Positions 1 through 64,000 of a stretch of 64,000 nt of DNA are shown here, one piece after another. Numbering within the stretch: the first letter of the stretch is position 1; each line of letters begins with the position of its first letter. Origin of the DNA: a candidate division WS6 bacterium OLB21 (GTDB lineage Bacteria > Patescibacteriota > Dojkabacteria > B142 > OLB20); NCBI GenBank assembly GCA_001567305.1, contig JYPD01000017.1, positions 1 through 64,000 of the forward strand. Direction: 5' to 3'. The notes below the pieces were generated by a model that was not told where the DNA came from, ran no database searches, and saw only the letters and a list, made by a program, of their open reading frames with translations. The position numbers and the translations under genes are program-made.

Positions 1-139
1 TGGAGAGACAAAAACAGCTTAAGAAGACTAAGAACGGAATCAGAGCTACAAGTAGATTCATGACTCCTTGGGCGACGGCTACGACACCCGATACGACAGA
101 GACTTTCATTACAATCTCTTTGTCGATGTATTTCTTCAT
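1..139 (-). CDS. Hypothetical membrane protein, N-terminal fragment
   Basis: The ATG lies at 137-139 and the frame stays open to the left edge of the window, so only the first 46 residues are visible. They begin MKKYIDKEIVMK and run into a long hydrophobic stretch (about residues 12-45), consistent with one or two membrane-spanning helices near the N-terminus. No family can be named from this fragment. It is the first gene downstream of clpP on the same strand, 56 bp after the clpP stop codon, and may be cotranscribed with it. A short AT-rich spacer with no clear hairpin separates them. Confidence 0.55.
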   Translation of the reverse strand, partial: MKKYIDKEIVMKVSVVSGVVAVAQGVMNLLVALIPFLVFLSCFCLS

Positions 140-195
140 CAGCAGAAAAAATAAAATAATATAAGTGAATAATAGCTTTTATTTTTAAAATAAAG

Positions 196-795
196 CTATA
201 CCTCTTTCTTCGTAATAATCTTGTCTATCAAGCCGTATTTTAAGGCTTCGGCTGCAGTCATGTGTTTATCTCTATCGCTGTCCTTGGTGATCTGATCATA
301 GGTTTGCCCAGTATTTTCAGCCAAAATCTTGGTAAGCAAGTCTTTTAGTCGTAGAATCTCTCTGGCCTCGATCTCGATATCACTTGCTTGACCTCCAATT
401 CCTCCTGATACTAGGGGTTGATGCATGTGGACCATTGTATTTGGGAGAGCGAATCTTTTACCTTTTGTTCCGGCCGAAAGGATTACAGTACCGAAAGATG
501 CTGCTGTTCCAATTGCCACGGTTCGGATATCTGGTTTAACATAATTCATAGTATCTAGTATTGCCAAACCAGAATAGATAACTCCCCCTGGAGAATTGAT
601 ATACATTGTGATATCTTTTTCTGAATCTTCTTTCGCTAAAAACAAAAGTTGAGCAATAACTGCGTTTGCCACTTGGTCATCGATTCCGCTTCCAAGAAAA
701 ATTATTCTATCTTTAAGTAGTCTTGAATAAATATCGTAGGCTCTTTCACCTTCTCTGGACTTTTCGATTACTGTTGGAACTAAGTAGGAACTCAT
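196..795 (-). CDS. clpP: ATP-dependent Clp protease proteolytic subunit ClpP
   Basis: The 199-aa product is the usual length for ClpP, the serine peptidase that forms the 14-mer chamber used by ClpX or ClpA/C unfoldases for cytoplasmic protein degradation. Visible landmarks are the strand motif MYINSPGG (residues ~64-71), the nucleophile serine in [14 protein letters not shown] (~96-109), the catalytic histidine in NTMVHMHQP (~119-127) and the catalytic aspartate in [10 protein letters not shown] (~171-180). The oligomerisation and handle helices are present. No Clp ATPase is encoded in this window. A well-formed promoter lies 25-54 bp upstream, and there is no clear Shine-Dalgarno sequence. 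The gene is intact. Confidence 0.97.
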
Positions 796-819
796 GCTTA
801 GATGATAATAAGTAAGCTA

Positions 820-849
820 ATTATATTCGTGAAGCCAATAAACTGTCCA
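820..849 (-). promoter_or_regulatory. Sigma-70-type promoter of clpP
   Basis: Read on the minus strand, TGGACA (844-849) and TATAAT (820-825) are separated by 18 bp. The -10 box is perfect and the -35 matches five of six consensus positions. Transcription would start near 813, about 18 nt before the clpP ATG. Confidence 0.75.
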
Positions 850-870
850 GAAAAGTTAGGAAGATAATGT

Positions 871-907
871 TTATAAAAACAAAGATACCCCTTGCGGAGT
901 ATCTTTG
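871..907 (-). terminator. Rho-independent terminator, minus strand
   Basis: On the minus strand a 12-bp stem (880-891 with 896-907, one G-U pair) closes on a GCAA tetraloop of the GNRA class and is followed directly by TTTTTATAAA. On the plus strand the same stem has a C-A mismatch and no U-run, so it is directional. It ends either the mutL/DUF192 transcript, whose last gene stops at 1129, or a short RNA from the promoter at 960-989. Confidence 0.75.
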
Positions 908-959
908 CTTGCACTTTTAACTATTTTTACTGCCTTTTGCTGTATTTAATTGTATTTAC

Positions 960-989
960 AATTTAGCAGATACAAATAATCCAAGTCAA
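960..989 (-). promoter_or_regulatory. Putative promoter upstream of the terminator hairpin
   Basis: TTGACT (984-989) and TAAATT (960-965) on the minus strand are 18 bp apart. The only thing downstream before clpP is the strong terminator at 871-907, so this promoter would make a ~80-nt RNA and nothing else. It could be chance in an AT-rich gap. Confidence 0.35.
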
Positions 990-1128
990 GTATTGAATAA
1001 TAAATATTTGTTATTGTATAAATATTTTATGCAGTCGGGACGCCTTGTTGTGTGGTACGATTCGGACACAAGTATGAGTTTTTGAGTTCGATGCAAAAAT
1101 TTTCTATAGAAAATGTATAAATTTTTTC

Positions 1129-1632
1129 CTAGAATTTTACATATAGTTCGTCTCCAATTTCTAATGAATTTTTCTCAACTGCACCTGCCTTTAATTCAAG
1201 TGCATATTTTGCTGGAAAGTCAGAATTATAGTAGGGCCATTCTCTTAAAGGTTCAAGATTCTCGATTATTTTCACTACCCGTAAATCTTTATCTAGAAAA
1301 AGTATATCTAATGAAATATATGTATTTTTCATCCAAAAACTTCTAGGGTTTTCTTCTTCGAAAACAAATAACATGCCTTGGTTGTCGTTGATTTCTTCTA
1401 CGAACATAAGGCCATCTGCCCTCTCTCTTTCGGTGCGGGCTATTTCAAGATTGAAGATCATCAGGGGATTGCTTTCGAAATAGGCGCTGGTATTAAAAGG
1501 TAGTTCTCTTCTAGACCAGTTGTTAGTTGAATGGTTATCTGTTGGCAAGAAATCTTTTGCAAGTGGATTCCAAAGAAAAATTAGAATAATAGCTAGACAG
1601 ATTGCAATTATTGTAAATTGTCGCTTCGTCAT
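1129..1632 (-). CDS. DUF192 family protein, membrane-anchored
   Basis: The 167-aa product starts with one membrane helix (about residues 7-23, signal anchor or uncleaved signal peptide) and then carries a complete DUF192 (COG1430) domain. Typical landmarks are ERERADGLMFVEE (~68-80), GMLFVFEEE, FWMKNTYISLDILFLD (~99-114), and ALELKAGAVEKNSLEIGDE near the C-terminus. The family is extracytoplasmic and its function is not established. The start overlaps the mutL stop by four bases (ATGA), so the two are likely translated in tandem. A strong terminator lies about 220 bp downstream. Confidence 0.88.
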   Translation of the reverse strand: MTKRQFTIIAICLAIILIFLWNPLAKDFLPTDNHSTNNWSRRELPFNTSAYFESNPLMIFNLEIARTERERADGLMFVEEINDNQGMLFVFEEENPRSFWMKNTYISLDILFLDKDLRVVKIIENLEPLREWPYYNSDFPAKYALELKAGAVEKNSLEIGDELYVKF

Positions 1633-3419
1633 CTTCTTTTGAATTGCTTCTCTAGGTCTTCTTTTGATAGTTCCCAGATAATTGGTCTACCATGAGGGCA
1701 TGAGTAAGGAAGTTCACAGTTGAACAGGTCATTAATCAGTTTTTCGATTTCGCTATTGTGAAGTTTTTGTCCAGCACGGATACTCCCATGGCAGGCCATA
1801 GTTGCAACAACTTTTTCGAGATGTTCTGTGTAAGCCTGACTCCCCGCTTCGGGGGTCTCTTCGATTTGAGAGATGATCTCTCTAATTAGAGACTCAAAGT
1901 CAAGATTTCCAAGTAAGACCGGGTAAGCTGTCAGTTGCCAAGATTTTGAACTTAATCTTTCGATTTTAAAGCCTAACTTTTCTATTACTGCTTTTTGTTC
2001 TTCGATAGAAATCAATTCGCTGTCTGTCAATTCTAGTTCTATCGGCACTAGTAAATCTTGTGAACTAATAACTTCGTCATCGTTTTTGAGAGATTTAAAA
2101 AATTGTTCGTATTTAATCCTCTCGTCGGCTGCGTGTTGGTCTATCAATAGTAGCTTATCCCCTCTTTGGGTAATAATATAGGTAGAAAAAACTTGAATGT
2201 AGTAAGACAAAAATTCTGTTTGTTCAAAATTTTTAACCTCTAACTTTGTCGGTTCAAAAGATAACAGTTCCTTAGTGAATTGAAGGCTCTTTTGGATACT
2301 TTGTTCATCAATACTTCTGGATTCTGCTCTGGTATGCAAATTTCTGCTATTCTGGTAGTTCTTATGCTCTATATTTCTAAGAGGATTAACTACAGATGTT
2401 GAATTGATTCTTTCTGATAGTTGTTTTTTAAGTCTCTGTTCCAGAGTTCCGGCTACCGCATTTTTGAGTCTTAGAAATACAAGTCCCGGATTTGCAAATC
2501 TAACTTCGGATTTTCTCGGATGCACATTAACATCTACCTCGGTTGAAGCAATTTCGATAAAGATGAAATAGCAAGGTCGCATCTCTTTGGAAATTGAGCT
2601 CTGAAAACCATCTTTTACCGCCTTATTAAGCAGTTTGTCGGTAACGGGTCTGTTGTTAACATAGATATATTGATAGTTGGAAGAAGTTCTTGCCAGAGAT
2701 GGGTGTCCGATATAGCCATAAATTTTGATGTCGGGTCCGTCATAAGAGAGTTGAATTAAGCTTTCTTTGTCAAATTTGAAGATATCTGCAGTTCGAGTAA
2801 GGTAACTTTTTGTAGACTTCAAATCAAGAATAGTTCGACCATTGTTTGTTACAGAATACGTCACTTTGGGATTTGCTAAAGCAGACGATATTATCGTGTC
2901 TAGGCAGTTTCTCAGTTCTGTTCTTTCGGAACGCATGAACTTTTTTCGGGCTGGTACATTATGGAATATGTTTCGAACAGTCAGTGTTGTTCCGCGGCTT
3001 CTTGCTGCTGCCGGCTCTACGGTAACCTTTGAATTAATTGATTTGACAAGTAATGGTTCAGAGTTCGAATCATAGGTGTGTATGGAGCTTTGTGAGATAC
3101 TGGCGATACTTGCCAGTGCTTCTCCTCTAAAGCCAAGTGTATGAATATTATTGAGGTCTTCGATGGCAGTGATTTTTGAGGTCGCATGTTGAACGAAAGC
3201 TAGCTTTGCATCATCCTCGTCCATTCCACTACCATTGTCTTTTATTTCTATTAGATTCAATCCGCCGTTCTCTAGGGTTATTTCTAGTTTGTCCGCTCCC
3301 GCATCAAGAGAGTTTTCTATAGCTTCTTTGATAACCGAGGCAGGCCGTTCGATGACTTCTCCGGCGGCAATTTTATTGATGATGTCATATTCAAGAATTT
3401 TGATTTTGTTGTTCTTCAT
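1629..3419 (-). CDS. mutL: DNA mismatch repair protein MutL (endonuclease-type)
   Basis: This GHKL-family ATPase of about 596 aa couples mismatch recognition by MutS to strand excision. The N-terminal ATPase motifs are all visible: EAIENSLDAGA, DNGSGMDEDD, HATSKI and TLGFRGEALASIASIS within the first ~115 residues. The C-terminal domain has the metal-binding endonuclease motif DQHA-x2-E-x4-E (DQHAADERIKYE), the ACHGSIRAGQKL motif and CPHGRP, so this is a nicking MutL of the methylation-independent kind. I chose the ATG at 3419; the frame also allows a TTG three codons earlier. The start lies inside the end of the upstream gene and the stop overlaps the DUF192 gene. MutS is not in this window. 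Confidence 0.97.
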   Translation of the reverse strand: MKNNKIKILEYDIINKIAAGEVIERPASVIKEAIENSLDAGADKLEITLENGGLNLIEIKDNGSGMDEDDAKLAFVQHATSKITAIEDLNNIHTLGFRGEALASIASISQSSIHTYDSNSEPLLVKSINSKVTVEPAAARSRGTTLTVRNIFHNVPARKKFMRSERTELRNCLDTIISSALANPKVTYSVTNNGRTILDLKSTKSYLTRTADIFKFDKESLIQLSYDGPDIKIYGYIGHPSLARTSSNYQYIYVNNRPVTDKLLNKAVKDGFQSSISKEMRPCYFIFIEIASTEVDVNVHPRKSEVRFANPGLVFLRLKNAVAGTLEQRLKKQLSERINSTSVVNPLRNIEHKNYQNSRNLHTRAESRSIDEQSIQKSLQFTKELLSFEPTKLEVKNFEQTEFLSYYIQVFSTYIITQRGDKLLLIDQHAADERIKYEQFFKSLKNDDEVISSQDLLVPIELELTDSELISIEEQKAVIEKLGFKIERLSSKSWQLTAYPVLLGNLDFESLIREIISQIEETPEAGSQAYTEHLEKVVATMACHGSIRAGQKLHNSEIEKLINDLFNCELPYSCPHGRPIIWELSKEDLEKQFKRR

Positions 3420-4386
3420 TCCGTTCAAGTCTGATAGTAATTATTGGTTGTAAGTATACATCAGTTAAGTTTAAGTTATTATTTGGACCGCTACCTAGCT
3501 CGATTTCGCCCTTCAATAAAGCGATAAATGGGTTTCTGGTGTAGCCGTAGTCGTTAAGAATAGATGGCTCAAGAGATACAATAACCTGATAGCTCCCGTT
3601 AGCTAGGTTGATTGGCGGTTCTATCGGCTCTGGTGTATCAACGAATATATCTTCACCTGGTGCATTATATCCGGAGAAATTTGTGAAAGAATATTTCCCA
3701 GAATCGTCTGGTTCCATCGGGCTTGCAAATCGTCCTAAATCGAGGCTGACTTGTCCTGCTAGTAAGCGTGTTTGGTAGATCCACTTTGGACTGCTAATCC
3801 TTGGTAAAACTAACGACGGAGATTTATCGTCGGCTTTGACAAACCAGATTCCGCTAAGTTCGTTGATTTCTGAGTTTCCGTCTGTTGGTGTTGCAAGAAT
3901 ATATGAACCAGAAATATCTGTTAGTTCTAACTCTAAGAATTTTAATTCACTGTAGTTATTTGTGACTGGAGCTGACATGAACGAAATATCGTTAGGAGTC
4001 ATGTCTCTGTCCCCTTCTTTTTCGATAGATACTTCTAATCTTACGGGTAATTCGTCTGTTGCTAGAGGCAGTTGGTTAAACGCTTCTCCGTTCAGACCAA
4101 TTAGTTTGCCGTTTAAACTGTTGAACCTTTTTATTAGGTTGTAATCATTATTCTCGTTAATGCTCCAGAGTGCATAATGACCATAGCTTAATGTGGGGAT
4201 GTTTTCTGCGTTAATGTTAATTGTGAAAGCCTCTTCTTTGTTAGTTTCTTCGTTTGAGTTTTCTTTGGTAGTGATCTTAATTGCTGGAATAATTGCTATT
4301 GTGCAGATAGTAATGATTATCAGTAATAACAACAACGGGCGACGATAGTTATGATATTCGCTTATCATTTGATTGCGATTATCCAT
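3391..4386 (-). CDS. Single-pass membrane protein of unknown function
   Basis: I do not recognise this family. From the second ATG the product is about 331 aa: a short cytoplasmic N-terminus, one strong membrane helix (residues ~17-38, RRPLLLLLIIITICTIAII), then ~290 residues of probable extracytoplasmic beta-rich sequence. A stretch with LEVSIEKEGD and LELELTDISGSYILA loosely recalls the C-terminal region of anti-sigma-K/RskA-type proteins, but no cytoplasmic zinc finger is present, so I do not claim this. The ATG at 4386 is preferred over 4407 because AAGAGA sits six bases upstream and the -10 box (4413-4418) would put the transcript start on the earlier ATG. The gene overlaps mutL and heads its operon. 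Confidence 0.75.
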   Translation of the reverse strand: MDNRNQMISEYHNYRRPLLLLLIIITICTIAIIPAIKITTKENSNEETNKEEAFTININAENIPTLSYGHYALWSINENNDYNLIKRFNSLNGKLIGLNGEAFNQLPLATDELPVRLEVSIEKEGDRDMTPNDISFMSAPVTNNYSELKFLELELTDISGSYILATPTDGNSEINELSGIWFVKADDKSPSLVLPRISSPKWIYQTRLLAGQVSLDLGRFASPMEPDDSGKYSFTNFSGYNAPGEDIFVDTPEPIEPPINLANGSYQVIVSLEPSILNDYGYTRNPFIALLKGEIELGSGPNNNLNLTDVYLQPIITIRLERNEEQQNQNS

Positions 4387-4412
4387 TGGTTGTCTCTTTG
4401 GTATCATGGCTC

Positions 4413-4441
4413 AGTATAGCATATTGTCTTGCCTTGTCGTA
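4413..4441 (-). promoter_or_regulatory. Promoter of the 4386-1129 operon (extended -10)
   Basis: On the minus strand, TGC-TATACT (-10 at 4413-4418) is an extended -10 element with a weak ACGACA -35 about 16 bp upstream. The predicted start falls at about 4407, twenty-one bases before the preferred ATG at 4386. Confidence 0.5.
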
Positions 4442-4506
4442 TAATCGATGGTATAATCAATATATATTAATAATGCTAAATGCAGAATATAATTTGTTAT
4501 ATTTTG

Positions 4507-4656
4507 ATGCATAGCAGAGCTGATTGGCAAAGGTTGATTGGTTCTGAGCAAAGTATTGACGATTTCCTTGTTTATCTTTGGTCAAGTGTCGATAAGTACG
4601 ACGAAGGGGATGAAAATGTTTGGCTTACTAGGGTGATTGCTGATTTCGTCAATTAG
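4507..4656 (+). CDS. Small hypothetical protein, 49 aa
   Basis: An open frame on the plus strand encodes 49 residues beginning MHSRADWQRLIGSEQS and ending LTRVIADFVN. Composition is typical of a soluble, acidic, probably helical small protein (three Trp, many Asp/Glu) rather than random AT-rich translation. A TATAAT lies at 4488-4493. It runs convergently into the RelE-like toxin gene, overlapping its stop by 8 bp. No known family comes to mind. The main doubts are its size and the lack of a Shine-Dalgarno sequence. Confidence 0.45.
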   Translation: MHSRADWQRLIGSEQSIDDFLVYLWSSVDKYDEGDENVWLTRVIADFVN

Positions 4657-4912
4657 TAGGTTCTGGAAATCGTATTTGTTTATACCTCTGAACGGTGATT
4701 ATGTTGAGTTCGGAAGCTTCGATTTTGCCGATGATTATATGATCCTCTACTTTCATTTTAAGTAAATCCGTTCCTGATAGATTCTTGAATCCCTTTGTTG
4801 TTGGATCTTGTCCATAAACACACGACAGGCTATTAATGATTCTTTGTCTGGTTTTCCAATGAATTCTTGCTAGGTCGTCCTTAGCTTTTGAAGTATAAAT
4901 GATTTCAGTCAT
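4649..4912 (-). CDS. RelE/ParE-family toxin
   Basis: The 87-aa basic protein has the layout of the RelE/ParE/YafQ toxin superfamily: an opening beta strand TEIIYTSKAKDDLARI, two helices containing RIINSLSCVYGQDP, and a C-terminal sheet with LKMKVEDHIIIGKIE and IITVQRYKQIRFP. RelE-type members cleave ribosome-bound mRNA and ParE-type members poison gyrase; which applies here cannot be read from the sequence. The start overlaps the stop of the antitoxin gene by eight bases (ATGACTGA), as expected for an antitoxin-first type II operon. Confidence 0.8.
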   Translation of the reverse strand: MTEIIYTSKAKDDLARIHWKTRQRIINSLSCVYGQDPTTKGFKNLSGTDLLKMKVEDHIIIGKIEASELNIITVQRYKQIRFPEPTN

Positions 4913-5159
4913 TTTCTATTTCGAAAAGTTTTTCGATTTCTTCTTGAGTGTATGTAGGTCCCTGAAGAGCAGTAATATTTGTGATATTCAAGAAATGGGC
5001 ATCTGATACCCTTTCTTCAAGTTCGTTGAGCATTGTTTTTATCTGGTTTCTAACTAGTGCAGATGGAGATAAGCCAAGTCGAGTAGCAAAATAAAAGAGA
5101 AGTTGCTTCTCTCTTGGTTCTAACCTAACTGCAATTTTTGTAGATTTCTTATATTTCAC
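4905..5159 (-). CDS. Ribbon-helix-helix antitoxin
   Basis: The N-terminal part, KKSTKIAVRLEPREKQLL then a helix ending ALVRNQIKTML, fits a ribbon-helix-helix (MetJ/Arc) DNA-binding domain. The acidic C-terminal tail (YTQEEIEKLFEIEND) would wrap the toxin. The frame is open to an ATG at 5201, but I prefer the GTG at 5157-5159 (84 aa). That start removes a poorly conserved-looking leader, places the first beta strand at the N-terminus, and leaves the palindrome at 5167-5179 outside the coding region as an operator. Partner of the RelE/ParE-like toxin just downstream. Confidence 0.78.
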   Translation of the reverse strand: MKYKKSTKIAVRLEPREKQLLFYFATRLGLSPSALVRNQIKTMLNELEERVSDAHFLNITNITALQGPTYTQEEIEKLFEIEND

Positions 5160-5166
5160 AATAAGT

Positions 5167-5179
5167 CCGACATTGTCGG
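5167..5179. promoter_or_regulatory. Palindromic operator of the toxin-antitoxin operon
   Basis: CCGACA-T-TGTCGG is a perfect inverted repeat with 6-bp arms. It lies between the likely -10 box and the GTG start of the RHH antitoxin, where RHH antitoxins usually bind to repress their own operon. Confidence 0.6.
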
Positions 5180-5191
5180 TGAATGTTGTAC

Positions 5192-5221
5192 ATATTATCA
5201 CGCTATATATTAGATTTGCAA
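5192..5221 (-). promoter_or_regulatory. Putative promoter of the toxin-antitoxin operon
   Basis: Minus-strand TTGCAA (5216-5221) and TAATAT (5192-5197) are 18 bp apart, with a TG two bases upstream of the -10 box. The predicted start is immediately upstream of the palindrome at 5167-5179. Confidence 0.45.
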
Positions 5222-5313
5222 CAGCTGTGTACTATAGGGTGTCTCATTGACGGCCCATTGTGAACTATAAGACTTGTGACTGTATACGGGCCTTGTATGG
5301 TGGTTTAATCAAA

Positions 5314-6369
5314 CTACTTAATATGCTTGAGTTCGTCGTCGTTGAATCCTAAAAAGAATATTTCCGGGTGTGGAATAATACCCAGTTTTTCTTTAGAAGT
5401 TGATGCTATCAGCTCCATCACCTTGATTACATCTTCTGAAGTGGCGCCAGGATATGTTTCTATAAAGGCTGCGTGCTTGTCAGATATTTTTGCCTGACCA
5501 ATTTGCTTACCCTTTAGGCCAAGTATTTTATCTATAATGTAGCCCCAGCTATTTGATTCCAATCCAAGTTTTTCTTGCTCTGTTTCGGTAATGTTTTGAT
5601 ATGTACAACCTGCAGAATTTGAGGGCTGCAGGCTCTTTTTCCTTGCCCATTCTGTTGAAGCAGCTAGTGCTTTGTCTTTATCTCCGATAGGAAAGCAAAA
5701 CTCTACACTGACTATGTAATTAGTATTTGTCTGAAAAATTGAGTAATCGTAGGCAAAATCAAGTTGCTCTTTGTCTATCCATGTTAGATTATTATTTTCG
5801 TCTAATACCTCTACTCTACTTACAAATTCAGCAATAAAGTGAGAGCCTCCATGAATGTTGTTATAGACAGCACCTCCTATTGTCCCCGGTATCCCGGAGA
5901 ACCATTGAAGACCTGTTATCCCTTGTCTGATTAATGTGTTTATTGTTAAAGGTAAGGGGGTGCCACTAGATATATTCACTTTTCTTGCAACTGAGGTTTC
6001 TTCTATGTAGTCAATGTCTGTAAATGAATAGTATTGGCTAGAATCAACTTGTTTCAAGCGAGCGTAGTTTGTTTTGTCGGGGGAATAAGAGCACTCCTCC
6101 AGAATATTAATTTCTGAATAACTGTTTTTAATTACTAGTCCTTTAATACCTTTATCAGAGACAAGAATATTGCTTCCCCAGCCAATTATTGTTACCGCAA
6201 TGTCAGCTTTTCTGGCAGCAATTATACTTTTGATAAGATCTTGCTTGGTTTTGACTTCTACAAAATATTCGGCAGGTCCTCCAACCTTCCAGGTTGTATG
6301 TTTTGCTAACGGATAGTCCTTTTTAAGTTCAAGTGGCTTTATTTCTTTTTCAAATGAATTGCTTGTCAA
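5314..6369 (-). CDS. murB: UDP-N-acetylmuramate dehydrogenase MurB
   Basis: This FAD- and NADPH-dependent cytoplasmic enzyme reduces UDP-GlcNAc-enolpyruvate to UDP-MurNAc, the second committed step of peptidoglycan synthesis. Of 351 residues, the FAD-binding domain shows TTWKVGGPAEYF (~24-35), IIGWGSNILVSD (~61-72) and FSGIPGTIGGAVYNNIHGG (~156-174). The C-terminal MurB domain has the serine of PSNSAGCTYQNI, the proton donor region. The start codon is TTG, five bases after the upstream gene's stop; no ATG precedes the first conserved motif. Its presence argues for a peptidoglycan wall. Confidence 0.95.
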   Translation of the reverse strand: MTSNSFEKEIKPLELKKDYPLAKHTTWKVGGPAEYFVEVKTKQDLIKSIIAARKADIAVTIIGWGSNILVSDKGIKGLVIKNSYSEINILEECSYSPDKTNYARLKQVDSSQYYSFTDIDYIEETSVARKVNISSGTPLPLTINTLIRQGITGLQWFSGIPGTIGGAVYNNIHGGSHFIAEFVSRVEVLDENNNLTWIDKEQLDFAYDYSIFQTNTNYIVSVEFCFPIGDKDKALAASTEWARKKSLQPSNSAGCTYQNITETEQEKLGLESNSWGYIIDKILGLKGKQIGQAKISDKHAAFIETYPGATSEDVIKVMELIASTSKEKLGIIPHPEIFFLGFNDDELKHIK

Positions 6370-6374
6370 GGCTG

Positions 6375-6972
6375 TTAGAGCAAAAGTAATCTTAGAACAA
6401 AGACAGCACTAGGTATCAAGAAATTATCATCGATTTCCAGATTGCCAATTTTTACATCGATTACATCCATTGTCATTGAAAGCACGCCAATCACTATAGC
6501 AATTATGGGACTGACAAATAAGAGACTAACTACAACTGCTACTAGCATTCCTGTTGCAGTGCCGAGAATTGTTTTTTTTACTGTGAAAAGGTAGTTTTGT
6601 CTTGCCAAAACCTTTCCCTGCAATGAAGGAAGCTGGATCAGCAAACATTAAGACCAAAAACGAGTGCAGAATAAAGTCTTTGTCTAATCCGTAATGGTTT
6701 TGTAGAAAGACTAAGAATAAGAAAGTTGAATAATAATAAAGCATTCCTTGAGCTGGCATAAAATCGTCTTTATCCAGGTCTTGAATTGCTCTTCCGATAA
6801 AACCTGCGTTAAGACCTAGTTTTAAACCTACAGAAAAAGAGAAGCCTACAAGCCAGAGAACTAGAAAATGCCAAAGTTCAAGAATATTGTAATAGAAGAG
6901 AAAAAGGAGAATTGTTCCAAAAGAAACATGCATTGCTTTTCTAATGAAATCCTTTTTTGTGAAATTCTTCAT
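6375..6972 (-). CDS. Dolichol/polyprenol-kinase-like membrane protein (frameshifted)
   Basis: Two overlapping frames join into one 198-aa polytopic protein if the T8 run at 6572-6579 is read as T7. The joined sequence has about six membrane helices and the COG0170 signature: FADPASFIAGKGFGKTKLPF, then KKTILGTATGM, then a C-terminal D-x-x-D-N motif in NLEIDDNFLIPS. Members are CTP-dependent lipid kinases (dolichol, phytol or diacylglycerol kinases) or related cytidylyltransferases. Next to murB, a role in recycling a polyprenol carrier is plausible but not proven. The ATG overlaps the alaS stop by one base (TAATG). Confidence 0.78.
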
Positions 6973-8916
6973 TATTTGCTTATTGTAGCTTTAATTCTGC
7001 GAACTCCAGATCCGTTACTTTCTTCTTTTAATATACGAAATACGCCAAATTTTGTCAGTTCATTGGTATTTTCTACATGCGGACCTCCACAAAACTCTGC
7101 CGAAAATATGGACTGATCTTTTGGATCCTTAATAAAATATACATTTACAAGATCTCCGTATTTTTGACCAAACTCCATTTCGGCACCAATTTCTTCTGCT
7201 TTTGCCTTGGGCATAATCTGTTTTTCGACTACATAACTTTTGCGCATTACTTCGTTAACTAATTCTTCAACAGCAGAGATTTCGTCATTTGTAAGTTTAT
7301 CGTTATGAGAGAAGTCAATTCTTAGCCTGTCTGCTGTAATATTGCTTCCTCGTTGCTTAACATGTTTACCGAGAACTTTTTGTAGAGCAGCTAGAAGCAA
7401 GTGATGTGCGGTATGCAAAGCCGTTGTTTCTTTGGAATGATCCGCCAGTCCACCTTTAAACTTTTGCTCTGCCCCTGCTCTGCTGTTTGCTCGGTGACTT
7501 TCTTGTTCTTTATTAAAATCTGCAATTATTTTTGAGATATCTTCAGGTGTGAGATCTCCGGAATCATTGATTTCTTCACTTTTTATTTCTTCAATGATCA
7601 TTTCTATAGGGAATCCGTAAGTCTCGTATATAAAGAAGGCTGTTTTTCCGTCGATACTAATACCTCTGCCTGTAAATTTTTGCAGCTCCTTTAATCCTTT
7701 TTCGAGTGTTTTGGCAAACTTAACTTCTTCTTTTTCTAGTTCATTTAGTATCGTTGCTTTTTCTTCTATAAGATGGGGATAGTCTTCTGCATAGAAATCG
7801 ATTACTTTTTCTGCAATCTTTGCAGTAAACAAATCTGTAAGATCTATCATTCTTGCCCTTCTTACCATTCTACGAATCAGACTTCTTAAGATGTAACCCT
7901 GGTCTTTATTGGCAGGCTTGACGCCGTCTCCAAGGATAAAGACTGAACCTCTGATATGATCGGCAATGATTCTGAAACTTTTTGTTATCGAATTTTGTCT
8001 AGTCTGATCTATAGCCTTTCTATCTTTGTATCTTAATCCTGTAAGGTCTTCGAGAGAGGATATGATTGGTGTAAATAGATCTGTTTCGAAAATGTCCTCT
8101 TTGTTTTGTGCCAACATTACAACTCTTTCAAAGCCTCCGCCAAAGTCCACATTTTTTTGTGAAATCTCTTCCCATTTAAGACTCTCGTTTAATTTGTATT
8201 GTATAAAGACACTATTACCAATTTCGATGAATCTGCCACTGTCAGAATTTACATGTTCTTCTTCAGGGGAGACTTCGTTTTCGGCCACTCCTCTGTCGTA
8301 GAACATTTCTGTATCTGGTCCACCAAGTTCGCCTACAGCGTTGCCTCTTTGCCACCAGTTTTTTTGATTTTGGATACGGAAATATTCTTGCTGCGTGGGT
8401 ACTACCTGCATTCTTGATATTAGGTAGATCGTGGATATCTTCTGAAAATTCTGCAGTTACTCCGTATTTAGCAAATGCTTCTTGCCAATACTTGATTGAC
8501 TCGTCGTCTCTTGGAGCATCGTCGTCTCCTGCGAAAACAGTGACGAAAATTCTGTTTACATCAAGTCCAAATTCTTCGACATATAGTTTTAAAACATTAT
8601 TGATTTGTTCTTTCTTGAAGTAGTCTCCAAGCGACCAGTTCCCCATCATTTCAAACATAAGGGTGTGTCTGTTGTCGCCGATTTCTTCTATCTCTTCAAG
8701 TGATGTTCGCAGGCACCTTTGAAAATTTGTAAGTCTGGTGCCGAGAGGATGAGTCTCGCCAAGAAGATAAGGCACCAAAGGAAACATTCCCGAGTTCGTA
8801 AATAGGATTGTAGGGTCGTTTACTGGAACTAGAGAAACATTCTCGATTACTTTATGATTTCTTGGTGGAGAAGTCATAAACTTAAAAAACCGGCTTCGTA
8901 TTTCTTTAGAATTCAT
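6972..8916 (-). CDS. alaS: Alanyl-tRNA synthetase, C-Ala domain absent (frameshifted)
   Basis: The enzyme charges tRNA-Ala with alanine and hydrolyses Ser- and Gly-tRNA-Ala. The frame breaks at the T7 run 8359-8365; reading it as T6 gives KSKNWWQRGNAVGELGGP and one 647-aa protein. The class II catalytic core is clear (FTNSGMFPLVPYLLGE, RHTLMFEMMGNWSLGDYFKK). The editing domain has both zinc-binding elements, HTAHHLL and CGGPHVENT. The protein ends at GVRRIKATISK, so the ~200-residue oligomerisation/C-Ala domain of typical ~870-aa AlaRS is missing. It heads an alaS - polyprenol kinase - murB run on the minus strand. Confidence 0.95.
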
Positions 8917-9007
8917 AAGACTAAATATCGTAATAGTTAATATCTTTCTGGTATAGTCTCAAACGATATAATAATTGAGAGTTTACATAATTATTTGCTT
9001 AAAAACA

Positions 9008-10360
9008 ATGAAATCCAAGGCGTTCACAAATACGCTCAAAGAACTCGAGTACTACACGACTCGTTCGATAATGATAAAAGGCTACGATCTTGAGAGAATC
9101 AAGGGCTTCTTGGAGCACTTGGGGAATCCTCAGGAAAGACTGGAATTCATTCACATAGGCGGTACTTCGGGAAAAGGCTCGACAACCACATATACCAGTT
9201 CGATTCTCACAGGTTTGGGATATAAGGTAGGGTCCTTTCTCTCCCCCCATATTGAAAGTGTTTGTGAGAGAATAAATATTGATAATAAACAAATAAGCGA
9301 AGACAACTTTAATACTTACTTTAACAAGGTAAAGACGGCTCATGATCAGTTCTTCCCCAAAGATAAACAGGGAATTACCCTAACCTATTTCGAATTTCTT
9401 TTGGCTATGGCGCTGCTCTATTTTGTAGATAACAAAGTTGATGTGGTTGCACTCGAGGTCGGACTTGGTGGAAAACTAGATCCAACAAATGTTGTTCAAG
9501 CCTCTATCGCAATAATTACTTCAGTTGGGCTTGATCACACTGAATTTCTTGGAGAGACAATAGAAGAAATAATTTCAGATAAGGTTCAGATTGTTAAACA
9601 AAATGCTACATGCATAACGGGTGTAAAGCAGGCCTCTGCCCTTAAAATAATTAAGTCGTATTGTATGGATCAGTCTGCAAATTGCCTTATTCTAGGCAAA
9701 GATATGAGTATTAATCAAAACATCATTGATATTAATGGTTCTAAAGGATTTTTCAGCTTCAAAGATTATGAATTCGAAGTAAATCTGCCACAACTTGGAA
9801 GGCATCAACTTGAAAATGCATCTCTTGCAATAACCGCTGCCATATCTTGGCAAGAGAAGATGAATAGGAAAGTGGATATTAAAGCCATAATTAATGCACT
9901 AAGCCAAACAATAATTAAAGGGAGATTACAAATTGTGGAAAATAATCCTTTAATAATAGGAGATGTTGCTCATAATGAAGATAAAATGAAAGCATTAGTA
10001 GATTCAATTAATCAGATCCAAGGACTTAAAAAGTTGATTTTTATTGTGGGCTTTAAGGCTGGCAGAGATAAAGATCGGGCCCATAGAGCATTAAAGCAGC
10101 TTTCAGTTTTAAAGATACCTCTAAAAAAGATATTTATATCTGAATTCTTGACCAAGCAGGATATTGAGATCGCTTCAGTTCCTGCACAAGAGATTGCCAA
10201 TATGATTCTGGATGTATTACCCGATGTCGAAACAGAAATAGTTAAAGAGCCCTTGAAGGCACTTAAACTGGCAAGAAAGGAGGCCAATAAGGATGATCTA
10301 ATTGTTATTTCGGGTTCATTCTATCTACTAGCTTCACTAAGCGAAGCATTATCGTTGTGA
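9008..10360 (+). CDS. folC: Folylpolyglutamate / dihydrofolate synthase FolC
   Basis: A Mur-ligase superfamily enzyme that adds glutamate to dihydropteroate or folates with ATP. Of 450 residues, the N-terminal part shows the P-loop IGGTSGKGSTTTYTSS, followed by GSFLSPHIESVCERI, then VALEVGLGGKLDPTNVV and ITSVGLDHTEFLG. The C-terminal domain starts with IIGDVAHNEDKM, where canonical FolC has DGAHNP. An upstream TTG at 8975 is in frame, but ATG 9008 gives a normal family N-terminus and sits 36 bp past a TATAAT at 8967-8972. It is divergent from alaS and overlaps the convergent DUF368 gene by 40 bp. Confidence 0.92.
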   Translation: MKSKAFTNTLKELEYYTTRSIMIKGYDLERIKGFLEHLGNPQERLEFIHIGGTSGKGSTTTYTSSILTGLGYKVGSFLSPHIESVCERINIDNKQISEDNFNTYFNKVKTAHDQFFPKDKQGITLTYFEFLLAMALLYFVDNKVDVVALEVGLGGKLDPTNVVQASIAIITSVGLDHTEFLGETIEEIISDKVQIVKQNATCITGVKQASALKIIKSYCMDQSANCLILGKDMSINQNIIDINGSKGFFSFKDYEFEVNLPQLGRHQLENASLAITAAISWQEKMNRKVDIKAIINALSQTIIKGRLQIVENNPLIIGDVAHNEDKMKALVDSINQIQGLKKLIFIVGFKAGRDKDRAHRALKQLSVLKIPLKKIFISEFLTKQDIEIASVPAQEIANMILDVLPDVETEIVKEPLKALKLARKEANKDDLIVISGSFYLLASLSEALSL

Positions 10361-11253
10361 GAGTTTCTTGCTACTGCAAGTGTTATGGTTCCAGCAAGTA
10401 GCGCAATTAAAGTTATTGCAAACAACAATTGTAGATCAACTTGATGAGGCAGTACCTTGATAGTTTCCTCCCCTTCTATTCTAAGAAATGGCCAAAGCAC
10501 ACGAATTGAAGCAATCAAAAGTCCTGCAACAAAAGCCATCAGATTTCGGTATTGATGCTTTAACAAATAGCGTAATAACTTTGCCGAAATTATAAAACCT
10601 GAGGCAAGTCCCAAGATAAAAACGAGAAAGTTGGAGAGGTCACTGGTTTTAATGCTTAAGGTTGCGATGCTTTTGACGGTTTCTATGACATAGGTGTAAA
10701 TCCCCATAATCAGTAGAATAAATGAACCGCTGACACCTGGGAGAAACAGACCTGTAATTCCAAAGATGCCTCCTATAAACATGATTGTATACGAAGGGTT
10801 TTCATTTTTTGGAGGAGTAAGACCAAAAGCAAGAAACATCACCAAAAAGCTAAAAATTACGATTGTAATTTCTTTCCAGCTTGGCTTATCTAAAGCCCTG
10901 TAAGGTATGATTAATGAGGCAATAATGATTCCGCAGAAGGCGGCATAGATATATTGCGGATGATTATGCAGGAGATAACTAAGGACATTAGCAAATAACA
11001 GAATCGAGACACCTGTCCCCGCAATTAACAAGATTGCAAAACGAAAGTTTATTTCTTTTAACAAAGTTTTTAGACTTTTCCACTGTTCCTTTCGCAAAAT
11101 TATTAATAGCAGGATTTTTGGAACAGTTGCTATTTGATGAAGAAGTAGAACAAACTCATCATAAATTCCCATTGTCAGAGCTAGTGTGGACCCGCTGATT
11201 CCCGGAATCAATTCGGCAATACCCATAACGGCTCCTTGTAAGAATGTTTTCAT
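10321..11253 (-). CDS. DUF368 family membrane protein (undecaprenyl-phosphate translocase type)
   Basis: The 310-aa polytopic protein has about eight to ten hydrophobic helices and two copies of the family's P-G-x-S-G motif: ELIPGISGSTLALTMGIY near the N-terminus and LPGVSGSFILLIMGIY in the middle. DUF368 proteins (PopT) are reported to return undecaprenyl phosphate across the cytoplasmic membrane for reuse in wall synthesis. The GTG of the upstream FN3 gene belongs to the same strand, and that gene's stop directly abuts this ATG, so the two are likely cotranscribed. The 3' end overlaps folC; the shared 40 bp contains a 5-bp hairpin but no U-run. Confidence 0.9.
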   Translation of the reverse strand: MKTFLQGAVMGIAELIPGISGSTLALTMGIYDEFVLLLHQIATVPKILLLIILRKEQWKSLKTLLKEINFRFAILLIAGTGVSILLFANVLSYLLHNHPQYIYAAFCGIIIASLIIPYRALDKPSWKEITIVIFSFLVMFLAFGLTPPKNENPSYTIMFIGGIFGITGLFLPGVSGSFILLIMGIYTYVIETVKSIATLSIKTSDLSNFLVFILGLASGFIISAKLLRYLLKHQYRNLMAFVAGLLIASIRVLWPFLRIEGEETIKVLPHQVDLQLLFAITLIALLAGTITLAVARNSHNDNASLSEASR

Positions 11254-13140
11254 TTATTGGGTTGAGCGATAATTAATATTTCTATATCTGCGAAGCAATA
11301 TACCAGAAACAATAAGTATTACGCCAAATAATACTGGTTGCCAGTTTTCAAGGCTAGTATCTGGTAGTTGGTTTAGTGTGAAGTTAAATCGAAAAGTCAG
11401 TTGAGATTCTCCGTCTGTGGCAGTCAAAGTGTTTGTGCCAGCGATTAAACCGATGTTGCGAACTACCCAATTACCTTTTGTATCTGAGGCAGTAGTATAT
11501 TCTCTTCCGTTTAGATTAATTTTTATCCCAGAACTCGGTCTGGCAATACCTGAAATCTCTGAAAGGTTATTATAGCTCTGATTTGGAGCTGGATTAGTAA
11601 TTGCTAATTTGGGTTGCATAAGAACCTGAACCTGCTCTAAGGCTGACGAATTCTTTCCATCTCTGGAATTGAACTCCCCGTATGCCGTTATAGTCGTATT
11701 AGTAGAAGAATCGGCAGGAAAGAAGTCGACAGACGATTGATCAGTAATCAGTAAGCTATCCCCTGCTTCTATTGACCAGTTTGCATTTGCTACCGTGGTC
11801 TTGAATGTTGACTCGCTATCGGTTGACCTTAACTTACTGGCGACTATGTAATCAGATGTGTCAGTTTCTGTATGTGTATTGGTCCTTGTTCCGTTTATTG
11901 TCAAGGTTGGCGCTGATGTAGAGGGAATCGAAGGGATAAGATATTGATAACTGGAGCTTTCTACCCTTTGGCCGTTAACTTCAATAGTGAAATTTATTAT
12001 TTCACCTGCCTGAAAGTTACTCGTGATTACTCTAACTGAATGGGTATAGCGAGTCTGGCTTTCGTTTATATCACGAATGTCTTTATAAACCGTATTGCTT
12101 TCTTGAAGATAAATGGTCCCCGTAGTTTTTGAAGAGGTTGTCCAGTTGACATTGAAGCCACTTTGATCAATATTGCTAACAAAGATATTTGCAGGAGAAG
12201 TTGGTTCTGCAAGATCCGTAGATTCCGCCCTGTCTGGTGATGTCAGTATCTGTCTTGATCTTTGATCTAGTGTTGGATTTGGAGCTGTTGTTGGAGTAGT
12301 AGTTGGCTGATTAGTTCCTGTTGGAACTGCAGTTTGAGTCGGTGTTGTTGTTGTAGCTTGGGAAATCTCTTTCAGTTCGTTTGCATAGATTATCTGGTTG
12401 CCTTTTGCAACTGCGATGCTGCCGGGTTGTTGTTCTGAGGGAAATGTTTTTCCTCCTCTACCTAGTTCGTTGTCAACAGCTACAATAAGTAGTTCTAGTC
12501 CTGCTGGGTCTAGAGGTTTACCAGCAGAGTCGCGCATTACCCCCACATCGAAAGTATAAGTACCATTGTCTGCTGTTATAGCTGAAGCAGTTGATGAATT
12601 TGATCCTTGTTTAGATATGATATGTGCGTAAACTAATGCGCCGGCTGTCGGGGGATTAACACTGCCGTATTTTGGTAAAGGTATGGTTGGATCCTCCGTT
12701 GCAGAAAGGGTTTTAAAGGTAAAGGGTACTGCTCCGTTCTTATAAGCCGTGTCAACAATAACAGGAGTAAAATAATAAACTGTATTTGGTGTTAATCCAG
12801 CAAGCTCAAAATAGTGAGTCCTATAATCACCCGTTAGCCCACTTGAAAGGTCTCGTTTGTCAGAAACGACTTTATTCAACTGGTTCTCGACTATCCCGTA
12901 ATTAATTATTGCAGAAACTGGTTCATCTGTAATGAATGCTATCGTTGCTCCAGAATCTGTGATGTTTGCTACAACAACTTCTTTAGGAGGAAGTGTTTGG
13001 TTCGCTCTTGTAAATGGGTTAAAGCCAAGATTAATTGCTACAAGTGTTAATGGAATTGAAAATGTAAGGAATAAGAGAACAGCAAGTGCAAAATAGTTGA
13101 CCCGATTATTTGATTGACTCTTAATTTTTTGCCATTTCAC
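11254..13140 (-). CDS. Fibronectin type III-like cell-surface protein
   Basis: The 628-aa protein begins with a membrane helix (about residues 15-38) and ends with another (VLFGVILIVSGILL, ~602-616) followed by a short basic tail. Between them are an FN3-like domain (~48-140, starting PPKEVVVANITDSGATIAFIT), a beta-rich domain (~155-250), a Thr/Pro linker (~260-300), a second FN3-like unit (~320-390) and an Ig-like repeat containing KLAITNPAPNQSYNNLSEISG. This is a surface-exposed scaffold or adhesin, not a recognisable enzyme. The start codon is GTG at 13138-13140. It is directly followed by the DUF368 transporter gene. Confidence 0.75.
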   Translation of the reverse strand: MKWQKIKSQSNNRVNYFALAVLLFLTFSIPLTLVAINLGFNPFTRANQTLPPKEVVVANITDSGATIAFITDEPVSAIINYGIVENQLNKVVSDKRDLSSGLTGDYRTHYFELAGLTPNTVYYFTPVIVDTAYKNGAVPFTFKTLSATEDPTIPLPKYGSVNPPTAGALVYAHIISKQGSNSSTASAITADNGTYTFDVGVMRDSAGKPLDPAGLELLIVAVDNELGRGGKTFPSEQQPGSIAVAKGNQIIYANELKEISQATTTTPTQTAVPTGTNQPTTTPTTAPNPTLDQRSRQILTSPDRAESTDLAEPTSPANIFVSNIDQSGFNVNWTTSSKTTGTIYLQESNTVYKDIRDINESQTRYTHSVRVITSNFQAGEIINFTIEVNGQRVESSSYQYLIPSIPSTSAPTLTINGTRTNTHTETDTSDYIVASKLRSTDSESTFKTTVANANWSIEAGDSLLITDQSSVDFFPADSSTNTTITAYGEFNSRDGKNSSALEQVQVLMQPKLAITNPAPNQSYNNLSEISGIARPSSGIKINLNGREYTTASDTKGNWVVRNIGLIAGTNTLTATDGESQLTFRFNFTLNQLPDTSLENWQPVLFGVILIVSGILLRRYRNINYRSTQ

Positions 13141-13822
13141 GAACCTTGTTGCTTAATTCTTTTGTCTAACAACGATTTCAACTAATTAATTTTTCTAATT
13201 ATTTAATCATAAGAAAATTAATAGCTCACATTTAGTATACGCTAACGAATATACAAGATTAAGTATTTACTCAATTTTTAATGTACTCAAAATTAATCTG
13301 TTTAGTTATTATCGGCTAATAATCGATTCGAAACACAACTAATACTTTAAAATATTCTAGTATGGCATCATTGATAATAGGTGTCCCCTAATACTTAAGT
13401 TGTATTTATTCGGATTATTTAGATGTTTTGCTCTCTAGCTAAATGGTCGATACTCAGTTAAATTGGTACATGAATTGATAATAATTTTCGTATCGTGAAT
13501 CGCGGCATCTTGTGGAAGGTATGTGGTGATGGTTGCGTCACTCTTAGGATGTTGAGTTAATGTATTGTATAAATTAATACAACATAAATGTGTATTCACA
13601 TGAGTTAATGATAGATATAACTTGCACATCAAATTGTGCCTACATATTAAGTTTTTTTGAAAGACTAATAAAAATTGTACAGATGTAAGTTTGTTATTGT
13701 TATAATAATACGCAGGGATAGGTTTCGGAATATGATCGGTACATCTAAAATATAGCGACATATGTTCTGGATAGAACTGAGTTTACGCAGTGATTGTTTC
13801 TTGTGTAGCCTATAGCTAGATT
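13141..13822. other. AT-rich intergenic region, 682 bp
   Basis: The gap separates the pyrG stop from the FN3 gene start, both on the minus strand. A 108-codon minus-strand frame at 13435-13761 has unlikely composition (many Cys, His, Asn, Thr) and I do not accept it. On the plus strand a TATAAT (13701-13706), a GTTCT/AGAAC hairpin near 13766-13779 and a terminator-like hairpin at 13807-13841 could bound a ~130-nt RNA. The rest shows nothing I can support. Confidence 0.5.
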
Positions 13823-13841
13823 CTATAAGGCTTTGTTTTTT
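13807..13841 (+). terminator. Terminator-like hairpin, plus strand
   Basis: AGCCT-ATAG pairs with CTAT-A-AGGCT (one bulged A, 7-nt loop) and is followed by TTGTTTTTT on the plus strand. On the minus strand no U-run follows. It overlaps the last codons of pyrG, so it would face pyrG from an as yet unseen plus-strand transcript. Confidence 0.5.
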
Positions 13842-15500
13842 AAAGCAGCCTTCGTAAATTCTAGAAAGATCGGGTGAGGATTTAGAGGTCTAGATTTGTA
13901 TTCAGGATGAGCTTGGGTTGCGAAGAAGAACGGATGTTCTTTTTGATCAAGTTCAATCATTTCAAAAAAAAAGTCGTCAGGTGAAGCACCTGATACTATA
14001 AATCCTTGATTCTCAAGCCTAGAGCGGTAATCATTGTTAAATTCAAATCTGTGTCTATGTCGCTCTGAGACGATAAGTCTCCTTTTATCCTTCCAGCCAT
14101 TGTGTTTATTGTATATCATTTCTGCAAGGCTGCCCTTTTTGATTACGCAATCGAATGCTCCTAGCCTCATCGAGACACCCTCTCCTTTTATCGTTTGATA
14201 TTTGCTGTTAAAAGGAATGCTATGAATAATTGGGTTTTGTGTGGAAGGATCAACTTCTTCTGTATGAGCGTCTTTTAGACCACATACATTTCTTGCATAC
14301 TCAACTGCTGCAAGTTGCATACCATAGCATAAACCGAGGTAAGGAATTTTATTTGTTCGTGCAAGTTCGATTGCAGATATTTTTCCTTCGACGCCTCTTT
14401 TCCCCCAACCTATGGGTACAATAATTCCGTCGGGTTTAAGCTCTGATAACATACCTATACCTCTATTCTCAATCTCCTCTGTATTGATGAATTTTAGATT
14501 GAGATCAATTTTGTTATACCAGCAGGCATGTTTTATAGCATGAATCAGCGAGATATAAGAGTCCGGTAGCTCGTAATCGCCTGTAGCAAAGTATTTTCCG
14601 GCTATTGCGACAGTAATTTCTTTGTCGAATTTTGATTTGACTCTTTTTACCAGTAGCTGCCAATCACGCAGGTCGGTTCTTTTCTTTTTTGGCTTTAAAT
14701 TCAATATAGACATCACCTTTTTATGAAACTCCTGATCTCTAAATACTCCGGGAAGCTCGTAAATATTATCTAGGTCTGGGTTGTTGATTATGTTGTCACG
14801 ATTGACATTACAGTTAATTGCCAATTTGTCTCTTCGTTTACGATCAATTTCTACTTCGCTTCTAACCACAAGAAATTCAGGTTGGATTCCTGCACTGTTA
14901 AGGAGTCGAATCGAAAGTTGAGTAGGTTTTGTCTTTGGTTCCCCTAGGTGTTTGGGAACTGGTACATAGCTGAGGTGCACATGTATAACATCTGCAGGAT
15001 GGTTCAGTTTCATAATCCTGGCAGCTTCGATGTTGAATATATTTTGATATTCACCTACTGTCCCTCCCAGTTCTACGATACAAATGTCGTTTCCTTCACC
15101 TGCGTTCTTAATATTTTTTATAATTTCTTCTGGAATGTGCGGAATAGCGTCGACGGTCTTCCCTTCGTATCCCATAGATCGTTCTTTCTGGATGATAGTT
15201 TGATAGACCATTCCCATTGTCAGAAAATTTTTGCGCCCCACCTCTATGTCCAAAAATCTTTCATATGTGCCTAGATCCATGTCTGCTTCAAGTCCGTCTT
15301 CACATAGAAAAGGATCTCCGTGTTCGATAGGATTGATTGTTCCTGAATCAACATTTAGATATGTTTCGCACTTTAATCACACCTACTTTAAAACCTCTTT
15401 TTTGTAATAATATGCCTAGGCTTGATGCGCATACTCCCTTTCCAAGTCCAGACAGTACTCCACCTGAAATAAAAATATACTTCACAGGTTGCTTTTTCAT
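13823..15500 (-). CDS. pyrG: CTP synthase PyrG (frameshifted)
   Basis: PyrG makes CTP from UTP with ATP and glutamine. The N-terminal ~45 residues ([20 protein letters not shown], the P-loop region) lie in a different frame from the rest; removing one G at about 15371 restores [20 protein letters not shown] and a 558-aa protein, the normal length. The synthetase domain carries [15 protein letters not shown] and VELGGTVGE. The glutaminase domain has the nucleophile in [15 protein letters not shown], where most family members read G-x-C-L-G-M-Q, and the HPE of [11 protein letters not shown]. It is transcribed alone as far as can be seen. Confidence 0.95.
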
Positions 15501-15547
15501 ATTAAAGTGAGGGTGTCTAATAAATAATCGGGGCAGATTAATATTTC

Positions 15548-16768
15548 TTATTCAGTTAAATAGTTTCCTGCAGCCAATGCTTCGATAACGAAAGCAAACT
15601 CAGCCTCTCTTCCGTCTTCAAGTTTAGCTATACCTTCAAACATATAGTATGGCTGAAGAAATTGAGTGGATGGAATATTGGCTTCCCAAGAATCTGGTTC
15701 AATATATATTATTTTAGTTTTTTCTGGAAGAGCATCGAATCTGGTGACTCTAACACTTTCTGAGCTAGTGAAAGGATTCTTATCTTGAGGTCTTAACCAG
15801 TAAAGGTAACCTTGATTTGCCTGTATTCTATTCCATGCCTGTTCTGCTGTAATTGTGACATAAACAGCTCTTTCGCCTATATCAAATTGTCTATGCTTGA
15901 ACTGAATGATGTCTTCAGTAGGCTTGTCACCTTTCCCCTGGATAAGGAATACAGCAGGTGCCTCGATGTATGATTGTTTCCTTATGTCGGACAAAATTGT
16001 TTGAGATGGATTATCGTCATTTTCCTCTGGTTTATAGTTTTCTCGTAGAGATGCAGATTCGATAGTCTTATATAAAGCAATTCGGACATAGCGGGCATCT
16101 ATAGCTCTTAATACTGGAGACAATTGTCCTTCTACATTTCTGTTCACGAAATCCACCCTTGAGTTTGCCTGATTAAAGTAATTGTCCCCAAGTCCAAGTT
16201 GATTCATTAAAGAACCTGCTCTTAACTGATAAAAATTTTTATCAAGTTCAAGATTCTTATTAGGCAGATTGCCTATTGGATCCTTAAGTGTGTCGACATT
16301 GTAAATCCAATCCTCAATGACTTTATTGTAGGTAAGTGTGCGTGTATTATTATTTGTCCCCCAAAAGAGAACATTCTCTGAGGTATTTCTAAACGATTCT
16401 CCTTCAAAGCCTAATCTGTTAGCTGCATTTATTGCTCTCGGAACGCTTCCAAATGTTTCTGCAGGTCTAAGTAATTTGTAAACATTTGCCACCTGAGGAA
16501 AGCTAGGCAGAATGCTGGTTAAGGCATATTCAGCCCTTGTATCAGGAGAAATCGGAATCGCGGTAATTGCTTGTTTGGGTAGCTGTCCGAATAAATTATC
16601 GGCAGGCAGATAGCCAGTGCTTGAGACATCGATTCCTGATGGAGGTGTTGTACTTGGTGTTAGGAGCTGTAAGAAGGCATCAAATACAAATACGACTATA
16701 ACAAATACTATAAAAAAGATAATGAATTTTCTGGCGAGATCTGTGGATTTACTAAGTGATGAAGCCAC
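15548..16768 (-). CDS. Single-pass membrane protein of unknown function
   Basis: I do not recognise this protein. From the GTG at 16766-16768 it is about 406 aa: a short N-terminus, one membrane helix (residues ~14-34, [20 protein letters not shown]), then a long extracytoplasmic region without cysteines. An ATG at 16882 is in frame, but it would overlap the divergent gene by 57 bp and lies upstream of a minus-strand TATAAT at 16814-16819, so the later start seems better. It is divergently paired with the DUF3048 gene and may act on the same surface complex; that is inference from position only. Confidence 0.7.
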
Positions 16769-16813
16769 TAACTTATTAGTATTAATAGGTAGAAATGATC
16801 TGAGACAAATTGT

Positions 16814-16819
16814 ATTATA
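16814..16819 (-). promoter_or_regulatory. -10 box in the divergent 15548 / 16826 promoter region
   Basis: A minus-strand TATAAT sits between the two divergent genes. The overlapping plus-strand hexamer TATTAT (16813-16818) ends seven bases before the ATG of the DUF3048 gene, so the same few bases may serve both directions. Confidence 0.4.
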
Positions 16820-16825
16820 TTTATT

Positions 16826-18128
16826 ATGAACAACTTTGAAGAAAGTGACAAGTTCCGAGTACGAGGAACTATCAAAAATCATAAGATCGGCGGTAAAAAG
16901 ACTGTCAGTTCAAACATTAAGTCAATGTTACTGACAAAACTAATACCTGCTGTTGGGTTATTTCTCTTAGTATTCTTCTCTTTTGCATTATTATCAGACT
17001 TTTTAAGAAAGCCAAATATCGACAAATTGAATACTGATTATAAACTGGTAACTTCTATCCCAGTTCTCGAGTATTCTTACGAGAAACAGCTAATCTCTAA
17101 ACCTTTAGAGATTCGAGATTCAGAAAACCCTATTAATGGAACCATGATTACTAAAACTCAGTATGATGAACTTCTAACAAGGCATCCTGTTGCAATAACG
17201 ATTAATAATTATCCAGCTGCCAGGAGTCAACATGGATTAACCTACGCTGATGTAGTAGGAGAATTCTTGGCTGAGGGTGGTATAACCCGTTATGTCCCGA
17301 TCTATTATTCCAATCAAGAAGTCGAAAAAAGTCGGTCCGATAAGAAGTCTTAGGTACTATATGATTATGTTCACATCTGAATATGCAGACGCAATCATAT
17401 TGCACGAAGGACAAGCCGGCTACGATGATGCCCCTTGGGAAACCTATCGTGAACAAGCTGACGCCAGGGGTGCAATTAGAAAATTTGGAATTAAGAATAT
17501 TCAAACTGCGGCTACGAGGTATAGAGATCCTGTCAAAGTTCGCACTGCAGGCTCTGTTCACGCTATGTACACTGGGTTTAAGCTAATTAATCCTGAAGTA
17601 GAAAGATTAAGTAAAACCAATAAGTGGCAACTAGGTTCATCTAAATTAGAGCCACTTTCTTTCAAATACGAGGATGATTTTGCAGACAGAGGTGATTTTT
17701 CAAAATTAACAATAGATTTCATGACTCTCAAGGCAAATGGCAGTAATTTCCAGGCAGAATTTGCATATGATAAACAGTCAAATTCCTACAAACGATATAT
17801 TGCTGGTAAAGAAGATATTGATCTGCAAAGCGGAATGCAGATATCACCAAAAAATGTCGTAGTTGAATGGCATAATTATGGTGATGCAAACGATGGACAT
17901 GGCAGGATAATTATCGACATGATCGGTAATGATCGTGTGCAGATATTTCGCGACGGGAAAGTAATCGAAGGTTATTGGCAAAAAGATTGCAGGACTTGCA
18001 GAACAAAGTATTTTGACGAAAACGAGAATCCAATCGAACTAAACCGTGGACAAACCTGGATCGCTTTTGCTGTAAAAGTAAAAGATAGATTGGTAAGCAA
18101 TGTAAATTTACAATACAATGAAGATTGA
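16826..18128 (+). CDS. DUF3048 (YerB-like) domain protein (frameshifted)
   Basis: Reading the A6 run at 17325-17330 as A5 joins two frames into a 433-aa protein. It has one N-terminal membrane helix (residues ~35-57) and a DUF3048/YerB domain outside: PVAITINNYPAARSQHGLTYAD, FLAEGGITRYVPIYY, then VGPIRSLRYYMIMF. Later residues include ARYRD-type segments and DGHGRIIIDMIGNDRVQIFRDG, as in other YerB proteins, whose function is unknown. The stop overlaps the start of the next gene (TGATG), indicating coupled translation with the substrate-binding lipoprotein. No Shine-Dalgarno sequence is seen; a TATTAT ends 7 bp before the ATG. Confidence 0.85.
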
Positions 18129-19449
18129 TGAACATGATTAGAGTCAAAACAATTGCATTATCTTTGCTTGCGCTAATATTTCTTAGTGCTTGTACTTCTC
18201 CAGATACTGGATCTGTCACCCCTGTACCGACTTCACAACCTGAAAATACCATCCTCATTTGGTGGAACCTATTTGAACCATATGAAAATGTTAAACCATT
18301 AATCGATGCCTATACTGCTAGAAATCCTAATGTAACTATTCAATATGATCAAAGAGGTGTTCGAAATGGAGTATCGGGTTATCGGTCAGAATTAGATACA
18401 GTTCTTAATGACGGTAATCCTCTTACAACGCCAGATATATTTACGATCCATAACACATGGGGTCGGGCTTATGAAGATAAGATTAGCAAGGCACCAACCA
18501 CTATTGTTTCGGCAGATACAACAGGGGCTTTTATACCCCTGTTGTACTTTCAGATTTTGCTTATGACGGAGTTCTTGCCTTGCCACTGTATGTTGATGCC
18601 TTAGCAATTATTTACAATAAAGATAAGCTTCTTGAAGGTGCTTATACTTTTCCGAGTGATGACTGGCTCGAATTCTCACGAATGGCGACCAATCTTACCA
18701 AGTATGACAATTCAAACAGAATGATCAGCGGAGGATTTGCAGCAGCAGAAGGTAATACTCAATTTGCAACAGAGATGCTAAATGTATTCATGATCCAAAA
18801 TGGGGTCACCATGAGTGATCAAAATGGTGTTGCAGTATTTGCTGATCCTGCAAACAAAGCAAAATCTGAAGAGGCTTTGTCTACCTATAAGAGGTTTGTT
18901 AGCGGTAGTACTGTATCTTGGAGTGCATCAATGAAGTTAGATATTGCTTCTTTTCTCGAAAAGAAACTGGCTATGTTTGCAGCTCCAAGTTGGAGGTTAA
19001 TAGACATTATTAACTATAATCAAGAATACAACTTGGGATTAAACTTTGGAGTGGCACCGCTGCCTCAACTTGGAAGTCTTAGCGATACAGAAACAAAATA
19101 TTGGGCCAGTTACTGGGGACAAACAGTATCTTCAGATAGCAGAAACTCACAGATCGCCTGGGATTTTATAAATTTCATTTCGCAACCAGAGCAACTGCGC
19201 CTTCTTGATCAAACAATCAAAGAAAACGGCAGACCAATCGGAATAATTTATCCACGGCAAAACATGTCCGGTGAGGTACTATCTGACCAAAGATCAACTG
19301 AGCTACTTGGTCCTTATGTGCAAGCAATGTCGCGAGCTGTTACTTGGTCAATGAAGGATGGAGATATTATGAAAGATGAGTTTCGCAAAGTTTTGTCAGG
19401 TCAGGCAACATTTGAAGCAGCTCAGCAAATACTAAACCAAAATGAATAA
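18128..19449 (+). CDS. Extracellular sugar-binding lipoprotein, ABC type (frameshifted)
   Basis: A 440-aa family 1 (MalE/UgpB-like, COG1653) solute-binding protein. The lipoprotein signal ends in the lipobox LSAC at about residue 22. It is followed by ENTILIWWNLFEPYENVKPL, a typical first strand of these proteins, and the second lobe carries FASFLEKKLAMFAAPSWRL-like text and the closing WDFINFISQPEQLRLL. The frame breaks at the T4 run 18529-18532; adding one T restores FYTPVVLSDFAYDGVLALPLY. No permease or ATPase of a sugar importer is nearby. The gene sits between, and is translationally coupled to, two surface proteins. Confidence 0.85.
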
Positions 19450-21368
19450 TCAATACAATAAAATTATCGGTCTGACTCTTGTCGCATTTTTTATGCTTGT
19501 TTCGGGTTCACCGGTGTCCGCAGTAACAAAGGGCAACGATGAAGTTTATATCGCATCACCAATAAATAACGCTGTTGTCACTGGTATTACACAGGTTCGA
19601 TATTTTCTTAAAGAGGCCGATAAAGCAGACATACCCTACCAGATCGATCTTTTCAGTTCTGCTTGTTCAGTTAATGGTCCATATTTTGGGACAATAGCAT
19701 CGGGTTCAAAAACTGCCAGCGCAAACGGAGCTTACTTTACAGACCTCTGGGATACTGATGGTCCCATACAAAATAGAAGTTCAATTCCAGATGGGTTCTA
19801 CTGTGTAAGGATATGTGCAACTTTTCGTGAACTTCCCAATAATTTTTATTCACTTTGCGATAAACATACTGTAGCCGTTGGAAATACCAATAGGCCTCCT
19901 GTTATTAATTCTCAACCTCCGAATTCATCAATTAAAGTTGGTGAAGACTTTACATATCAAGTTCAGGCAACAGATCCTGATGGCCATAAACTCACATATG
20001 TAATAGATAAAGGTGGAGATTTCTTCTTGTACATGAATAGAGATACAGGACGAATATATACAGAAAAAACTATTACGACGGCTGGTTCCTATCCAATTAC
20101 AATTACTGTATCCGATGGTTTTGGAGGTGTTGTCAAACAGTTTTTTACTCTTAATGTTACCGAACCCGATCTACCGCCTGCAGCAATAAATTTTGTTGTT
20201 CCCGGAAAAGATACCGTTATTACTAAAAACAACAATAAGTTATCTTGGAATATTGAAAGGTTTAATCCGACTTCCATTTTGTTATCGTATTCAAAGGACG
20301 AAGGTAAAAATTGGGTTCAAATCGCTAATCTTAGTGGTAGCACAACAAGTTATGAATGGAATCTGCAAGGTGTAGAGACGGGTAAGTATTTATTAAGGAT
20401 AATCGCGACAAACAATGAGGGTAAAACTATTGAAAAGATCAGCGAACTGTTTGATGTAACAATTGCTACTACAGATACAGGAGAAGAAGCGCCACTAATC
20501 ACAATACTATCTCCTCAAGAAGAAGAAAGGATACAGGCTCAAAAGGCCAATAATTCAGGCTTCAATCAAACCATCTACAAATGCTGAATTGTTGCAAGAA
20601 GGCATAGAAGTTCTCCTCGACGAAGAAAAACTTACAGTATGCGATTTCGCCAACGAAAAACTGGAATGTCAACCTGCAGAAGATTTGTCTGATGGTAGAC
20701 ACAAAGTACAGATTCGAGTGACCGATTCAGCCGGAAAGTTTTCTGTTAGAGAATGGTTCTTTTATACAGGCGAGTCAGAACCCGATTCTTTCCCAGACAG
20801 TATGCCAGATAGTAATCCAGATTCTTATCCAGTAAATATTTTCTCTTTTCTAGGCGCTGAATTGACGCAGGTTATATTGTTAATCCTTTGTTGTGGCTTG
20901 TTATTAATCGTTGTACCTTGGATGTTATATATACTTCTAATTCGCAACAGAAGAAGCTCTTCAGATATTGCTACAGACTATGGATCGGTAACTTATACGG
21001 ATAATTCACAGCCATTGGTGCCAAATCCCGATATTCCATATTCAGAGACAACAATTGTCATGCCAGACCAGACAACAACTTACGCAACACCAGAAGTGTA
21101 TGAGCCAAGTATTGGAACACAGACTATAGGTGAGTACGAAGACCCTTTTATTAGTAAACAGGAACCCGTTCAAGAGATGAAGGTTGCTGCCCCAGCAATC
21201 TATAACGATGACGAAATCCCCGACTGGCTAAAAAACACAGATAGTGCTAGCGATAGTAAGCCTGTGGTGCCACAGGGTTCATCTTTGGATTATGATAATA
21301 AAACTGCTGAAAGTGCCAATCCATACGGAAGTTATGGAATAGCAAGTCAAAACGAGAATCAAGAATAA
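19442..21368 (+). CDS. Cadherin-like (putative Ig) type I membrane protein (frameshifted)
   Basis: The joined 641-aa protein has a signal peptide (about residues 1-26), a beta-rich N-terminal domain with several cysteines, a cadherin-like/He_PIG domain (~150-245, NRPPVINSQPPNSSIKVGED and VQATDPDGHKLTYVI), an Ig-like domain, and a second Ig-like unit. A short Pro-Asp-Ser repeat (PDSFPDSMPDSNPDS) precedes one membrane helix (~475-500) and a ~150-residue disordered cytoplasmic tail. The extra base is in GGCC at 20545-20548. The start overlaps the lipoprotein gene by eight bases (ATGAATAA). The exposed repeats suggest binding or scaffolding at the cell surface. Confidence 0.78.
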
Positions 21369-21379
21369 ACCCTCTTATC

Positions 21380-24178
21380 TTACAGATTGTTAAAGCTGAG
21401 AATCGGTTCGTTTCTGTAATTACCGGTAAATGTGTTTGGATCTATATAGATTAATAGATTACCGTCGACTTCAACAGATTCTTCTCGGCCAATTGCCAGG
21501 AGGATGTTTCTATCTCCATTCTCAAAATCATCAGATTGTGTTTGTGCAAGAGAATCCATTAAGATACGGATTCTTTCTGGAGTCCATTGTTCGTTAGTAT
21601 TGATCAGACTGATATTGTAATGATCGAGTTTGTAAGCTTGCCTTGGTTCCTCGATCGATTCGTAGCCTTGTTTAATATTCTCTTGTTCAATAAAGACCGC
21701 TTCTCCACCCTGCTCCCAGTTTCTGGAGATAATTGTGAACAACATACCGAAAGCCATAAGAAATCCGAGAGCATCTTCTGGATTAATCCCGTTTCTAAGC
21801 ATCTTCATTAAGTTGAATAGTGCCATTACTCCATTGAATAGTCCGATCACTCTGTTTGTAAAACCTTCAAGGACACTATTTACTGTTCGATCAGCTAGGC
21901 TGCCAATATACGAGCCAAACAATGTTCCGATGAAGCTTCCAACGGCAGCACCTATACCTATACCTATTCCTGCAGTGACAGTTCCTAAAGTTGCAGCTCC
22001 AATAAGTGCTCCGGCTGCAGAGGCTCCTGCGACAGCACCGGCTATCCCACCGATACCGCCTGCTGCAAGTGCTGCAGGACCGCCAAAGCCAAGAGCAGTT
22101 GCAAGAACTGTCCCTACTACCCCTCCAACTGTTGCTCCAAGAGTTATTGGATTCGTTAACGATAACGGCCCACTGGCAATAAATCTAAATGGCTGTTTGA
22201 TGATATTGGCGACAGAACCAAGTGCTCCCCTCCAGGTAAAGCCAGTACTTGAAACTCCCTTGGATAATCCTAAGCCGATTCGTTCTAAACTACCTTCGAT
22301 TCCCCTATTTGCGAATTCCATTGCAACGCTGCTGCCATATCTTGAAAGAAGTGCGTTGGTTCCGGCGTGAATCCCAGAAATGTAGCTGGCTGCTCCGATA
22401 TAATTTGTAATGACTGTGAAAGTTTGCATGCCACCGCCTCCGGTCAAGGTAAAGTTGTCCTGAAGGTATCTACCTAGGTCGTTATCGTAATCCGATCTTA
22501 ACAGGCGAATTTGTTCCCCGAGCCATTGACTACTAACTGCTTGATTTAGAAGAGCTCCACTTGGTAAGTGAGCAATCTTGTTCAGAAGACCGCTTGTATT
22601 ACCCTGCATATACTGAGCTACTCTGTTCCCAACAAAACGATCTATAAGGAATCTGCCACCTGCACCGGCAGCAAAACCAAATCCTGCTGCAAGTAAGGGG
22701 TTGCCTCCAAGAACGGTTGCAGCTATTGCTCCAAGTGAAGCAACAGTCGTTCCCGCATCTAAGGCTCGGAAAGCTCTGGTGGCATTAGAATATACATTTC
22801 CGCGATTGATAATTCTTTGTTGTGCTTCTGGAGATATCCGATTCTTTCCAAATGCGGAATTATCCCAGTCACCCATTGCATTCTTAAGTCCTCTGGTTGC
22901 GTTAGAGGTGCTATAAGCTGCTACACTTCCCACGGCAGTTGCTGCTAGACCGAAAGCCACTCCAGCTGCAATATTTTGAGTAACGAGGCTCATGGCTAGA
23001 CCTGACATTGCTCCTCTTGGAGCAGCTTTACCTACTGATACGACACCTCTGGCTGTGGCCCGAGCTCCGTTCCAGATTGCTGATCTATTTTTAATAACTA
23101 GTTCGACTGGTTTGACAACCGCTTTTGCGCCAGTTGAAATACCAGCTTGTGACCAACGAACTGCTCTTGAGTTTCTAACCGAATCGCCCACCCTAACAAT
23201 GTTTCTGCCTGTAGCTCTTAATGCTTCTGGGGTGTTATTAATTACCGCGCTTGTTCTGGAAGCTATACTGCGATATGTGTCTGTATTCTTAAAAGTTTCT
23301 AATCCAACTTTTATATTTTTGGCAGTATTTGAGTTGATTATACTCTTTCCAACCTGAGAATTTACAAAGCGATTATGAGTAACCTGCCTCACTCCACGAT
23401 AGAGTTTTTGGCCAGCCTCGCTTAACTGGTTGATTTTGTCTAAGACAAAATCTTTTGCGAACCTAAGAGTTCCTTCAAGCAGGAATTTTTGCAGAGCATG
23501 CTTATCTTTCTTGCGTTTTCTTTCTGCAGCCCTTCTAGTTGCAGCAAGTCTAACTTTTGTGTTCTTTCGAAGAGTTCTCTTTGCACTTTTTGATTGCTTC
23601 TTTAGCCATTCGGTTTTTTCCTGTACAAAACTACTATTCCTGTATACAAACCCTGCTGCCTTTTGAACTCCGGATTTGCCTTTGCCACCTATATAGCTTC
23701 CTCCGGATATTGCGGCTTTTAATACAAAGGCGCCCGCACTCTTAGCCGCTTCTTTCGGAATTTGTCGAACTACCCGCCACGACTCATCCATTATTTTTTT
23801 GTTAGCCCTTCTTTGTGGAGTCCATGGAAGCACATCTGGGTCAAGTAGTAGTCCAAGATAGTCTCCTTTACGGAGAGCTCTTTGCATTCTGACAACCTTA
23901 TTATCGTACTCGGCTTTAATGAATGGATTGACTTTTCCCCCTCTATGTTCGGCACGAAATCTTTCCTTGAAACTCGCAGGTCGTTCAGGTTGGGGCTCAG
24001 GTTGAGGTTGTTGGCTTGTAGGTGTCTGTTGCTGACTTTGATTTTGCTGATCTTCTGACTCTTCGTTAAGTTCTGCTTCAATCCTTTCGTCGTCGGCAGT
24101 GAAGGAATCGTTCCTTGTTACGGAGTTTGCTTTTCTTAAAGAGCTAAGAACTAGTTTTAAGGTGTTTCCGACAATCAT
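21380..24178 (-). CDS. 932-aa glycine-zipper membrane protein, unknown function
   Basis: No family is recognised with confidence. The N-terminal third is hydrophilic: a Gln/Pro/Glu-rich segment (~40-70) and a Lys/Arg-rich stretch (~170-235). Hydrophobic Gly/Ala blocks follow at ~390-420, ~476-515 and ~670-765; the last is a long GxxxG glycine-zipper array (for example GGIGGIAGAVAGASAAGAL). Another hydrophobic region lies at ~780-815, and the C-terminus is soluble. Such zippers pack helices in channels, translocators and pore-forming proteins. It is the last and largest gene of the minus-strand operon 33332-21380 and overlaps the preceding 42-codon gene by ATGA. The gene is intact despite its length. 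Confidence 0.75.
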   Translation of the reverse strand: MIVGNTLKLVLSSLRKANSVTRNDSFTADDERIEAELNEESEDQQNQSQQQTPTSQQPQPEPQPERPASFKERFRAEHRGGKVNPFIKAEYDNKVVRMQRALRKGDYLGLLLDPDVLPWTPQRRANKKIMDESWRVVRQIPKEAAKSAGAFVLKAAISGGSYIGGKGKSGVQKAAGFVYRNSSFVQEKTEWLKKQSKSAKRTLRKNTKVRLAATRRAAERKRKKDKHALQKFLLEGTLRFAKDFVLDKINQLSEAGQKLYRGVRQVTHNRFVNSQVGKSIINSNTAKNIKVGLETFKNTDTYRSIASRTSAVINNTPEALRATGRNIVRVGDSVRNSRAVRWSQAGISTGAKAVVKPVELVIKNRSAIWNGARATARGVVSVGKAAPRGAMSGLAMSLVTQNIAAGVAFGLAATAVGSVAAYSTSNATRGLKNAMGDWDNSAFGKNRISPEAQQRIINRGNVYSNATRAFRALDAGTTVASLGAIAATVLGGNPLLAAGFGFAAGAGGRFLIDRFVGNRVAQYMQGNTSGLLNKIAHLPSGALLNQAVSSQWLGEQIRLLRSDYDNDLGRYLQDNFTLTGGGGMQTFTVITNYIGAASYISGIHAGTNALLSRYGSSVAMEFANRGIEGSLERIGLGLSKGVSSTGFTWRGALGSVANIIKQPFRFIASGPLSLTNPITLGATVGGVVGTVLATALGFGGPAALAAGGIGGIAGAVAGASAAGALIGAATLGTVTAGIGIGIGAAVGSFIGTLFGSYIGSLADRTVNSVLEGFTNRVIGLFNGVMALFNLMKMLRNGINPEDALGFLMAFGMLFTIISRNWEQGGEAVFIEQENIKQGYESIEEPRQAYKLDHYNISLINTNEQWTPERIRILMDSLAQTQSDDFENGDRNILLAIGREESVEVDGNLLIYIDPNTFTGNYRNEPILSFNNL

Positions 24179-24303
24179 TCTTTATATCCTTTGATGTCAT
24201 TTTCCATGACCCTAAGTTGAGATTCGATCTCACGGATCTCTGGCTCAAGGTCAAAGAAGTACTTGTATACATTAATATTTTCGTTGTTTCCTGCTGTTGC
24301 CAT
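24175..24303 (-). CDS. Small hypothetical protein, 42 aa
   Basis: A 42-codon gene begins MATAGNNENINVYKYFFDLE and ends ENDIKGYKE. The second half is a charged helix (EIREIESQLRVMENDIK). Its ATG shares one base with the stop of the upstream gene (TAATG) and its stop overlaps the next ATG by four bases (ATGA), an arrangement hard to get by chance. It probably encodes a small soluble partner in the operon. Family unknown. Confidence 0.7.
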   Translation of the reverse strand: MATAGNNENINVYKYFFDLEPEIREIESQLRVMENDIKGYKE

Positions 24304-25266
24304 TAGCGAAGTTTCTTTTGAATTTCAATTATTTTATTTGATATTAACTTCCTCTCTTTTTCAAGATCCTCTGCTTCTTTGATTAAAGCCTCAAGTTGTG
24401 GTTGTTTGCTCTCATTCAAGTCTTTTTCAAGACCAAGCAACTCTTGCCTTAACTGTAAGAATGCAGGATTATTTACGAAACCTTGTGGATCAAGTTTTTT
24501 CATCTCTTCTATTTTGCCTTGAATCTGTTCAATCCTAATAGATGAACCCATGATTATGTTTTTCAGATCACTATGCATCGATACATTCATTCGAATCTTT
24601 TTTAAAATTTCTTTCAAGCCTGGCGTTCTGTATTCTAAGTTCACTTGTTAGTGCATCTCTGCGACTGAAAATTTGTCCAAGCATTGCGTAGTTGATAGGT
24701 GTGCGAATCTCGTTAAGGTTAACATTGTTAACAGAGTTTATGATGTTCAGAGCTCTGTTTTCTACGCTTGTTGGAATAATATATGAACTCTGACCACCAG
24801 AGGCTGATTTATTCTGTCTTCCCTTGTTAATCATTGAGATTAATGCGTTTTCCCATTCTGTGATTTGAATTTCGTCTTGGGCTCCTGTTACACGAAGAAT
24901 GCCCTTCATTTCTAACTGAGCCTTTCTTTGTTGCCAGGTTGCATAAATCTTTTCTACAACCTGTAGATCAACTGCATTATTTGTTTCGGGTAAATAGATG
25001 TAACTGTTAATGCGATTAATTGCCGATAGAACAAGTTTAGGATCTTCGCTAATCATTTGTGCCATTAGAGCGAGTGGGACTTCGGTATTCTCTGGAATTT
25101 TTTTACTATCGAATTCACTACTGATCTTTTCTAATATTTCGACCAATTTATCTGCATCACCCGGAGCCATAGGCTTTTTATCCTTAACAGATTTCCAGCT
25201 CGAAATCAGATCTGAAAGTTCAGTTGTTGTTAAGGCTACTATGCCAAATCTTTCGTCCTTTTGCAT
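24303..25266 (-). CDS. Coiled-coil protein of the 21-33 kb operon (frameshifted)
   Basis: Reading the T6 run at 24598-24603 as T5 joins two frames into a 320-aa soluble protein. The N-terminal ~200 residues are helical with no known domain (it opens MQKDERFGIVALTTTELSDL). The C-terminal ~120 residues are a charged coiled coil with KIEEMKKLDPQGFV and LEKDLNESKQPQLEALIKE. There is no signal peptide and no membrane segment. It begins one base into the stop of the preceding gene (TAATG) and ends the same way on the 42-codon gene. Function unknown; a cytoplasmic structural or adaptor role fits the coiled coil. Confidence 0.7.
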
Positions 25267-26453
25267 TAAGATACTTCTGACAAATAGTCAATTAATGTAA
25301 AGTTTGGGCTCTCAAGGCCACCAGTTACAGCATTGAATATTAGAGTTCTTGCTTCTTGGGTTAAGTCAATATTATATGTCTCTGAAGGCAATGGAATCAT
25401 TTGCCCTTCTTCAAGCAACAGGTAAAGGTCAATAAGAATGTTGTATTTTTCATCATTTTCCTGATAATCCTTTAAGTCTCGGTAGACAATCTTGTAAAAG
25501 TTTTCGGGAATGATTAGTGCATCATGAATATAGAACAATAATAGTTCTTTATAATCATCTTTTAGGGCGACTCTAGTTTCTGGATAAAGGGCTGTGATTG
25601 ATTCAAGTTCTTCGTCTAATATCTCGTCAATTGATTCTTCTAAATCTTTCAAGCTTTCAGGGAATTTTGAACCTGCCCCGATACTGTTCATTTTATAATA
25701 CGCAAGTACATTTGTTCTCGCCTCTTTTACAGATTGTCCTCTGGAAAGATATCCGTACACTCTAGCAGCGAAGTAGTTAACAGTTAAAGTGAGTAACATT
25801 TCACTAATATCAAGTAGTTCGTTTCTAAGCAGACTGGGAGCATTTTCGAAGATTGTAATATCTGCTAAGTCTTGAATCATTTGTTCTTTCAGGTTAGGTA
25901 TCTCGGCAATGGTACTTAAGTAGCTGGCGATTTTATGATAAGAATCCTCTAGTTGGATTGATGCGGCAACATCTAAGTTGCCCATTTCATCGACGATAAA
26001 AATATCTGGGAGCTGTATATTTATGGCAGTGGGAAGAATCTTGAGATCTTCATCTTTTGTAGGAATTAAATCAAGAATTCTTAGTTCCGTATTTGTAGGG
26101 ACTCTTACCAGTTGGTAGTCTGCATACTGCTTCTTTGCTTCGATAAAACGAAGTAGATAGAGGTCGTGCATACTGTCAATAAATTTCTCGCTAAGTCCTC
26201 CATCTGTTGGGGTTGCATCTTCAACTTCGAGCAGGTTCATCAATTGTTTAACAAGTTCAACGAATCTAGTCATTGCCTTGGATACTTCTTCAGTTACTTG
26301 TTCAAATTTGATGGTTTGACTTTCTTCTTTACTAAAAAGAAATATGTAATCAAGTATCTGCGGTCCAAGATTTGCAACGAAAAAATTCTCCAATTCAAAA
26401 ATGGATTTATTAATCTTAAGTATTTCTTCTGAGTTATTAATTGTAGATGTCAT
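25266..26453 (-). CDS. Soluble acidic helical protein of the 21-33 kb operon
   Basis: The 395-aa product is acidic, predicted mostly alpha-helical, without signal peptide, membrane helix or cysteine, and matches no family I know. Recurrent Glu/Asp/Leu helices (LKDLEESIDEILDEELESI) suggest a protein-interaction scaffold. It starts seven bases past the corrected stop of the VirB6-like gene and ends in a one-base overlap (TAATG) with the coiled-coil gene, so it belongs to the same coupled operon. The frame is intact. Confidence 0.7.
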   Translation of the reverse strand: MTSTINNSEEILKINKSIFELENFFVANLGPQILDYIFLFSKEESQTIKFEQVTEEVSKAMTRFVELVKQLMNLLEVEDATPTDGGLSEKFIDSMHDLYLLRFIEAKKQYADYQLVRVPTNTELRILDLIPTKDEDLKILPTAINIQLPDIFIVDEMGNLDVAASIQLEDSYHKIASYLSTIAEIPNLKEQMIQDLADITIFENAPSLLRNELLDISEMLLTLTVNYFAARVYGYLSRGQSVKEARTNVLAYYKMNSIGAGSKFPESLKDLEESIDEILDEELESITALYPETRVALKDDYKELLLFYIHDALIIPENFYKIVYRDLKDYQENDEKYNILIDLYLLLEEGQMIPLPSETYNIDLTQEARTLIFNAVTGGLESPNFTLIDYLSEVS

Positions 26454-26459
26454 TGGTTA

Positions 26460-27934
26460 TTAGCCAGGATTACCAAAGACATTCAGCTTTCTTCCGAGTC
26501 CGGTTACAGCACCGGCAGTGATTTTGCTGACTCATTGGTTCTTCTAAACATAGTTTCGAAGAATACATTACCTTTGGCTACACCTAGATTATCTTTAATT
26601 AAATCTGGAATTGAAGGCAAGTACAGAAATATTCCGAATACAGTAATTGTTTTGAATAATCCTCCACCAACCGCTGCATCAGAATAGCCAAGAAGTGGTG
26701 GCTGCCAGACTGCGTTTCCGGCACCGCTAAATTCTTGGTCGAAGGATACTGATAGAACGATTAAGAATAGCAAAATTGCATAAATGGCAATAAAAACTAG
26801 CGCTGATGCAAGAAGCATTTTGAAATAGTTTGAGATTACAGGACTTATTGGCCCGCCACCACTAGGTATTGCGGCAGTTAAGAAAACAAACGGAGAAAAT
26901 ATCGGAAATGTGGTGAGAATAATATAGTTGTTTAGCAAGGCAAGCATTAGTTTAAACGCTGCTCCAAGGGCTGTTATTGCGATTAAAAGACTCACAAGAA
27001 TATTTGTAGGGTTACCTTCTCCACCTGCTGGAACGAGAAGTCGAATGCTTTCAGCTATCCATGACATATTTGTTTCTGGCAAGTCTGGAATAAGTCTATT
27101 AACACCACAACTGTCGGCATTACTACCAACGCATGTATTCCATTGTGTCGCTTCCCACACACCCCAGATACTGGTTTTGGGGTCGTCTGGCTGTAATTCA
27201 CTTTTCTGGTTTTGGTCAAAATACTCAAAACCAGGTGAACCTTCGGCACCTACCATTACACTAAAAGTAAAATTGGTCCCTACCGTAATAATATCTATGA
27301 AAATTGCAGACAGTGGATAACTAAAGGTTACTAAAGCTAAAGAAACTAATATTGATGGTAGAGAGTTAGCAATTGTAACCATAGTCTGTCCACCTAGTTG
27401 CTGTCTAAACAGGATTAGGAAAGCAACAATAATTAGAATTATTATGAAGAATGAATAAGCAATATTTCTGGCCCAGGTCCAGAAACCAAGGATAGGTCGC
27501 ATGAGTTCGAATCCAATACCAGGTGAATAGGTTGTATCTTGGGCTTGAACAAGAATTGAATCATAGCCGGCAATCATGTTGACTTGATCTTGTGCCCAGA
27601 TGATTGCACTTGAAGGTCTACTTTCATACATTGAAGCGATGATTCCAGTGACATTACCCATTGCCGATGCTGTTGCTCCTTCGTTTTGACAGATAAAGTT
27701 GCCATCTGCGTCTGTACAATCGATCTGAACTTTTAGAGCAGTTAATGTTCCATAGAGCGCATTTGGTCTAAGGCTAGTTGCTCCGGCCCAGTTATCGTAT
27801 GCAGTCGCAGCCTCGACTCTATATGCATTAGTGAAAAGAAAGACAACAGTTAACAGAGAGATTAGAAACCATGCAGGATTAACCTTTCTGAATCCTTTTA
27901 ATGGTTTAAGCAATGAATGAGCAAGTTTATGCAT
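26460..27934 (-). CDS. VirB6/TrbL-like polytopic membrane protein (frameshifted near 3' end)
   Basis: From the ATG at 27934 (MHKLAHSLL) the protein has a signal sequence ending near YRVEAATA, a ~110-residue extracytoplasmic domain with a Cys pair, then six or more membrane helices. The block FLILFRQQLGGQTMVTIANS followed by LPSILVSLALVTFSYPLSA is typical of the TrbL/VirB6-like proteins that recur in CPR genomes. Family members form the inner-membrane channel of type IV secretion systems. Adding one base at the T4 run 26522-26525 extends the C-terminus to ITAGAVTGLGRKLNVFGNPG, giving 491 aa and a stop seven bases before the next gene. No VirB4 or VirD4 ATPase is encoded nearby. Confidence 0.78.
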
Positions 27935-27992
27935 ACGCACGCAGATAAAATCTGAATACAATCAGTATAGAAAGAATAATTAGCGATGGCAA

Positions 27993-28471
27993 CTATTTGG
28001 AGTCGACGAATTGGTTTAATCTCTCTGGTAATTCGAAACTTGGATTAGCTTTTTTTATTGTCAGCATAATGTTAATGTCATCAACAAACATAGCCGCTAT
28101 CTCTGCCATAGCTTCTGCTGGCAGATTGTCGAACAGAGTATCGATTAAATCTTGGTTAATTTTTCTAATTTTTTGCTCTACTCGATCACGATACTGTGGA
28201 TGCTTAATGTTACATTCGAAAATATAGGTATAGAGCCTTTCAAGATTTTCTACCTGTTTGCTTCTGTCATCTGTATCTTCACACAAACTATCAATAAATT
28301 GAGATTCTTCTTCTAGGTTATTTTTCTTCAATATATTGAAAAAAGTTCGTCAACTTGAATCTTTTCTAAGGCTTCACGATAAGTTCGTTTCATATCAACA
28401 AGCCTGAGTTCGTTGAAACCCAAGTGTTTAATCATTAATTCTTCTATTCTAGGATCGAATATTAGTAACAT
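27993..28471 (-). CDS. Small soluble protein of the 21-33 kb operon (frameshifted)
   Basis: A 47-codon frame from ATG 28471 and the following frame join into a 159-aa protein if one T is added to the A6/T6 run at 28339-28344, giving VDELFFNILKKNNLEEESQF. Without that correction the second frame would have to start at TTG 28331. The product is soluble, acidic and probably helical (INQDLIDTLFDNLPAEAMAE). No family recognised. The ATG is two bases after the stop of the preceding gene, which favours the longer, joined form. Confidence 0.6.
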
Positions 28472-28473
28472 AA

Positions 28474-30128
28474 TTACATATCAGTATTCATTTTCATAAA
28501 AGCTCTAGAATAATCAAAAACGGCCGAACTGACTTCTTGTGTCATGTTAGGTTTATATTTGTATAGCTTTTCGAACTTCTCCATAACATCTTCCCACATT
28601 TTCTCGATGTTTTTTGTATAAGCAGCTAACATGTTGAGAGTATCAGTTGGTAAAGTTTGACCATTTCTGCATTGCTCAAAAGTATTACGCATCCCTTCGA
28701 GTTTTTGAGCTGTTTCTTCTGCAATTCCGTTTCGACCTTTCCAACCGTCTCGGGAGCGATCAAGATATTTTGACATAAACCAATCCCAAAGTACTACAGA
28801 GATGAACACATTTGGACTAAGTAGAGATAGTGACAATAAAGGCGGATAAACTGTTAGTCCTAAAGCAACACCGCTATAAACACCCCAGCGTATAACCTTG
28901 TTTACTTTTGTAATAAATGCCCAGAATTTCGCCCTCTTTCTAGTGACTTCTGCAAGTTCTGTTGTCTGCATCAGCTTTTGAAGATATTCGAAATAAATTC
29001 CTAATCCTCTATTTTTATTATCTATATCGTCCCTTATTGCAATCGGGACTTTCCCGACTAATTTCTCTGTTCTTTCGGTGGTAAATGTAGTTAATGGTTT
29101 GCCAGTAGCGGTATCATATTCCATATGACCAAACAGAAAATTGTTTCTATCTTCAGTGGCAGCATCTACAGGTGCGAGTGGAGTAATAAACCCTTGAGGA
29201 GTCTGCTTCATGATTTTTACATCTTGGTCATACTCAACAAAATTCACCATACTTAAGTGTCTTCTCTGTTTATCAGAAAATTCAATGCGAAGGATTCTAG
29301 TAGGGTCATCAGGATGTTTAATTAGTACATATCCTCTTGCCTGAAGACTTTCGATATCTTGGTCTGTCATTTTTAGTGCGGCCTTGTTGTCAATAGGAGT
29401 CCCTATTGTTGTCGGAGGTGTTTTGCTATAGTCATATTCTTGCGTCTCCATCAGACTGAATGATTCTGGATACATTCCGGCTATTGATTTTGTTTCTTGG
29501 TTGTTTGTCGACGAGTTGTCTTTAAAGCCAAGTGGAACAGTAAATACACTCGTAGCTAGAGCCTTCTCTGCTTTTACTGCTTTTTGTCCGTATACGCCAA
29601 ATTCGATTACTTTTGCTGCCTTGGCACTGTAAAAGTACTTGACGAATTCTTTTATAAGGTCGATTTCGTATAATTCGGTAGATTCTCCTATCTTCACACG
29701 CACATGTGGCCAGTCTGTTAATTTGTCTGGATCATCAAGATCGGCTTCGGCTTGATCTACAGCGTTGATTAGATCCTCGATCGTGTAATGCCTTATTACT
29801 GTGCCTAGTGGAACTGCTGTTCCAACTTTTGCTTTGTTGAATTCAGCTAAATCGGCCGTCATCATTGCATTAGCAATCTTTTCAAATTGTTCTTTTAAGT
29901 CATATTCTATTCCATAAAATTTTTTTTCTTCATTCGCTCATTTCTTTTCGGGTTATCCTTCTCTACCTTTGGAACAAGAGCAACGATAAGTTCTTTAAGG
30001 TTATCTGACATTTGCCCCTTGCGCAGAAAAAGTTCGTGACCTTCAGTAATAAGGTCGTCCATATCTCTGCCCATTATGGAGTCATTAGCAAGCCAATTTT
30101 CTCTTAAATCACTTGGCGGGAGATTCAT
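28474..30128 (-). CDS. Hypothetical protein of the 21-33 kb operon with a membrane hairpin (frameshifted)
   Basis: ATG 30128 opens a 73-codon frame that breaks in the T8 run at 29920-29927. With one base added the reading continues as KFYGIEYDLKEQFEKIA into the long downstream frame, giving 551 aa. Most of the protein is soluble. Two adjacent hydrophobic segments (about residues 425-465, WGVYSGVALGLTVYPPLLSL and FISVVLWDWFM) may form a membrane hairpin, and the C-terminal ~90 residues are helical. No family recognised. The start overlaps the stop of the preceding gene by ATGA. Confidence 0.65.
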
Positions 30129-33100
30129 GGACTTTGAAAAGACCCGATTAAATCTATGTTCATCTGGTTCTCTGAAGTCTCGTAATGAATTCTCGTAGCT
30201 TGAGCTTCTTGCTTAAAACCTCCTATTGATTCGAGTATTAATACTACCTGACTTGATTCTTTTCCTAGTTCTCCAATAATTGATGCCGAATGTTGTGCAA
30301 CTGTATCAGCTATTCTGGCAGAGGTAAGTCTTTCCATGTAAGTTTTATCGACTGCGTCGATTTTTTTAATATATTTCTCTCTGATTACACTAAATGGCCA
30401 TAGCGTAGACAGCTGCCCACCTAGTCCTTTGCCTATTGGATCGGCCCCGAAGGCGTCGTGGAAACCGAAGGTTCCTGCAATTCTTGATCCCCATTTTTTG
30501 CCAGCTACCTTTTGAAATCCTCGCACAACATATGCCCCAAAGGCTTCATTCATTTTCATAGAACTGGCAAATGGAGTGAAGTATCCAAAAGGTCTGGTGT
30601 CTTCTGCTATTGTTGCTCGGTTGCCAAAAAAACGAGTACCATAAACCAACCTCACCTCTGCTCCCTTTCACCGCGGCCGGGTTATATTTTCGATTAGTCA
30701 TAAACTTCTTCTGAAGTCCAGAGTACATACTACCTTTATTGAAGGATATGCCATTGATATCAAGATAATTAGACTGATCGCCAATTAGAAGCTCTGTTTC
30801 AATAGCAATCAACTCTTGTTTTTGTTCTTCTGTAAGTGATGCAAAGTTGGGAATACTTGTTAGCCTGTTAAGAATAATTGCCTGAATGTTAGCTGTAGAG
30901 TATTTGCCATTTTCTTGTTTGGTTTGTTCTTGTGCGAATAGATTAGGAAATAATTCTGCAGTAAGTGATGCTAAAGGACCTTCACCTAGAAATCTTTGCA
31001 ACTGCACAAAAGTCATATCTTTTTTTCGTGAAAGCAGATATGTAAAGATCTCAAGGTTCGGCTTAAATACTTCAGTTCTGAATTTATCGTCATTTAGTGC
31101 TTTTGCGGCAGCTTCGTTGTATGCATTAATAAGTGTAATTATTACCATCTCTTGTTCGCTTATTCCCTCTTGACCTATCTTTTCTGGATTAATTCCAATT
31201 TGGGCAGCATTGATCGGTTTTATTTCAACTCCTGATGCAGAAGATAGCATCGTTGCTGCAAGCTCTTCGGACAAAGGCGGCCTAGATATTTCTTTATAGT
31301 AATTCAGTAGCTTTCCTGCCCTGGTTTCTTTAGCTACAAGTGATTTAACATAATTTGCAAGCTGCTCGTCTTGAAATCCCTCTTCGCTAAGTTTGGCGTT
31401 TATTGATTCGGCATCCAGTCCAGATTCAAAATACGATTCTGTGATTAATTGTATCGCTTGCGATCTGTTGTTGATTGAAACATCTAACTTGTCTAATTCT
31501 TTTGAGATGATCGTTTGTATTCGAAGCTGTTTTGCCTGTTTCTCTTGGTATCTGATTGCGGCATTTTCGAGATGCAGCATTTCGTGAGGCAATGTGTCTC
31601 TGGTAGCAATCACCGTTCCTTTAATTGTCAATCCGTCAATTCCAAGCTCTGCTGCTCTAGCTTCATCTATTTGTCCCGAAGAAGTAAGAGAAGCCAGCCG
31701 TTGGATTGTCTCTTGGTCGGTGATAATAATTGGACCGCTTCCGCCTATATGAAGCTCAAAGTTGGCACCGAAGAGTCTACTTGCTTCTGCCAAAGCCTGA
31801 TTATCTGTAATTAGATCAGCAAGAATAAAATCTTTGAGTCTTTGATCTGCAAATTCTTGTGCTTCATCAGAAAGGACTGGTTCTTGCCCGAGCACTGCAA
31901 ATAGATCGTTTTCGTAAATTCCTTCGTCGTTTTTTTGTAAGAGTCTGGTTGCAGTATCTTCTGAATTCATAGCCTGCATAGCGGCAGCATAGTAGATTCT
32001 TGCGTATTCTTTGTTCTTTCGATCTTTGGCAATAAGAAGTTCGGCCATGGCTCTCATTTCAAAGCCGATGCGTCTGTAAACAGGACTCTCATTAGCTGTG
32101 TCTTCTGCACTGGATACTTCATTTAAATAGGTATCAACAATTGTGTCGATTTCGTCGTTTGGAAAGAATTGTTTATATGTTTCTGCAATTTTTGTTTTAA
32201 TTGCCTGTTCGCTTGACATTTGTTCGGTCTGCTCCGGATCCTGTCCGGGAATGAAACCTCCACCGATCTCAACGAAACTTGCTGGGTCATAAGACCCTGC
32301 TAGAGCAAGGTGATCAAATATTTGTTCGTTTGCTTCTTCGATTTTTGCTTTCCATGACTTAAATCCCTCGTGCAGTTCAGGGTATTCACCTAGATATGCT
32401 TCTGCAGAACTAATTGCTTGTTTTGTAATATTTCCTTCTTGGGGACTAAATGGCTCGGGTTTTCTACTTCTGACTTGTTCTCGTATCTGCTCTCGTCTTT
32501 TTTTTTAGTGAAGATACAATCTCGCCTGGAGACTGAGTTTAGGAGTATCTTCTGGAGTTTGACCATTGTCTTCAACTTGCTCAACTAATTCAGAATCTGG
32601 TTGATCTATCTGTTCTTCTGTATCCGCTTCTGCAAAGTCGCCAACTTTTGCGATTATCTCTTCTTTAGAAAAGCCCGCACTTTTTAATAATTTTATCTTT
32701 CTTTCGCGACTAAGATTTTTGCCTGCAAAAAAGATGGCTAGGGCTACAAGTCTTTTCTTGATTGGGTGTAGTAAGATTGCAATAAGTCCTGGGTCAGTGC
32801 TTTTGCCATGTGCCTTTATAAGTTCAGCTTCTATACCAGATGCTTTAGCAAGGGCCCCATTAACTTTTATTTTTTGATTTTTTGTAAGTTCGGCTTCTTG
32901 AAAACCAAGCTCATCAATTTGCCTTTGATAATCAGCTGGATCGACTTCAGTTCCTGAACCAGGGAAGTCAATAATGTTTTCTAGTGCGTTGGCTACAATT
33001 TCTTCTTCTGCCTGTATAGCCTTCAAAACGGCATCACTCTCTAACTTAGCTTTTTGTATTTCGCTGTCGGCATATCTTTGTAATTCTTGAGTAGTTGCAG

Positions 33101-33332
33101 ATGTGTCTTTGGTAGGTTTGAGATTTGGTTTAGGCTTTCTTGTTTCGGCAATAAGTTGTTCGAGCTTCTTCTTTTGTGCTTCAGCTAAAGCTCTCTCTCG
33201 ATTTGTTTGTTCGTCGTCTGCTGCAACACTTGCCGGAAGAGGTTCATCTCTTTTTTCTTCTGGCTTTGCAAAGTCAGGAGCGATCACTATGCTTTCTGGC
33301 TTTGGTGTTTCCGGATTTTTTGGTGCAGTCAT
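30125..33332 (-). CDS. 1068-aa protein with HEMLH zincin-like motif, first gene of the 21-33 kb operon (frameshifted)
   Basis: Three one-base corrections (near 32545, the T9 run 32498-32506 and CCC 30663-30665) join three frames into one 1068-aa protein; the region between the longest pieces is clearly coding (QIREQVRSRKPEPFSPQEGN). The N-terminal ~120 residues are charged and coiled-coil, followed by a short hydrophobic segment (~190-210). A peptidase-like centre carries TLPHEMLHLENAA (HEMLH at 31572-31586), a gluzincin-type HExxH, with glutamates ~45-50 residues later (ITESYFESG) as possible third ligand. The C-terminal ~180 residues are unassigned. If the joints are wrong these are three separate genes. 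Function unknown; a peptidase role is inferred from the motif alone. Confidence 0.6.
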
Positions 33333-33353
33333 TGATTGTGCAAATCTTTGTAG

Positions 33354-33359
33354 ATTATA
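33354..33359 (-). promoter_or_regulatory. Extended -10 box of the 33332-21380 operon
   Basis: Minus-strand TG-T-TATAAT lies 22 bp before the ATG at 33332, giving a predicted start near 33347 and a ~15-nt leader. No good -35 is seen, which an extended -10 can tolerate. It is the only promoter-like element noticed ahead of the eight-gene run. Confidence 0.5.
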
Positions 33360-33414
33360 ACATTTATTGTCTTGATTGGAATGAAAGACAAAGCTTGATT
33401 ATTTGTGTTTTTTT

Positions 33415-33443
33415 TTGTGCTGTGCAAAACTGAAAATTAATAT
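33415..33443 (+). promoter_or_regulatory. Promoter of the Pro-rich tail-anchored protein gene
   Basis: TTGTGC (33415-33420) and TAATAT (33438-33443) are separated by 17 bp, followed by AAGAG, a weak ribosome-binding site five bases before the ATG at 33461. It is divergent from the promoter of the large minus-strand operon. Confidence 0.5.
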
Positions 33444-33460
33444 TTGTAATCAAAAGAGCT

Positions 33461-34603
33461 ATGGCAACAACAAATGATAATCAATTTAATCCAATGTCAC
33501 CACAAAACCCAGCGACACCATTAACAGGTCAACCTAGTAATACTGTTGTTCCAACTACTCCAGCTCCAGCACAATCACCTGTAGATCAAAGTATGCCAAA
33601 TAGTAATCCGCCATTAATAACTGATACTCCTGTAAAAGCTGTAATAGAAGATGAACCGGTAGCGCCTGTAAGTTCAGGAGTGATTGAGACACCTGGACCA
33701 GATTTTGATCAGCCTATGCAGGCTGGTGTTAATACACCTGCTGTATCTTTACCAGTAGATGTTTCTGCCGCGGTTCCGGTAACACCTGAACCTGTTGTTA
33801 ATGAACTTCCAACAAATGATATGCAGATGCCATCCTCTCTTACGGGTTCGTCCGTAGAAGAATTGGCTTTATCTGTTGAACCAGCTATACCTGCAGATAC
33901 TTCTACTGCAATGCCAGTCGAAACAAAAATTGAACCAGTTTTGCCCATTGAACCAGCTATGTCTGCAGATACTGCTGCTATGCCTATGGATACTGCTATG
34001 CCGACAAATACTGTAATGACCGCGGAATCTAGTATGCCAACTGAATCAGTCCAGTCAGCAAGTGTGTTTACAACGGCTACAACTCCTGTCGATCCAATTC
34101 AGACTCCACCAGCAACACCGGCTGTTTCTGATACCAGCTCTCAACCTGATTCACCAATTTTAAGCCAAGATTTCGATTTCTTAACCCAAGAGACTCCAGC
34201 AGTTTCTCCAGTTGTACCAACTACAGAAATGCCACAAGCATCTGTAATGCAACAGGAGCAAGAAATGCAACAACCACCAGCAATGGAACAGCCTGTGACG
34301 ACATTTGAAGCTCCGACACTGGGATCAGAAGCGTTGCTTGCCAGAGAGGGCCTTCCACAAGTCGAATCTCCTATGGGTAATATGCCAGAAGCACCACAAA
34401 TGGTTCAAGAAATGGCTTCACCTGTTGAAAATAAAAACTTAAATATTGTAGATAGTTTGCCCCCAATTCCTGATCCAGCTCCAGTACCAACACCTTCAGG
34501 TAATAAAAATCTGGTACTAATTATTGGATTGGTGCTTGTTGTTGGTATAATTCTCTTTCTGGCAGGTGTTTTACTTGCCTCCGGAGGAAGCCTCCCCTTT
34601 TGA
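33461..34603 (+). CDS. Pro/Thr/Met-rich disordered protein with C-terminal membrane anchor
   Basis: Of 380 residues the first ~340 are low-complexity, rich in Pro, Thr, Ser, Ala, Val and Met, with imperfect repeats such as EPAIPADTSTAMP and EPAMSADTAAMP. A single C-terminal helix (about residues 351-373, LVLIIGLVLVVGIILFLAG) leaves a very short tail, so it is likely a tail-anchored or C-terminally anchored protein. There is no signal peptide, so the disordered part is probably cytoplasmic. It is divergent from the eight-gene operon and just upstream of obg. Function not predictable from sequence. Confidence 0.7.
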   Translation: MATTNDNQFNPMSPQNPATPLTGQPSNTVVPTTPAPAQSPVDQSMPNSNPPLITDTPVKAVIEDEPVAPVSSGVIETPGPDFDQPMQAGVNTPAVSLPVDVSAAVPVTPEPVVNELPTNDMQMPSSLTGSSVEELALSVEPAIPADTSTAMPVETKIEPVLPIEPAMSADTAAMPMDTAMPTNTVMTAESSMPTESVQSASVFTTATTPVDPIQTPPATPAVSDTSSQPDSPILSQDFDFLTQETPAVSPVVPTTEMPQASVMQQEQEMQQPPAMEQPVTTFEAPTLGSEALLAREGLPQVESPMGNMPEAPQMVQEMASPVENKNLNIVDSLPPIPDPAPVPTPSGNKNLVLIIGLVLVVGIILFLAGVLLASGGSLPF

Positions 34604-34620
34604 TTAAAAACTAATACAAC

Positions 34621-35577
34621 ATGTTCATTGATAAAGTCCGTGTCGATTTTAAAGCTGGTAATGGCGGCAATGGTGCTGTCACATTCGGTCGTGATAAAAA
34701 ACCCTCAGGTGGAAACGGAGGAAGTGGTGGAGATGTTTATCTACTTGGGGAAAATCAGCTGCTTGATTTAAGTAAATTTGATAAAGATAAACTTTATAGT
34801 GCAGGTGATGGACTGCCCGGAGGAGCAGAAAGAAGCTATGGAAAAAACGGCAAGGATTTGATCGTTAAGGTTCCGTTAGTAACAGAAGTTTTTGACCTGG
34901 ACGGAAATCTTCTCGGCAAAGTACAAGAAAATGGTCAGTTGCTTAAATTGTGTAAAGGAGGAATAGGCGGACTTGGCAATTTCGTTTTTCGCCGAGGCCA
35001 ACGCAAGACACTGCGCATGAGCACTTCAGGAAAGAAAGGAGAAGATCTTAAAGCTTTCTTAAGTCTACAAATAATATCTGATATTATACTGATAGGCTTA
35101 CCAAACGCTGGTAAAACAAGCATCTTAAATATTCTCACTCAATCACAAGCTAAAGTTGCAGATTACCCATTTACAACTCTGCAACCTAATTTTGGAGTTG
35201 TGCGTAAGCTACTTATGCTTGATCTTCCGGGTCTAATTGAGGGAAGTGCCGAAGGTAAGGGGCTTGGCAGGAAGTATACTAAGCATATCAATAACGCTAA
35301 AGTATTGATGCATTGTATTAGTCTTACTTCAGAAGATGTCTTGCAGGACTATAAAAAAATATCTAAAGAAGTTCTTAAAATTAATCCGGAATTGAATAAA
35401 AAAACAGAATTAATAGTGCTAACAAAAGCAGACGAAGTCAGTGCAGACGATATTCAGAGAGCATTAAATTCATTGAAATCTTTAAAAAAGGAAATTGTCA
35501 TTACCAGTATTATTGATGATAATTCCATACAACAACTAGCAGATAAGCTAGAATTTCTGACTGCAAAAACTTCATAA
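34621..35577 (+). CDS. obg: Obg/CgtA GTPase without C-terminal OCT domain
   Basis: A ribosome-associated GTPase involved in 50S maturation. The N-terminal glycine-rich Obg fold is clear (FIDKVRVDFKAGNGGNGAV, GGNGGSGGDVYL, GLPGGAERSYGKNGKD). The G domain has G1 GLPNAGKTS (~159-167), the switch region YPFTTLQPNFG, G3 DLPGLIEGSAEGKGLG and G4 LTKADE in place of NKxD. At 318 residues it stops after the G domain, lacking the ~80-residue OCT extension of Bacillus Obg, a common reduction. It sits 17 bp after the anchored Pro-rich gene and 10 bp before the cobalamin adenosyltransferase. Confidence 0.96.
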   Translation: MFIDKVRVDFKAGNGGNGAVTFGRDKKPSGGNGGSGGDVYLLGENQLLDLSKFDKDKLYSAGDGLPGGAERSYGKNGKDLIVKVPLVTEVFDLDGNLLGKVQENGQLLKLCKGGIGGLGNFVFRRGQRKTLRMSTSGKKGEDLKAFLSLQIISDIILIGLPNAGKTSILNILTQSQAKVADYPFTTLQPNFGVVRKLLMLDLPGLIEGSAEGKGLGRKYTKHINNAKVLMHCISLTSEDVLQDYKKISKEVLKINPELNKKTELIVLTKADEVSADDIQRALNSLKSLKKEIVITSIIDDNSIQQLADKLEFLTAKTS

Positions 35578-35587
35578 GCAAAAAAAT

Positions 35588-36139
35588 ATGAAACTTTATA
35601 CAAAAACAGGAGATAAAGGCACGAGTGGACTGTTTGGAGGAGAAAGGCTACCCAAGTCCCATCCGTTATTTGATTTGATAGGAACTATTGATGAACTCAA
35701 TGCACATCTGGGAGAAATTTTATTACTAGTTAAGGATTATCAGGATATTAAGGAAGTTCTGCTAAGGGTGCAAGCAGACCTTTTTGTTTTAGGTTCCATG
35801 GTTGCCACTCCCAAAGAATCAAAATACTATGACAAGATTCCTCAACTGAAAAAATCTAAAGTCCAGGAGCTTGAAAAAGAAATTGATAATTGGGTTGAAA
35901 ATACTCCTGAGCTAAAGAACTTTATTCTCCCCGGTGGATCAAAAGTGTCAGCAAAATTATTTATTGCTCGGTCGGTTTGTCGAAGGGCAGAACGACTAGT
36001 TTATGCAGATAAAATCGACTCGCTGTCTAATCCTGAAGTCATAAGTTCTTATCTCAATCGTTTGTCTGACTGGCTATTCGCCCTTGCTCGCTATACCAAT
36101 AAGCTTAGTGATTGCGACGAGATAATCTGGAAATCCTAG
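35588..36139 (+). CDS. PduO-type ATP:cob(I)alamin adenosyltransferase
   Basis: The 183-aa protein transfers the adenosyl group of ATP to cob(I)alamin, forming coenzyme B12. Family landmarks are KLYTKTGDKGTSGLFGGERL at the N-terminus (ATP binding), GTIDELNAHLG, LPGGSKVSAKLFIARSVCRR (catalytic and ATP-binding arginines) and the C-terminal NRLSDWLFALARY. Nothing else of B12 synthesis is visible, so the cell probably salvages cobalamin and uses the cofactor in an enzyme encoded elsewhere, for instance a class II ribonucleotide reductase; that is inference. Confidence 0.93.
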   Translation: MKLYTKTGDKGTSGLFGGERLPKSHPLFDLIGTIDELNAHLGEILLLVKDYQDIKEVLLRVQADLFVLGSMVATPKESKYYDKIPQLKKSKVQELEKEIDNWVENTPELKNFILPGGSKVSAKLFIARSVCRRAERLVYADKIDSLSNPEVISSYLNRLSDWLFALARYTNKLSDCDEIIWKS

Positions 36140-36199
36140 TTAATAATCTTCTCATCTTCCTGGTAATGAGTTATGCTGTATGTATAGCAATCTAATCCT

Positions 36200-36400
36200 G
36201 TGAAAAACCAAGATAAAAATACAGCACTTCAAGATTTACCAATTATCATACCAGAGCAGTTTTTTCTGGGGTTAGTAATTGGGATGGTAGTTGCTTCACT
36301 TTTTGTAAGTGTTCTCATATTCAACTCTTTGCAACAGCTAAATGAATATAGCTATAAAACATTATTGCTCTTGCAAGAAGAAAATACTCAAGATAAATAA
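36200..36400 (+). CDS. Small single-pass membrane protein, 66 aa
   Basis: Starts with GTG (36200). One membrane helix (residues ~22-44, FFLGLVIGMVVASLFVSVLIF) is followed by a short charged tail. It ends four bases before the ATG of the next membrane protein, so the two are probably cotranslated partners. No family recognised. Confidence 0.6.
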   Translation: MKNQDKNTALQDLPIIIPEQFFLGLVIGMVVASLFVSVLIFNSLQQLNEYSYKTLLLLQEENTQDK

Positions 36401-36404
36401 ACTT

Positions 36405-37094
36405 ATGAAAAAGAAAATATCTGTTTATAACCCTATCCTTCATACAAGAAGCATTTTATTTGGAATTATTGCAGGTTTTACATTAACTGCAGTTATGGTT
36501 AGTGTTCAATCTTTTGTTGGTTTTCAGGATCTGCACAGCAGTTTCTCGCTCAAAGCAAATGTCCTTGATAGTCTTCAAAGATACTTTGACCAACCGGTTG
36601 ATAAGCTCGATTCCAATTCCAATTATCCAAGCCTAGAAGATATTCTTGCAGTCGATACCTCGGGTTGGACAGTATTTAAAGACGAACAGTATCAGATAAC
36701 TTTCAGACACCCTGAAAAATGGAATGTTTCGGTTTCGGGTACAAAAGAATGTGCTTCCGGACAAACTGACGATTGCTATACGATCGTGCTTGCAGAAAAC
36801 GGAAGTAATACGGCAGTTGTAGTATCAACAAGTTCAAACTATATCCCCTTGCAACAGGTAATCAGAAGGCCCATCGTAGGCTACTTGTCTGGCAACGAAG
36901 TGGTACTTAGTCAGTATTATCCTGCCACATGTTCTTTTGATGCCATGGGTAAAGAGATGTGCGTGATTGCAGATAATGCAGTTGTCCAATTTACAACATC
37001 AGCTACAGCAGATGCAGATTATTTTGTTTATATCACTGGCAAGGTAAACAGCATTTCAGCAGCTATTATTAATTCCTTGCGAATGAATAATTAA
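36405..37094 (+). CDS. Membrane-anchored extracytoplasmic protein, PsbP/DcrB-like fold possible
   Basis: From ATG 36405 the product has 229 residues: a basic N-terminus, one signal-anchor helix (~19-40) and an extracytoplasmic domain. The passage DEQYQITFRHPEKWNVSVSG resembles the opening of PsbP/DcrB-type domains, which also start with 'Y-x-I-x-F-x-y-P-x-x-W'. Four cysteines (two in ECASGQTDDC) could form disulfides. An upstream in-frame start at 36342 would overlap the 66-aa gene heavily and is rejected. The stop shares one base with the ATG of the acyl-CoA synthetase gene (TAATG). Confidence 0.65.
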   Translation: MKKKISVYNPILHTRSILFGIIAGFTLTAVMVSVQSFVGFQDLHSSFSLKANVLDSLQRYFDQPVDKLDSNSNYPSLEDILAVDTSGWTVFKDEQYQITFRHPEKWNVSVSGTKECASGQTDDCYTIVLAENGSNTAVVVSTSSNYIPLQQVIRRPIVGYLSGNEVVLSQYYPATCSFDAMGKEMCVIADNAVVQFTTSATADADYFVYITGKVNSISAAIINSLRMNN

Positions 37095-39211
37095 TGCCCC
37101 AATCAAAGTCAAATCTCTACTCTCCTTCAGCAGTTGCTGTTATAGGAGCGTCAAGAGATAACGAAAAAAATTGGTACTGTCATTCTTCAAAATATCATCA
37201 ACTCTGGGTATAAGGGGAGATTGTTTCCGGTAAATCCAAATGCAAATAAGATTCTTGGACTAAGGAGTTATAAAAGCGTTCTAGATATTTCAGAAAAAGT
37301 TGATCTGGCCATAATTGCTATTCCTGCAAGATTTGTACTTGAGGCAGTTAATGATTGCGGCATGAAAGGTGTAAAACATGCTGTGATTATTAGCGCCGGA
37401 TTTGCCGAAATTGGAGATGCTGGGTTTGCTCTCGAAGAAGAAGTTAAGCAAGCAGCTAATAGATTCGGTATTAAGGTGACGGGACCTAATTGTCTAGGAT
37501 TTATAAACACTCATTTACCGATCGATGCTACATTCACCCAAACTCCAGCCAAAAAAGGTAGCATTGCCTATGTTTCGCAATCTGGTGCAATGGGAACGGC
37601 ATTTTTAGATTGGTCTGCCAGAAACGGAATCGGGCTTGGCTACTTTGTCTCTATCGGTAATAAGATAAGTATCAACGAGAATACGCTACTCGAAGAATTT
37701 TCCAATGATAGTAATGTCAGTACGATTTTAATGTACCTCGAAGATTTTCGAGATGGAAGAGAATTTATCCGACAAGCCAACAAGCTAAAAGGTATTAAGC
37801 CAATTATTATCCTTAAGCCCGGAATAAGCGAAGGTGCGAAGAAAGCCATGGCCTCGCATACAGGATCAATAGCCGGTGATGACTTAATTATTGATCAAGC
37901 ACTAAATGATTCTGGATGTATTAGAGTCAAGACAATTGAAAGTCTTTTTAATATTACTAAGCTTATATCCTGGCAGCCACTGCCATCTGGTAAGAATACT
38001 GCAGTAATAACAAATGCAGGTGGTGTTGGGATTCAGACTGTTGATGATTTGGTAAATAACGGACTAAATGTTGTCCCCTTCTCAACTGCTTTGCAGAAGA
38101 AACTAGAAAGGATCCTTCCAGAAGAAGCGAGCACGCAAAACCCTGTTGATTTACTTGGTGATGCATTAGCAGAAAGATATAGAAGTGTTCTAGAGATTGT
38201 AGCTAAAGATAAAGAAATTGATAATATTGTCGTAGTTCTGACTCCTCAACGAGTTACGGAGTCCCTCTTGACGGCTAAATATATCAACGAGATTGCCGAT
38301 AAAAATAAAAAGACTGTAGTTGCCACATTTCTAGGAGGAGAAAGCATCAAAGAAGCAGTTGATTTTCTAAATAAGGCTGAGATACCCCATTTTGCTTTTC
38401 CCAACGATGCCGCTGAGGCTTTAGGCAAAGTTTACAATTGGACAAAACATAAGAAAATCGACAAAGTAAATATCAAAAAAAAATAATTTAACAAAAATTA
38501 ATCCAAACTTAGTTAGCGAAGATCCTCAAGGAATGATTCCTCTGTCTGTAAGTCAGCAATTATTTAAGGATTATGGAATTCCGATTTTAGAAAGTCGTTT
38601 TTATAATTCTAAAAAGGAATTGCTCTTGGACTCTAAAAATTTGCCTTATCCGTTGGTAGTTAAACTATCACATGCGGCGCTTATCCATAAAACAGAGCTA
38701 AAAGCTGTTAGATTGAATATAAAAAATGATTACGAACTTGAAGCGCAAGTTAGACAGTTACAAGGTATTATTGACTCTAATCGACTAGATGGAACGCTCT
38801 ATGAAGTTCAACCTTTTATTGCCGATAAATTAGAAGTGATAATTGGAGTAAAAAATGATGGCGGGATTACTAAGACAATAAAGGGAAAGAAATACCTTAA
38901 AGGACATGGATTCGGCCACATACTTCTTTTTGGAGCAGGTGGAATTTATGCGGAACTATATAAGGATGCAGCTCTCAGAATCTTACCTATCAATAGAAAA
39001 ATTGCTAAAGATTTAATTACATCTACAAAAATCGGTAGGATCATTGAAGGTTATAGAGGTAAGAAATACGACATAGATACAACAATAGAGATACTGCTTT
39101 CGCTGTCTAAGCTTGTAAAAGAAAACTCGAATATTCAACAACTCGACATCAATCCTCTTTTTATTAGTCCTGATGGAATTTATGCGGCTGATATAAAAAT
39201 TTTTTGTTTAG
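37094..39211 (+). CDS. NDP-forming acyl-CoA (acetate-CoA) synthetase, alpha-beta fusion (frameshifted)
   Basis: Converts an acyl-CoA, ADP and phosphate to the free acid, CoA and ATP, the ATP-yielding end of many fermentations. Three homopolymer corrections (A7 at 37164-37170, A9 at 38475-38483, T6 at 39200-39205) give one 704-aa protein. The alpha part has the CoA-binding start AVAVIGASRDNEK, VTGPNCLGFINT, SQSGAMGTAFLDW and the phosphohistidine loop ASHTGSIAGDD. The beta part is an ATP-grasp domain (PLVVKLSHAALIHKTE, GHILLFGAGGIYAELYKD, LDINPLF). Without the A9 correction the subunits would be separate. KorAB, the likely supplier of acyl-CoA, lies 2 kb away. Confidence 0.92.
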
Positions 39212-39233
39212 GCAACTTATTTAGTTGCTTTTT
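39212..39233 (+). terminator. Weak terminator after the acyl-CoA synthetase gene
   Basis: GCAAC and GTTGC form a 5-bp stem with a 7-nt loop, followed by five T residues on the plus strand. It starts one base after the corrected stop of the acyl-CoA synthetase gene and overlaps the end of the convergent permease gene. Confidence 0.4.
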
Positions 39234-40442
39234 AATACATGAAGAATTTCCCCAATTTTTGGTTTGCGGTTATACATAATTGCACCGAGTTTGAATAGTT
39301 TTTCTGCAAGTACTCCGGCAATCAGCACATATATAATATTGATCGTGACTCCTACTAGAATTTCCAAAGCGGATAGTTCACTGATCGAATTTCTAAGTAC
39401 AAACATCATGGCTGATGTAAACGGAAAGTAGCTTGCGATTTGTGCGACAACTCCATTCGGATCACTAATTAAGATGGTAATAAAGTAGATTGGAAGTACG
39501 GAAAGAATTACGAATATTGATGACAAACTCTGGCTGTCTTTGTAGCTTGTCCCGACTCCTCCGACTCCTGTCATGACAGCGGCAAAGAAGAGAAACCCTA
39601 GAAGAATAAAGACAAGATTGATAGGAACTGTTTGCCAAGGAAGTGAACTTATGCTGATAGCTGAACTGATTGATTCTGAATTTCCGATTGCTAAGAATAA
39701 GATACTAAGTGATGCCCAGAGTGCTAGTTGAGTAAATACTGCTCCGCTAAGTCCAAGCAACTTACCGAAAATAAGCGATCTTGCACTGACAATTGAAAGA
39801 AGGTTTTCAATCATTCTATTCTCTTTTTCTTCGGCGACGCTCTGTAGCATGTATTGTCCGGATATAAAGACACTCAGAAAGAAGATCAGCATAGAAAATC
39901 CAGGTATGATTAGCCTTTCAAGACCGATGTTATCTTGGACTCCATTATCTCTAACGACAATTGTTTCGGGTTCAAAGTTTTGCGTTAGCAAAGAGATGAG
40001 TTGTGGATCGTTGACTGTTATTAAGGCACTTTGATTAATTAAACTGCTGCCATAGGTTGAATAGCCTAGTGTTTGAAACAGTTCATCGTTGTTGGTAAAT
40101 ATTTTGTAGCTATTTGTTTCTAGAATATTATCTGGAAAATACAGTACTATATCAGTTTCATTTTTCTGCAGTCTATCAAGTGCTGCATCTAGATTTTGTT
40201 CGGAATCTAGTATTTCGTTATAAAGATTCTCATTTATGATAGTTGCTTCGTCGACAACTGTTATTTGGTTAATCTCTTCGTTAAGCTCTTCGAGTTTTTT
40301 TTGATCCCTCAATGCTACTTATGGTCGAAATAACCATTAGTAGCCCGATGAGTACCGGCGTAAATAGAGTCGCGAACCAGAAAGCTTTGCGCTTAATGGT
40401 TTTTAAATACTCATATTTTGCAACGACAAAAAGCTTATTCAT
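39221..40442 (-). CDS. ABC-2 type permease, NatB-like (frameshifted)
   Basis: With the T8 run at 40295-40302 read as T7 the frames join into a 406-aa permease (ISSIEGSKKLEELNEEIN). The order is typical for NatB/YhaP: one N-terminal helix (~20-42), a ~160-residue extracytoplasmic domain, then five or six helices from ~170 onward, beginning FSMLIFFLSVFISGQYMLQS and VAEEKENRMIENLLSIVSA. Members export ions, antibiotics or lipids with an ATPase partner; the substrate here is unknown. The start overlaps the ATPase stop by eight bases (ATGAATAA). Confidence 0.88.
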
Positions 40443-41331
40443 TGCTATTTGTGAGAGAAATAAATACTTCGTTAAGACTTGGATAATCAAGTGAATAGTT
40501 TATTATTTCTAGGTTATTGTCGATTAGATACTTTAAGATTGTGGTCGGTTTTACTCCTTTAACCGGAATAAGTTCGGCAGTCCTGTTGGTTTGAGTAGAT
40601 TTGAATAATTTGGGATTCTTAGGTAGTTCTCCAATAAAACTGAGGTGCATATTCTCGCTACCTTGAGATTTACGCACTTCTTTGGTTGAACCATAGGCTT
40701 TGCTTTTTCCTTTATCAATAATTACTAATCTGTCAGTTAATTTTTGTGCTTCATCGATAACATGAGTGCTATAAAGAATTGTTGTTCCCTGTTGGCGCAG
40801 TTCTCGAAACAGGTCAATAAATAATTGTCTGTTGATCGGGTCAAGTCCTTTGAAAGGCTCGTCAAGTATTAACAGCTGAGGGCTGTGTTGAAGTGCCAGT
40901 CCGAGCTGAACCTTTTGTTGCATTCCAGAACTTAGCTGCGATATTTGTTTATCTTTATGTTCTATGAGTCCAACCCTTTCTAGATAATTAAGTGCATTAT
41001 CTTTCGTTTCTTTTTGAGGGATACCTCGTAAGCTGCCAAAATACATAAACAATTCCATAACACCGACCCGTGTATATATTCCCCGCTCTTCTGGAAGGTA
41101 ACCAATGTTTTTGCTAAGTTCAAAATTATACTTTTGCCCATAGATAAGCATTTCACCTTTGTCTGGTTGGTAAATGCTAAGAAGACAGCGAATAGTAGTT
41201 GTTTTACCAGAGCCGTTAGTACCTAGAAATGCGAATATCTCTCCCTTACCGACTTCAAAGCTAAGATCAGAAACAGCTTTTTGTTTGCCAAAGGATTTCG
41301 AGAAATTTGAGATTTCAATAATGCTGTTCAT
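40435..41331 (-). CDS. ABC transporter ATPase, NatA-like
   Basis: A 298-aa nucleotide-binding subunit: Walker A GTNGSGKTTT (~35-44), Q-loop GYLPEERGIYTRV, signature LSSGMQQKVQL, Walker B LLILDEPFKGLDP and the switch His in STHVIDEAQKL. The C-terminal ~70 residues form the DUF4162-like extension common in NatA/YhaQ ATPases. It pairs with the permease that starts in its last codons. It starts seven bases after the korB stop region on the same strand, so it may be cotranscribed with korAB, though no functional link is evident. Confidence 0.93.
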   Translation of the reverse strand: MNSIIEISNFSKSFGKQKAVSDLSFEVGKGEIFAFLGTNGSGKTTTIRCLLSIYQPDKGEMLIYGQKYNFELSKNIGYLPEERGIYTRVGVMELFMYFGSLRGIPQKETKDNALNYLERVGLIEHKDKQISQLSSGMQQKVQLGLALQHSPQLLILDEPFKGLDPINRQLFIDLFRELRQQGTTILYSTHVIDEAQKLTDRLVIIDKGKSKAYGSTKEVRKSQGSENMHLSFIGELPKNPKLFKSTQTNRTAELIPVKGVKPTTILKYLIDNNLEIINYSLDYPSLNEVFISLTNSNE

Positions 41332-41337
41332 CTTAGT

Positions 41338-42201
41338 TTATCGAAACATTTTTAAGGATTCATTGATTTCGTAGTTTTTAACTTCATCTTTTAGAGAAGT
41401 CTGATAGGCAGAACGATAACTGAGTTTGTCTAGGTAGCTGGTTGATGCTTCGTTTTGGAATAAAATACCTGTAGCAACACCATCTTCACTGATTTCAGAG
41501 ATTGAATATGCATAATCCCGATCGTTCTTGTAATCTGGTTTAGTTTCAATATCATAGACTCTTTCAGAAAGCCAAATATGGTCTTGAAAATGATTGTAGG
41601 TTGGACAATGTTGCAGAATATCAACATAAGAAAATCCATTATGGCGGATGCCTGCCTGCAGTAGTTTTACAAGCTGTTGCAGATTGCCGGTGAATCCTCT
41701 GGCAACAAAATCAGCACCCAGACTGAGTGCCAGTTTAATAGGATTAAGTCTTTTTTCAACAACTCCATGTGGAGCTGAATTCATTTTCTGTCCTTCCCAA
41801 GTTGTTGGAGTTGCTTGACCTGTGGTTAATCCAAAATCGCAGTTGTTGTGAACAATAAATGTAACATTGTAGTTACTTCGGATAGCATGAACAAAGTGTT
41901 GCATACCTTCGTCGAAAGTGCCTCCATCACCTGCTATTGCAATTACTGGAAGTCCTTTGTTTGCCAAGTGGATACCGCTTGCCGTTGGAATCACCCTGCC
42001 ATGAAGACCTTTAAAAGCATAGGCATTAATCTTATCTGCCATATTGCCATTACATCCAATATCAAAACAAAGGCAAATATCTTTTGGTCCAAATCCCTCG
42101 GCAACTAAAGCCTGTTTTAGAGCGCTCCAGATAGCAAAGTCTCCACAACCTGGACACCAGGTAGGAAGTATCGGACTATTGTAGTCTTTTAATTCAGCCA
42201 T
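41338..42201 (-). CDS. korB: 2-oxoacid:ferredoxin oxidoreductase, beta subunit
   Basis: The 287-aa thiamine-pyrophosphate subunit has PTWCPGCGDFAIWSALKQ at the N-terminus (the CPGCG cysteines of this family), DIGCNGNMADKINAYAFKGL, and the TPP/Mg motif GDGGTFDEG...VHNN around residues 90-120. With the alpha-gamma subunit it oxidatively decarboxylates a 2-oxoacid (2-oxoglutarate or a related acid) to acyl-CoA and reduces ferredoxin. No separate ferredoxin-like delta subunit is present. The start overlaps the korA stop by eight bases (ATGGCTGA). Confidence 0.94.
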   Translation of the reverse strand: MAELKDYNSPILPTWCPGCGDFAIWSALKQALVAEGFGPKDICLCFDIGCNGNMADKINAYAFKGLHGRVIPTASGIHLANKGLPVIAIAGDGGTFDEGMQHFVHAIRSNYNVTFIVHNNCDFGLTTGQATPTTWEGQKMNSAPHGVVEKRLNPIKLALSLGADFVARGFTGNLQQLVKLLQAGIRHNGFSYVDILQHCPTYNHFQDHIWLSERVYDIETKPDYKNDRDYAYSISEISEDGVATGILFQNEASTSYLDKLSYRSAYQTSLKDEVKNYEINESLKMFR

Positions 42202-43951
42202 TTTGGTTATCTGAAATTTGAGATATTTTCTCTAGAAGTTCTTCAATATAAATGGGTCGACCATCATATTTTGTCATCTTATCTAAGATTTTTATTCCAC
42301 TTTCTGCTTCGAAGATTTTTGTGAATTGAGAATCAAGATTTCCTTCAACACTGAAAGCATATTTTGCTTTATTAATCATATCTAATGCTCTCTGAGTTTT
42401 TAGTGGCCAGATGAAATTATAATGGATAACGCATATTCTTTGATCTGTAAGGCTAAGAAGATCCATAAGCACTCCCTTAGTACTACCCCAGGCAAGTATA
42501 GCTATATCTATATCTTCGCTAGCTCCGAAAATATTTGCCTCAGGAATCATATCTGCTAGTGTGGCATATTTCTTTGCTCGTTTTTCTACCATGGCCTTTA
42601 TTTCGTTTGCATCTTCTGTTGAGTATCCCTTTGGTGTGTGCTCGTCACTGTTTGTAAGGTATGTTGCACCTTTGCTTCCGGGGAGCCATCTAGGAGATAT
42701 TCCTGTTTCGGTGAACTTGTATCGAAGCTCTTCCGCATATTTCTCGCAATCTTCGTCTGGTATAAGTTCTCCCCTGTTTATAGGTATGGATTCACTGAAG
42801 CTTGGAGTTGTATAAAAGCTTTCACCAAGTAGTTTATCTGTAAGCAGAATGGCAGGGATTTGCAACTGTTCAGAAGTGTTTAGTAATACTTGTATTAGTT
42901 GAAAAGCCTCTGTGGTATCGCCCGGAGCAACAACAAAGCGGGGATATTCACCATGTCCTCCGTATAGTGCTAGGTTAAGATCGCCTTGTGCTGTCCAGGT
43001 AGGGACTCCTGTAGCTGGTCCGGGTCTTTGTCCAAGTACAATTGGTAAAGGAGTTTCGGTAATTCCAGCAAGAGATATAGCCTCTGTCATAAGGTCAAAG
43101 CCTCCTCCGCTAGTAGCACAAAGAGCTCTTGTACCCCCATGGTTAGCTCCAACAACCATATTCACGGCAGTAATTTCGTCTTCTGCTTGTTTCACAACCA
43201 TTCCGTATTTTGTCCCCTCTTCTGCAAGAAAAGTTAAAATTGAACTGGCTGGTGTCATTGGATAGCTAGAATATAGCCTGACACCTCCGGCAATTGCTCC
43301 TAAGGCGAGGGCTTCGTTTCCTGCAATAATAAGATCGTTATCAAGATCGTTTGTATTACATCCAATACAGTCCTTGAACAGTTTGTGATCATCTTCTGGT
43401 TTTGTGTTGTCATAACCGATTTGTGCGCATTTTTTATTGAGTTCTATTATCTCTTCGGACTTGTTGAATAGTTCGGCAATTACGGTTTGTAATATCGATA
43501 AATCTAGTCCTAGGATTTTCCAAACTGATCCTAAGCTGACGGTGTTCTTCATAATTGCTGTCCCACCAGTTCCTTTGGCGAGCGTAAGCAGAGGAATTCC
43601 ATAACTTTGTGCAGACTTTGCATCCAATGCCGATTTAACAGCTTCTTTTATCGTGAATGCTCCTGAATCGTATATCACTACGGATTTCTCGTCTAGTTCG
43701 TCGACATGAAGGGCAATTGATTCTTCGTTAAGTGCTAACAATAAGTTGAGCTTTTGTGAAGGGGAATAGATCGGATCTGTCGAGACATCTATTTGGAAAA
43801 CATTATGACCGCCACGGATAAGTGATGGGTATTCAGTATATCCGAAAGTATAGTATCCGGCTCGTTTTAGAGATTTTGCGATCACTAGCCCTGCGGTTTT
43901 TATACCTTGACCTGCAGCTCCAGCAACTTTAAATACATATCTGTTTTCCAT
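42194..43951 (-). CDS. korA: 2-oxoacid:ferredoxin oxidoreductase, fused gamma-alpha subunit
   Basis: The 585-aa protein starts with the gamma domain (VAGAAGQGIKTAGLVIAKSL, residues ~8-27; GYTEYPSLIRGGHNVFQID) and continues, after about residue 205, with the pyrimidine-binding alpha domain (AGGVRLYSSYPMTPASSIL, ALCATSGGGFDLMTEAISLA, RPGPATGVPTWTAQGD). This gamma-alpha fusion is usual for KorA-type enzymes of anaerobes. The upstream AGGAAA seven bases before the ATG is one of the few good Shine-Dalgarno sequences in the window. With KorB and the NDP-forming acyl-CoA synthetase it would give a substrate-level phosphorylation route. Confidence 0.95.
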   Translation of the reverse strand: MENRYVFKVAGAAGQGIKTAGLVIAKSLKRAGYYTFGYTEYPSLIRGGHNVFQIDVSTDPIYSPSQKLNLLLALNEESIALHVDELDEKSVVIYDSGAFTIKEAVKSALDAKSAQSYGIPLLTLAKGTGGTAIMKNTVSLGSVWKILGLDLSILQTVIAELFNKSEEIIELNKKCAQIGYDNTKPEDDHKLFKDCIGCNTNDLDNDLIIAGNEALALGAIAGGVRLYSSYPMTPASSILTFLAEEGTKYGMVVKQAEDEITAVNMVVGANHGGTRALCATSGGGFDLMTEAISLAGITETPLPIVLGQRPGPATGVPTWTAQGDLNLALYGGHGEYPRFVVAPGDTTEAFQLIQVLLNTSEQLQIPAILLTDKLLGESFYTTPSFSESIPINRGELIPDEDCEKYAEELRYKFTETGISPRWLPGSKGATYLTNSDEHTPKGYSTEDANEIKAMVEKRAKKYATLADMIPEANIFGASEDIDIAILAWGSTKGVLMDLLSLTDQRICVIHYNFIWPLKTQRALDMINKAKYAFSVEGNLDSQFTKIFEAESGIKILDKMTKYDGRPIYIEELLEKISQISDNQNG

Positions 43952-44002
43952 TTCTATTTCCTATGTGTATGAGTTTAACCGATTGGATGCAGAAAATAAA
44001 GA

Positions 44003-46464
44003 TTACGAGTTAGATCTGTCTCGTATCTTGTGCAGGAATGGTTTAAAGATTTCAACTGCTGCAAGATTAAATATACATAGCACAATAATTACAAACCATT
44101 CAGCTACATTGAGTTCAACCGTTCCAAGTAGATTTTGCAGAAACGGATTATAAACAGGAGCAATCACCAAGAGAAGGCTTATAAGGAATGTAAAATTTAA
44201 TACCTTGTTGTTAAACAAAGGTTCTTTGAAGATACCTGTATCAATAGTTTTTGCAGGGAATATAAACAGAAGCGATGTTAAGGCAACACCAATAAAGATG
44301 ACTGTTCTGGCGGCTTCATAATCGTAATTGCTACCAATCATGAACGCATAGAGTAAGAAGAATACTACATCTGTTACTAAGCTGATGGCAATAATTGCAG
44401 AGATCAAAAATGGATCAAACGCCGAAGATTTTTTTACCTTTTGGTTTTTGGCTTAGCAAGTTTGGATTCGAAGGTTCAAAACTGAGAGCAAGTCCACTAA
44501 TGCCGTTTACGATCATATTGATCCAAAGTATCTGTAGTGGGAGAAGTGGCAGTGGAAAGCCTGCAAGTAAGCTCATGACTATAAGGACAGCTTCTGTGAA
44601 AGAGTCTGCTAAAAGTTTGACGAATATCTTACGCAGATTCTTGGTGATATTTCTACCCTCTTCGATTGAAGCCACTATTGTAGAAAAGTTGGAATCTAGT
44701 AGGACTACATCTGCAATTTCTTTTGTGAGGTCTGTCCCATTATCAACCGAAATGCCAATTTCGGCATGTTTAATAGCCGGTGAATCATTAACTCCATCGC
44801 CCATCATGCCAACACTCAAGCCTTGTTTTTGAAGACTTTTGACAATGTCGAGTTTCTGGTCTGGGGTTGTTCTATAAAACAATTTACATCTACGAATCGC
44901 CTCGTCTAACATATTTGAGTTTGTTAGTTCTCTAAGCTGAGAACCAGAAATAATTTCGTTTTCGTCTAAATCAAAATTTATTGTCTGTAATACCTTTAGG
45001 CTTGTCTCTTTAAGGTCTCCGGTGATTACTTTGATTTCTACTCCTGATGAAATGATCTTTGCTAAAGATTCAACTACTGATTTTCGAACCGGGTCTTGAA
45101 GAATTACTAAACCGACAAAGTCCATGTTCTTTAGGCTGTTTCTATCGATGTTCTCATTTTCTGATGTGTTTCTGGCAGCAATGGCTATCATGCGGTTACC
45201 GGCTTTGGCTTGCTCAGAAAAAATTGCCTGCCAGTCACGATCTGTATTTGTACAGAACGATAAGATGATTTCCGGAGCACCTACTGCGAATAATTCGTGA
45301 CCATTAAATGCTCCTGTATATTTTGTTTGTGAAGAAAAGGGGTAAAAACGAACCCTATCTGATCTGGCATCTGGTATAAATCCTTTTCCTTTTTCATTGT
45401 TTAAATAACTACCAAGAGCATGGTCAATAAAATTTGATTCGTTATTACAGATTGCAAGTGCATATAGCCCTCTTTCTCGATCTGTGTATTCGCTGCCAAC
45501 CACGCTCATTTTTCCCTCTGTGAGGGTTCCTGTTTTATCTATACCCAGAACATCTACTGAACCAAGCGTTTCTGCAGCAGGAAGGTTTTTAACTATGGCT
45601 TTTTTCTTCATAATCCTATTCATGCCTAGGGCAAGAGTAACTGTAAGGGCTATATGGAGAGATTCTGGAATAATCCCCACCGGCAAGAGAAACTGATGTC
45701 AAGATAACATCGTCTAGAGGCATGTTTCTTAAGATGCCTAGTATACCTACAAAACCAGTAATAAATATCACAATTAGAATGACTAGCTTACTTAGTCTTT
45801 GCAGTTCTAGCCTAATTGGTGTTGGAGGGTCGAACTTATCTTCAAGTGATTCTGCGATTTTACCGAATTGCGTTTTATCAGATGTGGCATAAACTTTAGC
45901 ATAGCCATAACCTTCTACAACAGTAGAACCCATAAACACTTTATGAATACCTTTAATCTCTTCTTGTCGAAGCTGAGTATCGCCGACTGATTTTTCGACT
46001 GGATGAGATTCGCCTGTAAGAATAGATTCATCAACCAATAGTTCGCTTTCTTCAATTATGATCGCATCTCCTGGAACTTTGAGCCCTGCATGCAAAAGAA
46101 TTGTGTCGCCTGGAACAAGTAACGTATAGTCAATAATTTGTGTTTGTCCGTCTCTGATGACTTTAATTTTTTTTGATACTTTCTTTTTTAAGTGTTTTTA
46201 AGGATATTTTGTTGCTTTGTATTCCTGAAAGAAGCCAAGTGATGTATTTATTAGGATAACAATCATAATGAATACTGTGTCGATATATTCACCGAGAGAG
46301 AAAGATAGTGCTACAGCAATAAAAAGGACAAATATCAACGGACTTTTTAATTGATCAAGCAGGATTTTTATTGGACCATATGTTTCTGGTTCTTTTAAGA
46401 TATTTGCCCCGTGCTTGACTAGTAATTCATCGGCCTGCCTTTGTGTTAAACCTTCAATCTTCAT
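44003..46464 (-). CDS. P-type cation-transporting ATPase, PMA1/Ca2+ type (several frameshifts)
   Basis: Four frames join into an 819-aa P-type ATPase after one-base corrections at the T7 run 44429-44435, near 45685, and two within 46160-46200. It has an N-terminal cation-ATPase domain (LTQRQADELLVKHGANILKE), the actuator motif ESILTGESHPVEKS, the M4 segment VGIIPESLHIALTVTLALG, the phosphorylation site GIDKTGTLTEGKM, and the hinge MMGDGVNDSPAIKHAEIGIS. A C-terminal set of helices ends AVEIFKPFLHKIRD. The family (COG0474) moves Ca2+, Mg2+ or H+; the ion is not decided by what I can see. All catalytic residues are present, so the breaks look like sequencing errors. Confidence 0.88.
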
Positions 46465-46567
46465 ACATCATTATTAATACATGTTCATCTTAACAAAACT
46501 TGAAACTTGTTGCAGTAATCTCGGCAAGTGCTTATCATAGAAATAGTTAACTTTATTTTGAATAATT

Positions 46568-47005
46568 ATGAAGAGAATCCTTCTTTTGACTTTAGTAATG
46601 TTGTTTACCGTAACGGCTTGTATGCCTGCTGATGATAAATCATCTGGTCCATCCCCAGACAATGGTAACTTTGTTGAACCTACAAAACCTCCTTTTGAAG
46701 TTGTAGCAAAATATGTTGCTGAATCTGAGGATATGCCATTTGAAGTTGAATTTTCTTATGCAGATGGCCTCTTCTATTACTATGGAACAGTTACAACGCC
46801 AACACCTTGTCATGATGTTGTGGTTGATACTACGGTACAAGAAAGCATGCCCGAAGTCGTGACAATGAATATTAGCACTAAGGATAGTGGCGAAATTTGT
46901 ACACAAGTTCTTGCCCAGAAAAAGTTTTCTGGAAGCATACAAGTATCAAGTCAGGCTGTAATCAATGTTCTGCTTGAAGGAGAGCCTGTATCAAAAGTTA
47001 ATTAG
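46568..47005 (+). CDS. Lipoprotein of unknown function, 145 aa
   Basis: The signal peptide ends in the lipobox VTAC (about residue 18), so the mature protein would be lipid-anchored outside the membrane. The rest is a compact beta-rich domain with two cysteines placed as in [11 protein letters not shown] and [11 protein letters not shown], likely a disulfide. I do not know the family. It is divergent from the P-type ATPase and convergent with the FKBP gene, whose 3' end it overlaps by 8 bp. Confidence 0.7.
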
Positions 47006-47441
47006 CTATTCCAAGCATTTCGACTTCAAATTCTAATGTGGCGTTTGGTGGGATGATAGTTCCTTGGCCAGATTCGCCGTAGGCAAGTTCTGCCGGTATG
47101 GTGAGTTTGCGTTTTCCTCCGACCTGCATTCCTTGGACACCTTGGTCCCATCCTGGAATGACATTTCCTTTGCCAAGGACAAACGAAAACGGTTGCTCTC
47201 TATCTATGGAGCTATCGAATTGTGTTCCGTCTGTAAGCGTACCTACATAATGAACAGTTACCGTGTTTCCTGGGAGTGCAATCGGTCCTTCTCCAACAAC
47301 AACATCTTCAATAATTAAGTTTTCGCTTACTGCAACCAGCGTCGGAACGGGAGTAATCACATTTCCCTGATTATCAACCTTTTCGATACAACCTGTTAAA
47401 ACAATTAAGGGCAGAATTACTAAAAGAATTTTTTTATACAT
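46998..47441 (-). CDS. FKBP-type peptidyl-prolyl isomerase lipoprotein
   Basis: The 147-aa protein has a lipoprotein signal with lipobox LTGC (about residue 18), a short linker and one complete FKBP domain: [57 protein letters not shown] and the closing [15 protein letters not shown]. It would assist folding of secreted or surface proteins by proline isomerisation. A minus-strand TATAAA (47446-47451) lies only four bases before the ATG, so the transcript may be leaderless. Confidence 0.94.
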
Positions 47442-47466
47442 AACTTTTATAAATAACTAATGATTT

Positions 47467-47634
47467 TTATGGCCAAAATAGATAAGGGTTACCAAGACCG
47501 CCAATTTCTTGGTTTAACCAAATGCTAGGTAGAGTGCAGACGATGCAGCATAAACAACAAGTAATTAGCAACGACAAAAGAATTGCTACAACAATATACA
47601 TTTGCTTCTTTTCATCAATGCTGGATTTATTCAT
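47467..47634 (-). CDS. Small Cys-rich membrane protein, 55 aa
   Basis: An open frame of 55 codons begins MNKSSIDEKKQMYIVVAILL. One membrane helix (residues ~13-33) contains five cysteines (ITCCLCCIVC), and the tail ends GGLGNPYLFWP. A minus-strand TATAAT (47639-47644) sits four bases before the ATG. Its position between FKBP and Smr genes on the same strand, the charged N-terminus and the clean hydrophobic helix support a real gene. Family unknown. Confidence 0.55.
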   Translation of the reverse strand: MNKSSIDEKKQMYIVVAILLSLLITCCLCCIVCTLPSIWLNQEIGGLGNPYLFWP

Positions 47635-47669
47635 GTTGATTATACATTTTGCTTAATATAGCACAGATT

Positions 47670-47954
47670 CTATTCTTTCAGATAGATTAACAGGGATCCT
47701 TCGCCCTTAAAAGGATGAGTTTTAAATGATTTTACATGTTGATTGTTTTTGATTAGTTTGAGCACTAATGGTTTAACTACCGGACCTTTTTCTGAACGAT
47801 ACCCTACTCCCGTAATAATCTCAATTGTAGAGAATCCCTTAATATAACAATCCTCGATAAACCTATTTGTCATAACTTCTATGTCATATGGAGACAATTT
47901 CCCCTGGTCATGAAAGTCTAAACTATCTTCTGGGAAAATATGATCGTTATTCAT
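47670..47954 (-). CDS. Smr domain protein
   Basis: The 94-aa protein is essentially one Smr domain: LDFHDQGKLSPYDIEVMTNR (the L-D-x-H start; the usual LDLHG is altered), a helix with FIEDCYIKGFSTIEII, then TGVGYRSEKGPVVKPLVLKL, the G-x-G motif strand, and a terminal SLLIYLKE. Stand-alone Smr proteins are nucleases or nucleic-acid binders linked to ribosome rescue or DNA repair in other bacteria; the role here is not established. Its ATG overlaps the aminotransferase stop by eight bases (ATGAATAA). Confidence 0.8.
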   Translation of the reverse strand: MNNDHIFPEDSLDFHDQGKLSPYDIEVMTNRFIEDCYIKGFSTIEIITGVGYRSEKGPVVKPLVLKLIKNNQHVKSFKTHPFKGEGSLLIYLKE

Positions 47955-49122
47955 GCTTTTTAATTGCCGTTGCTAAACTGTTTACTGCGCTCTCGATTTC
48001 AAATTCCGATACTCCAAAAGATAATCGAACATAATTTTCTTGTCCAAAAGCGCTTCCGGCAACTAAAGCAACATTGGCTGCATTAAGAGCAAATTCGCAA
48101 AATTGTAAATCAGAAAGTTCTTTATTCGTAAAAGTTTTTACAGGAACAAATAAATAAAGTCCACCTTCGGCTTTTGAAATATTTGCATCGAAAGCTTTAT
48201 TTAACAGACTTACAAGAAGATTCATGCGATCTAAAAGTGTTTGCCTAATCGTATCTTGAATTGTTTTGGCGTTCTTCAACGCTGCTATTGCAGCAAATTG
48301 GCTTAATGAAGCTGTTCCACTTGTGGATTGATTTTGAATTAACTCCATTCTTTTAATGACTAATGGATCTGCAAACGCGATTCCAACTCTTAAACCTGTC
48401 AAAGCAAAATGCTTTGAAAAACTTTGAATAATAATTAATCTCTCACGAATATCATCAAAGGAAGATAGAGATAAGTATTCCGAATCGCTATAGGTAAGAC
48501 TACTGTAGACCTCATCAGAGATAACTATTAGATCATGTTTCTTTGCATGCTCTGCTATTTTGAGTAGTTCTGCGGGTGAATAGATTTTTCCTGTAGGGTT
48601 GGCACAGTTGTTGATGATTAACATCTTTGCCTTGTTGGTTGTTTTTGCTTCTAAGGAATCAAAATCTATGCTCCAGTTACTTTTTGGGTCAGTCTTAATA
48701 ATAACTGGTTTAGCACCGCAAAGTTTTACCATTTCTGGATACGACACCCAGTGTGGCGAAAAGATAATGACTTCATCACCAGGATCTAGAAAAGATTGCA
48801 GTGCCATTGAGATAGCTGCCTTACCACCGGGGGTAATTATTGTATTCTCGCGTGTATAATTCGATTCATAGTTTTCTTGATGCCAAACACAGGCGAGATC
48901 AAGCAGTTCTGGATAACCTTTTACGGGTGGGTATAGAGTCTTTCCGGTTTCAATGGCATTTTCAACTGCAGTTACAATTTGCGAATGTGGTGCAACTTGT
49001 GCCTCTCCGATTCCTAGATTGTATATTTGTTTTCCGGATCGCTTAAGATCGGCAACCATTGAGTTAAGTGCCACCGTTGCAGACGGTTTGATATCAGTGT
49101 TCTTTGAGAATCTGTATTTCAT
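47947..49122 (-). CDS. Class I/II aminotransferase (aspartate aminotransferase-like)
   Basis: The 391-aa PLP enzyme belongs to the aspartate aminotransferase 1-gamma/AAT-I group. Landmarks are the opening YNLGIGEAQVAPHSQIV, the substrate and cofactor loop TPGGKAAISMALQSFLDPGD, NNCANPTGKIYS (~166-177), ISDEVYSSLTYSD, and the PLP lysine in SFSKHFALTGLRVGIAF (~227-243). The C-terminal arginine lies in YVRLSFGVSE. It likely transaminates aspartate or a related amino acid with 2-oxoglutarate. It could supply 2-oxoacids for KorAB, which is speculation. It is coupled to the Smr gene downstream and abuts the amidinotransferase gene upstream. Confidence 0.93.
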   Translation of the reverse strand: MKYRFSKNTDIKPSATVALNSMVADLKRSGKQIYNLGIGEAQVAPHSQIVTAVENAIETGKTLYPPVKGYPELLDLACVWHQENYESNYTRENTIITPGGKAAISMALQSFLDPGDEVIIFSPHWVSYPEMVKLCGAKPVIIKTDPKSNWSIDFDSLEAKTTNKAKMLIINNCANPTGKIYSPAELLKIAEHAKKHDLIVISDEVYSSLTYSDSEYLSLSSFDDIRERLIIIQSFSKHFALTGLRVGIAFADPLVIKRMELIQNQSTSGTASLSQFAAIAALKNAKTIQDTIRQTLLDRMNLLVSLLNKAFDANISKAEGGLYLFVPVKTFTNKELSDLQFCEFALNAANVALVAGSAFGQENYVRLSFGVSEFEIESAVNSLATAIKKHE

Positions 49123-49924
49123 TTAGTTTATTCTTAAACTTAAGCACTTAATACTACCCCCACCTTTCAAGAATTCTGTCATGAGAACTTTATGCACTGT
49201 GAATCCTCTTTCTGTAACTGCTTCTTCGAGATCACTCGAGATCCCCTCTGCCATGACAACATCTTTTCCCCAAGCAAGCAGATTGGGAGCCATTACTCTG
49301 TTGTCTTCTTCATTTGTATAGATTATATCTGTAAATCGTTCATTAAGAATAGATAAACCTTCTGGAGAAAATGAGTTCTTGTTTACGATTATTGTATTTT
49401 CATTCAACGGCCCAAGCGCTGTATCTAGGTGGTAGAAATATGGATTAACTAGTTCGAGAGGAATAATTTCTTCGTTAAGAATAGAACTTAACTCCTTAGC
49501 TGCCTTAATTGATGTGCGCTTACCGTAACCCATGTAATGAACTCCACCAATTTTTAGATGATCTCCCTCTCCTTCATAGTAAATCGATGGATTAATTCGG
49601 GCAATCTCAAAGTTTCTTTTTGCAAAATATTTTGAAGCGAGTGTGGATTCGGCCCTTCGTTGTTCATAGCGAAAGTTAGAGGCAATAAAAAATGTTGTCT
49701 TGAACAAATCCATAGTTTGCAGAGTAGACCATATCGGGGAGTTCCGGGTCTGCATCGATCATGCTGATTGGGATATTTATCTTTTTATATGCCTCGACTA
49801 AACTATTAAACTGACTAAAAGCAGATTGACTCACAACATTATTTTCTTTGTGCATCCAAGGGTTAATTTCGTAATCGATCCGAAAATAATTGGGAGGACA
49901 CATAAGCAGCTTTTTACTTTGCAT
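49123..49924 (-). CDS. Amidinotransferase / dimethylarginine dimethylaminohydrolase family protein (frameshifted)
   Basis: Reading the A6 run at 49687-49692 as A5 joins two frames (FVQDNIFIASNFRYEQRRAES) into a 266-aa protein of the COG1834 guanidino-group-modifying family. It has the opening LMCPPNYFRIDYEINPWM, the acidic catalytic region in YYEGEGDHLKIGG, the histidine of YHLDTALGPL and the nucleophilic cysteine in KGGGSIKCLSLRI at the C-terminus. These enzymes act on arginine or methylarginine-type substrates. The substrate here is unknown. The gene abuts the aminotransferase gene with no spacer, suggesting linked amino-acid metabolism. Confidence 0.88.
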
Positions 49925-49968
49925 ACTAAAATAGAAAATAAAAACGACTCTGTTTTTAGAAGGTCACA

Positions 49969-50837
49969 TTAATTTGTGAATACATCTTTAGGCTTAATAC
50001 CAGTCGCTTCCCAAATTGTATTGTCGTCGCAAGAGTTACCGTCAATTAGCATTTGTATCTGCTCTCTTGATGCTGGAAATAAAGGAAGATTTTGCAGGAT
50101 ACTACTCAATGCCAAAAAGAATGGGTTGGGAATTGGGACTATTAATCGGTTGATGTTCTTTGCTTGCAGGTAAGCAAACATTAGGCCCGAGAAAGAATAT
50201 TTTTGAGGGCCACAGATGCAATATGTTCTCCTTGTCGATGCTTGATTTTCGAGAATCGATACTAAAGCACGGGTTAAGTCTGAAAGCAGAACAGGTTGTA
50301 TAGGTTTAGTATTTGCAATTACCGGAACAATTGGAAAACAAGTCAATTGCTTAAGTAGCGATAGAAAGCTGAATTTTGTTGATTCGCCGATAATTAATGA
50401 TGGTCTCAAAATCGTCCAATTTAGTGTAGACTTTTTCAGCTCCTGCTCTCCTTGAAGTTTTGTCAGGCTGTAGCTAGCTGGGGAAGCATCGATACCGTTT
50501 GCACTAATTAGTATGAATCTTTTTGCATTAATCTGCTCAGCAAGAAAAACTGCATTTCTAAGCCATTTAAAGTGAAAGTCAGAAAATTTGTTTTGTTTAG
50601 ATTCTTTTAGTAGACCAATTGAATAGATAACAGTGTCAATATTTTTATCAGAAAACTTGCTAAGAAGATCTGCAGGATCATTAATATTTGCACTTATTGA
50701 ATGAACGAGTTTATTACTAATCGGCGTTTTTATTTATTAACGCGTAGATGCGTTTTTTTAGCAGAAGCCAGTTCTTGAACCATAGCACTGCCTACAAAGC
50801 CCGATCCCCCTAGAATTAAGATTGTTTTGGAAGCCAT
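49969..50837 (-). CDS. Atypical SDR, NAD(P)-dependent epimerase-like (frameshifted)
   Basis: The N-terminus MASKTILILGGSGFVGSAMV is a clear Rossmann G-x-x-G-x-x-G motif. Two A-run corrections (T7 50753-50759 and T5 50727-50731) give a continuous 288-aa protein (KNIDTVIYSIGLLKES, LISANGIDASPASYSLTKLQGE, TILRPSLIIGES). This fits the atypical SDRs related to complex I NDUFA9 and other NAD(P)H-binding epimerase-like proteins. The Y-x-x-x-K pair is present as YSLTK. Substrate unknown. Its first 22 bases overlap the end of the photolyase gene. Confidence 0.82.
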
Positions 50838-52156
50838 TTGGAAATATAAGAATCAATATTAAATTTGCGCTTTAGTCCGTTAAAGTTCATGTAGCGAATG
50901 CTGCCGTATACTTCTCTTTCAAACCAGGGCCTATCATGTATGCCTGCTATGCTCCACATTATTCCGGTATATCCGTTACTATCAAGTCCATCAAGTTGAT
51001 ACTTATCATTTAAATAGATCGCAGTTTGGATTGCAGTTTCTGCGCTACTACTCCACTCTAGTATTTTTTTACACCAATACATTCTCATATAGCCATGCAT
51101 AAAGCCGGTTCGCAGCATTTGTGTTTGAGCTGCATTCCATGCCTTGTCATGAGTAGATGCAGATTCAAATTCTTGAAGCTCATAAACAAATTCGCGCCTG
51201 TCACTTAGATGTTTTATTAAAGTTTTTTGTGCCCAATCTTTTGCACCCTTAAGATTATCGTAATTATGATTATTGTAACAATAATTATCAGCAAGTTCCC
51301 TTCTAACAACAAGTTCTTCGATAAACGCAGCGTTGTTGTCCATATCTTTAACTGCGCTGTAAATAGTAAGTGGAGAAATCATTCCGAAATGTAAATAGGC
51401 GCTTAACAACGAAGTGGACTCCTTGGTTGGATCGCTCCTTGTTTCTTGGTAATTATCTAACTTTAGATTGACAAAGCGACCAAGGACATCTAAAGCAGCA
51501 TCTTCACCCGGAATTATCTGCGGTTTATAGTCAGAAAGATGTTTGGCTTTTACCTTTGCTAATAATTTGTTGCAATTTATTAAATTTTTATCGCCTTGCT
51601 TATTATAGGAATGAAAAGCTGGAATTTTGTTCTTGTATATGAATAATGGTAGAAGTTTGTTGATTTTGGGTCTTATAGTCCGTGCAGAATGTTCCTCTTT
51701 GTCGGACAAATACCAGACGGGTATAATATTTCGCCCATCACATGTAACAACCTTGCAATCAAGTCTTTCGGCAACTCTTTGTTGCTTTTTTCTGGCGTGT
51801 TTTAAAGAAGAGTGATCTAGAATTAGGATACATGGTTTATTTTTCCTAAGTTCTGTTAAGAAATCCTTCTCGCTACTAGTTGATACGACCAATGGGATGT
51901 TAAGTTTCGCTAACTTTACACTTACCTCTTCAATTCCCTTAATCATAAAAGCGAAATGCTGGTAAGAACGAACTGATAAATCTGCATATAAATTGAAATA
52001 CACCTTTAATTCTAGTTTGTTTTCTAGCGCTAATCTTTGAGCATACATTAAAGATGGATTGTTCTTTACCCTTATATCTTTGGACATTAAATAAATAACA
52101 GGGCCACCTACGAGCAAAGGTTTCTTATTTAGTTCTTTAATATTCTCAGGCGACAT
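50816..52156 (-). CDS. Class II CPD photolyase
   Basis: The 446-aa flavoprotein repairs UV-induced cyclobutane pyrimidine dimers using light. The N-terminal Rossmann domain includes GGPVIYLMSKDIRVKNNPSL. The C-terminal FAD domain shows the class II signature LLSAYLHFGMISPLTIYSA, RTGFMHGYMRMYWCKKILEW and LDGLDSNGYTGIMWSIAGIHDRPW, close to the Methanosarcina-type enzyme. Photolyase suggests at least occasional exposure to sunlight. It is divergent from rlmN and overlaps the downstream SDR gene by 22 bp. Confidence 0.95.
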   Translation of the reverse strand: MSPENIKELNKKPLLVGGPVIYLMSKDIRVKNNPSLMYAQRLALENKLELKVYFNLYADLSVRSYQHFAFMIKGIEEVSVKLAKLNIPLVVSTSSEKDFLTELRKNKPCILILDHSSLKHARKKQQRVAERLDCKVVTCDGRNIIPVWYLSDKEEHSARTIRPKINKLLPLFIYKNKIPAFHSYNKQGDKNLINCNKLLAKVKAKHLSDYKPQIIPGEDAALDVLGRFVNLKLDNYQETRSDPTKESTSLLSAYLHFGMISPLTIYSAVKDMDNNAAFIEELVVRRELADNYCYNNHNYDNLKGAKDWAQKTLIKHLSDRREFVYELQEFESASTHDKAWNAAQTQMLRTGFMHGYMRMYWCKKILEWSSSAETAIQTAIYLNDKYQLDGLDSNGYTGIMWSIAGIHDRPWFEREVYGSIRYMNFNGLKRKFNIDSYISKWLPKQS

Positions 52157-52206
52157 ACTGGTTCGATAGTAAGATATAGTAACTAAGAAAACAGCTATCT
52201 ATAAGG

Positions 52207-52212
52207 TATAAT
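52207..52212 (+). promoter_or_regulatory. -10 box of rlmN, close to the start codon
   Basis: A perfect TATAAT ends six bases before the rlmN ATG (52219). Transcription would start on or next to the A of ATG, giving a leaderless mRNA. No -35 is apparent. Confidence 0.55.
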
Positions 52213-52218
52213 GACACT

Positions 52219-53254
52219 ATGATAGATGAATTTGCAAGTACAAATAAATTGCCTGCTTTTAGACTCAAACAGTTCAACGAACAGTTCTATAAGTCAGCGG
52301 TAAACTCTTTTGACGAGATTACAAATTGGCCTGCAGCACTAAGAGAGAATCTCTCTAAATCAGAAAAATTTTCCGTATTAAAAATCGACAAAGAGCTAAC
52401 ATCAAAAGACGGCAACACCGTAAAAGTACTTTTTAAAAGGGAAGACGGTCAACGCATTGAAACCGTTCTTATGCAACATCAAGACGGTAGAAACACAGTT
52501 TGTGTAAGTAGTATGGTTGGCTGTCCTGTTAATTGCAGCTTTTGCGCTACTGGCAAAATGGGCTTTGGCGGCAACCTTACTTCACGAGAGATTATTGACC
52601 AGGTCATGCATTTTCAACGCTTTTTTAAAAAAAGATGCAAAAACAGTTACCAATGTTGTCTATATGGGTATGGGTGAACCGTTACTTAATCTCGGTAATG
52701 TTATGGAGTCTATCAATATCCTAACTGATCCAGGAAAACTAGGCTTAGGCAAAAGACGGCTTACTGTTTCAACATCAGGTTATATTCCTCAATTAAAAAC
52801 GCTAATCCAAAGTGGATACTTAGGTAGATTGGCAATCAGTCTGCACGCACCAAATCAAGAACTGCGCGCTAAACTTATGCCGGTTGCAAAAATTTTTCCA
52901 CTGCCAATGCTTATGGAAGCACTAGATGAATTTGTATCCATTACTAATAAAAGGGTTAGCTATGAGTATGTATTGATAAAAAACATTAATGACCAGCATG
53001 AACATGCACTTCAGTTAATAAAACTACTTAAGAGAAGATTGGCACATGTTAACCTAATACCTTATAACCCTATTGCCGAAGTAGATTATCTTCGTTCTCC
53101 AAATTCAAACATTGCCAGATTTAAGAATCTACTTTCGGATGCAGGAATACACACTACAGTGAGAGTAACTATGGGTGACGATGTTAACGCTGCCTGCGGT
53201 CAGCTTGCTGATCGAGAAAATAAGAAAAACTCAGCTAGAAAGATTGGTATCTGA
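52219..53254 (+). CDS. rlmN: Dual-specificity RNA methyltransferase RlmN (frameshifted)
   Basis: A radical SAM enzyme that methylates C2 of A2503 in 23S rRNA (and A37 of some tRNAs). The radical SAM cysteines are in GCPVNCSFCATGKMGFGGNL. The A7 run at 52627-52633 must be A6 to join the frames (FFKKDAKTVTNVVYMGMGEP), giving 344 aa. Later landmarks are LTVSTSGYIPQLKTL, LAISLHAPNQELRAKLMPV and the catalytic cysteine region DDVNAACGQLA. The first codons probably lie on a leaderless mRNA. The 47-bp spacer to the aminopeptidase gene has no terminator. Confidence 0.95.
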
Positions 53255-53301
53255 GTTACTTAGCAAATTCTGATACACTATTCAAATATATAAACAAAGA
53301 T

Positions 53302-54432
53302 ATGCATAATAATACTCCTAGTAAAGAGGACTTCGAACTTGCCCAAATCTTTTTAGACCATTCCTTGCGTCTTAAGGCAGGTGAAAATGTCCTTATTTCG
53401 GTTTCAGAACACATCTCAAACACGCTCATTCAGGCTGTCTACTTAGAGGCTATTAAAAGAGGTGCCAATCCATTAATCGAAAGCATTACAAATTTCTATA
53501 TTAATCGAGCTTCCTACTCTGGGCTTAACCACTCGCTGTTAACGCAAGGATCAGATAAGCAAGCCGCTCATATACCTTTAGATGTTATTGATTCGCTTGC
53601 AAATTGGGCCGACGCTTATGTAAGAATAACTTCCAATTTCAACAAGACCGAATTTGCAGATGTTGCACAACAACGAATAACAAAAAGAATGAATCAAATC
53701 AGACCAATTTTCGACAAGATAATTGATTCTGATCGTTGGATCTTAACTAGTTATCCGACAGAAGATATGGCAAAACATGCCGGAGTTAGCTTTGATTGGT
53801 TGAAAGAATTTTTTTACCAGGCATGTATTGTTGACTATAAGGCTATGGGTGTTCAGCTTAAAAAACTCGAAAAGCTAATGGATAAAGGCTCAATAGTTAA
53901 ACTTGTCGGAAAGAATACTGATTTAACAATTGGCATCGAAGGGCGACTAGCAAAGTTATGCAATGGCCAAAGAAACATTCCCGACGGTGAAGTCTTCTTG
54001 GCTCCCAATAAAAACACCCTTGAAGGCCCGATTTATTTTGACATGCCGACAATTTATTCAGGTAAAGAAATGCAGGGGATCTATCTTGAGTTTAGCAAAG
54101 GAAAAGTTATTAAGGCACAAGCAGATAAAGGTCAAAAGCATTTAGATGATATCCTTGCTACAGACGCCGGTTCTAGATTTGTAGGAGAATTTGCTTTTGG
54201 CGCCAATTACAATATCACTAAAGCTCTAAAAGATACTCTTTTTGATGAAAAGATTGGCGGAACAATTCATATGGCACTTGGAAGATCATATGTTGAAAAA
54301 CGAGGCGGAGCTCCTGTCAATGGCAATAAATCTCTAATCCATTGGGATATTGTTAAAGACATGAGACTAAAAGGCTCCACAGCCTATATAGATGATAAGG
54401 TTGTGCTCAAAGACGGCAAGCTACTAGTTTAA
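53302..54432 (+). CDS. M29 family aminopeptidase (aminopeptidase T-like)
   Basis: The 376-aa metallo-aminopeptidase removes N-terminal amino acids with two metal ions. It starts FLDHSLRLKAGENVLISVSE, and the metal-site region comprises NIPDGEVFLAPNKNTLEG, the glutamate of FVGEFAFGAN, DEKIGGTIHMALGRSY and the closing NKSLIHWDIVKDM. These match the M29 active-site order E-E-H-Y-H-D. It probably acts in the cytoplasm on peptides taken up or released by proteolysis. Intact; 9 bp upstream of a lipoprotein gene on the same strand. Confidence 0.93.
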   Translation: MHNNTPSKEDFELAQIFLDHSLRLKAGENVLISVSEHISNTLIQAVYLEAIKRGANPLIESITNFYINRASYSGLNHSLLTQGSDKQAAHIPLDVIDSLANWADAYVRITSNFNKTEFADVAQQRITKRMNQIRPIFDKIIDSDRWILTSYPTEDMAKHAGVSFDWLKEFFYQACIVDYKAMGVQLKKLEKLMDKGSIVKLVGKNTDLTIGIEGRLAKLCNGQRNIPDGEVFLAPNKNTLEGPIYFDMPTIYSGKEMQGIYLEFSKGKVIKAQADKGQKHLDDILATDAGSRFVGEFAFGANYNITKALKDTLFDEKIGGTIHMALGRSYVEKRGGAPVNGNKSLIHWDIVKDMRLKGSTAYIDDKVVLKDGKLLV

Positions 54433-54441
54433 AAATACAGT

Positions 54442-54927
54442 ATGTTAAAACTAAAACTCCTAATAACTGGCATTCTGTTCTTGTTAATGACTGGCTGCTC
54501 ATTCGAGAAAGAAATTGAAATGCTCACTCCAGAATGGATAGATTCCTCAGGATCAGAAGCAGAGGTTAGATTGCAGGATTTATCTGCACTTATTAAAGTA
54601 AATCGTTATGCAACTGCAGTAGATACAGATGACGATCTGCAACTCGTGCTATTTGAATTAGAGATTGTTAATCTTTCTAATAATTACTTCCCCTGTTCTT
54701 CTTCGTTCTTCACAATAGGTATCGGTGAATCCGACTTTACTCAAGCAGAGTATCTTCCAAACAATCTCTTAATAGAAGATTTGCCTGTTAAAGAGATTTA
54801 CATTAACGAATCCTGTCAGGGAGTAATTGCCTTTTGGCTTCCAATCGATTCAGACACTTCTGATATTGCTTTGGAATTTAATGGATATTACCGAGAGGCA
54901 ACAAAGTACAGGATAGATTTCAATTAA
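54442..54927 (+). CDS. Lipoprotein of unknown function, 161 aa
   Basis: The signal peptide ends at lipobox MTGC (about residue 19). The mature part is beta-rich, with LVLFELEIVNLSNNYFPCSS, recalling DUF4352/telomeric-repeat-like immunoglobulin folds found in small surface lipoproteins, though I cannot confirm the family. Two further cysteines (PCSSS and ESCQG) may pair. It ends one base before the convergent MacB-like gene. Confidence 0.65.
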   Translation: MLKLKLLITGILFLLMTGCSFEKEIEMLTPEWIDSSGSEAEVRLQDLSALIKVNRYATAVDTDDDLQLVLFELEIVNLSNNYFPCSSSFFTIGIGESDFTQAEYLPNNLLIEDLPVKEIYINESCQGVIAFWLPIDSDTSDIALEFNGYYREATKYRIDFN

Positions 54928-54928
54928 G

Positions 54929-56149
54929 CTATTCGCTTCGAAGCGCATCAATTGGATTGAGCTTAGATGCCCGTTGTGCCGGATAATATCCAAATATGAT
55001 CCCGATGATAACTGAAACTGATGCTGCAAGTATTATGGCATCGGCAGTTACCAAAAGTGAGATCCCGCTTAAGCTTGCAAGAATGAAACCTAAACCAATT
55101 CCAAGTATTATTCCAATAACTCCCCCTATAAAAGTAAGAATGACAGCTTCAATCAGAAATTGACTGAGAATGGCCGATCTCTTGGCACCAAGTGCTTTAC
55201 GAAGTCCTATCTCTCTTGTTCGCTCGCTGACAGTAACAAGCATTATGTTCATGATTCCTATCCCTCCGACAATTAATGAGATTGCTGCAATGCTGGCAAG
55301 TAAACTTGTAAATATATTTGTAATTGAAGATGTCAGGTCTTGAATGTCTTGCGAAGTTATGACAAAAAATGGGTCTTCTTCGGAGCCACTAGTCTTATAA
55401 AACTTGCGAAGTTCGCCTTCAATTTGCAAGGCTGAAGCAGAAACATTACTTTCTTTATCTATTTGAATAACCATTCTTGAATAATCAGCACTTCCAATTA
55501 AAAATGAAGAAGCGGTTTGAGAAGGAATAAATACATCGCTGTCGAGTTGAGGATTCTTTGCTTCTAATACACCAATTACATCGTAGAATTGACCCTCAAT
55601 GAGAATTTTGTTGGAGACGGCATCACTCTCACCAAATAGGTTTATCGCAGCTTCGTTGCCAAGAACTGCAACTTTTCGATACGAGCGATCATCGTCTTCA
55701 TTGAAAATCCTTCCTTTAGAGACTATTAGCTGTCTAACCTGAAAATAGTCGCTATTAACTCCATTTACATTCAGTGATTTTGTGTTTGAGCGATAGCTTA
55801 TAGGAAATACCCGACTGTTTTCGGTGGCAACTGCTGTTATTGTGGAGAATCTAACTTCGTCAGCAAATAAATCAGCAAGTCTTCTATCTAGTCTGCTCTG
55901 GCTTGCCGATCTAAAGCTATTGGGATTTTGAAAATTGACTCCGCCACTAACCGGAATAACATTAATCGTGTTTGAGCCAATACTTTGAATCTCTTCTAAT
56001 ATTGCCTGTTGGGCTCCCTGTCCTACTGAGAGCAATGAGATCACAGCAGCAATTCCGATTATTATCCCCAGAATCGTTAGCAATGATCTGGCTTTGTTAG
56101 CCATCAAGGATCTTAAAGAGATTATTATTGTAGAAAATATATTATTCAT
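54929..56149 (-). CDS. MacB-like ABC permease (FtsX family)
   Basis: The 406-aa protein has one N-terminal helix with the MacB signature SLMANKARSLLTILGIIIGI, a ~230-residue extracytoplasmic MacB core domain, and three C-terminal helices with VGGIGIMNIMLVTVSERTRE and IGLRKALGAKRSAILSQFLI. It is the permease half of a MacAB/Lol-type transporter that pushes substrates outward through an accessory protein rather than through itself. The start overlaps the ATPase gene by eight bases (ATGAATAA). Substrate unknown; peptides or lipoproteins are common for the family. Confidence 0.94.
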   Translation of the reverse strand: MNNIFSTIIISLRSLMANKARSLLTILGIIIGIAAVISLLSVGQGAQQAILEEIQSIGSNTINVIPVSGGVNFQNPNSFRSASQSRLDRRLADLFADEVRFSTITAVATENSRVFPISYRSNTKSLNVNGVNSDYFQVRQLIVSKGRIFNEDDDRSYRKVAVLGNEAAINLFGESDAVSNKILIEGQFYDVIGVLEAKNPQLDSDVFIPSQTASSFLIGSADYSRMVIQIDKESNVSASALQIEGELRKFYKTSGSEEDPFFVITSQDIQDLTSSITNIFTSLLASIAAISLIVGGIGIMNIMLVTVSERTREIGLRKALGAKRSAILSQFLIEAVILTFIGGVIGIILGIGLGFILASLSGISLLVTADAIILAASVSVIIGIIFGYYPAQRASKLNPIDALRSE

Positions 56150-56897
56150 TTAGAATCAATCCATCACGAATATTTATTGTGGTTTCTGCGTGCGCTGCAA
56201 TATCATCTTCATGGGTAATTAAGATTATGGTATTGCCCTCTTTGTGAATTTCGTTAAATAGATTCATTATTTCTACTGATGTGCGTGTATCAAGATTTCC
56301 TGTAGGTTCGTCTGCCATAATTATGCTTGGATTCATCATTAAGGCTCTGGCGATTGCAACTCGTTGCATTTCTCCTCCCGAAAGCTGGTTCGGCTTGTTA
56401 TTTATTTTATCTTGAAGTCCAACTTTGCTAAGAAGCTCTTCCATCTTATCTAAAGGATTACTTATTGATCCATACAAAGTCGGTAGCAAGACATTCTCTG
56501 CAACAGTAAGTCTTGGTAGTAAATTGTATTGTTGGAAAATAAATCCTACTGTTTTATTTCGAAAATCTGCCAGTTGAGAATCGCTAAGTGAATTGACCTC
56601 TTTTCCGTTGACTAAATACGTACCAGAAGTCGGAACATCAAGTGCTCCAAGAATGTTCATAAGGCTGCTTTTTCCTGATCCTGAAGGTCCCATAATAGCT
56701 GTGAATGTACCTTTGCTTATTTCGAGTGTAATGCCTTTAAGTGCGGCAAAGGCATTAGGTTTTCCAAGGTTATAAGTTTTAGTGATGTTGATTAACTTGA
56801 TTAGTTCTGCAGAGTCGTCATCTACACTTATCTGCTGCAAGGGTGATGTAGAATTCTTATTCTTATCTTTTTTCGAGAGCAGTATTGCTTTTGGCAT
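56142..56897 (-). CDS. ABC transporter ATPase, MacB/LolD type
   Basis: The 251-aa ATPase has Walker [19 protein letters not shown] (~70), Q-loop [18 protein letters not shown], signature [16 protein letters not shown], Walker [13 protein letters not shown] and the switch His in ILITHEDD. The [11 protein letters not shown] and GNLD wording is typical of LolD/MacB ATPases. The first ~30 residues are a poorly conserved charged extension; an internal start is possible but no better codon is evident. It sits between the membrane-fusion protein and the FtsX permease in one coupled operon. Confidence 0.94.
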
Positions 56898-57806
56898 TTA
56901 GTTAAAGAAAGAGAATGATCGTGTAGTTGTAAAATTGGGAGAGACTATTTCGTCATTTTCTTTAAGTCCTGATAAAACTTCTACAAAGCGATTTGTTCTC
57001 AGTCCAATTGTCACTTCTTGTTCGACTATCTCGAATTCGGTTTTGTCAGTGTTTTGATAATTAATTTTCTTTACGAAATAACTATCTCCTTTTTCGATAA
57101 GATTATTCTCTAGTATGGAAAGAACATTTTCTTTGCTATCTGTGATGATTGATAGTTCAGCAGACATTCCGATAAGAATAGTGTCTGGTACTTCAAGCGG
57201 TTCGACTTCGACTAGATAAGAAATGACACCAGTTGTTCCTTCTGGATAAGAGCCTACATTTACAACTTTGCCTTTAAATACCTCGTTTCTTGAAATTGCA
57301 GGAAAGACGATATCTACATTTTGTTCTGGTTTTATTTGAAGAATGTCGATCTCGTTGATTGTGGCTTTAATTATATATTTGTTCTCTTCAACAAGTTTGA
57401 AAGCAGGAGTTAAGGAACTAAGCCAGATTTCATTTTCTTTTGCTTCAAATTTGACGATCTTGCTTGCAAAGGGTGCTTCAACTTTTGTAGTTGTTTTCGC
57501 GTTAGTAATCGAAGTCATTTCATATTCAAGAATAATGTCGCCTTCAAGCACAGTATCATTAATTTGTTTATTTACTTTTGTGATTTTGGCGTTATTGGGA
57601 ATGAAAAGCTCGTATTCTCTTGCGGCGGCGATGTTGCTGTCGACTTCTACCAGCGCTTGAATATCTCGAACTTCTGCTTTAGATATCGATTGTTCAGGTA
57701 GCGACTCTGAAGTTGATCTGTTCGTTATCAGATAATATCCCGATCCGAAAATGGCTAGTAAGACCAGAACAGAGACTACAAATTTTAAAGAAATTTTGAT
57801 GGGCAT
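56898..57806 (-). CDS. MacA-like membrane fusion protein (HlyD family)
   Basis: The 302-aa protein has one N-terminal helix (residues ~8-28), then a split lipoyl-like barrel-sandwich domain (KITKVNKQINDTVLEGDIIL at its first half, VEAPFASKIVKFEAKENE at its second) and a beta-barrel region. The long periplasmic hairpin of Gram-negative MacA is absent, as in Gram-positive and CPR homologues that have no outer-membrane channel to reach. It directly abuts the ATPase gene downstream on the minus strand. Confidence 0.88.
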   Translation of the reverse strand: MPIKISLKFVVSVLVLLAIFGSGYYLITNRSTSESLPEQSISKAEVRDIQALVEVDSNIAAAREYELFIPNNAKITKVNKQINDTVLEGDIILEYEMTSITNAKTTTKVEAPFASKIVKFEAKENEIWLSSLTPAFKLVEENKYIIKATINEIDILQIKPEQNVDIVFPAISRNEVFKGKVVNVGSYPEGTTGVISYLVEVEPLEVPDTILIGMSAELSIITDSKENVLSILENNLIEKGDSYFVKKINYQNTDKTEFEIVEQEVTIGLRTNRFVEVLSGLKENDEIVSPNFTTTRSFSFFN

Positions 57807-57848
57807 GTTTATATCTAATTTAATTTAAAATTACCATTTAGTCAAAGA

Positions 57849-59219
57849 TTATCGAAAAACGGTTGTAGCGTATCCGCCGCTTCTACCAATGCCGATAAAA
57901 CTGAAATTGCCAAGCATGTTTTGATTATGTCCCGGACTGTTCTTCCATTGTTGAAATATTTTATCGGCTGTAATTGCACTGTTATAAGCAATATTCTCTG
58001 CATTACAACTAGTTCCGTTCTGCTGACATCTTTCAACAGGTGTCGAGCCGTTTTCGCCAGTATGGGAAAGATTCCCAGTCGAGTTCATCCATTGTGAGTG
58101 ACTTTGTGCAGTTTGATTTAGTTTGCTGTCGGAAGATAGTGCCTTTTTGCCATTGGCACTTCGATGGTTGTTAATCAAGCACAGTAGCTTGGCGTTAAAG
58201 TCTGATTGGTTACAAGTCGGCGCTTGAAAGGTTCTGGGTTCGGTATCTATGTCTCCTGTATTAGCGCTTGGTTGTGGTGTAACGACAAGTTTTGTATAGG
58301 TAATGTTTCTGATAAGCTCTGCTTTGTTTCCCCAAGTATCCACAGCCTCTACCTTGATCTCGTTTTCCCCTTCTTTCAGCTGAATCTCTTTAGAAAATAA
58401 GCCTTCGTCGTTGGCAGTAGCATTTGAGCCGTTAATTAGAACTATCGCCTCTGTTTCAGTCTTAATGCTAACAGTGATTGTCTGCTGATCGATGCTGTTT
58501 CCAGACGGACTAACGAGTTCAATAACTGGGGGTTTTAAATCAGACAATTCAAGCGGGAGCAGTTTTTCTGCTAGTAGTAAATCATAGAATTCTTTGCTAA
58601 TACTTTGAAAAACTGCTCTATCCGTGTTTTTTGAACTCTCTTCTAAATCATTGAATGCTAAGTACTTCCCCGGCTCGATTCCGGCATCTGTCGAGATTTG
58701 CAATTTTCCGCTAAGGACATGAAATTCACTATCTTTTTGCAGGTAAAATACAAGCGCCCCTTTGTTTATGTTTAGAGTTCTGTCACTAAATCGAAATGTA
58801 AAATCTGATTTGGAATCTAAGATTACATATTCTGAGTTGATTGATACCGCTTCTTCCGAAATTTGAAATTCAGCAGGAAGAGAAATAATCAGGTTAAATC
58901 GCTTATCCTTGATTTGAAGTACCCCAGTCTCGCCAATCGTATATTCTTTACCGCTAATAAAGTCCGTCTCATTTTGTCCTTCTTGGGAATAAACAGTGCC
59001 CGCAAAACGAATGATCGATGAGTAACTGTTGATTATTGCACCAACCGTAATTCCAAGAACAGCAGATAGGATTAGAAAAGCAAACGAAGGAATTATCACT
59101 AATCTAAAGAAGTCGGCAAATCTTGCAATAGGCTTATCGACTGCTCTGGTCGATAGTAACCAGTAATTCTTGATAAAGTACGCAATCTTTGATTTAAGAT
59201 TATCTTTAGAATATTTCAA
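57849..59219 (-). CDS. FecR-domain and CAP (SCP/PR1) domain surface protein
   Basis: The 456-aa protein has a membrane helix at ~43-65. A FecR-like beta-helix segment (~90-175) contains EYTIGETGVLQIKDKRFN and LNINKGALVFYLQKDSE. An Ig-like domain follows (~225-305, PPVIELVSPSGNSIDQQ). The C-terminal CAP domain (~335-456) carries LLCLINNHRSANGKKALSSD, SQWMNSTGNLSHTGENGST, AENIAYNS and WKNSPGHNQNML, the family's metal-binding His region. FecR and CAP domains are not usually found together. It overlaps the ABC exporter gene by 14 bp, suggesting shared expression, and may be a substrate of the exporter or of the MacAB set. Confidence 0.88.
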   Translation of the reverse strand: MKYSKDNLKSKIAYFIKNYWLLSTRAVDKPIARFADFFRLVIIPSFAFLILSAVLGITVGAIINSYSSIIRFAGTVYSQEGQNETDFISGKEYTIGETGVLQIKDKRFNLIISLPAEFQISEEAVSINSEYVILDSKSDFTFRFSDRTLNINKGALVFYLQKDSEFHVLSGKLQISTDAGIEPGKYLAFNDLEESSKNTDRAVFQSISKEFYDLLLAEKLLPLELSDLKPPVIELVSPSGNSIDQQTITVSIKTETEAIVLINGSNATANDEGLFSKEIQLKEGENEIKVEAVDTWGNKAELIRNITYTKLVVTPQPSANTGDIDTEPRTFQAPTCNQSDFNAKLLCLINNHRSANGKKALSSDSKLNQTAQSHSQWMNSTGNLSHTGENGSTPVERCQQNGTSCNAENIAYNSAITADKIFQQWKNSPGHNQNMLGNFSFIGIGRSGGYATTVFR

Positions 59220-60981
59220 AGTTTTTGAGCAGTTTTTTGTTGCCTTCTAATTGATATTGTAATAGCTCTGAGTAAATACCTTGTTTATCTGCAAGATCCT
59301 GCGGTGATCCACTGTCTGCAATCCTACCTTTATCAATTACAATTATTTTGTCGACATTTTGTATTGTTGAAAATCGGTGGGCAATGATGATTACTAGTTT
59401 TTCGCGCATTAGCCGTTCCATAGCTTCTTGAACTAGTTGTTCAGATTTTGAATCAAGGCTGCTTGTGGCTTCGTCTAAAATCAGTATTGGCGAATCTGCC
59501 AGAATAGCTCTTGCAATCTGAAGTCGTTGCTTTTGGCCACCGGAAAGTTTAATTCCTTTCTCACCAATTTCTGCATCTAATCCGCCTGCAAGGTTTTGAA
59601 CGAACTCATAGGCATTAGCTTTTTTGAGAGCAGATATTACTTCTTCTTCTGTGGCATTTGGGTGACCATACATGACATTGTGTCTTACTGTAGATGAGAA
59701 CAGCTCATTTTCCTGAAAGACGAGTGATATGTTGTTTCTGATATCTTGCACAGAAAAGCTAGTATAGTCGGTATTATTGATAAGAATCTTACCCTTGGAA
59801 GGTTCGTAGAATCTTAATAACAGATTAATTACTGTTGATTTTCCGGCGCCACTATGACCGACTAGAGCAACTTTTTCACCGGGTTTAATTGCAAAGTTAA
59901 CATCATGAAGCGTTTCAATATCTGATTGATCGTAAGTGAAAGAAACATTTTTAAACTCAATGCTTGGTCTATCTATCTTTACAAACTTGTCGTCTTTGTT
60001 GATGAAGCTTTCGCTTTCTTTTAGAGAAAGTATTTCAAAGAATTCTTTGGATCCACTTTCTGCGGTTTGTAACTGTGTCAGAATAAACGACATTGCAAAT
60101 AATGGCATTTGCGCATTAATCACAAGCTGAATGATTAACACCATATCTCCCACAGACAAAACAGAATTGAATGCATCGTTAAACACAAGCAGATTTACAA
60201 TCAGGACGATAATTATTAAGCTTAGGTTGCGGACAAAGTCATATCGGTGAAATGTTCCGCTTTGCTTGGCATAAATCTGATTAATGCTTCCTTGGTTATC
60301 TTGGATGTATTTGTACTCGTTGAGTTGCATATTTGCAGACTTAACAAGCTTCATATTGCTGATTACTTCTTGTATTCGGCCCCTGCCAAGGTCTTCTAAT
60401 TTATTTTTCTTAACTTCTTCTTTGCCCCATTTGCGTGCGGAGATATTACTTATATACAGGTAGATGGGAAACAATAGAAACACAAAGAAGGCAATCGGAG
60501 GACTAAAGTATGCCAAAATACCTACTGTTAAGACACTTTGTAGGAGTGTCGGCAGAATAAAATTGGTTGATGTATTTGCAAATCCTTTTATTGTAAGTAT
60601 ACCTCTGCTCAGCTGATTAATGATTCTTCCGGATAGTTCTGAATCAAAATAGCTTTGTGGAAGCGCCAAGATTTTGGCATAAAAAGTTTCTGTTAAGAAT
60701 TTTTGCAGACGGCCGGCAAAGTGGTCGCCTAGCCTATTGGTAATTGATGTTATTGCAGTTGAGATCAAGGAAATTGTAAAACTCGCTGCAATAAGAATGT
60801 ATAGAGTTTGTAGTCTACCTTCGCCAGTTTGGATTTGAACGACAATTTCGTCAACTATGAATTTTGAAAGAACAGGTGCAACAAGTTGCATTAATGCACC
60901 AATCACAATAAGCACACTTAAAATAAATGTGAGTCTGTACAGCGGTCTTGCAAGTTTTATGATTCTAGCGATGTTCTTCAT
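59206..60981 (-). CDS. ABC exporter, MsbA/MDR type (fused permease-ATPase)
   Basis: A half-transporter of 591 aa: six helices in the first ~320 residues, then an ATPase domain with Walker A GHSGAGKSTVINLLLRFYEP, signature KLSGGQKQRLQIARAI, Walker B ILILDEATSSLDS and H-loop IIAHRFSTIQNV. The Q-loop passage ISLVFQENELFSSTV and D-loop are standard. It would function as a homodimer, exporting lipid, peptide or drug. It heads the minus-strand run that continues to the FecR/CAP protein and the MacAB-like set, so this cluster looks dedicated to export or envelope maintenance. Confidence 0.95.
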   Translation of the reverse strand: MKNIARIIKLARPLYRLTFILSVLIVIGALMQLVAPVLSKFIVDEIVVQIQTGEGRLQTLYILIAASFTISLISTAITSITNRLGDHFAGRLQKFLTETFYAKILALPQSYFDSELSGRIINQLSRGILTIKGFANTSTNFILPTLLQSVLTVGILAYFSPPIAFFVFLLFPIYLYISNISARKWGKEEVKKNKLEDLGRGRIQEVISNMKLVKSANMQLNEYKYIQDNQGSINQIYAKQSGTFHRYDFVRNLSLIIIVLIVNLLVFNDAFNSVLSVGDMVLIIQLVINAQMPLFAMSFILTQLQTAESGSKEFFEILSLKESESFINKDDKFVKIDRPSIEFKNVSFTYDQSDIETLHDVNFAIKPGEKVALVGHSGAGKSTVINLLLRFYEPSKGKILINNTDYTSFSVQDIRNNISLVFQENELFSSTVRHNVMYGHPNATEEEVISALKKANAYEFVQNLAGGLDAEIGEKGIKLSGGQKQRLQIARAILADSPILILDEATSSLDSKSEQLVQEAMERLMREKLVIIIAHRFSTIQNVDKIIVIDKGRIADSGSPQDLADKQGIYSELLQYQLEGNKKLLKNFEIF

Positions 60982-61089
60982 TGTTGCGTTAATGCAATGC
61001 TATTCTAGCAGAATTGGATGAAGTATTGTATTCCAATTCTGTTTCCCTGCTATGATGTAATTGTCTCAATTACTTTATTGCTCAAACTC

Positions 61090-61863
61090 ATGCTAATCAT
61101 TATGACTCCTGCCAAACGGCTCAACGATGTCTCATATACTGAAATTAGCTCCTATCTGCCTGATGGTGGGTCAACACAACCCATGTTTCTTAAACAGGCC
61201 TTTGAACTGGTCAAAGCAATCCGCAAGCTTGGAGTTACTGACTTGGCGAAGGTTATGTCAGTCAGCCCGAAAATTGCTGAACTAAATTACGAAAGATTTA
61301 TTGACTGGGAACTGGATCATAATCAGCAAAATAGTGTGCCGGCTGTTCTTCTATATGCGGGCGATGTTTACCAAAAATTATCACCAAAAGAATATAGCGA
61401 AAAGCAAAGACAACATCTGCAAAGTTCGGTGCGAATAGTGTCCGGGCTTTATGGTTTGTTACGAGCATACGACTTGATGCAGCCTTATCGACTTGAGATG
61501 TCTACGAATCTTACTGCCTCAAAGTACGCAGGTTTGCAGGACTATTGGAAGCAAGACATAACTAAAGAGGTCAAAAAACTTGCAGAAGAGTCGGGCTTGC
61601 TTGTTAATCTTCTTTCTAACGAATACGAGCAGGCTGTTGATTTTGAACAGATCAAGACTCCAAAGCTAAAAGTGATCTTTAAGCAAATGCATAAGGGGAG
61701 GTTAAAAACGATTGGTTTGCTTGCCAAAAAAGCTCGAGGTATGTTTGTTGATTTCGTTGTAAAAAACAGCTTAACAGACCAAGAGGATTTAAAGGGATTT
61801 AACACCGAAGGCTATAAACTGCAAGAAGAAGGAAAGGGATACTTAGTATTTGCTCTAAAGTAG
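61090..61863 (+). CDS. yaaA: Peroxide stress protein YaaA family
   Basis: The 257-aa protein begins MLIIMTPAKRLNDVSYTEIS, matching the MLILISPAK start of the family, and continues with QPMFLKQAFELVKAIRKL, LYAGDVYQKL, GLYGLLRAYDLMQPYRLEM and LVNLLSNEYEQAV. In E. coli, YaaA (DUF328) limits iron-driven damage under peroxide stress and binds DNA. An in-frame ATG at 61018 would add an unrelated 24-residue hydrophobic leader, so I chose 61090. It is divergent from the ABC exporter gene and convergent with the anti-sigma-like gene. Confidence 0.9.
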   Translation: MLIIMTPAKRLNDVSYTEISSYLPDGGSTQPMFLKQAFELVKAIRKLGVTDLAKVMSVSPKIAELNYERFIDWELDHNQQNSVPAVLLYAGDVYQKLSPKEYSEKQRQHLQSSVRIVSGLYGLLRAYDLMQPYRLEMSTNLTASKYAGLQDYWKQDITKEVKKLAEESGLLVNLLSNEYEQAVDFEQIKTPKLKVIFKQMHKGRLKTIGLLAKKARGMFVDFVVKNSLTDQEDLKGFNTEGYKLQEEGKGYLVFALK

Positions 61864-61875
61864 TTCTAAAAATTG

Positions 61876-62550
61876 CTAGCGTCTGTTTAGCGATTCTCCG
61901 GAGTACTCTGGGTCTTTGTCGTTTCCTGCAATGCCTGGTACGCTAGGTGTGGGTTCAACAACCGGAGATTCTTGATCATCTGCTGGACTTTCGTCTGTGG
62001 CTTTAACAGATGTACCCTTTACTGATGGTTTGCCTGACGGAGTCGGTTCTTGTTTAAGCTCGGCTAATAGATAGTTTAGTCTGGCCTGAGCATCGGTTGC
62101 ATATCGAATAGCTTTGTTATAATCTTTCTTTTCGACCAACTCTTTAGCAATTTCTACCTCTAGTTTTGCTTTTGCAACATCAACTGTTGCCTCAAGTTCG
62201 GCTATAAGATTTTCTGTTTCCTCGATTTTGTTAACCGCTAGTGTATATGATTGTTCGTTCTGGCTGAGATATGTATCTGTACTGGCATCTTGTTTAACAG
62301 CTCGCTCGCTAATTGTATTATTTGGCAAGAATGAGATTCCGATGATTACGACTATTAGAGCTGAAGCTAATACAAAATTAGGTCTAAGCAGTATTTGAAG
62401 CGCATTGGTAATAAATGATTTTTGTGGTGTTGTCTCTAGAGATTTTGATCCGAGGTTAATAAAATTGCTTCGATGTTCGCTCTTCCAGTTATTGTCTGGA
62501 ACAATTGAATTGGCAGAATCGACAAACAGTTTTTCGAAATTATCTCTCAT
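61876..62550 (-). CDS. Putative anti-sigma factor with DUF5667-like extracytoplasmic domain
   Basis: The 224-aa protein follows the sigma-factor gene by 18 bp. It has a ~60-residue cytoplasmic part with no zinc-finger cysteines, one membrane helix (~68-85, FVLASALIVVIIGISFLP), a helical extracytoplasmic segment similar to DUF5667 (ETENLIAELEATVDVAKAKL, NKAIRYATDAQARLNYLLAE), and a Pro/Ser/Asp-rich tail. Placement and topology fit an anti-sigma factor that holds the ECF sigma factor at the membrane, but this role is inferred from position rather than from a known anti-sigma domain. Confidence 0.65.
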   Translation of the reverse strand: MRDNFEKLFVDSANSIVPDNNWKSEHRSNFINLGSKSLETTPQKSFITNALQILLRPNFVLASALIVVIIGISFLPNNTISERAVKQDASTDTYLSQNEQSYTLAVNKIEETENLIAELEATVDVAKAKLEVEIAKELVEKKDYNKAIRYATDAQARLNYLLAELKQEPTPSGKPSVKGTSVKATDESPADDQESPVVEPTPSVPGIAGNDKDPEYSGESLNRR

Positions 62551-62568
62551 TTGATTTTCATTATTTTT

Positions 62569-63072
62569 TTAATCTTTTTTAATTGCCCTAAAGCGTATTA
62601 CTCTTATATTACCCTCTGCGACATTAATAAGCTCACCAACTTCTCGATCATTAAGCCCTGCAAAATAAGTTAGTTCGATGACTTCTTGTTCGACTTTTTT
62701 TAAGACCTTGCATCGAACTTCTTATGTCTTTAATTATAAGACTGTTTTCTACCTCTTTTGTTTCAGAATTTTTGTCGGCAGCAGTACTTATATATTCTTC
62801 TGCATTTACAAACTTGTTCTTTCGCAAGTAGTCTATTAAAGAATTTCGAGTAATAGTAAATAACCAGGCCTCAAAATTTTTTTGTTAGATCTAGAGTCGC
62901 AATGTTTTCGATAACTTTGATAAATACAGTACTGACGATGTCCTCGGCTTTATGCTTATCGTGCAACCTGACATAGGCGTATCGATAAAGCCTATCTACA
63001 TAGTTATCAAAAAATCACCCCAAGTGAGTGCTTGTCGCCTTGTTTTGCTTTTAGTAATACCTCTTTATCCAA
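62569..63072 (-). CDS. ECF-type RNA polymerase sigma factor (frameshifted)
   Basis: Three homopolymer corrections (T7 62695-62701, T7 62877-62883, A6 63009-63014) give a continuous 166-aa sigma factor. Region 2 is DNYVDRLYRYAYVRLHDKHK then AEDIVSTVFIKVIENI, and region 4 is GLKKVEQEVIELTYFAGLND followed by REVGELINVAEGNIRVIRFRAIKK. The start is a TTG at 63070-63072 with AAGAG seven bases upstream; no ATG is in frame near region 2. With the membrane protein downstream it forms a typical sigma/anti-sigma pair responding to an envelope signal. Confidence 0.85.
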
Positions 63073-63092
63073 CTTGCACTCTTAATAATAAC

Positions 63093-63117
63093 TACGATAT
63101 GCGACATTCTTTGTTTC
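63093..63117 (-). promoter_or_regulatory. Candidate ECF-type promoter driving the sigma factor gene
   Basis: On the minus strand, GAAAC (63113-63117, within TGAAAC) and CGTA (63093-63096) are 16 bp apart. This matches the GAAC-type -35 and CGT-type -10 arrangement of many ECF-dependent promoters. It lies 20-45 bp before the TTG start, as expected for autoregulation. Confidence 0.5.
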
Positions 63118-63201
63118 AAAAAAGAATAGAAAAAATGGGTAAAAGCAAAACAAGGATGTATTCATACTAGCGGATATAATAATTAGAGGCAAGTAAAAGA
63201 C

Positions 63202-63229
63202 TTAACACTTTCCAAATATTTGGTATAAT
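63202..63229 (+). promoter_or_regulatory. Promoter of tRNA-Gln
   Basis: TTAACA (63202-63207) and TATAAT (63224-63229) are 16 bp apart, with TG two bases before the -10. Predicted start near 63236, nine bases upstream of the mature tRNA 5' end. Confidence 0.7.
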
Positions 63230-63244
63230 CAGGTGCAAATTTGT

Positions 63245-63315
63245 TCGGGGATCGTCTAATGGTAGGACACCGGCCTTTGAAGCCGAGAATCGGGGTTCGA
63301 GTCCCTGTCCCCGAA
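63245..63315 (+). tRNA. tRNA-Gln (anticodon UUG)
   Basis: A 71-nt cloverleaf: acceptor stem TCGGGGA/TCCCCGA, D-arm with GTC/GAC stem, anticodon stem CCGGC/GCCGA with loop CTTTGAA (anticodon TTG at the centre), and T-arm CGGGG/CCCTG with loop TTCGAGT. The discriminator base is A. CCA is not encoded and must be added after transcription. The only RNA gene I can support in this window. Confidence 0.95.
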
Positions 63316-63320
63316 TATTA

Positions 63321-64000
63321 CTAAGCCTCTCTTCTTCCGGAATTATTATTTATAGGTGCAGATCCACCAGGGTTCTGCGGGTAATATGTTTGAACTCCTT
63401 GTCCTAGTTGTTGCGGTCTTTGCCCTTCTAGGTGGTTTGTGCCATAGCCTGGGCCGGAATAGGCTGGCGGATTCACTATATGAATTTGCCTGCGATCTAC
63501 TACCTGCGGTTGCATAGGTTGGGCAGGAATATTGATTGTTACATTTGGTTGTGGACTCTGAACCATTACCGGCTGTTGAGAAACAGCTGGTGCTTTTGAT
63601 TTGGAGGCTTTGCGAACTCCTCGAAGGTTATCGATGATTCCTTCTGTGATCAAGTCAAAAAATGATTATAATTATTATGGCAATAAGGGTTGAGCTCTCG
63701 AAGATGATATTGAATTCTTTGACTTCGATGGCAGGAAGAATATCTTTAAATGGTTCATAAACAAGTGCAGATATACTATATATAAAGTTTGTAAAGACAG
63801 CTGTAGGTGCCGCACCCGTAAGCTTAAGTAGGAATCTGGCAATTAGAAGAAATTCTAAGAACTTGAACATTGAGTCGATAAAGCTTTTGATCATCTCGAC
63901 TGTAGAGTCTTCTGTAAATGAAGCAAATGACTTCTGGATAAGCACAGCCATGAGCATATAAAAGACCAAGGCCATGAATGAAAATAGTTCGATATTGATG
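63321..64000 (-). CDS. YggT-family membrane protein with Pro/Gln-rich tail, 5' end outside window (frameshifted)
   Basis: The frame is open to the right edge, so the N-terminus is missing; an internal ATG at 63975 is not needed. The visible part has about three membrane helices. A YggT-like passage reads RFLLKLTGAAPTAVFTNFIY then ALVYEPFKDILP, which fits the family's conserved loop. Reading the A6 run at 63657-63662 as A5 continues the protein (IFDLITEGIIDNLRGVRKA) into a ~100-residue Pro/Gln/Asn-rich tail ending GGSAPINNNSGRREA. The long disordered tail is unusual for YggT. Its stop is six bases from the end of the convergent tRNA. Confidence 0.75.

Follow-up and report, generated by a model that had tools for sequence, protein, structure and literature searches.

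The locus described here, in a Dojkabacteria genome (candidate division WS6 bacterium OLB21, contig JYPD01000017.1), encodes a MalE-type solute-binding lipoprotein that is an orphan, there being no PF00528 permease in the genome, and is best read as a glycan receptor at the cell surface or a unit for attachment. That the locus is a cell-surface glycan-recognition unit and not an importer is put at about an even chance. The observations behind this are the fold (of a relative), the orphan status, conservation, co-occurrence and gene adjacency. The window, i.e. the whole stretch of DNA analysed, is 64,000 nucleotides long.

On the + strand of the window, Pfam matches and open reading frame coordinates give the order DUF3048, solute-binding protein and a protein with a He_PIG Ig domain, as the first-pass annotation had it. 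The overlaps of coupled genes that it reported are also present in the DNA: TGATG at 18126-18130 is the DUF3048 stop overlapping the binding-protein start, and the third (Ig) gene begins inside the second at ATGAATAA, 19442-19449. What it overlooked is that each gene of the trio is split by one frameshift in the assembly, with 0 of the 3 being a single open frame. The DUF3048 (YerB-like) gene has an N-terminal part with a membrane helix at 16826-17353 (+; PF11258, E 5e-15) and a C-terminal part at 17292-18128 (+; PF17479, E 2e-25, and tblastn with L047/L049), the frame change being near 17325, from about which position the second frame resembles relatives. The N-terminal part of the binding protein, with lipobox LSAC, is at 18128-18604 (+; PF01547 weak, E 0.003, and tblastn with intact relatives), and its C-terminal part at 18580-19449 (+; PF13416, E 4e-13, and 57% identity to the protein of G001) aligns to relatives from about 18523, tblastn confining the change to 18523-18544. 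For the Ig/cadherin-like protein, the signal peptide and He_PIG domain are encoded at 19442-20587 (+; PF05345, E 4e-10), while 20589-21368 (+) carries one membrane helix (residues 95-113 in that frame), a cytoplasmic tail and, below cut-off, a Big_13-like end; a tblastn match of L047 to the second frame starts from 20541. Frame changes were placed by tblastn with proteins of the relatives G001 and G005.

The three breaks are most likely assembly indels, since nearby housekeeping genes are split too (two in the window, read as pyrG and alaS, have one frame change each by tblastn) and relatives are intact. The trio order with unbroken frames is found in G001, G002, G005 and G007, and is therefore not a matter of chance. 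That the three split genes are instead pseudogenes, a decaying remnant of a lost import system, is suggested by the frameshift in every member of the trio in the window; it is scarcely credible given the intact copies in relatives, the conservation of the binding-protein family over the phylum sample, and the pointers to assembly error from the split pyrG/alaS-like genes and a split OppA-like gene elsewhere in the same assembly. It was rejected because the housekeeping genes of the window are split as well and the relatives are unbroken. A perfect 11-base inverted repeat (TACAACAGGGG / CCCCTGTTGTA, 18517-18546) is present at the binding-protein frame change; programmed frameshifting there was also considered, and rejected as intact relatives need no shift.

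Identification of the middle gene product as a MalE-type solute-binding lipoprotein holds up, with SBP_bac_8/SBP_bac_1 over cut-off in the C-terminal frame and the lipobox found. The best PDB matches of a model of the G001 orthologue (pLDDT 90.8) are oligosaccharide-binding proteins, e.g. 5ysf with Z 37.9 and rmsd 3.3 over 369 residues, the 5ysf-type top match being a glucooligosaccharide-binding protein. Judged by this model, the window protein has a predicted two-lobed oligosaccharide-binding fold. Conserved among 121 binding-protein sequences are D168 (95%), W122 (93%) and N222 (93%), of which D168 aligns with E111 of MalE, a contact residue there. With such site-like residues conserved, an oligosaccharide is the putative ligand. 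Anchoring varies: by a simple rule 88 of the 121 have an N-terminal helix, 20 a lipobox, and 13 are unclear.

The suggestion that the protein does not serve import is supported by the permease search, as PF00528 has no match in this genome, which is 87% complete (controls, 14/14). A permease operon lacking its own binding protein, named in the first-pass annotation as the counter-case, was sought in the same 87%-complete genome and not found, and an importer located elsewhere in the genome is rejected for want of PF00528. Import via a normal ABC transporter is thus very unlikely. In a check for a MalK-type ATPase next to a pair of permeases, part of the genome's 16 ABC_tran matches were resolved, with no PF00528 partner; the loci checked are of exporter types plus one ABC-3 (metal-type) permease, the sole importer type there. 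Among 57 genomes, this one included, the binding protein is in 50 (one SBP_bac_8 gene per genome), with G022 positive by profile alone and the window protein and PF13416 serving as queries for G004, G036, G041 and G042. A permease is in 5, leaving 52 without PF00528; the permease loci examined in the 5 are nearest to SsuC/TauC/NtrB or Opp/Nik, all below NCBIfam cut-offs. In the phylum sample, which also counts the window's own genome, the binding-protein profile matches 251 of 332 genomes (matches down to E 4e-4, that of G178, being accepted, and some genomes matching twice), and the permease 47 (45 of these over cut-off); 209 of the 251 profile-positive genomes are without a permease. Scanning genome contigs gave five loci, of which one corresponds to the G003 contig, two come from the candidate phyla Falkowbacteria and Spechtbacteria, and two, with weaker matches, lie outside (E 2e-10 and 6e-6).

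Retention of a nutritional role through an unrecognised route, with either a permease that has diverged beyond the reach of PF00528 or a non-ABC channel, is an unlikely alternative. The conserved site-like residues would suit it, reduced metabolism would favour uptake, and K02027, to which the protein corresponds, is counted among retained transporters in the survey PMC7137472. Against it are the absence of PF00528 here and from the 209 profile-positive genomes, the exporter character (the one ABC-3 system apart) of those ABC systems that were checked, and the finding that no permease candidate was recognised among Pfam-named neighbours.

An Ig/cadherin-like protein is encoded by the next gene in 27 of the 33 loci of the class, the six with another next gene (five of family f8 and one of f5) being omitted from the alignment (A2); in f8 the binding protein occurs without the Ig protein. 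Presence of one gene tends to go with presence of the other: 41 genomes have both, 10 the binding protein alone, 1 the Ig protein alone and 5 neither, counting the Ig protein at E <= 1e-30 (Fisher p 0.004, uncorrected for kinship, with an Ig profile built from 26 of the Ig proteins). Five genomes being without both, the unit is dispensable. The type I membrane topology proposed earlier is borne out, with signal peptide, one later membrane helix and tail all found, and all 26 complete Ig proteins have an N-terminal helix or signal followed by a later membrane helix (signal peptides and helices being called by a hydropathy rule); four alignment columns are invariant across the 26. As to the cadherin/Ig assignment, the He_PIG domain stands, while the Cadherin model stays below cut-off (24.2 of 28.8 bits). 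Signalling through the tail, also proposed, fares less well: a tail is present, and its length ranges from 7 to 357 residues among the 26, with 3 at 18 or shorter, which leaves the proposal weakly supported. A signal receptor, with ligand binding relayed via the Ig protein into that protein's cytoplasmic tail, is given only a very slight chance. It would draw on the uniform single-helix topology (26/26), a long Pro-containing tail in most members, a below cut-off match of one member to the sensor-associated Y_Y_Y Ig-like model, and precedent, binding-protein-fed sensors being known (ChvE/VirA, LuxP/LuxQ). The short tails, and the lack of a cytoplasmic signalling domain in the 26 members in a Pfam scan at E 0.001, argue otherwise.

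The DUF3048 member of the trio is less constant. Its YerB-like identity is secure, PF11258 and PF17479 both being over cut-off, and the G001 relative matches the YerB structure 2psb (E 1.2e-24); residues 39-57 of the window protein are a membrane helix, and it lacks a lipobox. DUF3048 adjoins the binding protein in families f1 and f3 only, making the trio itself a local arrangement; it is the pair of binding protein and Ig protein that is class-wide. Beside the unit, on the - strand at 15548-16768, is a conserved divergent neighbour with an N-terminal helix and a domain of ~350 residues, whose homologues are also beside the unit in other families. The model of its G001 homologue (pLDDT 87) gave no PDB match at E <= 0.001.

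Outside the class the neighbours are different. The 79 loci sampled (L110-L188, with L189 left out) were picked from the best-scoring profile matches, weak matches being under-sampled; those same loci also supplied the sequences for the pilin, VanW and galU profiles, and L111 and L143 enter the neighbour totals via genes > 4 kb away. Directly downstream of the binding protein is a T4SS-pilin-family gene in 39 of the 79, with overlap of the two genes in 10 of the 39; four members checked are PF18895. Within the class such a gene is directly downstream in 0 of 33 loci and within 6 kb in 5, and in the window's own genome the pilin match, among matches listed, is on another contig. Most genomes (54 of 57) have pilin genes, and the pilin model also matches 1 of 14 controls. 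VirB4 is on the same contig as the binding protein in 25 genomes, on a different one in 23 and missing in 2, sub-cut-off fragments, including that of G000, being omitted; it is <= 25 kb away in 22, all of families f5, f7, f8 and f9, and 73, 130 and 297 kb away in the remaining three. In the window, a - strand cluster at 21380-33332 was considered as a T4SS and rejected, with no Pfam match over cut-off. At a guess, 26504-27961 is VirB6-like in look.

Other neighbours bring in a further possibility, namely a role in envelope assembly in which the protein would bind glycans of the cell itself (wall or surface polysaccharide). Outside the class an NTP_transferase gene (PF00483, read as galU-like) is at 27 of the 79 loci (adjacent upstream in 26) and a VanW/PG_binding_4 protein at 22 (adjacent in 21), an O-antigen-ligase-like protein is among the neighbours in other genomes, and the class locus L065 has sortase, LytR-CpsA-Psr and YceG nearby. 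Such housekeeping is nevertheless improbable: no such enzyme adjoins in the window, where the partner is adhesin-like, and the binding protein is missing from G010 and G041, both good-quality genomes, which is against an essential wall role. Several findings tell against the surface-recognition reading as well: partners differ between lineages on the tree, so that no single partner accounts for the conservation; neighbours also include genes of ordinary housekeeping (dnaJ, nusA, ruvX and DNA polymerase delta); the window shows no tie to a T4SS; f8 does without the Ig protein; and five genomes do without the unit.

Recognition of surface sugars instead of import is probable because the importer is mostly missing and the partner here is adhesin-like, and the earlier 'recognition or attachment' proposal fits what can be predicted from sequence. 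On this surface-recognition reading, a membrane-anchored MalE-type oligosaccharide-binding protein would be displayed on the external side of the membrane beside the type I Ig/cadherin-like protein, the former recognising a sugar of host, neighbour or matrix and the latter supplying reach or adhesion through its Ig/cadherin-like domains; ligand, physical partnership and role in host contact are all inferred. The unit would be a Dojkabacteria variant of the orphan binding protein present in about three quarters of sampled phylum genomes, and elsewhere perhaps linked to T4SS-pilin genes or a VanW/peptidoglycan-binding protein. A bolder extension, possible though doubtful, is that an ABC binding protein, its permease lost, was converted to a phylum-wide host-glycan receptor of cell-contact machinery, helping choose the host, with lineage-specific effectors that would be an Ig adhesin in Dojkabacteria and, in other lineages, either a protein that binds the wall or T4SS pilus arrays. 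In a literature search covering few subscription journals, no paper on an orphan binding protein in these bacteria was recognised. A protein predicted to be surface-anchored and ligand-binding, present in ~3/4 of sampled genomes with the importer mostly gone, is a concrete candidate for Patescibacteria host recognition, and scoring its gene as a sugar transporter, as in at least one survey (PMC7137472), may overstate the uptake ability of the cells.

Among known systems, ChvE-VirA, which serves sugar sensing in Agrobacterium, likewise has a sugar-binding protein, used there for host recognition and tied to a T4SS; its partner is a histidine kinase, whereas the window trio is without one. MalE-type importer proteins (5ysb-5ysf, GacH 3jzj, CbpB 7x0k) have the whole fold in common with the G001 model, 355-376 residues aligning with Z 33-38 among the best 50 matches listed, at just 14-20% identity among these. 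The window protein shares their Pfam SBP_bac_1/8 assignment and is a lipoprotein (binding proteins in most other genomes have an N-terminal helix instead of a lipobox); unlike those importers, it is in a genome without a PF00528 permease. YerB (2psb) has both DUF3048 domains in common with the window protein, which differs in having a membrane helix, lacking a lipobox and adjoining a binding protein. Bacterial Ig/cadherin-like surface proteins (He_PIG, Big_7) share the signal peptide, Ig-like ectodomain and single membrane helix, with gene coupling to a binding protein and four invariant columns in 26 members setting the present family apart. For the Patescibacteria T4SS with VirB2-like pilin arrays (PMC12102498), a term search of the main text found 'solute-binding' and 'substrate-binding' nowhere; a gene of that pilin family comes next after the binding-protein gene at 39 of the 79 non-class loci.

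The order of three genes proposed in the first-pass annotation, a DUF3048 gene (16826-18128), one for a MalE-type solute-binding protein of the SBP_bac_8/SBP_bac_1 type (18128-19449) and one for an Ig/cadherin-like protein (19442-21368), all on the plus strand, is recovered from open reading frames and Pfam matches, and the DNA confirms the overlaps it described at both junctions, TGATG at 18126-18130 and ATGAATAA at 19442-19449. Absent from that annotation was a frameshift in each of the three, located by tblastn with relatives' proteins near 17325 in the DUF3048 gene, within 18523-18544 in the binding-protein gene and within 20524-20541 in the Ig/cadherin-like gene. An alaS-like gene (6972-8916, minus strand; break at 8314-8483) and a pyrG-like gene (13823-15509, minus strand; break near 15370) are also in two frames by tblastn, these names being readings made without a family search. 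The ORF list alone gives the same for genes read as P-type ATPase-like (44415-46095, minus strand) and rlmN-like (52219-53254, plus strand), and an OppA-like gene elsewhere in the same assembly is likewise in two frames. Because the housekeeping genes pyrG and alaS and the OppA-like gene are broken too, assembly errors are the simplest explanation for the breaks in the trio, and the assembly seems rich in indels. Frames were left as assembled, with structural work done on intact relatives. The genome is 1.05 Mb and 87% complete; a protein in a Candidatus Dojkabacteria record (L032) has 53% identity to the binding protein.

That the binding protein is an orphan, as first suggested, is borne out genome-wide: no PF00528 permease was found in the window's genome by a search positive in 14 of 14 control genomes, and the ABC loci checked there, part of the ABC_tran hits, are exporter types and one ABC-3 permease. 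Among 57 genomes (own included), 50 have the binding protein, with one SBP_bac_8 gene each, and five have a PF00528 permease. The one permease locus examined in each of these five is closest to sulfonate/nitrate/taurine or oligopeptide/nickel permeases, all under curated cut-offs, and one of them adjoins an SsuA-like binding protein. In a phylum sample of 332 genomes (own included), the binding-protein profile matches 251, an upper figure for orthologues since the profile could also pick up other binding proteins of the same family, and a permease is matched in 47 (45 above cut-off). With the two listings compared by eye, 209 of the 251 are without a permease and 42 have one, and five genomes have a permease and no binding protein. 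Where both positions are listed (24 genomes), the two genes are on different contigs in 19, and the closest of the five same-contig pairs is about 29 kb apart. Part of PMC7137472 places the multiple-sugar substrate-binding protein K02027 among essential transporters retained by Patescibacteria, and part of PMC11809585 gives one genus a multiple sugar transporter system together with a peptide/nickel binding protein. Import through some unrecognised route would keep the protein in such a role and, with permeases distributed as they are, we consider it unlikely. A second orphan binding protein, the OppA-like SBP_bac_5 gene in two frames outside the window (G000:C25:138343-139414 of the same genome), is present in 51 of the 57 genomes, mostly as one match each; among the five with PF00528, just one (G033) looked oligopeptide-type.

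At 27 of 33 loci in the class the binding-protein gene is followed, on its own strand, by one for a membrane protein with Ig domains (26 complete, one truncated by a contig end). At the other six the following gene encodes a PilB-type ATPase (five loci of family f8, with Pfam run on one of the five) or something else (one of f5). In all 26 complete Ig proteins a helix or signal at the N terminus is followed by a membrane helix further on, with tails of 7 to 357 residues (18 or fewer in three); their alignment has four invariant columns, and by Pfam 13 carry Big_7 and 11 carry He_PIG. When the 57 genomes are searched with that alignment, counting an Ig protein at E <= 1e-30, both proteins occur in 41, the binding protein alone in 10, the Ig protein alone in one and neither in five (Fisher p 0.004, with kinship ignored and the 26 aligned proteins matching by construction). 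Genomes with the binding protein alone are eight of f8, G023 and G035; the lone Ig protein is at a contig edge in G042; both are missing from G010 and G041 and present in congeners (G027, G045; G034). In f1 and f3 a DUF3048 gene adjoins the unit; in f2 and f6 it lies elsewhere in the retrieved region, and the f4 loci lack it. Thus, of the trio sought in other genomes, the pair recurs and DUF3048 as a regular third member does not; with DUF3048 adjoining in some families only, the trio is a two-gene unit that has been extended locally. A divergent gene at 15548-16768 (minus strand) has homologues adjoining the unit in f1, f2, f3, f4, f6, f10 and f12; the structure model of its G001 homologue is good, and a search of the PDB with it gave nothing at E <= 0.001. 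The run of large genes at 21380-33332 (minus strand), which includes a 932-residue protein and a multi-helix 485-residue protein, is partly conserved beside the unit, and Pfam gave no family above cut-off for it.

Among 79 loci outside the class, drawn from the best-scoring profile matches, there are 39 at which the binding-protein gene is immediately followed, in the same orientation, by a gene of the T4SS-pilin family (PF18895 in the four members checked), which overlaps it in 10 of the 39 and lies within 57 bases in 30. At L113, L114, L123, L129, L142, L149 and other loci the binding-protein gene is directly upstream of at least one such gene. Of the 79, 22 have a VanW/PG_binding_4 gene, adjacent in 21 of them, and 27 have an NTP_transferase gene read as galU-like, which is adjacent upstream in 26. 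Grouping in a tree of 112 binding proteins matches these contexts: proteins of the VanW group all fall on a single branch, supported at 100 (shuffled mean 19.5 changes), the pilin group takes 4 changes against a shuffled mean of 32.5, and the Ig group 3 against 24.4. As the tree tracks contexts, the gene appears to be ancient and to have passed mostly by descent within lineages, each with its typical neighbour, and given such inheritance the 39 pilin loci are not independent events. Within the class, VirB4 is 5.5-23 kb from the binding protein in 22 genomes of f5, f7, f8 and f9, a proximity that may go back to one ancestral arrangement; the distance is 73 kb in G043, 130 kb in G021 and 297 kb in G034, and a pilin gene is within 6 kb at 5 of 33 loci. 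In an f8 locus (L070:7487-16813) the binding-protein gene adjoins that for the PilB-type ATPase; divergent from it are a gene whose product matches PrgI weakly and one for an ATPase of the VirB4 type. The window is not covered by the T4SS link: the sole VirB4 match in its genome is a fragment under cut-off, and the pilin match listed is on another contig. T4SS and pilin arrays are described in portions of PMC12102498, and T4SS-cluster pilin genes are essential in a Saccharibacterium according to portions of PMC10633639; a term search of the main text of the former finds neither 'solute-binding' nor 'substrate-binding', and the latter lacks both terms as well. The portions covered of PMC6744442 and PMC11665869 have nothing on the binding protein, and the literature search found no paper treating it as an orphan.

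The trio locus is best read as a surface receptor or attachment unit, to which we give even chances. The anchored binding protein would recognise a sugar, and the Ig protein, perhaps in contact with it, would provide reach or adhesion, possibly towards a host. By a simple rule, 20 of 121 binding proteins are lipobox-like, 88 have an N-terminal membrane helix and 13 are unclear; anchoring is, to judge from these sequences, kept in effect and differs in kind. Over positions 50-450 the mean top-residue frequency in the 121 is 0.43; P324 is invariant, D114, N175, F287 and V345 are 99% conserved, D168 and P164 95%, and W122, W191, W276 and N222 93%. D168 pairs in alignment with MalE E111, presumably a sugar contact. 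That the binding protein instead takes the cell's own glycans seems improbable to us, and a receptor or attachment unit is the reading that we keep. The model of the orthologue from a relative (G001; mean pLDDT 90.8) groups by Foldseek and VIA-align with oligosaccharide-binding proteins of ABC importers, and the beta-1,2-glucooligosaccharide-binding protein matches it with Z 37.9 and rmsd 3.3 over 369 aligned residues.
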